From NCBI GenBank assembly GCA_030537135.1, contig JAUNOP010000027.1, positions 1 to 37,952 on the forward strand: a stretch of 37,952 nucleotides of DNA, written 5' to 3'. The translations under genes were made by a program, and so were the position numbers. This DNA comes from Eubacteriales bacterium (GTDB lineage Bacteria > Bacillota > Clostridia > Lachnospirales > Lachnospiraceae). This document shows, one piece after another, positions 1-37,952 of the stretch (position 1 is its first letter; each line of letters starts with the position of its first letter). The notes below the pieces were generated by a model. That model ran no database searches. It saw only the letters and a program-made list of their open reading frames with translations, and was not told where the DNA came from.

Positions 1-2
1 CT

Positions 3-1169
3 GAAGACGCTTCCAACAATACTGTTTCAGACGGCTCTGAAAATACATCCAGCAGTCAGGCATGGCCTTCTGGTCCTGAAGTCAGCTCTGAGACAGCGCT
101 TCTTATGGATGACGCCACTGGAACAATTTTGTACAGCAAGAATCCCGACCGTTCCATGCAGATCGGAAGTCCGGTAAAAATCATGACCGTACTGGTCGCC
201 CTGGAGAATGCTTCTCTCACAGACGCAGTGACAGTTACAGACACAGGCGTATCCGGTGTTTCCAGCGAAAGCGCAAATATTTCTCTGACAGCCGGAGAGG
301 TGCTGACTGTAGAAGACTGTCTGCATGCCATTATGCTGGCCTCTGCCAATGACGCAGCGCTTCAGATTGCTGAGCATGTCAGCGGCTCTGTTGAAGCCTT
401 TGTTGAAAAGATGAATCAGAGAGCCTCTGAGCTTGGCTGCATAAATACTCATTTTTCCAATCCCACCGGTCTTTCTGAGGATTCACAGGTAACAACCGCC
501 CATGACCTCGCCTTGATTACAAAGGCTGCTCTGGACAATGAACAGTTCCGCAGAATATCCTCTGCCGAGCAATATACAATTCCTGCCACAGATTACCAGG
601 ATGCGCGAAACCTCTTTAATAATTTTGCCCTGTTCCAGAGTGACAGCGCTTATTATTATGAAGGCTGCGTGGGCGGCAAGGAGGGCTATACCGAGGAATC
701 CTTAAGTACTCTTGCCTGCGGCGCACAAAGAAATAATACTCTGCTCATCGCAGTTGTCCTCAAGGGCGACAGCGATGCGACCGATGCAGACGCCGTCTCT
801 CTTCTGGATTTTGGATTCAGCAGCTTTGAGACCATACAGGTGCAAACCAATGCAATGCAGGGCGGAACTGCCATGGTTCCTGTCGGCACCTCTGCCGATG
901 AGCTCACTGTCCATTCCAGTGAAAAGGCAGACGGAACCCACCAGCAGTACTACTTTGCAGACAATGCCGTAGGCTCAGGCATTGTTCCGATAACTTCAGA
1001 GGAAACTCCGATAGACCCTGAGAAGGAGCTTCAGGCAGAGGCTCATCTAAAGGCAGCCGCTGATTTTTCCGCAAACAAATCCATGATCCCTTATTATATT
1101 ATTGCAGGAGTCACCGGAGCCTTACTTCTTATTCTTCTGTTTATACTTGCGAGAGTTGTCCGCTCATAG
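3..1169 (+). CDS. D-alanyl-D-alanine carboxypeptidase (DacF/PBP5-like), 5' end outside window
   Basis: The open frame runs in from the window edge, so the signal peptide and true start are missing; the ATG at 105 lies inside the catalytic domain (the residues before it read SSETALL). Serine peptidase family S11 trims the terminal D-Ala from peptidoglycan stem peptides outside the membrane. Visible motifs are SPVK (the SxxK nucleophile motif), then SAN (SxN). The third motif, normally KTG, reads KEG in GGKEGYT, which is unusual. A C-terminal hydrophobic helix (IPYYIIAGVTGALLLILLFI) followed by basic residues fits a membrane anchor, as in DacF/PBP5 relatives. The gene converges on the glycan operon and shares its terminator. 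Family assignment is firm; full catalytic competence is uncertain because of KEG. Confidence 0.9.
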   Translation, partial: EDASNNTVSDGSENTSSSQAWPSGPEVSSETALLMDDATGTILYSKNPDRSMQIGSPVKIMTVLVALENASLTDAVTVTDTGVSGVSSESANISLTAGEVLTVEDCLHAIMLASANDAALQIAEHVSGSVEAFVEKMNQRASELGCINTHFSNPTGLSEDSQVTTAHDLALITKAALDNEQFRRISSAEQYTIPATDYQDARNLFNNFALFQSDSAYYYEGCVGGKEGYTEESLSTLACGAQRNNTLLIAVVLKGDSDATDADAVSLLDFGFSSFETIQVQTNAMQGGTAMVPVGTSADELTVHSSEKADGTHQQYYFADNAVGSGIVPITSEETPIDPEKELQAEAHLKAAADFSANKSMIPYYIIAGVTGALLLILLFILARVVRS

Positions 1170-1229
1170 CTCTTCTATAGAAGATGGCCTGCTCCTCTTA
1201 TACTGGCAAATAGAGCTTTCACTCCCTCT

Positions 1230-1278
1230 AAGAAACAGGCGCTGTCTTTGAAAATCTCAAAGACAACGCCTGTTTCTT
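1230..1278. terminator. Bidirectional intrinsic terminator between convergent genes
   Basis: AAGAAACAGGCG (1230-1241) pairs with CGCCTGTTTCTT (1267-1278), and the inner CTTTGA/TCAAAG extends the stem. T-rich sequence follows on the plus strand and the A-rich left arm gives U's on the minus strand. It sits between the carboxypeptidase stop and the stop of the yfhO-like gene. Confidence 0.85.
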
Positions 1279-1293
1279 TTTACTCTCTGCCCT

Positions 1294-3759
1294 TTATAAG
1301 GCAGTGTATTTTTTTCTTCTATGTGCTGCTGCCTGAATCATGAGATACACGCCCCAGGCGAGAAGGCTGACTACGCCTCCCTCTTTCATATATGGAGCTT
1401 CATATCTGAGAGTAATCTCATGCTCTCCTGCCTCCACGGCGCATGTCAGAAATCCGATGTTTCCGCGCAGAGCCTCTGTTTTCTGGTTATCTATATAAAT
1501 GCTCCAGCCCTTTTCAAAGGGAATGGCAAAGAAAAGATATCCATCTGAGGAAGTCCTGACTGTGCCTGTGAGAAAATCGTCCTGCTTTGGCGCATCCAGA
1601 ATCACCTCTGCCTCCTGCATTGCCTGACTCTTCTGTAAAGGCAGCTCCTTATCCTCCCCATCTTCCAGAATCAAAACCCTCTCCAAAGGCTCTGATGGAT
1701 TCCTTTGTCCCACATTCTCCCAAAAGCTTTCCTCTGAAACTGTCTGGTCATAAAAACGAGCCATAGAGGTTTCTCTTGTATTTTCATAAACATAGATTTC
1801 TCCGAATTGCTTCATAAAAATATAATCCCTGCCGTCCAAATCGGCTTTTTCAGACAAAAGATATTTTACGCCCAGCACAGACGCGGCGGCTGTATTATCT
1901 GCGATCGCCCAGAAAGCCGTGCGCGCATGATCCTGCTGATAGATCTCAGGACAAAAGCCTTCAAAAAACAAGCTCACATACCCATTCATCACCGAATTAT
2001 AAGAACTCACTCCCCGATATCCCTGTATCAGAGAATCCATACACTGCGTAATGGAGTAGAAATCCTTTTCCACCCGGAAAAACTCCTCATCCTCAGACTC
2101 CAGATAAGCAAGTGCAGCCTGGATATCTGGATGATTCATCTGCCGGAAATATTGCTGTGGATAATTGAGTTCTGCATACACAGCCTCATCCATGTTCTCA
2201 GAGACTCTCTGCTTCATATTCTCTTCGCAGGCCGCCTCATAGCCTTCCAAAGGTGCATCCTCCTTTTTCATTGCATTTCTTCCCTGATAGCAGGTCACTC
2301 CCTCTGAAAGACTCCCCGCTGCAAGGAGCAGCATCCCTATACAGAGAAGCTTCCTTCTCCCTGATGCAGAGCGGATAATGCCAGCGGCCAAAAAAAGCAG
2401 CGCCGTCAGCTCTGTCACAATCGCCAAAATCACAGCATTTGTTCTGTCGCACGAAAGTATACTGACCTGATACGCCTCTCTAAAAAAAGCATTTGCCGCG
2501 CAAAAAACAATCCCTGTCAAAATCAAAGAAACACTGCCGCCCCTTCTTATGTCTTCCCACTCCCATGCCATAGCCATGGCAAAAAAGGGAAGCAGCACAA
2601 AGGTATATCTATGCGAGGAAACCAAAAAACCGTTAAAAATCATTCCCCCAACAGGAAGAAGGAGCGCTGTGCAGATAAGAAGGGCTCCAATGTACACCAC
2701 AATCCTTTGCCTGAGCGTTTCCTTTGCCTTTCGGTATTTCAGCAAAAACTGCGCTCCCAGAAACGGAAACATTGTAGAAAAAAACATTACAGGCGCTTCA
2801 AAATAATTTCCCCAGCCCAGGTAAACGCTTTCCCGGATTGTGTGTCTGTTTTGAAGATTGGAAGAAAACATCCGCTTAAACAGGCTTTCATAATATATAT
2901 CTGTATAAGGGGTGAATGCTGTGCGAAGCCACTCAGACAAGCGAAAGCCCTCATGGCTTGTGCGAAAGGAAATTCCAACAACAGCAAAAGCCAGGGGCGC
3001 AAAAATCACCATGCCCATACCGATTCCCAGGAGAATCTGCGCACAGGAGGCAAGAAACCTCTTTGCTCTCTCCCTTCCTCCTATGTCAAGGGTGCAGACG
3101 CGAAGCAAAAGATAAACACCGGTTCCAACCAGGCACATGTAGGTAAGATACACACTGTACACAGAGCATATGCATACCATAACAGGAAAGAGGGCTCTCC
3201 CCCTCTTTTTCTGAAGCGTCCGCTCTGCAAGCAGGAGCAGAAGAGGCATATACACAGTCACCATTCCAAACTGATAGTGCTGTCCCCATACCATTAAGTA
3301 TCCATTCATTCCATAGGCATAGGCAGCCGCGAGCTTTGCCTGCGTGCCATAGGAAAATTGTGAGAGAAGCCCATAGGCAGCAAGGCCTGCGAGGATTATT
3401 TTTAAAATCGCCAGCACAGGCAAAAACTCCATCATAGTCTTTATTCCAAAAAGAACCCCAACAGAAAGCAAGAGCATGAGGGAAGGGTCGAACAGGCTGA
3501 TGCAGAATTCATTCATTCCCAGGCCCTGTTCAAAATTCCAGAAGCTAAAATTCCCTTCCCTGATATGTCTTACCAGGGAAATATACTGTGAGATATACTG
3601 ATCCTTAGTATCCCCTGCCATATCCTCGAAAATCAAAAGCCTGTCTCCGAACAAATATCCCCAATAAATGATGATTCCACTGAAAAGAAGAGCAAGAACC
3701 AAAATAAGCTCAGGTCTGAGGAGGGCTTTGTACTGCCTTTTTCTTTCTGATGTCTTCAT
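1294..3759 (-). CDS. YfhO-family polytopic membrane protein (putative GT-C glycosyltransferase)
   Basis: About 821 residues. The chosen ATG (MKTSERKRQY) has AAAGGAG six bases upstream; an ATG 15 bases earlier lies in front of that ribosome site and is less likely. After a basic N-terminus there is a first membrane helix, then an extracytoplasmic loop with FEDMAGDTKDQY, the acidic position typical of GT-C enzymes, followed by roughly a dozen hydrophobic segments to about residue 490, a soluble outer domain of about 280 residues and a final helix near VVSLLAWGVYLMIQ. The YfhO family transfers sugars from undecaprenyl-phosphate donors to wall polymers; in Bacillus YfhO works with CsbB. Here the last gene of the operon could serve the GtrB-like enzyme at 16222-17184. 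Family call is firm; substrate is unknown. Confidence 0.85.
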   Translation of the reverse strand: MKTSERKRQYKALLRPELILVLALLFSGIIIYWGYLFGDRLLIFEDMAGDTKDQYISQYISLVRHIREGNFSFWNFEQGLGMNEFCISLFDPSLMLLLSVGVLFGIKTMMEFLPVLAILKIILAGLAAYGLLSQFSYGTQAKLAAAYAYGMNGYLMVWGQHYQFGMVTVYMPLLLLLAERTLQKKRGRALFPVMVCICSVYSVYLTYMCLVGTGVYLLLRVCTLDIGGRERAKRFLASCAQILLGIGMGMVIFAPLAFAVVGISFRTSHEGFRLSEWLRTAFTPYTDIYYESLFKRMFSSNLQNRHTIRESVYLGWGNYFEAPVMFFSTMFPFLGAQFLLKYRKAKETLRQRIVVYIGALLICTALLLPVGGMIFNGFLVSSHRYTFVLLPFFAMAMAWEWEDIRRGGSVSLILTGIVFCAANAFFREAYQVSILSCDRTNAVILAIVTELTALLFLAAGIIRSASGRRKLLCIGMLLLAAGSLSEGVTCYQGRNAMKKEDAPLEGYEAACEENMKQRVSENMDEAVYAELNYPQQYFRQMNHPDIQAALAYLESEDEEFFRVEKDFYSITQCMDSLIQGYRGVSSYNSVMNGYVSLFFEGFCPEIYQQDHARTAFWAIADNTAAASVLGVKYLLSEKADLDGRDYIFMKQFGEIYVYENTRETSMARFYDQTVSEESFWENVGQRNPSEPLERVLILEDGEDKELPLQKSQAMQEAEVILDAPKQDDFLTGTVRTSSDGYLFFAIPFEKGWSIYIDNQKTEALRGNIGFLTCAVEAGEHEITLRYEAPYMKEGGVVSLLAWGVYLMIQAAAHRRKKYTAL

Positions 3760-3774
3760 TTTTTCTCCTTTCAT

Positions 3775-3829
3775 GACGCACTTGCTGCGTCAATAATGGC
3801 AGATTTGGAAGTTCGCTTCCAAATCTGCC
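3775..3829. repeat. Two perfect stem-loops between glycosyltransferase gene and yfhO
   Basis: GACGCA (3775-3780) pairs with TGCGTC (3786-3791), immediately upstream of the yfhO ribosome site. Next to it GGCAGATTTGGAAG (3798-3811) pairs perfectly with CTTCCAAATCTGCC (3816-3829) around a TTCG loop. Neither is followed by a U-tract on the minus strand, so they look more like mRNA stability or processing elements than terminators. Confidence 0.7.
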
Positions 3830-3834
3830 CTCCT

Positions 3835-3883
3835 GTCAAGCGGATATTCGCAATCCGCTTCGCTGCTTGCTTGATACGTTAAA
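3835..3883. repeat. Palindromic intergenic repeat, copy A (short form, 49 bp)
   Basis: Contains AAGCGGAT pairing with ATCCGCTT and the tail GCTTGCTTGATACGTTAAA. It differs from copy C (32339-32387) at only two positions by eye. The TAA stop of the neighbouring minus-strand glycosyltransferase (3879-3881) lies in its tail. Confidence 0.8.
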
Positions 3884-6320
3884 TCCTTTTTAATGAAAAG
3901 TCCTGTGTGTTCAGACTCAGATTTGGATTATAATAGGGGTCTCCATTCTTCAAAACATCTGGCCATTTCTTTTCAAAGGTCAGAATTTCATTGTTAAACC
4001 GCTCTACCTTTTCCGGCGTGTCCTCCAGTCCTCTTGATTTTGACTCATAATGATACAGCTCTGCATAAGGATTATAGACAATCAAATAGTCGGCCCTGCG
4101 AAGCTTCATACAGAAGTCAATATCATTAAAGGCAATTTTCAGCTCCTCGCTGAAGCCTCCCACCTCCTCAAAGACTGATTTTCTGACCATCATGCAGGCT
4201 GCTGTGACTGCGCTGTAATTCTGCGCACAGATAATTCTGTGGCAATACCCGCTGCTTTCCCGTGGCTGCTGAACAAAGCAGTGACCAGCAAGTCCTCCAA
4301 AGCCTATCACCACGCCCGCATGCTGAATCGTATCATCCTCATAATACAGGCGCGCTCCCACTGCTCCCACATCTGGCCGCATACAATAGCCGAGAAGCTC
4401 CTCCAGACAATCAGGATTTATCATCTCTGTATCATTGTTCAGAAGAAGAAGGTGTTCTCCCTGGGCAAAGCGCTCCCCAAAATTGTTGATGGCAGAATAA
4501 TTAAATTCTCCCTCCCAATGCACAATCCGCACCCTTTTATCGGTTCTCTGAAGCTCCTCATAAAAGCGGAAGGTCTCCTCGTCTGTGCTGTTGTTCTCTA
4601 CAATGACAAACTCAAAATTCTGGTAAGTAGATTTGTTCTCCACAGAAGCTATACACCGTTTCAAATCCTCTATGTGGTCTTTATTTGGAATGATAATGGA
4701 AATCAGAGGATCCTTGGCTCTTTTGTATCTGGTTCTATATAATCCCAGATATTCTCCCTTCATCACCTCTGCCTGAATTCCCATCCTCTCATAATGAGCC
4801 TCAAGCGCCCTCTCCCCTGCTTCAAAGGCATAGAGCTTGCTCTGCGGATTTTCAGCAGTGGAAGAGTCATGGCATCTCCAATGATAGAGAATCTTGGGAA
4901 TATGAGCAATCTCCTCCGGAGAGACTGCCTCTGTGCATCTGAGAATCAAATCATAGTCCTGCGCACCGTCAAACTCCGGGCGCAAGGCTCCCACCTTTTC
5001 CAAAAGACGCCTCTCTACCACAAAAAGATGACAGATATAATTTACAGTTCTCAAAAGGTCTATATTAAAATCCGGTTTAAAATGAGGCTGGAAAAATTTG
5101 TGTCCGTCCATGGTCATTTTGTCCTCGTCTGAGTACAAGAGCCGGACATTTTCTTTTTGATTCACTGCCCTTACACATTCATAAAGAGCATTTGGAGTGA
5201 GTTCATCATCATGGTCTGCAAAGGCAATATAGTCGCCTGTTGCCAGATGTATGGCTGCGTTTGTGTTTTCGGAAATACGAAGGCTGCGCTTGGAAAAGAC
5301 AGTCTTGATTCTGGAATCCTCCTTGTATTTCTCAAGCACCTTGGGAACAGTGGAATCTTCCCCGCTTCCATCTGAAAGGCACAGCTCCCAGTTTGTATAG
5401 GTCTGCTGCTTTACAGACTCTATCAAGGCCTTCAAATATTTTTCCGGCGTATGATAGAGAGGAACCACAATGGAAATCTTCGGCTGTTTTTGAAAGACCT
5501 CTTTTCTCTGTGCCTGCAGCTCTCTTTTATCAGGAAGATGTCTTAGAATCCACTTGTCATAGGGCAGGGGTCTTGAGCGTACATTATGAATTTTTCCCAC
5601 GATTTTATCTGCCAGAGCAGAAGGACCCTGGTTTTTCAGGTACACAAAGCCTCTGGCAGCATATTTTTCAGCCTTTTTCTTCAGGATTCCTGTCCTGGAA
5701 AGGGGAACCATATGAATGGATCTGCTTCCCTGTCCATAAAATACCAGATACAGATATTTTCCCTGCACATTGGGAGCCTCTATGAAAAATCCGCATTTGT
5801 CGCTGACCTTGCCTTCCTGAAACATCTTTTCCACATCCACTCTGGCAGTCCTTTGAATGGTAAAGGGAATTTTCTTTCTGTCCTGTCCATAAACACAGAT
5901 TTTTACAGGCCTTGAAAACACAGCCCAGCCCCGTATCCGGCAGGTCTTATCCTGAATTTGCTCTTCCTCAATATAATAATAGGGCTTTCCCTGCTTTTTT
6001 AAGAGTTCTCTGACAGGCATGGAAAACCAGCAGAACCTCTGCCCTTTATGTTCTCCATAAATGCGAAGCTTTCGATATTCCCCCAGGTTCTCCGGAAGGT
6101 AAAGCCTTACACTCACTCTCTCCCCATCCACAATATCCAGATCCTGGAATCTCTCCATCACACTCACATATTCCTGGTGTTCAAATTCAGCCTCCAGCTC
6201 GCTCTCATCCAGGTACGCAGAAAGCTTCGCCTCCTTTGGCCAGGTTCCCTGCACAATATAAATATTCGGATTCTCAAGATGAAACCTTTCTCTGGTTACT
6301 TCAAAAATCTCCCTTGCCAT
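3879..6320 (-). CDS. Bimodular family 2 glycosyltransferase (paralogue 1)
   Basis: 813 residues. Roughly the first 270 residues form beta-rich, non-GT domains. Two GT-A modules follow: the first opens with KISIVVPLYHTPEKYLKAL and carries ADHDDE as the DxD-type site; the second opens with LISIIIPNKDH and carries LNNDTE. Both modules are typical of GT2 enzymes acting on dTDP-rhamnose or similar donors in O-antigen and rhamnan clusters, so the protein could add two different linkages. No membrane segment is seen, consistent with action at the cytoplasmic face. It overlaps the upstream paralogue by 20 bases, implying translational coupling. The sugar specificity cannot be read from sequence. Confidence 0.9.
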   Translation of the reverse strand: MAREIFEVTRERFHLENPNIYIVQGTWPKEAKLSAYLDESELEAEFEHQEYVSVMERFQDLDIVDGERVSVRLYLPENLGEYRKLRIYGEHKGQRFCWFSMPVRELLKKQGKPYYYIEEEQIQDKTCRIRGWAVFSRPVKICVYGQDRKKIPFTIQRTARVDVEKMFQEGKVSDKCGFFIEAPNVQGKYLYLVFYGQGSRSIHMVPLSRTGILKKKAEKYAARGFVYLKNQGPSALADKIVGKIHNVRSRPLPYDKWILRHLPDKRELQAQRKEVFQKQPKISIVVPLYHTPEKYLKALIESVKQQTYTNWELCLSDGSGEDSTVPKVLEKYKEDSRIKTVFSKRSLRISENTNAAIHLATGDYIAFADHDDELTPNALYECVRAVNQKENVRLLYSDEDKMTMDGHKFFQPHFKPDFNIDLLRTVNYICHLFVVERRLLEKVGALRPEFDGAQDYDLILRCTEAVSPEEIAHIPKILYHWRCHDSSTAENPQSKLYAFEAGERALEAHYERMGIQAEVMKGEYLGLYRTRYKRAKDPLISIIIPNKDHIEDLKRCIASVENKSTYQNFEFVIVENNSTDEETFRFYEELQRTDKRVRIVHWEGEFNYSAINNFGERFAQGEHLLLLNNDTEMINPDCLEELLGYCMRPDVGAVGARLYYEDDTIQHAGVVIGFGGLAGHCFVQQPRESSGYCHRIICAQNYSAVTAACMMVRKSVFEEVGGFSEELKIAFNDIDFCMKLRRADYLIVYNPYAELYHYESKSRGLEDTPEKVERFNNEILTFEKKWPDVLKNGDPYYNPNLSLNTQDFSLKRI

Positions 6321-8823
6321 TGTTCTTCTCGTTCCCTTCCTTTTCCTTCAAGGAGCAGTCTTCTCTTGTCAGCGACAGATTCGGATTATAATAGGGGTCT
6401 CCTGCCTGAAGCTCTTCTTCCCATTTGCTTCTGAAATATTCCACTTCCTCTGCAAAACGCCTTTTCTTCTCAGGGGTATCGTCGCTGCCCCTGGATTTTG
6501 ATTCATAGTGATAAAGCTCTGCATAAGGAGTAAATACCACGAGATAGCCTTCTTTCCGAACCTTCATGCAAAAATCCACATCATTAAACGCCACCTCTAA
6601 TATCTCGTCAAAACCTCTGACCCTGGCAAAGGTCTCTGCCTTCACCAGCATACAGGCAGCTGTCACTGCGCTCATTTCTTGTACATTGATGAGTCTTCCC
6701 ACATATCCGGGATTACTGCGAAGCGCACGGCACATCACATGTCCGGCGACTCCGCCCAGCCCAAGGACGACTCCTGCATGCTGAATCGTATCGTCTGGAT
6801 AATACAGCTTTGCGCCCACAATTCCCACCTGCTTCTGCTGGCAGATTCCAAGCATTTCCTCCATCCACTCTGGAGTCAGAATTTCCACATCATTATTCAG
6901 AAACAGCAGATATTCTCCTTTTGCCTGTGTGACTGCAAAATTATTAATGGCAGAATAGTTGAATTTTGCGCTCCAGGTAAGCACTCTGGCATTTGGATAT
7001 CTGTCTGTGAGCGTCTCATAATAACGGAAGGTTTCCTCCTCTGTACTGTTGTTTTCCACAATCAGAACCTCATAATTTTTGTATGTGCTTCTCTCCTTCA
7101 TAGAGGAAAGACAAAGTTCCAAATCCTGAGTATGATCCTTGTTCGGAATAATAATAGATATCAGAGGACTTCCCTGAACCTCAAATATACTTCTGTAGCA
7201 CCCAGGGGCTTCTGACATTTCCACCCTTGCGGGGATTTTAAGTCTCTTATAATGTGCCTCCACAGCATGCTTTCCCGCTATATACGCATAGCTCTTACTT
7301 GACGGGTCGGCAGCCGTAGAGGCTGCGTGGCATCTCCAATGATACAATGCCTTTGGAATGTGAATGATTTTATCGGCCTGCTCACAGCATCTGAGAACAA
7401 AATCAAAATCCTGTGCCCCGTCAAATTCACTCCTGAGCATTCCCGCTTTTTTCAAAAGCTCTCTTTTTACAGCAAAAATATGACAGATATAATTATTGCT
7501 TCTCAGAAAAAACAGATTAAAATCGGGTTTAAAGTTAGGCTCAAAATATTTTTTTCCATCCATACTCACCTTATCCTCATCTGTATAGAGAGCGTCAGGC
7601 TTCTGGTTCTGGTTTATTGCTTTTACAATTTCATACAGCGCATCCGGCGCAAGCACGTCGTCATGGTCGCAGAAAACAATATAATCGCCTCTTGCCATCC
7701 TGAGTGCAGCATTGGTATTCTCGGAAATTCCTTTGTTTTCCTTAAGTCTTCTGTAGCTGACTCTCTTCTCATGCCTATAATGCTTTTTAAGAAAATCCAG
7801 AGCCTCCCCATTCTCGCTTCCGTCCGCAAGACAGAGCTGCCACTTAGAATAGGTCTGATTTTTCACAGAGTCCAAAAGCTCCTTAAAAAAATCAAGGGGC
7901 GTATTATACAGAGGAATAACAATACTTACAAGAGGCTGATATGGAAATACTGTTTTTCTCTGTTTTTTCATTTCCATGACGCTTGCCGCATGCTCAAGCC
8001 TCCACACCTGATAGGAATCCTCTGGATAATTTGTCCTGGCATAAGCGTATTCAGCAAAACCGGCCACTCCCCTCTCCTGGATGATCTGGACATTCTGCTT
8101 CCATTTTCCATGCCTTAAGGTATTGAGAATATAAGAAGCATACTCGCTGTCTTTGTATTTTTTCTTTATATCCACATAATGCTTCTTCTCTCTCTCTCCT
8201 GCACGCACAACAACAAAAACGCCTGCGCATCCTCTTCTCTTCACCGGAATAAGAAGCTCGAAGCCATATTCTTCTTCACTATGCTCCAACCCCAGCGATT
8301 TTGCCACGTCCGGACGATAGCTTCTCTTTATCTCACATTCCAGGGGGCGCTCCTTGTCATCTGTCACAGCTATCTCCGTTTTCTCATCCCAATCTGCTGC
8401 CCAGCCCAGGATACGAAAGCCATCCTTTGTCACAAACTCCTCAGAATCGATTCGATATTCCAGCTTCCTGTCCTCATATTCCCTTTTCAGCTGCTCACAG
8501 GCTGCCTTCCAGATACAGACCTTCTCTGTCTCACACAGGAAAAACACTTCCAGAAGCTCATATGCATTCATAAACTTCAAAATCTCAGGAATACAAACAG
8601 AAAAACCGGGATTTCTCACCTGGGAAAATTCCGGGCGAGAGCTTACCACATCCTCTCTCTGTATTCTCCGGGGGGTTAGAACAGCAATTCTGTCCTTTTC
8701 ATTTCCTACAAGCTCCAGCCTTCCTTCTTTGCCTTGAAGATGGACATACCACCCGTTCAGCAGGAGACTCTTGTCTGCATAATTAAATTTCTGCTCATCT
8801 ATTTTCCAAAAAAAATCATTCAT
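6301..8823 (-). CDS. Bimodular family 2 glycosyltransferase (paralogue 2)
   Basis: 840 residues with GAGGAGAAG just upstream of the ATG. Same plan as its downstream neighbour: a beta-rich N-terminal part of about 290 residues, then GT2 module one (VSIVIPLYNTPLDFFKELL, CDHDDVLAPDALYE) and module two (LISIIIPNKDHTQDLELCL, FLNNDVEILTPEWMEE). Shared stretches such as FNYSAINNF, YHYESKSRG and PYYNPNLSL show the two genes arose by duplication. The N-terminal domains differ much more than the catalytic modules, so each may hold the growing glycan or a partner differently. Probably assembles the polymer exported by the adjacent Wzm/Wzt transporter. Catalytic class firm, linkage unknown. Confidence 0.9.
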   Translation of the reverse strand: MNDFFWKIDEQKFNYADKSLLLNGWYVHLQGKEGRLELVGNEKDRIAVLTPRRIQREDVVSSRPEFSQVRNPGFSVCIPEILKFMNAYELLEVFFLCETEKVCIWKAACEQLKREYEDRKLEYRIDSEEFVTKDGFRILGWAADWDEKTEIAVTDDKERPLECEIKRSYRPDVAKSLGLEHSEEEYGFELLIPVKRRGCAGVFVVVRAGEREKKHYVDIKKKYKDSEYASYILNTLRHGKWKQNVQIIQERGVAGFAEYAYARTNYPEDSYQVWRLEHAASVMEMKKQRKTVFPYQPLVSIVIPLYNTPLDFFKELLDSVKNQTYSKWQLCLADGSENGEALDFLKKHYRHEKRVSYRRLKENKGISENTNAALRMARGDYIVFCDHDDVLAPDALYEIVKAINQNQKPDALYTDEDKVSMDGKKYFEPNFKPDFNLFFLRSNNYICHIFAVKRELLKKAGMLRSEFDGAQDFDFVLRCCEQADKIIHIPKALYHWRCHAASTAADPSSKSYAYIAGKHAVEAHYKRLKIPARVEMSEAPGCYRSIFEVQGSPLISIIIPNKDHTQDLELCLSSMKERSTYKNYEVLIVENNSTEEETFRYYETLTDRYPNARVLTWSAKFNYSAINNFAVTQAKGEYLLFLNNDVEILTPEWMEEMLGICQQKQVGIVGAKLYYPDDTIQHAGVVLGLGGVAGHVMCRALRSNPGYVGRLINVQEMSAVTAACMLVKAETFARVRGFDEILEVAFNDVDFCMKVRKEGYLVVFTPYAELYHYESKSRGSDDTPEKKRRFAEEVEYFRSKWEEELQAGDPYYNPNLSLTREDCSLKEKEGNEKNNGKGDF

Positions 8824-8876
8824 AGTTTCTTCTCCTCAGGATTTTTTGCTGCCGTCCGCTTCACAGCAAAGCTCCC

Positions 8877-11099
8877 TTATTGCTTTTTTACTCTGCGATA
8901 CATTTTCCACACCTTGGTATTTTCCATTTCTCTTATTAAGCGCTTACTGCTTTCCAGCTCCTGTCTGAGCCTGTGTATTTCCTCCCTCTGCCTGATGCTT
9001 TCCTGTTGCTTTTTTTGGGCAAATTCAAAAAGGACTTTCCTGCCTTCTTTGTCTGTGTTTTTTTCAAGCTCTACAAGGAAATGTTTCTTTCCTCTGTCAA
9101 AGGGTCCGGCATAAATCTGCGGATCCTCCAAAAACGCATAGGTTCCATTGCCAAGGCAAATACCGTTTGTGGATATTTCAAAGGTTTTCCCATCATCCAG
9201 ACAGGTAAGCCCCAAAATCCTGCATATTATTGCTTCCTCTCCTGGGTCAATCCGAATATAAGAGGCTTCCTCTGGGAGGGTAATCGTAATTTCATTTTTT
9301 CCCGCGGCAAACGGATAATATGCAGAAGCTTCTTCTGAAAAATTTCTCTCCTTTCCCCAGAAAACCTGGAGCTTTCCCTGCTTTTCTCTGGAAATCTGCT
9401 GATAATACTGCTTTGCATCTACCTTTCCAGGAGAAATTTCTGTATAGAGATTCCGCATGGGAATATGCTCTCCCAGAATGTATCTCTGAAAGCTCCTCTC
9501 CATTTCCTCATAAGCGCAAAGCTCTGCGTCTGTAATCCCGGCTTTCTCAAAAAGTCCCTTCTCCTCCAGACAGAGTCTTTTCTGATCACTGTATATATAA
9601 TAATGGAGAATTCGATAGAGCAAATAGTTTGCCGGAACAGGGAAGAAAAAGGTCCATTCATAATCAACGATATGATTTCCAGTCTGGTTTATTATAAGGT
9701 TCCCTGCTACCAGATCCACATTGGACACCTCTGCGCAGCGCAGCTGGTCTGGAAGAGCGGGATTTCCAAATACTCTGGCAAATTCCTCGCTCATCGTAAA
9801 TTCCTGCTTGCTGTGAAGGCTTCTGATTTTATCCAGATACCAGAAAAGCTTTTCCTCCAGGGCTTCTATTTTTTTCTCCTCTAACAAACCATCCAGGATT
9901 TCTTCCAGGGTCTGCCCTTCTAGGTATTCAAGCTCTGCACAACTTCCATCCTCTGACTCCTTGCAGGCATTCAGAAAAAAGCCTTCCTTTTCATAAGCCT
10001 CCTTCAGCCTCTTCTGAATTTCCAGAAGCCTCTTTGCGTGAGGCCTTGCCTGTATGGAAGAGGGATGCCTCCGCACCCAATGCCCTTCCCCGTTTCTTCC
10101 AATCTGCGTATACACAGAGAATTCCTCTGCCCTCTCATTTGAAAATTTGGAGTACAGTATCTTGTCCGCCCTCTCCTTGTTATCCCTTCCTATTATCACA
10201 AGAAAGGAGTTGGAAAACTGAGGAAATAAATCATTTTCCCCCAGGGAATCAAAAACAGCCGACTCTTCAAAAAGACTCAGCCTCAATCTGTCGTAGTTAA
10301 ATTCTGTCCTGTTGAGTTCTCCTTTTTGTGGAAGACGCTCATCTGAAAAAATCTGAACCGGAAATTTATAATCTGGAAATGGATAATAGTATTCCCCTAT
10401 AAGGCCTCCGGCATCTTTCAAAAGCTTATTCAATTCTTTCTGAGTAAAGGTTTTAACGCCTCTGGAATGTCGATAACCCTCAAGCCCCTCAAACAAAGCT
10501 CCAAAATGATCCTCTGTACATCCTGCCCAGTATTTGAGTCCAAAACGGTTTTCAATCGCCAGAATGATCTTCCCGTCCGGCTTTAAATGGGAGGCAATTG
10601 TCTTGAGAAAATCCACATACGGAGTCGCGCTGTCAATATAGGCCTCTCCATATTCAAATACCCCAATCAGGGTGATATAGTCATATTTCTCGGTCAGATT
10701 TTTTTCGATTTCCTGAAAATTTCCAACCAGAATCTTCAGATTCTTCCTGTCCCGGTGCCTCCAAGCATTGATTTCACTTCGCCTTTTGGAAAGCTCAATG
10801 CAGGTGACCTTTCCTGCCTTTTTGCACAGGGCGCCTGTGACTGCACCGCAGCCTGCGCCGATTTCCAGAACATTTTCCCTCCCGGTAAAGGGAAGCCAGC
10901 TTACAATGTTTTCTCTGACATGAGAAAAATGATACAGAACAGGCCAGCTCTTTCTCTCTGCTATCACCCGATTCCACTGGTCTTCCCTATAGTTTCGGGC
11001 AATTTCCAGCATTTCCTCCTCCACTGCCCCGTCGCTGTAAAAATCCTGACCAGGATACCACTTCAGTTCTAATTGTACCTGCCCTATTTTCTCTATCAT
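8877..11099 (-). CDS. Methyltransferase / kinase-like / coiled-coil protein, WbdD-like architecture
   Basis: 740 residues; start overlaps the wzt stop as ATGA, with GGAGAAG upstream. Residues about 55-250 are a class I SAM methyltransferase (motif I VLEIGAGCGAVTG at 77-89, IELS at 101-104). Residues about 330-545 resemble an aminoglycoside-phosphotransferase or kinase fold: NVDLVAGNLI (D462, N467) could be the catalytic loop and IVDYEW (D479) the metal site, although the usual HGD is changed to NVD. Residues about 575-693 are beta-rich, and 695-727 form a charged heptad-like helix before a basic end. In Gram-negative O9a clusters, WbdD has a methyltransferase, kinase and coiled coil, ends chains and measures length. 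Adjacent wzt with a glycan-binding domain supports the analogy; homology is inferred, not shown. Confidence 0.75.
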   Translation of the reverse strand: MIEKIGQVQLELKWYPGQDFYSDGAVEEEMLEIARNYREDQWNRVIAERKSWPVLYHFSHVRENIVSWLPFTGRENVLEIGAGCGAVTGALCKKAGKVTCIELSKRRSEINAWRHRDRKNLKILVGNFQEIEKNLTEKYDYITLIGVFEYGEAYIDSATPYVDFLKTIASHLKPDGKIILAIENRFGLKYWAGCTEDHFGALFEGLEGYRHSRGVKTFTQKELNKLLKDAGGLIGEYYYPFPDYKFPVQIFSDERLPQKGELNRTEFNYDRLRLSLFEESAVFDSLGENDLFPQFSNSFLVIIGRDNKERADKILYSKFSNERAEEFSVYTQIGRNGEGHWVRRHPSSIQARPHAKRLLEIQKRLKEAYEKEGFFLNACKESEDGSCAELEYLEGQTLEEILDGLLEEKKIEALEEKLFWYLDKIRSLHSKQEFTMSEEFARVFGNPALPDQLRCAEVSNVDLVAGNLIINQTGNHIVDYEWTFFFPVPANYLLYRILHYYIYSDQKRLCLEEKGLFEKAGITDAELCAYEEMERSFQRYILGEHIPMRNLYTEISPGKVDAKQYYQQISREKQGKLQVFWGKERNFSEEASAYYPFAAGKNEITITLPEEASYIRIDPGEEAIICRILGLTCLDDGKTFEISTNGICLGNGTYAFLEDPQIYAGPFDRGKKHFLVELEKNTDKEGRKVLFEFAQKKQQESIRQREEIHRLRQELESSKRLIREMENTKVWKMYRRVKKQ

Positions 11100-12373
11100 A
11101 TCGCTTCTCCATTCTCAAATTTCACCTGGGAATTCATATCGTAAAAGCCTACCGTATTTTTGGAGGAGATAACTGTGACATTGCACACATCGTACAGTCT
11201 GTGAAAAACAGTAAATTCTCCATCCTGGTATCCGGTACAGCCAAAGGACAGGAGATACTCTCCTCCCTGCAAATCCATTTTCTGAGTAAACGTGGCAATG
11301 CACACATCTCCTGCTTCAGAACGGATGCTCCCGGCCTTCTCATACATCGTATTGGTTCCTGTAATCTCTGTTCCCTGAATATTTTTAAAGGTATAAGCCA
11401 GAATTGGCTCCTGGATGTGCTTATGAAAAACCGCCTTTATCTTAATCTGGAAGCTGCTTCCCTTTTCTATGACATTGGTAAGATTTCCCTTTTCATCCAG
11501 AACAGCAAAGTCCACAATCTCTGCCTGCTTGTCTCCATATTCCAGACAGGAGGGATTCACAGAAAAACCTGTGGACCATTTTTCATTCCTGCACGGCTCA
11601 CTGAGCGCTTCCTCTTCTGCCTGTTTTACAGGCTCCTGTCCCACCAGAAGCTGCTTATACAAGTCTACCATGGCTTTTGGGCTTCCTTCATCCAGCTTTT
11701 CTCCCCTGTTCAGAAGAATAACCCTGTCGCAGTATTTTGACACGCTGCCAAGGTCGTGGCTGACAAACAGAATCGTCTTTCCCTGCTCCTTGAACTCCTC
11801 AAACTTATGATAGCATTTTGCCTGAAAAAAGACGTCTCCCACTGACAGAGCCTCATCCACAATCAAAATCTCAGGGTCAATATTAATGGCAACCGCAAAG
11901 GCAAGGCGTACGAACATACCGCTCGAATAGGTTTTCACCGGCTGATTGATAAAATCTCCAATATCCGCAAATTCCAGAATATCGGTAAGTCTTGCGTCAA
12001 TCTCTTCTCTGGAAAAGCCAATCATTGTCCCGTTCAGATAAATATTCTCCAGGCCTGAATATTCCATATTAAAGCCTGCTCCAAGCTCCAGGAGAGCAGA
12101 AATCCTTCCGTTCACAGTGACCTCTCCCTCTGTGGGACTTAGTACTCCTGTGATAATTTTCAAAATTGTGGATTTGCCGGAGCCATTTGTTCCGATGATT
12201 CCCACAGTCTCGCCTGTATGAACCTTAAAGCTGATATTTCTCAGCGCATAATGCTCCTTATAGCATTTTCTGCGGCTCAAACCCAGAGCTTCCTTTAACC
12301 GATCCATGGGTCTGTCGTAAAGCTTATACATTTTGCTCAAATTATCTACGCTAATCGCTGTTCTCTCGTCCAT
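11096..12373 (-). CDS. wzt: Polysaccharide ABC exporter ATPase with C-terminal glycan-binding domain (Wzt-type)
   Basis: 425 residues. The nucleotide-binding domain shows Walker A GTNGSGKST (61-69), signature YSSGM (149-153) and Walker B ILIVDEA (169-175), with the H-loop in VSHDLGS. After a linker, residues about 270-425 form a beta-sandwich of the Wzt C-terminal type (AEIVDFAVLDEKG, FKNIQGTEITGTNT). In O9a-type systems this domain recognises the modified non-reducing end of the finished glycan before export; TagH-type ATPases of teichoic acid export differ in their extension. The next gene downstream is the candidate terminator enzyme and the gene before it is the permease, so the three form one export unit. 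Confidence 0.92.
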   Translation of the reverse strand: MDERTAISVDNLSKMYKLYDRPMDRLKEALGLSRRKCYKEHYALRNISFKVHTGETVGIIGTNGSGKSTILKIITGVLSPTEGEVTVNGRISALLELGAGFNMEYSGLENIYLNGTMIGFSREEIDARLTDILEFADIGDFINQPVKTYSSGMFVRLAFAVAINIDPEILIVDEALSVGDVFFQAKCYHKFEEFKEQGKTILFVSHDLGSVSKYCDRVILLNRGEKLDEGSPKAMVDLYKQLLVGQEPVKQAEEEALSEPCRNEKWSTGFSVNPSCLEYGDKQAEIVDFAVLDEKGNLTNVIEKGSSFQIKIKAVFHKHIQEPILAYTFKNIQGTEITGTNTMYEKAGSIRSEAGDVCIATFTQKMDLQGGEYLLSFGCTGYQDGEFTVFHRLYDVCNVTVISSKNTVGFYDMNSQVKFENGEAI

Positions 12374-12427
12374 TTGTCTATCCTTCTATTCCTGCGATGG
12401 TTACGGTCCGCTTCCTGGGCTGTCGCG

Positions 12428-13243
12428 CTACAGCACATCTGCAAAATGCACTCGCAGCCGCCCAAATATCCAGCTTCCAAACAGAAAGCACATTCCTGCA
12501 AATACCCAGAAATACAGCGTCCAGCCCGGACGTTCAAAAAACCAGTTTTTAAAAATAAAGGTATCCCTGTATCCGGTTACTACATAATACATAGGATTCA
12601 GCTTGAGAATTGTCATAACTGCCGGATGTGCGGCAAGCTGATCCTCTGCAATCCACATAATAGGAGTCAGCCAGACTCCTACCTGAAGAACAATGTTGAT
12701 AATCTGGGTTAAGTCCCGGAAAAATACCACAATAGCACAGGTAGCATAGCACAGCCCCAGTACAAGCACAAACACACAGCCGCTGTAATAAAGAATCTGG
12801 ATATAATAAATGTCCGGGAAATATCCGTATGCTGTAAATAAAACAATCGTAAAAAACACAAAAAACACATGTACAATAAACGCAGAAAGAATCTTCACAA
12901 CCGGAAGCACACTGATCTGGAATACAACCTTTTTCACCAGATAATTATATTCCAGAAGCGCATTGGTGCCTCCGTTCAAGGCGTCCTGAAAAAAGAACCA
13001 GGGAACAATTCCGGCTACCAGGTACAGAACAAAGGGAATCCCAAGACTCCCTGTATCTGCCCGAAAGCCCACAGAAAAGACAAACCAGTATACTAGAATT
13101 GTAATTACCGGCTGAATAAAGGCCCAGATGATTCCAAGATAAGAACCTGCATATTTTGTCTTAAAATCGTTTTTTGCCAGATTCGCAACCAGCCTGCGGC
13201 TTCGGAAAAGCTCTGTGGGCCGGGAAATCAATCTCTTCAGCAT
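12428..13243 (-). CDS. wzm: Polysaccharide ABC exporter permease (Wzm/TagG-type, ABC-2)
   Basis: 271 residues, the usual size for ABC-2 polysaccharide permeases. After a basic N-terminal amphipathic stretch (LISRPTELFRSRRLVANLAKNDFK) come six hydrophobic segments, beginning with YLGIIWAFIQPVITILVYWFVF and ending with LYFWVFAGMCFLFGSWIF. The NDFKTKYAGSYLGIIW signature is typical of Wzm/KpsM relatives. GGGAGG lies just upstream of the ATG, six bases after the rfbC stop. It pairs with the Wzt-type ATPase to move an undecaprenyl-linked glycan across the membrane. A palindrome overlaps its stop codon. The alternative, a teichoic-acid exporter TagG, is less likely given the Wzt C-terminal domain of its partner. 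Confidence 0.92.
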   Translation of the reverse strand: MLKRLISRPTELFRSRRLVANLAKNDFKTKYAGSYLGIIWAFIQPVITILVYWFVFSVGFRADTGSLGIPFVLYLVAGIVPWFFFQDALNGGTNALLEYNYLVKKVVFQISVLPVVKILSAFIVHVFFVFFTIVLFTAYGYFPDIYYIQILYYSGCVFVLVLGLCYATCAIVVFFRDLTQIINIVLQVGVWLTPIMWIAEDQLAAHPAVMTILKLNPMYYVVTGYRDTFIFKNWFFERPGWTLYFWVFAGMCFLFGSWIFGRLRVHFADVL

Positions 13244-13249
13244 TCGGTT

Positions 13250-13804
13250 CTACCTCCCAAGCTCCCGAAGATTGCCCCATTTTTTGTCCTTTTCAGAAAA
13301 AATCAGCTCCATGCCTTCAGGAATCGGCCACGCAATGCCAATGTCCGGGTCGTTCCACAGAAGACCTCCCTCATCATTCGGATGATAAAAGTCTGTACAT
13401 TTGTAGCAGAATTCTGCTTCCTCTGACAATACCAGAAAACCATGTGCAAAATTTTTCGGAATAAAGAACTGCTTCTTGTTCTCTGCTGAGAGGAGAACTC
13501 CATACCATTGTCCATAGGTGGCAGAGCCCTGGCGAAGATCCACAGCCACGTCAAATACCTCTCCTTTTACCACACGAACCAGCTTGTCCTGAGGATAATG
13601 TATCTGAAAATGCAGTCCTCTTAAGACCCCTCTTCTGGAGCTGGACTGATTATCCTGCACAAAAACCTGGTCAATCCCGGCCTCCTTAAAATCATTGTAA
13701 TTATAGGTTTCCATAAAATAACCCCTGGTGTCTCCAAAAACAGTCGGCTCTATCACCTTCAGGCCTTCTATGCTGCCGCATTCTGTTACTTTAATTTTTC
13801 CCAT
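13250..13804 (-). CDS. rfbC: dTDP-4-dehydrorhamnose 3,5-epimerase
   Basis: 184 residues from MGKIKVTECGS, which has AGAGGA about seven bases upstream; the open frame extends 26 codons further but that segment is out of family. The enzyme epimerises dTDP-4-keto-6-deoxy-glucose toward dTDP-L-rhamnose. Motifs include VFGDTRGYFMETY, QDNQSSSRRGVLRGLHFQ (catalytic His region), VRVVKGEVFDVAVDLR and FFIPKNFAHGFLVLSEEAEFCYKCTDFYHP. It is the only rhamnose-pathway gene here: rmlA, rmlB and rmlD must be elsewhere. Placement directly before the exporter permease suggests that the exported polymer contains rhamnose. Confidence 0.96.
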   Translation of the reverse strand: MGKIKVTECGSIEGLKVIEPTVFGDTRGYFMETYNYNDFKEAGIDQVFVQDNQSSSRRGVLRGLHFQIHYPQDKLVRVVKGEVFDVAVDLRQGSATYGQWYGVLLSAENKKQFFIPKNFAHGFLVLSEEAEFCYKCTDFYHPNDEGGLLWNDPDIGIAWPIPEGMELIFSEKDKKWGNLRELGR

Positions 13805-13866
13805 TTTCTTATCCTCTTTTCTTTTTATTCTCTCATTTTGTTCTGATACCGAATGCTGTGCATTCT

Positions 13867-15051
13867 CTATTCCTTTGTGCAAATAAAAATCCCGGCCTCC
13901 TTTGTAATACGAAAACAGCGTTTTACTTTTTTTCCCACAAAGGAGCGAAATTCCTTATATCTGTCAAGGATATACTGATTCTGATTTCCATGGCAGGAAA
14001 GAATATATTCTATCAGAGGCTCCGGGGAATCCACAATCAGTGCATCCTCATAGAGGCGCATTTCCACCCTTTTAAAATAGGGCTGCAGAATTTTCTCTCC
14101 ATTTTCCAGTCCAAATTTTTCATATAGTTTTTCTGCGGACAGGATGATACGGCTGTCAAATTCCTGCACAAGACGGCTGATTTCCCGCATATGCCGAGAA
14201 CCATAGCTGCTGCAGATAAACCTTCCTCCCCTTTTCAAAACCCTGCGAACCTCAGCGCATACCTCTGGAATTCTGTCGCAATAGAAAAGAACATGATTCG
14301 CAAGAACCAGATCCACACTCTCATCTGGAAGGGGAAGACTGTGACAGTCAAACGTCCGAAAGGAAAAGCGAACGTCAGATGAGCCTATGGCTCGTCTTGC
14401 GTCTCTTAGCATTCCTTCTGAAATATCTGAGAGAAGAATATGAATATCATCTGGAAGCGCCGCGAGGTTTTCTGTCCAAAGGGCTCCATTTCCGCAGCCA
14501 AGCTCAAGCACAGCCATTTTTGGTACAAACTCACACTGTTTAAAAATCCAGGGAAACCATCCCAGCGGATTGCTGGAATACAGCTTGTGCAGATGGATGC
14601 GGGCAGAAATATTTGTGGAGTTCTGGTACTGGGTTTTCAGGCTCTTCTCCATGTTTGTAAGATGAATCAGCTCCAGCATCTGGCTCCAGTCAATGTCATG
14701 CGCCCTCTCAATCGTAGCCGTGGTATTCTGGATAGCCCTTTCCACAAGCTGCATCTGCTCAATTCTATCCTGAATGAGCTTGAGCTGAAGCTTCAGGGAA
14801 CTCAGCAGCATGTGAGAGTCTGCGTCGTCAATCGTAAGGCTTCGGATATCCTCAAGAGAAAAGCCAAGATACTTAAGCAGAAGAATCTGCTGCAGCCTCG
14901 CAAGGTCTGCGTCCGTATAAAAGCGCGCACCGCTCTCATTTACATAAGAGGGCTTTAAAATATTCTGTTTGTCATAAAAGCGGATTGTCCGCACAGAGAC
15001 CTGAGCCATACGCGCAAATTCACCTGATGTATAATAACCAGGAAGCTTCAT
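13867..15051 (-). CDS. MerR-type regulator fused to a SAM-dependent methyltransferase
   Basis: 394 residues with AAGGAG upstream of the ATG. Residues 5-75 are a MerR winged helix-turn-helix (YTSGEFARMAQVSVRTIRFYD, GFSLEDIRSL) followed by a coiled dimerisation helix to about 115. Residues about 170-330 are a class I methyltransferase with VLELGCGNGALW (181-192), LLSDISEGML and VLANHVLFYCDRIPEVCAEVRRVLKRGG. Such fusions exist in Firmicutes; the natural signal and methyl acceptor are unknown. Its position inside a glycan operon, between wecE and rfbC, could mean local control of the operon or modification of a precursor. Both domains look complete. Confidence 0.88.
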   Translation of the reverse strand: MKLPGYYTSGEFARMAQVSVRTIRFYDKQNILKPSYVNESGARFYTDADLARLQQILLLKYLGFSLEDIRSLTIDDADSHMLLSSLKLQLKLIQDRIEQMQLVERAIQNTTATIERAHDIDWSQMLELIHLTNMEKSLKTQYQNSTNISARIHLHKLYSSNPLGWFPWIFKQCEFVPKMAVLELGCGNGALWTENLAALPDDIHILLSDISEGMLRDARRAIGSSDVRFSFRTFDCHSLPLPDESVDLVLANHVLFYCDRIPEVCAEVRRVLKRGGRFICSSYGSRHMREISRLVQEFDSRIILSAEKLYEKFGLENGEKILQPYFKRVEMRLYEDALIVDSPEPLIEYILSCHGNQNQYILDRYKEFRSFVGKKVKRCFRITKEAGIFICTKE

Positions 15052-15091
15052 AAAAATACTCCTTTATAAGGCCATGCTGCACCTCTGTATT

Positions 15092-16225
15092 TTAACAGAA
15101 CTGTGGAAATTTCAAGGTTTGCTGTACAATATAATCCACCTGTTCCATGGGCAGATTGTAAAACATGGGAAGACGCAAAAGCCTCTCGCTCTCCTTTGTC
15201 GTGTATACATCCTCCCCGAAAAATCTCCCAAACCGCTTCCCAGCCGGAGAGGTATGCAGCGGAATATAGTGAAAGACGCTGAGAATTCCCTTGCTTTTCA
15301 GGTAAGCAATCAACTGTCCTCTGACCTCCATGTTCTTTACCTTGATATAATACATATGCGCATTATGTTCTGCACTGGGGGGCACATAAGGTCTTTCAAT
15401 CATACCCTTCTCCTCCAGAGACTTTAAATTCTCGTGGTAAAATTGGTAAATTTGCATCCGCTTGTTAAAAATCTTTTCTCTTTCCTCCAGCTGCGCATAC
15501 AGATAGGCTGCATTCATCTCGCTCGGAAGGTAAGAGGAGCCATATCCAACCCAGGTATATTTATCCACCTGACCTCTGAAAAACTTACTCCTGTCTGTGC
15601 CCTTTTCTCTGAGAATTTCTGCCTGCTCCTGGTATTTTTTGTCCTGAAAAAGAAGCGCTCCGCCCTCTCCCATGGTATAATTCTTTGTCTCGTGAAAGCT
15701 ATAGCAGCCAAAATCTCCTATGGTTCCCAGAGCCCTTCCCTTATAAAAGGCGTCCACGCCCTGAGCGGCATCTTCGATCACCTTTAGTCCGTATTTTTCC
15801 GCAATTTTCATAATCTCATCCATTTCACAGGAAACTCCTGCATAATGAACCACAACAATCGCCTTTGTTCTCGGAGTCACCGCCGCCTCAATCAGCTTTT
15901 CATCTATGTTCATGGTGTCTGGGCGGATATCCACAAACACAAGTCTCGCCCCTCTAAGTACAAAGGCGTCTCCTGTGGACACAAAGGTGTAAGAGGGAAG
16001 AATCACCTCATCCCCTGGCTGAATGTCTGCCAGAAAAGCGGCCATCTCCAAAGCATGTGTACAGGAGGTTGTCAAAAGCACGCCTCCTGCATGAAACTGA
16101 TTTTTTATCCACTCTGTACATTTTCTGGTATATTCTCCGTCTCCGCACAACTTTCCTCTGCTTATGACGTCCTGAATATATTCTATTTCTTTTCCCACAA
16201 AAGCAGGCCTGTTGAAATCAATCAT
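15092..16225 (-). CDS. rffA: dTDP-4-amino-4,6-dideoxyhexose transaminase (WecE/RffA type)
   Basis: 377 residues, DegT/DnrJ/EryC1 fold type I PLP enzyme. Lys181 in SFHETKNY is the Schiff-base lysine; the FHETKNY stretch is the hallmark of the WecE/RffA branch, which transaminates dTDP-4-keto-6-deoxy-D-glucose to dTDP-4-amino-4,6-dideoxy-D-galactose. Other matching blocks are LTTSCTHALEMAA, DEVILPSYTFVSTGDAFVLRGA and EDAAQGVDAF. AGGAGG precedes the ATG, which overlaps the previous gene's stop (ATGA). Its substrate is the same RmlB product used by RfbC, so both branches draw on one precursor. The exact amino sugar is inferred from the subfamily; a different 4-amino epimer remains possible. Confidence 0.93.
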   Translation of the reverse strand: MIDFNRPAFVGKEIEYIQDVISRGKLCGDGEYTRKCTEWIKNQFHAGGVLLTTSCTHALEMAAFLADIQPGDEVILPSYTFVSTGDAFVLRGARLVFVDIRPDTMNIDEKLIEAAVTPRTKAIVVVHYAGVSCEMDEIMKIAEKYGLKVIEDAAQGVDAFYKGRALGTIGDFGCYSFHETKNYTMGEGGALLFQDKKYQEQAEILREKGTDRSKFFRGQVDKYTWVGYGSSYLPSEMNAAYLYAQLEEREKIFNKRMQIYQFYHENLKSLEEKGMIERPYVPPSAEHNAHMYYIKVKNMEVRGQLIAYLKSKGILSVFHYIPLHTSPAGKRFGRFFGEDVYTTKESERLLRLPMFYNLPMEQVDYIVQQTLKFPQFC

Positions 16226-17184
16226 TCCTGATCTCCTCCTTCTGTGAGTTGCTCTCCTTCAATATCTCCTCCCACGATTTCGCGGATTACGTACTGAGGG
16301 GTTTTATTCAAATTCAATATCATTTTTCCAATATATTCTCCCATTAATCCAAGCATCAAAAACGAAAACCCAAAGAAAACAAGCATCGCGCACATCATAG
16401 AGGACCAGCCGACCGCAATATCAGGCTTCAGGAGCTTTTGTATAAACACAGCGATTGCTCCCAGAAAGCCGGATCCTGAGAACAGAATTCCCAAAGCCGT
16501 GGCAATCCGAAGAGGAATCACCGTATAATTCAGGCAGGAAAACAAGAGCCGCATTCCCTTTATAAAGGAATAATTGGATTTTCCCTGTTCTCTCTCATGG
16601 TGCTCAATCTCCACATTTGCCATATTATGGGTTGTGCGGAAAAACAAGATCTGAAGATATGCATTGTAGCCGTCAAATTTCTTAAGCTCTTCACACACAT
16701 ACCTTCTGCTCAGCCAAAAGCTGCTCATCTGGATTCCCTTTGGCCGGTCCACAATGTGCCACAAAAGGAACTTGCTCACAGCTCCTGTAAAATTTCTCCA
16801 TTTTGAAAATTTTCTCTGGCGGTACACGCCAAACACCACATCATAGCCCTCCTCCAGCTTTTTCAGAAGAAGAGGAACCTGATCCGGATAATGCTGCAGA
16901 TCGTCGTCCATGCCCAGAATCAAATCTCCCTGTGCATAGTGCAGTCCCGCCATAATGGCATTGTGCTGGCCAAAATTCTTGGCAAGGTTAATTCCCTTTA
17001 CATTCGGATAGGCTTTCGCCGCTCTGGTGATTGCCTCAAACGTATTGTCCCTGGAATAGTCGTTCACCAGAATAAACTCACATTCATACTCCGGGTACTT
17101 ATCAAACTCCCGCGTCACCAGATAAACCAGCTTTTCTATGGTTTTTTCTGAATTATAGCACGGTACTACAACAGATACTAACAT
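16222..17184 (-). CDS. GtrB/CsbB/ArnC-like polyprenyl-phosphate glycosyltransferase
   Basis: 320 residues. A GT2 catalytic domain opens with VSVVVPCYNSEKTIEKLV, followed by VNDYSRDNTFEA and GMDDDLQHYPDQVP (metal and sugar binding), and RQRKFSKWRN. Two C-terminal helices (IATALGILFSGSGFLGAIAVFI; MMCAMLVFFGFSFLMLGLMGEYI) anchor it. Members load one sugar from a nucleotide donor onto undecaprenyl phosphate at the inner face. It follows two small SMR-type genes and precedes wecE, which recalls the arn layout (ArnB, ArnC, ArnE/F), and YfhO at the operon end recalls CsbB/YfhO. The donor could be the WecE product. GGAAAGGAAG supports the start. Confidence 0.9.
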   Translation of the reverse strand: MLVSVVVPCYNSEKTIEKLVYLVTREFDKYPEYECEFILVNDYSRDNTFEAITRAAKAYPNVKGINLAKNFGQHNAIMAGLHYAQGDLILGMDDDLQHYPDQVPLLLKKLEEGYDVVFGVYRQRKFSKWRNFTGAVSKFLLWHIVDRPKGIQMSSFWLSRRYVCEELKKFDGYNAYLQILFFRTTHNMANVEIEHHEREQGKSNYSFIKGMRLLFSCLNYTVIPLRIATALGILFSGSGFLGAIAVFIQKLLKPDIAVGWSSMMCAMLVFFGFSFLMLGLMGEYIGKMILNLNKTPQYVIREIVGGDIEGEQLTEGGDQE

Positions 17185-17271
17185 GTTTCTTCCTTTCCAA
17201 AATTGTGTTGCTCACAGTCAAATACCGCGCAACACATTCTCCTGTAATCAGGCAGACCGTTTCCTGCTCGA

Positions 17272-17337
17272 TTCAAGCGGAAATTCGTAATACCCACAGG
17301 GTACAATGTCCGCTTCGCTGCTTGCTCAGCGCGTAAA
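17272..17337. repeat. Palindromic intergenic repeat, copy B (long form)
   Basis: Same ends as copies A and C (TTCAAGCGGAAATTCG and CCGCTTCGCTGCTTGCT) but with an extra inner block, ACCCACAGGGTAC plus flanks, of about 17-18 bases. Its right end contains the TGA stop (17326-17328) of the adjoining minus-strand gene. A TGTGTTG/CAACACA stem lies further toward the glycosyltransferase start. Confidence 0.75.
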
Positions 17338-17670
17338 TACAAAAATACCCAAAAATATCAGGCAAAGCCCCAGGAGCTTTCTCCTGGTAAGCTTCTCATG
17401 CAAAAAGAAATATCCCATCACCGCCACAAAAAAATATCCTGCCGACTCCAAAACAGGAGACAAGGACAAAGGCACATAGCGCAGTGCCAGCATTGTAAGC
17501 ACAGTAGACAGGAAAAACAGGCCATAGGCCGCAATCACACGGACATTCAGATATTCCTGAATCCTTCTGTCGAAGTGAACATTAGCCGCCTTCTTGAGCA
17601 ATATCTGTGATACTGAGGAAATGAATACAGAAATCAGCAGAATTCCCGCTCCTTTTGTCCATTCATTCAT
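17326..17670 (-). CDS. Small four-helix transporter, EamA/SMR type (ArnF-like), subunit 2
   Basis: 114 residues, four hydrophobic helices: GILLISVFISSVSQILLKKAA, VIAAYGLFFLSTVLTMLALRYV, SPVLESAGYFFVAVMGYFFLHE and LLGLCLIFLGIFVF. The SVSQILLKKA and SAGYFFVAVMGYFFLHEKL blocks match the SMR/EamA half-transporter family, including ArnE and ArnF, which flip undecaprenyl-phosphate aminoarabinose. It overlaps the previous half-transporter by eight bases, so the two subunits are probably made together. A repeat element supplies its stop region. A drug-efflux role is possible from family alone, but context favours lipid-linked sugar flipping. Confidence 0.83.
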   Translation of the reverse strand: MNEWTKGAGILLISVFISSVSQILLKKAANVHFDRRIQEYLNVRVIAAYGLFFLSTVLTMLALRYVPLSLSPVLESAGYFFVAVMGYFFLHEKLTRRKLLGLCLIFLGIFVFTR

Positions 17671-18025
17671 ATTCTGTCACCATAAGATAAATCCCCGCAA
17701 AAATAATCAGAGCTCCGACCAGCATATTCCAGGTAATTCTCTCGCCAAAGAGGAGCCTTCCCCAGACCATTCCCCACAAAAGTCCCACCGGCTTGTTCGC
17801 ATAGGCAACTGTCAGGGGAACATATTTTAAAATCTGCTGCCACACAATCGCATAGCCAAACAAAATAACCAGAACCGTTCCATAATAAGCAATCCACTTC
17901 AGAGAAAAGAACGGCTCTCTTGCAGCCATCTTAGAAGTCACTCCGCTCAGCGAGCTAAACAAAAGACTAAGCTGCAGAGCCAGAAAAACCGGAAGCGTCA
18001 GCTGCTTTTTTGCCCTGCTTCTCAT
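17663..18025 (-). CDS. Small four-helix transporter, EamA/SMR type (ArnE-like), subunit 1
   Basis: 120 residues with GGAGGT upstream; start overlaps the ATP-grasp stop (ATGA). Four hydrophobic segments: LTLPVFLALQLSLLFSSLSGV, WIAYYGTVLVILFGYAIVWQQIL, YANKPVGLLWGMVWGRLLFGE and NMLVGALIIFAGIYLMV. The block PLTVAYANKPVGLLWGMVWGRLLFGERIT is the usual second-half SMR/EamA signature. It begins with a basic tail (MRSRAKKQ), which may set topology opposite to its partner. Together with the downstream gene it most likely forms a heterodimeric flippase for the lipid-linked sugar made by the GtrB-like enzyme. This role is inferred from family and position. Confidence 0.83.
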   Translation of the reverse strand: MRSRAKKQLTLPVFLALQLSLLFSSLSGVTSKMAAREPFFSLKWIAYYGTVLVILFGYAIVWQQILKYVPLTVAYANKPVGLLWGMVWGRLLFGERITWNMLVGALIIFAGIYLMVTEYE

Positions 18026-19212
18026 GGCTTTACCTCCACATGGATTTCCTTTTGGAGCTTTTCAAGTCTTTCTCTGCATTCCAGGACATTCTGACCCTTG
18101 ATAATCACCTGGCCGATTCGATCTCTCCCATTTTTCATTCTTCTGACCCTGTCTCCAGGATGAATATTAAAGGAAAGCTCCACTACATTCTCATCATCAG
18201 GAAAATCTGCTGTAAAATATGCCACAGTTCCCTCCTTCTGCGCTTCCAGAATCCTGGTAATATTAGCTGTTCTCTGCCAGGGTTCCCGCACAAACAGCTC
18301 TCTCACAGGCTCCCCCATGGCAAGCTTTACAATAGCTTCATAATAGTCTATCCCATAGTGGATTCCCACAAGCTCTGCAAGAGCGGTAGCTCCTGCTCTC
18401 ACAGTGGCTTCAATCACATAGATTTCTCCATCCTTGAGCATCATATCAAAATCCATGGGACAATTATCTGCGCCAAGAGCGTCCATCACCTTATAAACCT
18501 CTGCATGGATTTTCTCTTTAAGCTCCGCTTCCTTTTCCCAGGGTACATAGTGTCCTACAGGAAACGGGGGATTTCCTCTGTGAAGATCATTTCCAACAGG
18601 AAGTATATACACTGGCTTTTTATTTTCTACCATGGCTTCCACTCCAAACATGGTGCCTTCCAGAAACTCCTCCAGAATACAATATTCCTTATGCGTTGCC
18701 TTCTGTGTCTCCTTATAGTAAGAGAAAACCTCCTCCCTGGTCTCACATTTAAAGACGCCTCTGCTTCCCATCTGGTCTACTGCCTTGATTATCAAAGGAA
18801 AACGAAGACGCGCGCAGGCCCTCTCCAAATCCTTCTCATTGTAAATCTTCTCAAAGGCAGAGGTATGTACGCCCGCACACTGGAAAGCCTTCTTCATCTC
18901 ATACTTGTCCGTACACTTCTGTACCGTCTCCCATGAGGGTCCTCTCAAGGAAAGCCTGGAGTTTACATAGCCCTGACTTCTCAGACCAATATCCATGCTG
19001 CATAGAGCAATTCCATCCGCTCCCACAGACGCTGCTGCCTTCAATACCTGCTCTGGGTCTGTAATGTCTGCATAGCAGCTTTCATCCGCAGCAGCAAATC
19101 CGGGATAATCTCCTGGAATACTCGCAGCTGCTGTCCTATAGCCGAGCCTCTTTGCCGCTCTTATCAGCGGAAGGAGCGAGTACGAGGCTCCTAAAATTAA
19201 AATTTTTTTCAT
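18022..19212 (-). CDS. ATP-grasp carboxylate-amine ligase-like protein
   Basis: 396 residues from ATG MKKILILGASYSL; a GTG four codons earlier is also open but GGGA is better spaced for the ATG. Residues 1-100 form a pre-ATP-grasp Rossmann-like domain. The ATP-grasp core follows: FPLIIKAVDQMGSRGVFKC (phosphate-binding loop), YCILEEFLEGTMFGVEAMV (hinge) and PMDFDMMLKDGEIYVIEATVRAGATA (metal-binding acidic residues). A C-terminal domain of about 80 residues closes the fold. These enzymes join a carboxylate to an amine via an acylphosphate. As first gene of a glycan operon with an amino-sugar transaminase, it may attach an amino acid or other acid to the 4-amino group; no substrate can be read off. 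Confidence 0.85.
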   Translation of the reverse strand: MKKILILGASYSLLPLIRAAKRLGYRTAAASIPGDYPGFAAADESCYADITDPEQVLKAAASVGADGIALCSMDIGLRSQGYVNSRLSLRGPSWETVQKCTDKYEMKKAFQCAGVHTSAFEKIYNEKDLERACARLRFPLIIKAVDQMGSRGVFKCETREEVFSYYKETQKATHKEYCILEEFLEGTMFGVEAMVENKKPVYILPVGNDLHRGNPPFPVGHYVPWEKEAELKEKIHAEVYKVMDALGADNCPMDFDMMLKDGEIYVIEATVRAGATALAELVGIHYGIDYYEAIVKLAMGEPVRELFVREPWQRTANITRILEAQKEGTVAYFTADFPDDENVVELSFNIHPGDRVRRMKNGRDRIGQVIIKGQNVLECRERLEKLQKEIHVEVKP

Positions 19213-19235
19213 ATTAATTCCCACTTTCGTATTCG

Positions 19236-19264
19236 ATTATATCATCTTCTGTCCAGTATCTCAA
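19236..19264 (-). promoter_or_regulatory. Sigma-A promoter of the glycan operon
   Basis: On the minus strand TTGAGA (19259-19264), 17 bases, then TATAAT (19236-19241). The -10 lies about two dozen bases before the ATP-grasp ATG, giving a very short leader. It is the best promoter seen upstream of the operon. Confidence 0.75.
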
Positions 19265-19305
19265 TCTTTTTCTTTCCTTTCCCTGCACGCTATAGTATGA
19301 TGAAA

Positions 19306-19446
19306 TTACTGTTCACGAACAGCTATTTTGCGAGGTGTTTTCGTGCCTCTGGCACGAAAATCCCGAGACAATCGGCGCGAAATGCAGCAGAATGCGGCAT
19401 TTTTGTTCATCGCAAAGCATGTTGCCGTGAACGCAGTGAACAATAA
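19306..19446. repeat. Palindromic element with imperfect terminal inverted repeats (long form)
   Basis: TTACTGTTCAC (19306-19316) and GTGAACAATAA (19436-19446) match as inverted repeats at 10 of 11 positions. Inside, TTTTCGTGCC/GGCACGAAAA (19338-19360) makes a 10-bp hairpin with a TCT loop. No reading frame with family features lies inside. It fills most of the spacer between the divergent ATP-grasp and WbqC genes. A short form with the same TACTGTTCAC end is at 25261-25291. Confidence 0.65.
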
Positions 19447-19493
19447 CATAATGAAAGAATAGAAAATTGGAAATTCGGAGGTAAGTAACAGCA

Positions 19494-20186
19494 ATGAAAA
19501 AAGTAGCAATTCTTCAGTCGAATTATATCCCGTGGAAAGGATATTTTGACATGATTCACATGGTGGATGAATTTATCCTGTACGATGATATGCAGTACAC
19601 ACGCAGAGACTGGAGGAACCGGAACAAAATAAAAACACCCAGTGGCCTTCAATGGCTTACCATTCCTGTTGAGAATAAGGGAAAATATTTTCAGAAAATC
19701 AAAGACACAAAGGTCTCAGGCCATGAATGGTGCCAGGAGCATTGGAAGGCAATCTCCCTGTATTATGCGCATGCACCTTTTTTTCGGGAATATAGAGATT
19801 GTATCCGAGACCTTTACCAGGCCTGTGAAAAAGAAGAGTTCCTGAGCCAAATTAACTATCTCTTTCTGACCGAAATATGCAAAATCCTGGGAATCCATAC
19901 AAAAATCTCCTGGTCCTCAGACTACACGCTTGCAGACGGTAAAACCGAGCGCCTGGTTGCCCTGGTAAAAGATGCTGGCGGAGCGGAATATCTCTCCGGC
20001 CCTGCTGCAAAGGATTATATTGTGGATTCCTGCTTTGAGAACGCTGGTATCACCCTCACTTACATGGACTACAGCAATTATCCACAATATCCTCAGCTCT
20101 TTGGAGGATTTGAGCATACGGTATCTATCCTTGATCTGATTTTTAATACTGGGAAAGAGGCGCCTTCTTATATGAAGAGCTTTTAG
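19494..20186 (+). CDS. WbqC-family protein
   Basis: 230 residues with GGAGGT nine bases before the ATG. The opening VAILQSNYIPWKGYFDMIHMVDEFILYDD is the hallmark of the WbqC family, and QYTRRDWRNRNKIKTPSGLQWLTIPV, together with YLSGPAAKDYI, continue it. Members occur in O-antigen and other surface-glycan clusters, often beside amino-sugar transaminases; their biochemical activity is not established from anything visible here, though a role in acylating an amino sugar has been considered. It is the only plus-strand gene in this part, divergent from the ATP-grasp gene, and ends at a strong terminator. Soluble, no signal peptide. Confidence 0.88.
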   Translation: MKKVAILQSNYIPWKGYFDMIHMVDEFILYDDMQYTRRDWRNRNKIKTPSGLQWLTIPVENKGKYFQKIKDTKVSGHEWCQEHWKAISLYYAHAPFFREYRDCIRDLYQACEKEEFLSQINYLFLTEICKILGIHTKISWSSDYTLADGKTERLVALVKDAGGAEYLSGPAAKDYIVDSCFENAGITLTYMDYSNYPQYPQLFGGFEHTVSILDLIFNTGKEAPSYMKSF

Positions 20187-20299
20187 AAAAGGATCCGCCG
20201 CGATACTGCGGGCAGCTCATAGTGGACACTGTTCGCTGTCCGTTGCCTGACAAATGTCTGCTCATACAAGCATGGCAGCCGCTTGTCAGACTTATCGCG
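20187..20299. other. Structured spacer with nested inverted repeats
   Basis: CGCGATA near the left end pairs with TATCGCG at the right end, with TGACAA/TTGTCA and GGACA/TGTCC pairs inside. It lies between the WbqC stop and the shared terminator and encodes nothing recognisable. It may be another small palindromic repeat of this genome. Confidence 0.45.
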
Positions 20300-20341
20300 C
20301 AGCAAAAAGGAATGCAGATGTTCCTGCATTCCTTTTTGCTG
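20300..20341. terminator. Bidirectional terminator with 18-bp perfect stem
   Basis: CAGCAAAAAGGAATGCAG (20300-20317) pairs perfectly with CTGCATTCCTTTTTGCTG (20324-20341) around a six-base loop. It separates the convergent WbqC and GH25 genes. The A- and T-runs inside the arms make it usable in both directions. Confidence 0.85.
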
Positions 20342-20386
20342 TAAAAATCAATAATATGTACAAAAACTGCCTGCGCCCATTCCTTC

Positions 20387-21952
20387 CTACTTGGAAGGCT
20401 TAATAACCTGACACTCTCCATTTGCATCAAATTTATAGATGATTCCCTTAGATTTGATGACACGGCTCTCTGCTCTGGCTCCTACTGGGTTGGTATTGTT
20501 CAGGAAATAATATTTCTTGCCATCTACCCTGTTCCAGCCTCTCAAGGCAATTCCTGTTGACTTTGAGAAATAATAGGTATACACCCTGCCGCTTATTTTA
20601 AGCTTCAGCCAACCGCCCTGATACCTGCTTCCATCCTTTGTAAAATAATAGATATTTCCATTAAGCTCCCCTTTTACATTGGTTGCTTTATAGCCTTTGG
20701 TAAGGTAGAAATAATAATATTTGTTTCCTATCTTCTGCTCACCCAGAAGCGCTGTTCCGTTTTTAAAGTAATAATCATGCCCCTTATAGGTCAGCCATCC
20801 ATTTTCCTTTAAAACTCCATCCTCGTCCAGATAATAGAATTTCTTATTAATCTTCAGAAGAGTATCTCTTATCAGCGCCCCTTTTTCACGGGTACTGGTT
20901 GCCTTGTTGGCAAAGTAATATCTCTTACCGTCTATACGCTTCAGACCTGTTACCCTCGTATTATTTTGGCAATAATACGTTGCGCCGTCTTCCTGCACCC
21001 AGCCTTCCTTTTGTGTATTCTCAGTGTCTGTACGCCTATAGGTTCTGGGGGTAATCTTCTTAGTGTAATCTACATAGCCAAAATTAATATCCACAGAATT
21101 ATGGTCAGAAATTCCGTTAATCATTCCAACTGTACTCAAAAGTCCGAGATAGGTTGTGCCGCTGGTGGCCTGCCAGATAGTATGCCTGCAGGAGCTTCCC
21201 AAACCTGTAGAGCTATCCTGATAAGCAGCAATCCACATATCATAGTCTGTCAGCTTGTCTGGACTGTATTTGGAAGTATACCAGTAAAGATTGGAATATA
21301 TCATAGGATAATAGCCGGCTTCTTCAATTTCCTCACAAAATGCCCGCATCATTTTTGTAATCAGATTTTTTCCCAAAGCAGCCTGAGCATCTGTCTCCAT
21401 ATCCAGCACCAGGGGATAGGATATTGTATAGCCCTGAACTGCATTTATGATCCTCTCAGCATCCTCTCGCGCCTGCTGTACTGTCATAGCCTGACTGTAA
21501 ATATATACGCCTGCTGGAATCCCCGCCTGATTGATGCCCTGCATGTTGTTCCTAAACTGCTTATCCTCCACATAGGCTGTACCGCTTCCCTTTGGATAGC
21601 TATAGCCGCACCGAATAAAAGCAAAGTCTACATTTGACGTTTTTACCTTGTTCCAGTTAATAGCTTCCTGCCACTCTGACACATCAACACCTCTGGTGAT
21701 TGCCCCTGGAATCACTTTTCCCTCTGCATTATAGAACTTTCCATTTACCTTGTTCCAGGCATAAGAAACCGCTTTTGTATTTGTCTTTGTCTTTGAATCT
21801 GCCCACGCCTCTATTCCTTGCTCCTGAAGCTCAGGCTGATAGCCGGCCCTTCCCATGACATACTTTGGTATTTCCTGTGCCTGCACAGTTTTTCCTGAAA
21901 AAAACAACATTACAAGAAGGAAAAGTGCTGCTGTGTGTAGTTTTCGTTTCAC
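20387..21952 (-). CDS. Secreted GH25 muramidase with C-terminal cell-wall-binding repeats
   Basis: 521 residues. A signal peptide (MKRKLHTAALFLLVMLFFSG, cut probably after VQA) directs export. After a linker with one wall-binding-like repeat, residues about 85-290 are the GH25 N-acetylmuramidase domain: GVDVSEWQ (Asp90), FAFIRCGYSYPKG, and YPLVLDMET (Asp184, Glu186 catalytic pair). From about 305 to the end run roughly ten aromatic-glycine repeats (for example GLKRIDGKRYYFANK, ENGWLTYKGHDYYFKNG) of the choline/glucan-binding type. The enzyme cleaves MurNAc-GlcNAc bonds. It lies 65 bases downstream of the L,D-transpeptidase, past a terminator hairpin, and has the same repeat type. No phage genes are near, so a housekeeping wall role is likelier than a phage lysin. 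Confidence 0.93.
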   Translation of the reverse strand: MKRKLHTAALFLLVMLFFSGKTVQAQEIPKYVMGRAGYQPELQEQGIEAWADSKTKTNTKAVSYAWNKVNGKFYNAEGKVIPGAITRGVDVSEWQEAINWNKVKTSNVDFAFIRCGYSYPKGSGTAYVEDKQFRNNMQGINQAGIPAGVYIYSQAMTVQQAREDAERIINAVQGYTISYPLVLDMETDAQAALGKNLITKMMRAFCEEIEEAGYYPMIYSNLYWYTSKYSPDKLTDYDMWIAAYQDSSTGLGSSCRHTIWQATSGTTYLGLLSTVGMINGISDHNSVDINFGYVDYTKKITPRTYRRTDTENTQKEGWVQEDGATYYCQNNTRVTGLKRIDGKRYYFANKATSTREKGALIRDTLLKINKKFYYLDEDGVLKENGWLTYKGHDYYFKNGTALLGEQKIGNKYYYFYLTKGYKATNVKGELNGNIYYFTKDGSRYQGGWLKLKISGRVYTYYFSKSTGIALRGWNRVDGKKYYFLNNTNPVGARAESRVIKSKGIIYKFDANGECQVIKPSK

Positions 21953-21979
21953 ATAAATCCCCTTTTCTTTTTATATTTT

Positions 21980-22010
21980 AAAAATCTCCTAAAGATTTTA
22001 GGAGATTTTT
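21980..22010 (-). terminator. Intrinsic terminator after the L,D-transpeptidase gene
   Basis: AAAAATCTCCTAAA (21980-21993) pairs with TTTAGGAGATTTTT (21997-22010) around a three-base loop, 7 bases past the stop codon. The stem ends in a U-run on the minus strand. Confidence 0.8.
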
Positions 22011-22017
22011 AATCCCA

Positions 22018-24903
22018 TCAATCCCAAAGAGGGCCGCTCAGATTATTTTCAGGCACTGTCCAATCTGTTGGGTCATAGAACTGACCTTCCGGGATCCACC
22101 AGGTCTTACCTGGTCCAAGCGGAAGAGGCTCTGTATCATAGATTCTGATAGTGGCTCCACCGCACTTCATATACGTCCAATACACATCCGATGCTCTCAT
22201 ACGAATGCAGCCATGGGACTGCTTGCTTCCCAGAAGACAGAAGCCTGTTCGGTCCATGGTGTAGGTGTTCATATAGGTATATGGAATAGAATGAATATAG
22301 CAGCCCCCATAAAAGTGAGAAGCCCACTGACCATAGGAGGGTCCCATAAGCGGCGTCCATCTTTGACCAGTATTTGTGATTCTAAAGGTTCCCTGAGGAG
22401 TAGGGGTTTCATCCTTTCCAACAGAAACAGCAAACACGCGGAGCGGCGTTTTCCAATCCGCGCTGTAGGCGGTCATTTGACTCTTTTCTCTGTTAACACT
22501 CAGGTTACAGGTTCCAAAATTCGCTCCTGGCATTCGGTCAAGCTTTGTATGAATGCTTCCGTCAGCAGTAAAATAATAATTCAAGCCATCAATATTCTTC
22601 CAGCAGTTCTTATAAAAAACTCCGTTGGAAGGATCCACATAATATCGCTTCTCACTTCCATCCCCCTGCTTTTCTATAACCCAACCGCCAGTAATCCAAT
22701 GACCATAGCTATCGAGATAACCCCAGGAATTTCCCTTCTTCATACTGGCATTTCTGACAGCACGTCCATTGCTGTCAAAGTAGTACCAATAGGATCCAAG
22801 ATATTTCCATCCTTTTATGATTTCCTTTGTCTTTGGCTCTCCATAAGCCAGCACAAGATTCTTACTGTCCCGAATAATTCCTGACATTGCATAGGAATAA
22901 GGATTTACACTTGTGGAGGGTCGAAAATAATAAAGAATACCCTGATAATTAACAAATCCCGTTGCCGCTGCTCCTGTTGTCTTGAAATAATACTTGCTTC
23001 CCTTATTGGTAGTTACAAGCTTATTCATATAATGTTTTCCAGACGAGTGAAAATAGAACCATCCCTTGACCACACCATTATCAATAATTCTTTGCCAGCC
23101 CGTCTTTTTTACAATAGCATAATCACTCCCAAAATAATAATATCTGTTTTCAGCTACTGGAATACGATGCCAGCAATTCTTCCATGGAGTTTTTCCGCTT
23201 TTTGCAAAATAATAGGTCTTTCCGCCTATTGTAAGTATCTTATTCCTTACCATTTTATAGCCGCTGCCTATGTAATATAGATAGCCATTATATTTGACCA
23301 AGCTTTTCTTGACAAGAGCGCCTGTCGAATCAGCGTAGCAATAATATTCTACACCATTTGTAAATCTTGCTTTACGCAGCGTATTTTTTGTATTCAAATA
23401 ACCATTTTTATCTAATACATAGGGAGCATTTTTTTTAATGGAAGAATCTATTTTATTGTCCAGTCTTGCAATTACATATTGGCTGCCATTTCCCAGAATC
23501 TTCCGCTGACCATTCTTCTGGAAATATCTCCACCATGTTCTGCCCTTACTGTCCTTCTCTGTTATCCAGCTCTGCCGAACCATTTCTCCTGGAATTGTAC
23601 CATTCTTTGAAAAGTAATAATAATATCCGTTCTGCAGCTTTTGGAATCCAACCTTTGGAACACCGTTTGTCTTCAAAGCATAGTACTTATCTTTAATCTT
23701 TATATAGCCCTGATAATTAGTAATTTTCTGAATGTATTCTGCAACAGGCATCAGCCGTCCATAGCCGCCTTCAAAGTACTGAAAGTTCTTTCCATTCCAA
23801 TACCAAAAATTTCTCTGAAGCTGTCCCAAGGACGAGTCTGCAGGAGTTGCCTTCGTTTTTTCCAGAGTTTTTAAATCCATGAAAAAATAGGAACTGTCCT
23901 TGCCATAAGCAAATCCCAATGTCCCTGACTTCACAGCCACTCTCCCAGTATACAAATGTCCCTTTGCATCAAAATAATAATATCCGGGTTCATTGGTTCC
24001 TGTCTGGATTTTCAAAAGTCCGTCAGCTGCTGTGTAATATTCTGCAGCCTCATTTCGCATGGGGGCATTGTCCAAGGCAGCTTCCTTGGCAAGCTCTTCC
24101 ACTGGCTGGGAAGTCTCTCCCTCTACAGGCTGGGAAGTCTCTCCCTCTACAATAAGTACAAGCTCTTCCTCCGTATAATTATCAGAAAAGGCCTGGGCAG
24201 CTTCATTCACCACAACTGCAGGTTCCTGCTGCATCTCCTCCTCATAGCCCTCTATTTCTGAGGCCTGCTCCTGGACAGAGGCAGCATCTGTGTTTTCCAT
24301 CATGGCAGTTTCATTATCAGAGGAAATCCTTAGCTTTTTCTTCTGAAGAGAAAAACTGCCGTCTGCATTCTGGATCCAGTCCTCCGGCTGTACCTGAATC
24401 AGACCTGCATAAGCGGTCTCTGCCGTGGAAGCAATATCCGTGTCTTCTGTGTCAAAGGGAGAATCCTCCGAATCTTCCTCCTCTGCTTCTTCGACCAGAG
24501 CAGCGTCAGAAAATAATTCTGAATCAGAAAGCTCTATTTCTTCCTCCTCTGTCTCTTCAGCCACAGTCGGATCCGCCTCTTGAAATTCCGGTTCTTCTGT
24601 TGTTTCAGATTCCAGTATTTCTTCGATTTCTAAACCGTCTTCTTCCAAAGGAATGTCAGATACTTCAGGCAGCTCCTCTGTCCATGCCGCGCCCTCTTCT
24701 GTCTCTTCCTGCTGCTGTCCTTCCTCCTGTACGAACTCTCCCTGTTCCAGGTCTGCTGTCTGGATTTCCCCATCCACAGGCTCTTGCTGCAATACTGCGG
24801 CGCTATCCTGAAACTCAGATTCAAAAGTCTCTGACGCGGCTACCGGAAACGCAGAAATCCCCATTGTTATACTGAGTATCATTGCCAGAATTCGTTTTTT
24901 CAT
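22018..24903 (-). CDS. Secreted L,D-transpeptidase (YkuD) with acidic linker and cell-wall-binding repeats
   Basis: 961 residues with AAAGGAG upstream. Signal peptide MKKRILAMILSITMGISAFP to VAASE. Residues about 28-290 are strikingly Glu-rich and probably unstructured, and include a perfect tandem VEGETSQP pair. Residues about 295-790 hold many aromatic repeats (YYFDAKGHLYTG, WYYFDSNGRAVRNASM) of the choline-binding type. The C-terminal YkuD domain carries HSIPY and SHGCIRMRASDV with the catalytic Cys near residue 899. L,D-transpeptidases make 3-3 peptidoglycan crosslinks or attach proteins to the wall. A tail of about 35 residues after the YkuD core ends in SGPLWD. The repeats likely hold it to the wall. 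Confidence 0.93.
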   Translation of the reverse strand: MKKRILAMILSITMGISAFPVAASETFESEFQDSAAVLQQEPVDGEIQTADLEQGEFVQEEGQQQEETEEGAAWTEELPEVSDIPLEEDGLEIEEILESETTEEPEFQEADPTVAEETEEEEIELSDSELFSDAALVEEAEEEDSEDSPFDTEDTDIASTAETAYAGLIQVQPEDWIQNADGSFSLQKKKLRISSDNETAMMENTDAASVQEQASEIEGYEEEMQQEPAVVVNEAAQAFSDNYTEEELVLIVEGETSQPVEGETSQPVEELAKEAALDNAPMRNEAAEYYTAADGLLKIQTGTNEPGYYYFDAKGHLYTGRVAVKSGTLGFAYGKDSSYFFMDLKTLEKTKATPADSSLGQLQRNFWYWNGKNFQYFEGGYGRLMPVAEYIQKITNYQGYIKIKDKYYALKTNGVPKVGFQKLQNGYYYYFSKNGTIPGEMVRQSWITEKDSKGRTWWRYFQKNGQRKILGNGSQYVIARLDNKIDSSIKKNAPYVLDKNGYLNTKNTLRKARFTNGVEYYCYADSTGALVKKSLVKYNGYLYYIGSGYKMVRNKILTIGGKTYYFAKSGKTPWKNCWHRIPVAENRYYYFGSDYAIVKKTGWQRIIDNGVVKGWFYFHSSGKHYMNKLVTTNKGSKYYFKTTGAAATGFVNYQGILYYFRPSTSVNPYSYAMSGIIRDSKNLVLAYGEPKTKEIIKGWKYLGSYWYYFDSNGRAVRNASMKKGNSWGYLDSYGHWITGGWVIEKQGDGSEKRYYVDPSNGVFYKNCWKNIDGLNYYFTADGSIHTKLDRMPGANFGTCNLSVNREKSQMTAYSADWKTPLRVFAVSVGKDETPTPQGTFRITNTGQRWTPLMGPSYGQWASHFYGGCYIHSIPYTYMNTYTMDRTGFCLLGSKQSHGCIRMRASDVYWTYMKCGGATIRIYDTEPLPLGPGKTWWIPEGQFYDPTDWTVPENNLSGPLWD
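24104..24151. repeat. Perfect 24-bp tandem duplication inside the L,D-transpeptidase gene
   Basis: Two identical 24-base units (24104-24127 and 24128-24151) encode VEGETSQP twice within the acidic linker. As the unit is eight codons, gain or loss would keep the frame. Confidence 0.9.
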
Positions 24904-24950
24904 AAGTTTCCTGTCTCCTTTCTCATAAAAATCCTTCCAAAAATCATTCC

Positions 24951-24972
24951 ATTGATGAAAAATTGATGAAAA
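24951..24972. repeat. 11-bp direct repeat upstream of the L,D-transpeptidase
   Basis: ATTGATGAAAA occurs twice in tandem between the HPr-like stop and the transpeptidase start, where the promoter should be. It could be a regulator site or a chance slippage duplication. Confidence 0.6.
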
Positions 24973-24973
24973 A

Positions 24974-25237
24974 TTACTCTCCCAGCCCGGATTGTATGAT
25001 ATTTATAATAGACTGCAGGGCTTCCTTCTCATCGGCTCCCTCGCATACAATCTGAATTTCATCCCCGCATTTTACACAGGCCCCCAGCACGCTCAGCACA
25101 CTCTTTGCATTCGCCGTGCCTCCCTGAAAATCAAAGCTAATCAGCGACTTATATTTTACAGCCTCTCTGCACAGAATATCCGCTGGCCTTAAATGAAGTC
25201 CTGATGGGTTTTTTACAGTTACCCTTTGTTTTACCAT
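24974..25237 (-). CDS. HPr-family phosphocarrier protein
   Basis: 87 residues, the standard HPr length, with AGGAGG before the ATG. NPSGLHLRPADIL holds the active-site histidine (His15 by alignment), phosphorylated by enzyme I, and NAKSVLSVLGACVKCG holds the region of the regulatory serine (Ser46) that HPr kinase modifies. It can therefore act in PTS sugar transport, in carbon catabolite control, or as a Crh-like regulator. No ptsI or other PTS gene adjoins it; it follows cdaR after a hairpin, which leaves open whether it is the main HPr or a specialised copy. It ends 70 bases before the L,D-transpeptidase start. Confidence 0.9.
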   Translation of the reverse strand: MVKQRVTVKNPSGLHLRPADILCREAVKYKSLISFDFQGGTANAKSVLSVLGACVKCGDEIQIVCEGADEKEALQSIINIIQSGLGE

Positions 25238-25260
25238 ATTTTCCTCCTGATTTTAAAAAT

Positions 25261-25291
25261 TACTGTTCACAGCCAATAGCTGTGAACAGTA
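25261..25291 (-). terminator. Hairpin after cdaR, short form of the TACTGTTCAC repeat
   Basis: TACTGTTCACAGC (25261-25273) pairs perfectly with GCTGTGAACAGTA (25279-25291). On the minus strand it starts four bases past the cdaR stop and is followed by AATTTTTAAAA, so it can act as a terminator or attenuator before the HPr-like gene. The ends match the element at 19306-19446. Confidence 0.7.
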
Positions 25292-25294
25292 GTT

Positions 25295-26596
25295 TTAATT
25301 TTGCGTACTTTCCTCCACATCCTTCATCTGTGAAAGCATAACCTCTGTTGTCACCCTTGAAACCAGTGCATATCCTTCTGGCAATTCCACATCCAGGGGA
25401 ACCTTATAGCTTCCCTCCACCATATCTTCCAGGTCCACGCTTACTTTGATATCAGACGGATCCAAATCCTCCAGAACTATTCCTTCCTGTGCCTTAACGC
25501 GCAGCTCCACAGCGTCTGTTTCAAACACAGTTACCAAATCCCTTGGAGCATTTTCCACTGTAATATCCTTTGTACGGATAGTATAAACGCTGCTTCCCTC
25601 TGGAAGGATGCTCACCTGAACAAGCACTGTTTCCTGCGTATCTGCTGTTAGCCTCAGATTATCCGGCAACAGCTCTGACAGGTCTACCTTTGTCTCAAAA
25701 TCGTTTCTGTGTCCTGTAACGTCTATCATCTCAGCCGGTATCTCTATCACATTTCCATTCTCTTCCAGAAGAGCAAGTGCGTCACTGTCTCCTGTTACGC
25801 TGACCGCACTCGGGGTAATCGTCACCGTGCCCACCTGATATCCGGCTTCAGGCGCACCGGAATACTGCCCCTGAATCTTTACATCTGTTTTCACCCTCCA
25901 CAGCTTCACCGATACATTTACCTTAGAAGTATCGTACTTCAGATATTTCATCTGATTCTCTGTAAACTCTTCCTGGTTCTTATCTATAATTTTCAGATCC
26001 ACCTGGTCTGTAACATCTGTAGTAATGCCGCTGATACTCGTATTCATATAAGCAACAACCTTGTCAATTTTGTTCATCAGGGAAGCCGGTCCTGTAATTC
26101 TTATCTTCTCCGGGCTTGCAGATACTGTGCCTATCTCATAGCCCTTTCCGGTCTTAATATCCCTGCTGTTCACATTGATAAGAAATTCCTGGCTCTGTGC
26201 CTGCTCCAGTGTAACCGATATGTTGCGCGGAGTCGCCACTATCTGATCCTGTTCAATTCCCTTGCAGGTTACGCTGATAGGAAGCATCACGGGGTCTGTG
26301 GACAGACTGATTGCCTGACGAAGATCTGCTGTAGCCACAACATCGGAAGCAGTCAGCTTTTGGAGCTGCTTGCGTCTGCCTGTCACAACCACAGTGGTTG
26401 TATCCTGTCCCTGCTTCTGAAGATACATCTGCCCATTTTGCTCAACATAAGCAGTATTTAATATTTGCACAGAAACTCCTGTAAATTTTTTTGTTGCAAT
26501 CGGGTCATCTACATTTACAACAAACATCCAAATACAGACCGCCACTGCCACAGACATCAGCTTCAGGGCAAGATTATTTGTCAACGCTTTTTTCAT
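25295..26596 (-). CDS. cdaR: CdaR, regulator of diadenylate cyclase (YbbR repeats)
   Basis: 433 residues. An N-terminal helix (LMSVAVAVCIWMFVV) anchors the protein, followed by several YbbR-type beta domains outside the membrane (about 90 residues each; for example VVTGRRKQLQKLTASDVVATADL, ITGPASLMNKIDKVVAYMN, VTGDSDALALLEENGNVIEIP). CdaR binds and modulates CdaA, the enzyme making cyclic di-AMP. It overlaps cdaA by 23 bases, so the partners are translated together. In many Firmicutes glmM follows; here an HPr-like gene does. Confidence 0.95.
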   Translation of the reverse strand: MKKALTNNLALKLMSVAVAVCIWMFVVNVDDPIATKKFTGVSVQILNTAYVEQNGQMYLQKQGQDTTTVVVTGRRKQLQKLTASDVVATADLRQAISLSTDPVMLPISVTCKGIEQDQIVATPRNISVTLEQAQSQEFLINVNSRDIKTGKGYEIGTVSASPEKIRITGPASLMNKIDKVVAYMNTSISGITTDVTDQVDLKIIDKNQEEFTENQMKYLKYDTSKVNVSVKLWRVKTDVKIQGQYSGAPEAGYQVGTVTITPSAVSVTGDSDALALLEENGNVIEIPAEMIDVTGHRNDFETKVDLSELLPDNLRLTADTQETVLVQVSILPEGSSVYTIRTKDITVENAPRDLVTVFETDAVELRVKAQEGIVLEDLDPSDIKVSVDLEDMVEGSYKVPLDVELPEGYALVSRVTTEVMLSQMKDVEESTQN

Positions 26597-27464
26597 TCTT
26601 CACCCACCCCTTCAAAAACTGCGGAAACCTTCTGGAACTTTCAATCTTTGTCTTATTCTGCACCTTTTCAAGAGCCCTGCGGAGTTGGCTGCTGGATATA
26701 TTCCTGGTCAGCTTTCCATTCATGGCAATTGATACCTGACCTGTCTCCTCAGAAACAATAATCGTCAGAGAATCTGTCACCTCACTGATTCCCACTCCTG
26801 CGCGATGTCTGGTTCCAAGCTGCTTGCTCAGTTCCATATTATCGGAAAGAGGCAGATAACAGGTTGCAGCTACTACCCGGTTTCCTCTGATAATCACAGC
26901 CCCGTCATGAAGAGGCGTATTATGTTCAAAAATATTCACAAGAAGCTGACTGCTGATCTGGGCATCCACAAGAATTCCTGTTCTCTCATATTCTGTAAGA
27001 CGGATGTCCTGTTCTATCACAATCAATGCTCCTGTCTTTACCTCACCCATATCAAAGCAGGCTTTGATAAGTTCATTTGCTGTCTTGTCAGTGAATCTCT
27101 CTGCAACATCCTTTGTGTTGTCAAAGGGTACCAGAGAGGACATAAAATTCTTCTGTCCAAGCTGCTCCAAAGCCTTTCTGAGTTCAGGCTGAAAGATAAC
27201 CAGAACTGCTGTAATCATGACAGTGGCCATATTCTTCACTATCCACAGAATCGTATTCATTTTAAACACATAAGCCAAAAAGATGAACACAAGCACCACC
27301 ACAATTCCCTTCAGCAGCGTATAAGCTCTGGTGTATTTAATCCAAACAATCAGCTGGTATACAAAAAAGGAAATTAACAGGATTTCTATAAAATCAATCA
27401 CTCCCACCTGAGGGAGAGATAATTTTGCAAATGCCTGACCCAGCTGCAATATCATGTTCTCCAT
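26574..27464 (-). CDS. cdaA: Diadenylate cyclase CdaA
   Basis: 296 residues from the ATG that has AAGGGG eight bases upstream; a GTG two codons earlier is too close to it. Three N-terminal helices (VIDFIEILLISFFVYQLIVWI, LLKGIVVVLVFIFLAYVFKM, ILWIVKNMATVMITAVLVIF) precede the DAC domain with the catalytic DGA (LHDGAVII, about residues 187-189) and RHR (GTRHRAGVGISE, about 219-221). It condenses two ATP into cyclic di-AMP, an essential signal for potassium and osmotic balance and wall homeostasis in Firmicutes. It lies upstream of cdaR and downstream of two uncharacterised membrane genes. Length and motifs match the family fully. Confidence 0.97.
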   Translation of the reverse strand: MENMILQLGQAFAKLSLPQVGVIDFIEILLISFFVYQLIVWIKYTRAYTLLKGIVVVLVFIFLAYVFKMNTILWIVKNMATVMITAVLVIFQPELRKALEQLGQKNFMSSLVPFDNTKDVAERFTDKTANELIKACFDMGEVKTGALIVIEQDIRLTEYERTGILVDAQISSQLLVNIFEHNTPLHDGAVIIRGNRVVAATCYLPLSDNMELSKQLGTRHRAGVGISEVTDSLTIIVSEETGQVSIAMNGKLTRNISSSQLRRALEKVQNKTKIESSRRFPQFLKGWVKNEKSVDK

Positions 27465-27571
27465 ACCCACTTCCCCTTCTCTCTGTTTTCATATTCCCCA
27501 AAACAATAAATAACCCCTGGCTCGCTCGCTCTCTTCGGCCGCAATGCCCAGTCCCCTTTCTTATTCCCGCT

Positions 27572-28687
27572 TTATAAATCTCTTAGAGATTCCTCCAGCT
27601 TTTTCTCAAATTCTTCTGGATGAATATCTGAAAACTCACTTTCCACTCCTGCTTCTGTAAACACGTCGCCTGCCTCTGTGTCCTCATTGTCAAAAATCGG
27701 GTTCGCATATGCCGGCCTTGAGGTCTCTGCCTTTCTTCGCTCCTCTTCTGTCACAGGCGCGCTGGTAATCTTCTTAATGCTTCTTGCTGTTGTAGCCACA
27801 CTTGCCTTTGGAACAGCTTTCACATAGTAATAATATTCATCATCCTCATATTCGAGCCTTTCCGTTCGCGTATAGTCTCCTCCAAACACAAAGAACTCAA
27901 GTACGATCCCAATCAATACGGAGATCAGGGTACTTACGATCAGCTCCGCCATATTCACATTGACTCCCAGGAACAAGCTTCCTGCAAGCATAATAAACAC
28001 ATATGCCACGCCTCCGACCACAATTGAAACTCTCCAGGCATAATCAAAGGAAGCGCTCCGGATAAGGCGTACCACAAGAATCACAGCTACCACTGCAATC
28101 ACTGCAAGCCACATTTCCTGATTATCAAGCACTCCGTCAGCAAGCGTCTTTATCTTTGTCAGCATTTCTGTATCCCCTTCTCCGGTCGAGTGGAGAATAT
28201 TTGCCTGACCTGCTGCATAGCTGATAAAATAAAACAGCACAACACCGCAGCCTGCCGGCATACACGCAGTAAGGTCGCTGAGAAGCCCTGTGCCGATAGA
28301 AAGGAGCGCAGGAGCTCCCATTCCCAGCATCAGCTGTGTAAACACAATCGCAATATTACTTCCCCTGCTAAAGCGCATAAACACAAGAACCATAAATAGA
28401 ATCAAAACACCTACAAAAACAGCAGTTTCCAGGCTTATAGCATAGCAATGCCCAATAATCAAGGCAAAACCCATATAAACAATGACATTCCAGGGAAGAA
28501 CTGCACACAGAAGAGACAGAATGAGTACAATGAATGGATTATTCAAGTCCTGCATAAATCCCATAGCATAATTAATTCCCATAAAATAAATCAGGGCCAG
28601 CAAAAACTTCATCACTGGAAGCAGAAATACCTCTGCGTTACTGTAAAAATTCTTTAATTTTTGTTTAAATAACAACAATGCTGTCAT
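27572..28687 (-). CDS. Uncharacterised polytopic membrane protein with acidic cytoplasmic tail
   Basis: 371 residues with GGAGGAGAT before the ATG. I do not recognise a characterised family. There are about nine or ten hydrophobic segments up to residue 270 (for example FLLALIYFMGINYAMGF, LIVSTLISVLIGIVLEFFVF), then a soluble tail of about 100 residues beginning near EYEDDEYYYYVKAVPKASV and ending in an acidic FEKKLEESLRDL. The Tyr-rich EDDEYYYYVKAVPK stretch is distinctive. It starts five bases after the preceding small membrane gene and precedes cdaA by about 107 bases, so a link to cyclic di-AMP or envelope control is possible but unproven. Confidence 0.8.
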   Translation of the reverse strand: MTALLLFKQKLKNFYSNAEVFLLPVMKFLLALIYFMGINYAMGFMQDLNNPFIVLILSLLCAVLPWNVIVYMGFALIIGHCYAISLETAVFVGVLILFMVLVFMRFSRGSNIAIVFTQLMLGMGAPALLSIGTGLLSDLTACMPAGCGVVLFYFISYAAGQANILHSTGEGDTEMLTKIKTLADGVLDNQEMWLAVIAVVAVILVVRLIRSASFDYAWRVSIVVGGVAYVFIMLAGSLFLGVNVNMAELIVSTLISVLIGIVLEFFVFGGDYTRTERLEYEDDEYYYYVKAVPKASVATTARSIKKITSAPVTEEERRKAETSRPAYANPIFDNEDTEAGDVFTEAGVESEFSDIHPEEFEKKLEESLRDL

Positions 28688-28692
28688 GGTTT

Positions 28693-29115
28693 TTATCTCC
28701 TCCTGCCTGCTGTGCGGCTCTTTCGTTCAGTTCTGCTGTACATCTTATTAAGCTGCGTCAGCATATCGTAGTATTTTTTCACGCTTTTCTTGGCCATATA
28801 ATATTTTACCGAATACTGAATATAAGTCAGTATACTAAAGGCTGCCATTATCACAGCATAACCCACCAAGATTTCCGTACCTAAAACAATTAGATTCATT
28901 CTATGAATATTGTTCAAAAGATATTCTGCATAATAAGCTCCAAGTGCAAGCAGCACCAGCACATATCCAATTGTCACTACAAAAAAATTCCTAATCAGGG
29001 CTAATCCGATGTAGTCACTCCTGTAATATCTGCTGATCGGCAAGTACTTTTCCCCCTCTGTCTTCTCGTACATTGCAAGCTTAGTCATCAGCTTGACCTT
29101 CTCTTCGTTAATCAT
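28693..29115 (-). CDS. Small uncharacterised membrane protein
   Basis: 140 residues from MINEEKVKLMTKLAMYEKTE, chosen because AAGGAG lies eight bases upstream; the open frame reaches 24 codons further through the promoter region. Two long hydrophobic segments (NFFVVTIGYVLVLLALGAYYAEYLL and LIVLGTEILVGYAVIMAAFSILTYI) are followed by a basic tail (KKSVKKYYDMLTQLNKMYSRTERKSR). No known family is recognised. It has its own promoter and is the first gene of the run leading to the larger membrane protein and cdaA. Confidence 0.78.
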   Translation of the reverse strand: MINEEKVKLMTKLAMYEKTEGEKYLPISRYYRSDYIGLALIRNFFVVTIGYVLVLLALGAYYAEYLLNNIHRMNLIVLGTEILVGYAVIMAAFSILTYIQYSVKYYMAKKSVKKYYDMLTQLNKMYSRTERKSRTAGRRR

Positions 29116-29177
29116 AGAAATACTCCTTATCTGCTTTCTGGAATCAGAAATTTTTCTTCTTATACTTATACACAGTA

Positions 29178-29206
29178 ATTGTATCATATATCTTTATCTG
29201 TGAAAA
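29178..29206 (-). promoter_or_regulatory. Probable sigma-A promoter of the membrane-protein/cda operon
   Basis: Minus strand TTTTCA (29201-29206), 17 bases, TACAAT (29178-29183), about 63 bases before the chosen start of the small membrane gene and just past the comF stop. Confidence 0.55.
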
Positions 29207-29212
29207 GCATTT

Positions 29213-29926
29213 TTAAAAACCTTTTCCAATAAAAACCGTCAAAAAATAGACCTTTTCAACTCCATGACGCAGAATTTCCGCAGCAGCCGCATCCACAGTG
29301 CTGCCTGTTGTATAGACATCATCCACAAGCAGGATTCTCTGAATTTCCCACTGTCCTGGTATTCCCTGAAAAGCGTTCTGAAGATTTTTTCTCCTTGCTG
29401 CAGCATCCAGCTTCTTTTGGGATTCTGTGCGGCAAAGCTTTCTGAGGCAGTCCTTGTATACTAAAATTCCAAGCTCAGCCCCAATAAGGTCAGCTATAAG
29501 AGCCGCCTGATTAAAGCCTCTCATCCGCTCCTTACGTCTATGCATGGGAACCGGGATTATCCCCTGGATTCCCCATCTCTGTATGTATTCCCGTCCATAT
29601 GCACAGCAGGCCCGTGCATAGAATCTGCCGTAATCCCTCCTTCCTTCGTATTTATATTTCATCAGAGATGCTTTCTTCTTGCTGTCATAAGAGAAAATTC
29701 CTACTCCTGCTTCATATAGATGAGGATGGACAGCACAGTCCTGACAAAGCTCTGCCTCTTCCCTCTCCAGGGGCTTTCCGCACTTTCTGCATCTTGGCTC
29801 TGAAACAGGCTTCCATATTCCCTCACATTCCGGACATACAAATCTGCTTTGGTTTTGCAGAATCTTATGACAGACAGGGCAATGTGCCGGATAAATCCAA
29901 TTCAACATGGTTTCCAAAGCTTTCAT
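29213..29926 (-). CDS. comF: ComF-family phosphoribosyltransferase-like protein
   Basis: 237 residues from ATG MKALETMLNWIYP, preceded by GGGAG; a GTG 25 codons earlier overlapping the recD2 stop is possible but has no good ribosome site. The N-terminus has a double zinc ribbon: CPVCHKIL, CPECEG, CRKCGK and CQDC. The C-terminal PRTase-like domain ends with ILLVDDVYTTGSTVDAAA, the PRPP loop, and has PVPMHRRKERMRGFNQA. ComF is needed for DNA uptake in Bacillus and for natural transformation in other bacteria; homologues are widespread where competence is unproven. Linked directly behind the RecD2 helicase, which suggests a DNA-processing operon. Confidence 0.93.
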   Translation of the reverse strand: MKALETMLNWIYPAHCPVCHKILQNQSRFVCPECEGIWKPVSEPRCRKCGKPLEREEAELCQDCAVHPHLYEAGVGIFSYDSKKKASLMKYKYEGRRDYGRFYARACCAYGREYIQRWGIQGIIPVPMHRRKERMRGFNQAALIADLIGAELGILVYKDCLRKLCRTESQKKLDAAARRKNLQNAFQGIPGQWEIQRILLVDDVYTTGSTVDAAAAEILRHGVEKVYFLTVFIGKGF

Positions 29927-29997
29927 ACAGGCTCCCTTCTCCCCGACAGCCTTATTCTCCCCTGCTTCTTTTAAGAGACGGAATCCCTGTGTCCTGG

Positions 29998-32250
29998 TCA
30001 CAGCTCTTTTGGATTTTTCTCAAAAAATTCCCGAATTCTTTTTTCAAGAGAGCTATATCTCTCCTGTTCCTTGCTGTTTGCAATCATCTGTGCAAAGGTT
30101 TCCTCGCTTCCCACCACAGTCACACATTTTTTTGCTCTGGTCACAGCTGTATACAGAAGATTTCTGTTGAGGAGCATCTTTGGGCCCGAAAGAAGAGGTA
30201 TCACAACTGCCGGATATTCACTCCCCTGGGATTTATGAATCGTAATAGCATAGGCCAGTTCAAGCTCCTCCAGCTGCTTAAAGGTGTACTGGGCAAAGCG
30301 TCCCTCCTCAAACTCTACTGTAACCAGCTCTGCAAATTCATTGATTTCACGGATAATTCCTGTATCGCCATTAAAGACTCCCACGCCCTTTTCCACAGGA
30401 ATACCGTATCTCCCCCGTATTTCCCATTCCAGCTGATAGTCGTTCTTAATCTGCATCACCTTATCTCCCTGCCGGAAAAGTCCTCTGGCTGTCTCCTTTT
30501 CTTTTTTCCTTGCATCCGGAGGATTCAGATATCTCTGCAAAATCTGGTTAAGCCTCTCCACTCCAAGCGCACCCTTTCTCATAGGAGTCAATACCTGAAT
30601 GTCACTCTCCCTTGCTCCTACATATCTTGGAAGCTTGTCCTGGATCAGAGCAAGCAGCACACGAATGATAATATCAGCATCCGAACGCTTCAGAAAAAAG
30701 AAATCACGGCTTTTATTATCCAGGCAAACCATTTCTCCTCTGTTGATTTTATGAGCATTTACAATGATATCGCTCTCAAAGGCCTGTCTGAAGATTTTCT
30801 TCAGCTCTACCACAGGGAAAATTCCGGATTCTATGATGTCTCTGAGAACATTTCCAGGTCCTACACTCGGAAGCTGATTCACATCCCCCACCAGGATAAG
30901 CCGGGTTCCCACTGTCACCGCACAAAGGAGAGAATGCATCAGGTGAATATCCACCATGGACATCTCATCAATAATAATTACGTCTGCTTCCAGAGGATTT
31001 TGTGTATTTCTCTCAAAATGAGCCCTGCCCTGTCGGTTCTCCTCCTCCGGCGCTCCTGACAGCTCAAGAAGTCTGTGAAGTGTCTGCGCCTCATATCCAG
31101 TTGCCTCTGTCATTCTTTTTGCCGCTCTTCCTGTGGGAGCTGCCAGTCGTATTATACAGTCCTCCATTTCAAAGTACTGAATAATTGCATTGATCGTTGT
31201 TGTTTTTCCTGTTCCCGGCCCTCCTGTCAGAATAAGAATTCCATTTTGCGCTGCCTCTGCAACCGCTCTCTTCTGCATTTCCTCCAGAGTCGTCTCTGTC
31301 ACCTGCTCAATCGCAAGAATACGCCTCTCCACCTGTTCTGTATCCTCTGGATATGGTACATTCAGCTCGCAGAGCATTTTCGCTGTGTTCAGCTCGAGCT
31401 GATAATATTGACCAGCATACACAATAACCGAATCCTCTGTTCCCTTAAGCACTATCCTTCTGTCCATGGCCAGATCCATGAGGTGCTTGTCCATGTAGGC
31501 TCTGTCCACCCCCAGAAGCTCTTCTGCTCTTCTAAAAAGCTCATCCTTTGGAAGGTAAATATGACCGTCCTGCACAGACTGAGAAAGTGTATACAAAAGT
31601 CCGCTCCTGATGCGGTAATCAGAATCTGTATGAATTCCAATTCTGGCAGCTATCTCATCGGCAATCTTAAATCCCACGCCGTCAATATCCTCGGCAAGCT
31701 GATAAGGGTTCTCCTGCATAACATGATACAGCTCCTGTCCATATTTCTTGAAAATCTTTGCTGCCAGATTCAGAGTGATTCCATATTTTTGCAGAAAAAT
31801 CATAGCCTTTCGCATGTCCGCCTTTTCTGCAATCTGGCTCCCGATCTCTCTTGCCATCCTCGGACTTATCCCTCGAACCTCAGAGAGACGCTCTGGTTCT
31901 TCCTCCACAATCCTTAGCGTTTCCTCCCCAAAGTGCCTCACGATCCTGGAAGCAAGAGCAGCTCCCACGCCTTTAATTGCGCCGGAGCCGAGATATCTCT
32001 CCATAGCCATGGCATCCTCTGGCACCTTTGCTGCATAGGAATGAATCTGAAATTGTTCTCCATATACAGGGTGTCTGGAAAATTCTCCCTCTGCTTCAAT
32101 TGTTTCCCCCTGGTTCACATACTGAAAGATTCCCACGCAGGTCAGCTCATCCCTGCCTGTTCCCTGCTCCTTTAAAACCAGAACCGTATATCCATTCTCT
32201 TCGTTCCGAAAAATAACATGATCTATATACCCAGTAATCCTTTCACTCAT
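29998..32250 (-). CDS. recD2: ATP-dependent DNA helicase RecD2
   Basis: 750 residues from ATG MSERITGYIDHVIF (a TTG four codons earlier is open but less likely). An N-terminal OB-like and helix-hairpin-helix part (ITGYIDHVIFRNEENGYTVL, IKGVGAALASRIVRHFG) marks the RecD2 branch rather than RecBCD RecD. The SF1B core has GGPGTGKTT (Walker A), IIDEMSMVDIHL (motif II), LVGDVNQLPSVGPGNVL (motif III) and YAITIHKSQGSEYPAVVIP near the end. A 5'-3' helicase used in mismatch and recombination repair in Bacillus and Deinococcus, independent of RecBC. A TATAAT-like -10 lies about 155 bases upstream at 32410-32415. Confidence 0.95.
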   Translation of the reverse strand: MSERITGYIDHVIFRNEENGYTVLVLKEQGTGRDELTCVGIFQYVNQGETIEAEGEFSRHPVYGEQFQIHSYAAKVPEDAMAMERYLGSGAIKGVGAALASRIVRHFGEETLRIVEEEPERLSEVRGISPRMAREIGSQIAEKADMRKAMIFLQKYGITLNLAAKIFKKYGQELYHVMQENPYQLAEDIDGVGFKIADEIAARIGIHTDSDYRIRSGLLYTLSQSVQDGHIYLPKDELFRRAEELLGVDRAYMDKHLMDLAMDRRIVLKGTEDSVIVYAGQYYQLELNTAKMLCELNVPYPEDTEQVERRILAIEQVTETTLEEMQKRAVAEAAQNGILILTGGPGTGKTTTINAIIQYFEMEDCIIRLAAPTGRAAKRMTEATGYEAQTLHRLLELSGAPEEENRQGRAHFERNTQNPLEADVIIIDEMSMVDIHLMHSLLCAVTVGTRLILVGDVNQLPSVGPGNVLRDIIESGIFPVVELKKIFRQAFESDIIVNAHKINRGEMVCLDNKSRDFFFLKRSDADIIIRVLLALIQDKLPRYVGARESDIQVLTPMRKGALGVERLNQILQRYLNPPDARKKEKETARGLFRQGDKVMQIKNDYQLEWEIRGRYGIPVEKGVGVFNGDTGIIREINEFAELVTVEFEEGRFAQYTFKQLEELELAYAITIHKSQGSEYPAVVIPLLSGPKMLLNRNLLYTAVTRAKKCVTVVGSEETFAQMIANSKEQERYSSLEKRIREFFEKNPKEL

Positions 32251-32338
32251 ATCCCTTCCCAAACCTTTTTCACAATATTATATGATACCGGGGGCAAAAG
32301 TTCAGAAATCCGATGCAAGCCCACTTGCAAGAGAATTT

Positions 32339-32387
32339 GTCAAACGGAAATTCGCAATCCGCTTCGCTGCTTGCTTGATACGTTAAA
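32339..32387. repeat. Palindromic intergenic repeat, copy C (short form, 49 bp)
   Basis: Matches copy A (3835-3883) except at two positions, including the GCTTGCTTGATACGTTAAA tail. It lies about 90 bases upstream of the recD2 start. Confidence 0.8.
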
Positions 32388-32451
32388 CTTTTGACCTCAA
32401 CATCATCATTATATAAGAGTCAATAGACATTCTGACTTCTATGATATGCAG

Positions 32452-32481
32452 AAAATGGGGCTGCATACACACCCCCATTTT
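32452..32481. terminator. Probable terminator downstream of the mreB-type gene
   Basis: AAAATGGGG (32452-32460) pairs with CCCCATTTT (32473-32481), about 100 bases past the mreB stop. The U-run is four on the minus strand and longer on the plus strand, so efficiency in the needed direction is uncertain. Confidence 0.5.
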
Positions 32482-32580
32482 TTTCCCTTTAACTCTGCAA
32501 TAGTATACCGCGCGCTCATTTTCAGACAAGCGGTGCAGAATCGGATTGTTTCCAGGCGAACGCATCCAACACCAGCCTTC

Positions 32581-33558
32581 TCACTCGGAAACCTGAGGAA
32601 ATTTCTCTGTTCCTGCTGCTGTCACCAGCATCGGCTCCTGACAAACCATTGTATTGATTCCTGTTCTCTCCTCAATCGCCAGCTCCATGCCTCCCAGAAG
32701 CGCTCCTCCTCCTGTGAGTACAATTCCTCTGTCCACAATATCCGCAGCAAGCTCAGGAGGCGTTCTCTCAAGTACTCCATGTACGCAGTCCAAAATCTGA
32801 TTCACATTATCCCGAAGAGCAGTCCGAATTTCTTCAGAGGTAAGCTTGGCAATTCTCGGAAGTCCGGTGATCATATTCCTGCCCTTTACATCTATTGTAG
32901 TGATTTGCGCCTGTTCCACAGCGCTTCCGATTTTTATCTTAATGCCCTCTGCCTGTTCCTCTCCGATAAACAGACTGTGAGCCTTTCTTACATAATTGAT
33001 AATTGCCTGATTAAAATCATCTCCGGCAACCTTCACAGAAGCCGATACAACAACTCCTCCCAGAGAGAGAACCGCCACATCCGTTGTGCCGCCTCCAATA
33101 TCCACAATCATGTTTCCAAAGGGCTTTGTGATATCCATTCCCGCGCCAATGGCCGCTGCAACCGGCGCGTCTATCAGATTTACATCCCTGGCGCCAGCCT
33201 GATAGGTGGCCTCTTCGAGCGCCTTGCGCTCAATTTCTTTGATTCCGGCAGGCACACAGATGGTAATCTTTGGTTTTCTAAAGGCCCTGCGCCCCTGCGC
33301 TTTTATGATAAAATACTTGAGCATTTTCTCAAGAACCGTATAGTCTGCAATCATTCCCTGCCGAATCGGCCGAATAATCTCTATGTTGCCTGCCGGATGA
33401 TTCTCTATCTGTCTGGCCTCTTCTCCAACAGCCTTGATCCTCTGCATATCCTTATCATAGACTGCAACTGTCGGCTCTTTTAGGACAATGCCTTTTCCGG
33501 AAGCACACACAACACTGTTGGAGGTTCCCAAATCAATTCCAATACTTTTTGCCGCCAT
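32581..33558 (-). CDS. mreB: MreB/Mbl-type actin homologue
   Basis: 325 residues with AGGAGG upstream. Actin-fold ATPase motifs are clear: IGIDLGTSNSVV (phosphate 1), NMIVDIGGGTTDVAVLSLGG (phosphate 2) and RGIVLTGGGALLGGMELA (adenosine). MreB filaments guide the elongation wall-synthesis complex along the cylinder. The C-terminus (VCQEPMLVTAAGTEKFPQVSE) departs from the usual NPLDCVALGTG block and the protein is slightly short, so this may be a second, divergent paralogue like Mbl or MreBH. mreC and mreD are not adjacent, which fits that view. Upstream lies a repeat element, downstream a hairpin, so it appears to be a single-gene unit. Confidence 0.88.
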   Translation of the reverse strand: MAAKSIGIDLGTSNSVVCASGKGIVLKEPTVAVYDKDMQRIKAVGEEARQIENHPAGNIEIIRPIRQGMIADYTVLEKMLKYFIIKAQGRRAFRKPKITICVPAGIKEIERKALEEATYQAGARDVNLIDAPVAAAIGAGMDITKPFGNMIVDIGGGTTDVAVLSLGGVVVSASVKVAGDDFNQAIINYVRKAHSLFIGEEQAEGIKIKIGSAVEQAQITTIDVKGRNMITGLPRIAKLTSEEIRTALRDNVNQILDCVHGVLERTPPELAADIVDRGIVLTGGGALLGGMELAIEERTGINTMVCQEPMLVTAAGTEKFPQVSE

Positions 33559-33623
33559 ATTCTTATTCTTCCTCCTCCCAACCAGTGCCTGCTGCTCTTC
33601 ACAGCAGCTTTGGTCGCCTTACT

Positions 33624-33687
33624 GTCAAGCGGATATTCGCAATACCCATAGGACACGATGTCCGCTTCGCTACTTGCTCATAACTAA
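33624..33687. repeat. Palindromic intergenic repeat, copy D (long form)
   Basis: Shares GTCAAGCGGATATTCGCAAT and CCGCTTCGCTACTTGCT ends with the other copies and has the extra inner block ACCCATAGGACACGATG, as in copy B. It lies between uvrA and the mreB-type gene. Confidence 0.75.
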
Positions 33688-33704
33688 ACAACTGCTTCGC
33701 AGTG

Positions 33705-33734
33705 TATCAGGAGGGGCTTGTCCCCCTCCTGATA
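33705..33734. terminator. Terminator hairpin downstream of uvrA
   Basis: TATCAGGAGGGG (33705-33716) pairs perfectly with CCCCTCCTGATA (33723-33734) around six bases. A second imperfect stem, ACAAGCAAGTCCCC (33734-33747) with GGGGACTTACTTGT (33781-33794), reaches into the last uvrA codons. No long U-run follows. Confidence 0.6.
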
Positions 33735-33764
33735 CAAGCAAGTCCCCGCCCACTGCTTATTTCT

Positions 33765-36635
33765 CTACGAAATTGAAGCAGGGGACTTACTTGTTTTGGT
33801 TAAATATCTTGCCACAAACTGTCCTGTGTAAGAAACAGGATTTTTCGCAACCTCCTCAGGAGTTCCCTTTGCAATGACCGTTCCGCCTCTGTCTCCTCCT
33901 TCAGGCCCTATATCAATAATATAATCAGCTGTTTTAATCACATCCAGGTTATGCTCTATGACAATCACCGTGTTCTTCCCGTCTGCAAGCCTGTGGAGAA
34001 TCTCAATGAGCTTGTGTACATCTGCAAAATGAAGACCAGTCGTAGGCTCATCCAGAATATAAATCGTTCTGCCTGTGCTTCGTCTGGAAAGCTCTGCTGC
34101 AAGCTTGATTCTCTGAGCCTCTCCTCCTGAAAGCTCTGTGGAAGGCTGTCCCAGCCGAATATAGGAGAGTCCCACGTCATACAGGGTCTGAATCTTTCTC
34201 TTAATAGAAGGGACTGCATCAAAAAATCCCAAAGCCTCCTCCACAGTCATATTCAGCACATCATAAATGCTCTTTCCTTTATACTTAACCTCCAGAGTCT
34301 CTCTGTTATACCGCCTGCCTCTGCATACCTCGCAGGGAACATAGACGTCCGGAAGAAAATGCATTTCTATCTTGATAATTCCATCTCCTGCACACGCTTC
34401 ACAGCGGCCTCCCTTCACATTGAAGCTAAAACGGCCTTTTTTGTAGCCTCTTGCCTTGGCGTCTGCCGTAGAAGCAAACAAGTCGCGAATCTGGTCAAAC
34501 ACCCCTGTATAGGTTGCAGGATTGGAACGAGGCGTTCTTCCAATCGGGGACTGATCAATATTAATCACCTTATCCAGCTGCTCTGCTCCCTCAATTCCTG
34601 CGTTTTTGCCTGGGATGGTATGCGCACGGTTCAAAACCTTTGCCAGATATTTATACAGAATCTCATTTACCAGAGAGCTTTTTCCTGAGCCTGATACGCC
34701 CGTGACGCAGGTAAATACGCCCAGCGGAAAGCTCACGTCAATATTCTTGAGATTATTCTCTTCCGCTTTCTTCACCTTAAGCCAGCCGGACGGAGTTCTG
34801 CGCGTCTTTGGCACTGGTATCTTCCTCCTGCCTCCAAGGTAAGCGCCTGTGATGGAATTTTCATTTTGTATTAAGTCCTCAGCCTTTCCCATTGCAACCA
34901 GCTCTCCGCCATGTTCTCCTGCTCCGGGACCTATATCTACAATGCAGTCGGCAGCACGCATCGTATCCTCATCGTGTTCCACCACTATCAGGCTGTTTCC
35001 CATATCACGAAGGTGAAGCAGAGTCTTAAGGAGCTTATCATTGTCTCTCTGATGAAGTCCAATACTCGGCTCATCCAGAATATAAGCTACTCCGACCAGA
35101 CCAGAGCCAATCTGTGTGGCCAAACGAATTCTCTGCGCCTCTCCTCCTGAAAGGCTTCCAGTAGCTCTTGCAAGAGTCAGATATTCCAGTCCCACATCCA
35201 TCAGGAATTGAATTCTGGAGCGGATTTCCTTTAGAATCTGCTTTCCAATCAGATTCTGCTGTTCTGTCAGGGAGAGATTTCTCATAAATTCTGTAAGCTT
35301 CTCAATAGACATTGAGGTAATCTCATAAATATTAAGTCCCCCCACAGTGACAGCCAAGGCTCCCTTCTTAAGTCTTCTTCCCTTGCAGGCCGGACAGGGA
35401 GTAATATTCATATAACTCTCATATTCCTGCTTCATAAGCTCAGAGCCTGTCTCCCGATACCTCTGCTCCACATTCTTGATAAGTCCTGGAAAGGCCACGT
35501 CATAGACGCCCTCTCCTCTTTGTCCCTTATAGTGAACCTTCACAGAGCGTCCGTTTGTTCCATAGAGCAGCATGTCCTGAATGTCCTGCGGATAATCCTG
35601 GAACGGCACAGACAGGCTGAAGCCATATTCTGCAGAAAGAGCATCCAAAATTGCTCTTGTAAAGCTGCCCTTGTCTGTGCAGGACTGCCAGCCTGTCACT
35701 GCAATGGCTCCCTCTTCAATACTGAGGCTTCTGTCTGGTATCATAAGCTCTGGTGAAAACTCCATCCTATAGCCAAGGCCGGCGCAGTCTGGACAGGCGC
35801 CAAAGGGATTATTAAAGGAAAAGCTTCTCGGTTCAATCTCTTCCACACTGATTCCGCAGTCTGGACAGGAAAAGCTCTGGCTAAAGGTCATAACTGTTCC
35901 ATCCATTCTGTCAATCATCAGAAGGCCATCCGACAAGTCCAAAACAGTCTCTATGGAATCTGTAAGACGTCTCTCAATTCCCGGTTTTACCACCAGACGA
36001 TCCACTACAATCTCAATGTTATGCTTAAGATTCTTGTCCAGACGAATTTCCTCTGTCAGCTCATACAGGCTTCCGTCAATCTGAACCCTCACATAGCCGC
36101 TCTTTCTGGCCTGATCAAGAAGCTTTGCATGGGTTCCCTTGCGTCCGCGAACCACCGGAGCAAGCACCTGAATTCTGCTCCTCTCAGGCAGAGCCATAAT
36201 CTGATCCACCATCTGATCCACAGACTGTCTGCTGATTTCCCTTCCGCATTTTGGACAATGGGGAATTCCGATTCTTGCATACAAAAGGCGAAAATAATCA
36301 TAAATCTCTGTGACTGTTCCTACAGTAGAACGAGGATTCCGATTCGTAGATTTCTGATCTATGGAAATTGCAGGAGGAAGCCCTTCTATCAACTCCACAT
36401 CAGGCTTTTCCATTTGTCCCAAAAACTGCCTTGCATAAGATGACAGAGATTCCATATATCTTCTCTGTCCTTCTGCATAAATAGTATCAAATGCTAGGGA
36501 AGACTTTCCTGAACCGCTCAATCCTGTCAGTACTACCAATTCATTTCTTGGAATATCCACATTCAAATGCTTCAGATTATTTACATTTGCGCCGCGTATT
36601 TTAATAAAAGGTTTTTTCAATCGATTCTCAGGCAT
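33765..36635 (-). CDS. uvrA: Excinuclease ABC subunit UvrA
   Basis: 956 residues, full length, with GAGAGGAT before the ATG. Two ABC modules: [12 protein letters not shown] and [15 protein letters not shown] (Walker A), [16 protein letters not shown] and [17 protein letters not shown] (signatures). Zinc-binding CPKCG, CPDCG...CPDCAGLGY and [16 protein letters not shown]...CEVCRG are present. UvrA finds helix-distorting lesions and loads UvrB in nucleotide excision repair. uvrB is not adjacent, although the two are often neighbours. A promoter with a LexA-type site directly precedes the gene, so it is probably induced in the SOS response. The C-terminal tail ([13 protein letters not shown]) overlaps a stem-loop. 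Confidence 0.98.
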
Positions 36636-36657
36636 GGTTCTATCCTCTCTTTATAAA

Positions 36658-36671
36658 CGAATATATGTTCT
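36658..36671. promoter_or_regulatory. LexA (SOS) box upstream of uvrA
   Basis: CGAATATATGTTCT fits the Gram-positive LexA operator plan CGAAC-N4-GTTCG with one change in each half. It sits just downstream of the uvrA -10, where bound LexA would block transcription. Confidence 0.7.
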
Positions 36672-36699
36672 ATTCTATCATAAAATCCCAAGAATGCAA
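36672..36699 (-). promoter_or_regulatory. uvrA promoter
   Basis: Minus strand TTGCAT (36694-36699), 16 bases, TAGAAT (36672-36677). It lies in the 85-base gap between hemW and uvrA and overlaps the LexA box at the start-site side. Confidence 0.65.
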
Positions 36700-36720
36700 G
36701 GGGAAATCTCAAAACTCTGT

Positions 36721-37893
36721 TTATCCTGTTCTTTCGCAGGAATCTAGTAAAAAATCTGCTAAAATGATATTGCTCACATCAATTCCACGGGCAGTCAGCC
36801 GAAGGCATCCTTCTTTTTTTTCCAGAAAGCCCTGTGCAATATAACGCTCCATAACAGCTCCATAAAAATCCTCAAGCTTTGCCTGAAAGGTATCTGAAAA
36901 TTCCTTTTCCCTCACACCCTCCCGCATACGAAGTCCCAGAATCATGGTTTCCTCTATCTGCTCTCTGCGCCCAAGCTTCTCCTGATTTTGTCGAATAAGC
37001 TGCAGATGCGAGCTGTTCCCCAGATATTTTTTCAGACTTCTTTCATTAGAAAAACGCACTTCATCCAAAAGAGAGGCTGCCCCAATTCCAAAACCAAGAT
37101 AATTTCTGCGCCTCCAGTAGCCCTCATTATGCCTGCAGGAAAATCCAGGCTTTGCGTAATTAGAAATCTCGTACTGAAAAAATCCATATTCTCTGAGAAT
37201 TTCTCCTGTTCTCCAATACATGCGCCTCTCTGTATCTTCATCCGGAAGGTCTAAATCCTGCTGGTAAAAACGAGTTCCCTTCTCCACAATAAGACTGTAC
37301 GCGGAAATATGCTCGACTCCCAGCTCTGCTGCCGTGCAAAGGCTCTTCTCCCAGCTCTCAAGGCTCTGTCCTGGAAGGCCTGACATCAAGTCAACATTGA
37401 TATTGTCAAAGCCCTTATCACGAGCCATGTAAAAGCTCTCCAGAAACTGGGAAAAGCTGTGAATACGTCCCAGCCTTTGAAGCTCCTCATCGTGAACAGA
37501 CTGACATCCAATGCTCAGTCTGTTGATTCCCACGTTTCTGTAGGCAGCAAGCTTTTCCTGACTCAGGGTTCCTGGATTTGCCTCAAGCGTAATCTCCGCA
37601 TCCTTCTGAAAGGAAAAGGACTCCCAAAGCAAAGCCATTGTTTTCTCAATTTCCGCAGCCTCTGCCAGAGAGGGCGTACCACCTCCCCAGAAAACAGTAC
37701 TTACCCTCCTGTCTGCGACAAGCCTGGAGGCCTCTCGAATTTCTGCTCGCAGCGCCTCAAAATACAGCCTCTGCGTCTCCTTTGCATATGCTCCTGACAG
37801 AAAATCACAGTAATTACACTTTTTTATGCAAAAAGGAATATGGATATAAAGCTCCAGCTCATTTCCGGCAGAGGAATTCTGTTTAGTATCCAT
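36721..37893 (-). CDS. hemW: HemW-type radical SAM protein
   Basis: 390 residues from ATG MDTKQNSSAG; further in-frame ATGs upstream fall in another gene's coding tail and are discounted. The cluster motif YIHIPFCIKKCNYCDF (CxxxCxxCxF) distinguishes HemW from true coproporphyrinogen oxidase HemN, which has CxxxCxxCxC. VFWGGGTPS and ITLEANPGTL follow, then NRLSIGCQS, and the C-terminal HemN-like domain (ETMILGLRMREGV). HemW is a heme chaperone or heme-binding protein, often mislabelled as an oxidase. The start overlaps the preceding stop by eleven bases, with GGAAG as a weak ribosome site, so translation is probably coupled. Confidence 0.92.
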   Translation of the reverse strand: MDTKQNSSAGNELELYIHIPFCIKKCNYCDFLSGAYAKETQRLYFEALRAEIREASRLVADRRVSTVFWGGGTPSLAEAAEIEKTMALLWESFSFQKDAEITLEANPGTLSQEKLAAYRNVGINRLSIGCQSVHDEELQRLGRIHSFSQFLESFYMARDKGFDNINVDLMSGLPGQSLESWEKSLCTAAELGVEHISAYSLIVEKGTRFYQQDLDLPDEDTERRMYWRTGEILREYGFFQYEISNYAKPGFSCRHNEGYWRRRNYLGFGIGAASLLDEVRFSNERSLKKYLGNSSHLQLIRQNQEKLGRREQIEETMILGLRMREGVREKEFSDTFQAKLEDFYGAVMERYIAQGFLEKKEGCLRLTARGIDVSNIILADFLLDSCERTG

Positions 37894-37952
37894 AATAGCT
37901 TCCATAACCATAGGTGTCTCCATACGTATCATAACCATAGCTGTTTCCATAG
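37883..37952 (-). CDS. C-terminal fragment of a Tyr/Gly-rich protein
   Basis: Only the last 22 codons and the TAA stop (37883-37885) lie in the window. The translated tail has 9 Tyr and 6 Gly in 22 residues (ending GSYYGY). Such tyrosine clusters occur at the C-termini of bacterial tyrosine kinases of the CpsD/Wzc type, where they are autophosphorylated, but Gly/Tyr-rich tails occur in other proteins too. It is the gene upstream of hemW and overlaps it. Nothing else can be said without flanking sequence. Confidence 0.6.
   Translation of the reverse strand, partial: YGNSYGYDTYGDTYGYGSYYGY

Follow-up and report, generated by a model that had tools for sequence, protein, structure and literature searches.

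The window, by which we mean the whole 37,952-nucleotide stretch of DNA that was analysed, carries an intact gene for a methyltransferase (MT)-kinase of 740 residues, which begins with ATG and runs on the minus strand from 11099 to 8877. Its surroundings and the features within it are as follows.

3879..6320, minus strand: two-module GT2 glycosyltransferase B, likely a polymerase (Pfam)
6301..8823, minus strand: two-module GT2 glycosyltransferase A, likely a polymerase (Pfam; glycosyltransferase context in relatives)
8877..11099, minus strand: MT-kinase, 740 aa, predicted glycan chain terminator (ORF call and family homologues)
8910..9017, minus strand: residues about 695-730, short helix or coiled coil ending in MENTKVWKMYRR (coil by eye)
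9048..9380, minus strand: residues 574-684, beta-rich block (RIDP...NG...EDPQI), possible carbohydrate-binding domain (analogy with O7 ORF6)
9420..10184, minus strand: residues 306-560, APH/protein-kinase-like phosphotransferase domain (hhalign and conservation)
9663-9665, 9699-9701, 9714-9716 and 10068-10070, minus strand: kinase-domain codons D479, N467, D462 and R344 (for Lys), respectively
10185..11099, minus strand: residues 1-305, class I SAM methyltransferase with E79-x-G81-x-G83-x-G85 (Pfam; a separate gene in some relatives)
11096..12373, minus strand: Wzt ATPase with C-terminal glycan-binding domain, 425 aa, start ATG (ORF call, Pfam, PDB match)
11135..11545, minus strand: Wzt_C domain, PF14524, with R392 at 11198-11200 (Pfam)
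12428..13243, minus strand: Wzm permease, ABC2_membrane (Pfam)
13250..13882, minus strand: RfbC/RmlC, dTDP-4-dehydrorhamnose 3,5-epimerase

The MT-kinase and Wzt reading frames lie where the original prediction had placed them, and their junction reads GAAGCGATATGATAGAG, in which the Wzt stop TGA and the MT-kinase start ATG share ATGA, the overlap described there. The 740-codon frame is beyond chance, as 500 mononucleotide shuffles of the gene produced no open stretch longer than 181 codons.

The same gene pair occurs in other Lachnospiraceae, as had been proposed. Homologues of the enzyme were found at E<=1e-20 in 143 of 299 sampled genomes of the family, of which 137 also encode Wzt_C and 6 have no Wzt_C that we could find; 38 genomes have Wzt_C only and 118 have neither (Fisher p 5e-41, a value that overstates independence because the loci and genomes share ancestry). 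Furthermore, a divergent enzyme copy lies beside Wzt in 11 of 13 fetched loci classed as having Wzt_C only, although at one locus (L233) Wzt_C is present and the enzyme absent. In the 128 genomes with a best place listed, the enzyme lies no more than 700 bp after Wzt_C in 101 and within 10 kb in 13 more. It directly follows a Wzt with Wzt_C in 33 of 40 hand-chosen loci and in 72 of 80 named loci, the latter a set biased toward close relatives because it consists of best hits; in 61 of these 80, a glycosyltransferase is the first recognised gene to follow within 500 bp. Separate genes encode the MT and the kinase in 10 of the 80 loci, and in 4 they are separate with the kinase fused to a glycosyltransferase, so the two seem to act as a pair. 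A phylum-wide search for the kinase detected it in 7 of 348 genomes, four of them Lachnospiraceae including the window's own, a lower bound because more divergent enzymes either get low scores (L276, L293) or fall short of the 1e-3 cut (L284).

The N-terminal MT domain, a SAM methyltransferase as originally predicted, matches Pfam Methyltransf_12 (E 2.6e-11). Counterparts of the key residues reported for the Klebsiella pneumoniae O7 ORF6 are present at Y21, Y56, G81, G83, E102 and Y150, and all six positions are invariant across 53 aligned rows (the window plus 52 of 61 complete fused ORFs, nine being omitted to limit size) except 102, which is Asp in 30 and Glu in 23. For the region that follows, profile comparison indicates that residues 306-560 are related to APH and protein kinases with their catalytic residues in register, in agreement with the phosphotransferase-like domain that had been noticed. 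The family kinase profile aligned to the APH profile at 94.2% (E 1.1e-7) and to the protein-kinase profile at 92.3% (E 5.5e-7) in hhalign, while eight control profiles reached 0.4% at most and the MT profile reached only 1.7% against APH. These values held in three half alignments (APH 92.9-94.1%, protein kinase 88.8-92.9%) and stayed under 1% in all five column-shuffled alignments. Because APH is only slightly ahead of protein kinase, profile scores alone cannot settle the kinase type.

Searched by itself, the kinase-like region from the window gave no kinase match in Pfam or PDB, and its kinase nature thus rests on profile comparison. Pfam mostly misses this domain across the enzyme family: a scan of 54 member kinase regions, which produced mostly spurious matches to 46 families (25 listed), returned Pkinase for four (best 4.8e-6), APH for two (0.0038) and Choline_kinase for one. 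Six of the 54 regions matched RBD_SIN1 (0.0028), an unrelated model. A PDB search with the kinase profile gave alpha-glucan phosphorylase (E 0.038) and JAK1 (E 0.064) as its best hits, which are weak and were not used. Profile alignments place D462, N467 and D479, found at the positions first claimed for them, opposite the Asp of the HGD/HRD motif, the Asn of the catalytic loop and the Asp that binds metal, and these three residues together with E481, W482 and R496 are identical in all 53 rows, the window included.

The unusual NVD sequence of the HGD loop had been read as a hint of kinase inactivity. The His of the HGD/HxD motif is replaced in every one of the 53 rows, by Asp in 38 and Asn in 15, and two proteobacterial relatives have Phe or Tyr there. 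As the His is missing family-wide and the O7 terminator enzyme has been demonstrated to be active (PMC11231755, from the available text), its absence carries no sign of inactivation.

Beyond the kinase domain, the beta-rich domain of the original prediction corresponds to a conserved block (about 574-684) with RxDP, NG and DP motifs, for which neither Pfam nor PDB gave a convincing match and whose profile does not resemble that of Wzt_C; by analogy with the O7 protein it is possibly a carbohydrate-binding domain (PMC11231755). The C-terminal coiled coil fared less well. A helix of about 35 residues, judged by eye, is present in the window protein but is not conserved in most aligned relatives, in which the length after the beta block is at most 20 residues in 25 of 53 rows and at most 37 in 33. 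A long coiled-coil ruler, which is a feature of ORF6-O7-N type terminators, is absent from the window protein and is not conserved in the enzyme family, a correction to the length-measuring coil carried over from WbdD.

By sequence, the closest characterised protein appears to be the K. pneumoniae O7 terminator ORF6-N and not WbdD, a link drawn through residue numbers and an intermediate relative. As described in the available text (PMC11231755), ORF6-N has the same order of MT, AmiN-like kinase without database annotation, beta/Ig-like domain and helix, and its cluster includes an ABC transporter. The window protein shares with this type both the conserved residues of the SAM MT and, by profile, an AmiN/APH-like kinase with a catalytic Asp after the MT. 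We tested the link via a Pseudomonas relative, a 1457-residue P. asturiensis plasmid protein consisting of MT, kinase, an LRLDP block that shares the LR(I/L)DP motif of the window's beta block, and two GT2 modules. Six of its residues, Y28, Y66, G91, G93, E112 and Y158, carry the same numbers as in the published O7 ORF6, where D441 corresponds to the catalytic-type Asp found here at 443. A Citrobacter relative scored only 3.9 bits against the kinase profile and has Glu at the D479 position. The systems differ in that the O7 protein extends further, through a coiled coil to a pair of GT2 modules (PMC11231755, available text), whereas the window has a short coil and encodes its GT2 modules as proteins of their own, and in their hosts, Klebsiella and Lachnospiraceae.

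WbdD of Escherichia coli O9a and K. pneumoniae O3, the model originally invoked, likewise has MT followed by kinase, a coil and a partner Wzt with a carbohydrate-binding domain, but according to the text available (PMC3482155) its kinase is eukaryote-like and it has three domains only, with a C-terminal region (residues 460-708) containing the coiled coil. None of the 17 PDB entries that the kinase profile matched at E 10 or below was WbdD, nor was it among the best 60 of 180 hits of the MT profile; among the hits listed, neither domain showed a sequence relationship to it. What survives of the WbdD comparison is an MT-kinase beside a Wzt with a glycan-binding domain, while the relatives place the enzyme with the O7 ORF6 type.

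The neighbouring Wzt carries a C-terminal PF14524 domain (E 5e-42) and stands beside Wzm, as in the capped type of ABC export. Among PDB structures it comes closest to the Wzt of Aquifex aeolicus, which includes the carbohydrate-binding domain (8dku, E 1.3e-83, over residues 8-405). The A. aeolicus transporter reads 3-O-methyl mannose or rhamnose, with Trp362 packing on the methyl group (PMC9445017, text available); this Trp, next to the bound cap, aligns with Arg392 of the window. Position 392 is Arg in 129 of 129 sequences. In 35 Bacillota loci outside Lachnospiraceae, it is Arg in four of the five that have the kinase, the fifth having His, and in two of the 30 that lack it, both of these beside a sulfotransferase-like gene. 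Trp occupies the position at three loci that were checked and in which the following gene has an MT but no kinase match.

Taken together, we assign a probability of about 0.62 to the view that the 740-residue protein belongs with K. pneumoniae O7 ORF6-N as a chain terminator and would cap a glycan with a (methyl)phosphate that is read by Wzt_C before export. The analysis itself shows the order of the domains, the relationship to kinase profiles, the conserved motifs, the linkage in the operon, the co-occurrence with Wzt_C, and homology to proteobacterial relatives that fit the O7 enzyme as published. Which reaction takes place and in what order, what the cap consists of, which sugar is used and how export is controlled are inferred as follows. 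The two double GT2 enzymes would build a lipid-linked glycan, probably rhamnose-containing because RfbC is in the operon, and the APH-like domain would phosphorylate its non-reducing end. The MT domain may then methylate the terminal phosphate, with a sugar hydroxyl as the alternative acceptor. Elongation would stop after capping, and Wzt_C would recognise the anionic cap and admit the chain to export through Wzm.

Alternatively, the cap could be methyl only, the window kinase being inactive or structural and the MT acting directly on the terminal sugar, as in WsaE or A. aeolicus. WsaE, from the S-layer glycan system of Geobacillus stearothermophilus, establishes that capped ABC export in a Gram-positive was already known; it resembles the window system in its Wzm/Wzt operon and MT-dependent chain end, but consists of MT and glycosyltransferases only and makes 2-O-methyl rhamnose, with no kinase described in the text available (PMC2943079). 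Such caps are thus known from a Gram-positive and from A. aeolicus (PMC9445017), and Arg344, which aligns near the N-lobe Lys of APH, is peculiar to the window copy, the other 52 rows having Lys. Yet the remaining invariant kinase residues are retained, the 344 column contains Arg in 6 of 24 aligned APH-family proteins (Lys in 13), and Arg392 of Wzt goes with kinase or sulfotransferase neighbours, which makes a methyl-only cap unlikely. We rank slightly lower the idea that the pair modifies positions within the chain or in the linker without ending the chain, Wzt_C recognising something else: the many rows without room for the long coil that marks known terminators would suit it, but the enzyme is closely linked to a Wzt bearing Wzt_C, which in known systems reads the terminal cap (PMC11231755, PMC9445017, as far as the available text goes). 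A true WbdD orthologue with a eukaryote-like kinase and ruler is highly improbable, since the shared MT-kinase order and function type and the nearly equal protein-kinase score are outweighed by its absence from the profile hits listed, the additional beta block and the unconserved ruler.

The capping reading can be extended, tentatively and with the odds against the whole, to a view in which about half of the sampled genera of the family (142/298) export a (methyl)phosphate-capped surface glycan, often with its length set without a long coiled-coil ruler, with MT and kinase working as a pair, whether fused to each other, split, or joined to polymerases. One residue of the reader domain might then tell the accepted cap, Arg indicating phosphate or sulfate and Trp methyl; this would include a sulfate cap, of which we found no description in the literature searched. 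Judged by titles and abstracts, these searches listed no paper on the MT-kinase/Wzt gene pair in Lachnospiraceae, and the terms Firmicutes, Gram-positive and Clostridi do not occur in the main text of Kelly 2024. In the available text on the R. gnavus glucorhamnan (PMC10112845), no link to the MT-kinase gene was seen. A metatranscriptome study lists wzm/wzt among hub genes, with wzm lowered in Blautia in Parkinson's disease, and does not mention a terminator in the text examined (PMC12289924).

The surface glycans of gut Lachnospiraceae face the host, and the literature searched offered no description of their completion and export. The relatives that lack a coiled coil question the need for a ruler in such systems, and residue 392 of Wzt_C offers a simple mutational handle on how Wzt tells cap chemistries apart. 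For 143 of the 299 sampled genomes of the family, the conserved pairing of terminator and exporter predicts glycans that carry a defined group at the non-reducing end.

The gene for the 740-residue protein, a predicted glycan chain terminator, is joined by an ATGA overlap to that of a Wzt ATPase carrying the C-terminal glycan-binding domain Wzt_C (PF14524), and the original prediction had both the overlap and the coordinates and residues of this gene pair right. The window corresponds to contig 63 in a 3.07-Mb genome assembled into 103 contigs. Because the closest named relatives of the 740-residue gene are Blautia records (53-57% identity), we place the host in the Lachnospiraceae, and hence presumably among the Gram-positive bacteria. 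The genes of the operon are arranged as follows.

13882-13250, minus strand, RfbC
13243-12428, minus strand, Wzm, the permease partner of Wzt
12373-11096, minus strand, Wzt with the Wzt_C domain
11099-8877, minus strand, the 740-residue protein
8823-6301, minus strand, first GT2-GT2 protein
6320-3879, minus strand, second GT2-GT2 protein
3774-1294, minus strand, YfhO membrane protein

The glycan operon also contains a fusion of a MerR regulator with a second SAM methyltransferase (13867-15051). Its flanks encode a DPM/ArnC-like GT2, a DegT aminotransferase and two small EamA proteins (16222-18025), as well as the YfhO protein (1294-3774), a set that we take to resemble machinery for adding side groups outside the cell, with a lipid-phosphate sugar, a flippase and a membrane glycosyltransferase. 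Close to the aminotransferase gene, an ATP-grasp ligase and a divergent WbqC-like protein (18022-20186) perhaps acylate an amino sugar, and a GH25 lysozyme and an L,D-transpeptidase, both with choline-binding-type repeats, adjoin the cluster (20387-24903).

Residues 1-305 of the terminator form a SAM methyltransferase; residues 306-560, searched alone against domain libraries, gave no kinase match. In profile comparison, a kinase-region profile built from an alignment of 54 sequences matched profiles that we made from 24 APH-family domains (94.2%, E 1.1e-7) and 25 protein-kinase domains (92.3%, E 5.5e-7); both alignments bring the catalytic Asp, the Asn and the metal Asp into register. Eight other profiles reached at most 0.4%, two of them (AT and DPM) having been built from only 5 and 6 sequences. 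Random half alignments kept the kinase match, column-shuffled versions lost it, and the score gap is too small for these profiles to choose between APH and protein kinase. Among the window protein and 52 fused methyltransferase-kinase relatives, R323, T331, G395, D462, N467, D479, E481, W482 and R496 are invariant (53 of 53 rows). The NVD loop had been read as a hint of an altered or inactive kinase, a hint that falls away because the HxD histidine position is Asp in 38 rows and Asn in 15, making NVD a family rule. Arg344 (10068-10070), at what is likely an ATP-contacting position, is peculiar to the window, with Lys in the other 52 rows; since Arg fills that column in 6 of 24 APH-family proteins (Lys in 13, another residue or a gap in 5), it need not kill activity. 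The kinase region is followed by a beta-type block, marked by RxDP, NG and DP motifs, and by a short helix. Residues following the block number at most 20 in 25 of the 53 rows, 21-37 in 8 and at least 38 in 20, and a long coil is absent from most aligned relatives. The tail is short and basic-aromatic (MENTKVWKMYRRVKK and similar), with an NTKxW-like pattern in 11 of 53 rows, and may, at a guess, anchor the enzyme to the membrane.

The proposed likeness to WbdD, the E. coli O9a terminator, survives for the predicted manner of working. As to descent, we group the protein instead with the K. pneumoniae O7 type, because a Pseudomonas relative shares O7 residues and WbdD was not among the PDB matches listed for the methyltransferase or the kinase profile. 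This relative came from a protein search of plasmids that gave three records: Citrobacter braakii (rffG, rfbA, rfbC, rfbD, permease, ATPase, then a 649-residue relative), Pseudomonas asturiensis (permease, ATPase, then a 1457-residue protein with methyltransferase, kinase, LRLDP block and two GT2 modules) and Rhizobium, where the match is confined to the methyltransferase. In the O7 terminator, according to Kelly et al. (2024, PMC11231755), a methyltransferase is followed by an AmiN-like kinase of 223 residues that lacks annotation, then by an Ig-like domain, a coiled coil and two GT2 modules. The protein adds phosphate and methyl to a terminal rhamnose, and phosphorylation is lost in the D441A mutant. 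O7 residues Y28, Y66, G91, G93, E112 and Y158 occur at identical numbers in the Pseudomonas protein, whose catalytic-type Asp is residue 443. Searched against just four sequences, the window-family profile matched the Pseudomonas and Citrobacter proteins at 1e-76 and 5.6e-69, with the methyltransferase contributing most of the match. With the kinase profile alone they scored 28.5 and 3.9 bits, and so the kinase link, as judged by sequence, is good to Pseudomonas and weak to Citrobacter, in which Glu occupies the second metal position.

The same gene pair does recur in other Lachnospiraceae. Homologues of the enzyme (E 1e-20 or better) occur in 143 of 299 family genomes and Wzt_C in 175 of the same genomes (both in 137, enzyme only in 6, Wzt_C only in 38, neither in 118). 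In 40 loci chosen by hand, the unit is a methyltransferase-kinase fusion in 21, two genes in 10, a methyltransferase apart from a kinase-glycosyltransferase fusion in 5 and all-in-one in 4, and it directly follows a Wzt with Wzt_C in 33. For the best 80 named loci the corresponding counts are 62, 10, 4 and 4; 72 of the units immediately follow such a Wzt, another 3 share their locus with one and 5 do not, 3 of the latter being at contig ends. Among the 128 genomes with a listed best place, the enzyme lies no more than 700 bp behind Wzt_C on the same strand in 101, within 10 kb of it in another 13 and outside both classes in 14. The true association is tighter than these genome counts, because a divergent methyltransferase-kinase (kinase profile E 3e-47 to 3e-25) sits beside Wzt in 11 of 13 "Wzt_C only" loci fetched, namely those of the 38 genomes with places listed. 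One locus of that set, L226, has its contig end beside Wzt; no methyltransferase-kinase was found in the 13 kb fetched for L233, whose Wzt (6862-8367) has an Arg-type Wzt_C.

That Arg corresponds to R392 of the window Wzt, a position that is Arg in all 129 Wzt_C sequences gathered by similarity to the window. In the A. aeolicus Wzt the aligned residue is a Trp, presumably Trp362, although counting along the printed sequence yields 363; Trp362 packs on the methyl cap (PMC9445017). We compared this reader position across 37 loci of Bacillota outside the family, 35 with a Wzt ORF, the alignment being uncertain for the most distant Wzt proteins. Five of the 35 have a methyltransferase-kinase, or a methyltransferase then an APH-like protein, with Arg in L265, L273, L276 and L293 and His in L284; the L273 kinase was assigned by a Pfam APH match (E 0.0049) and a visible D-x4-N...D motif. 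A filter-free kinase-profile rescan of the other 30 gave a single match up to E 1, at 0.28. Arg occurs in 2 of these 30 kinase-less loci, L269 and L270 (Arg versus kinase presence, Fisher p 0.0014), and Trp in 11. The next gene in Trp loci L267, L277 and L278 (Pfam-checked) has a methyltransferase and no kinase match; L271, L274 and L298 have distant methyltransferase matches without a kinase and carry Tyr, Tyr and Trp. From this pattern, found post hoc, we hypothesize that Arg reads an anionic cap and Trp a methyl cap. Directly after the Wzt with Wzt_C in L269 and L270, a gene (3660-7181 and 6057-7232) opens with a region resembling Sulfotransfer_3, the matches (E 2.3e-5 and 2.6e-5) narrowly missing the Pfam cut-off. 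In L269 a coil-like stretch and two glycosyltransferase modules follow; these genes are possible sulfate-capping terminators. A sulfotransferase-domain gene of unknown role follows Wzt in Aeromonas salmonicida (PMC4483657).

Capped Wzm/Wzt export had already been reported in a Gram-positive, in the WsaE system (PMC2943079; mentioned in passing also in PMC3482155). For methyltransferase-kinase terminators of this type the precedent is Klebsiella, and PMC11231755 names orthologues from alpha- and gammaproteobacteria and from cyanobacteria. Within the literature searched, what is new is how widely the enzyme occurs in the family, that its modules can be split and re-fused, that some forms have no ruler, and the reader-residue pattern. 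By analogy with O7 and O9a, the chain end would be phosphorylated first and the end phosphate then methylated; capping would stop elongation, and Wzt_C would recognize the cap for export of the chain. Four LytR-CpsA-Psr genes lie elsewhere in the genome, and we would guess that their products could anchor the glycan on the cell wall after export.
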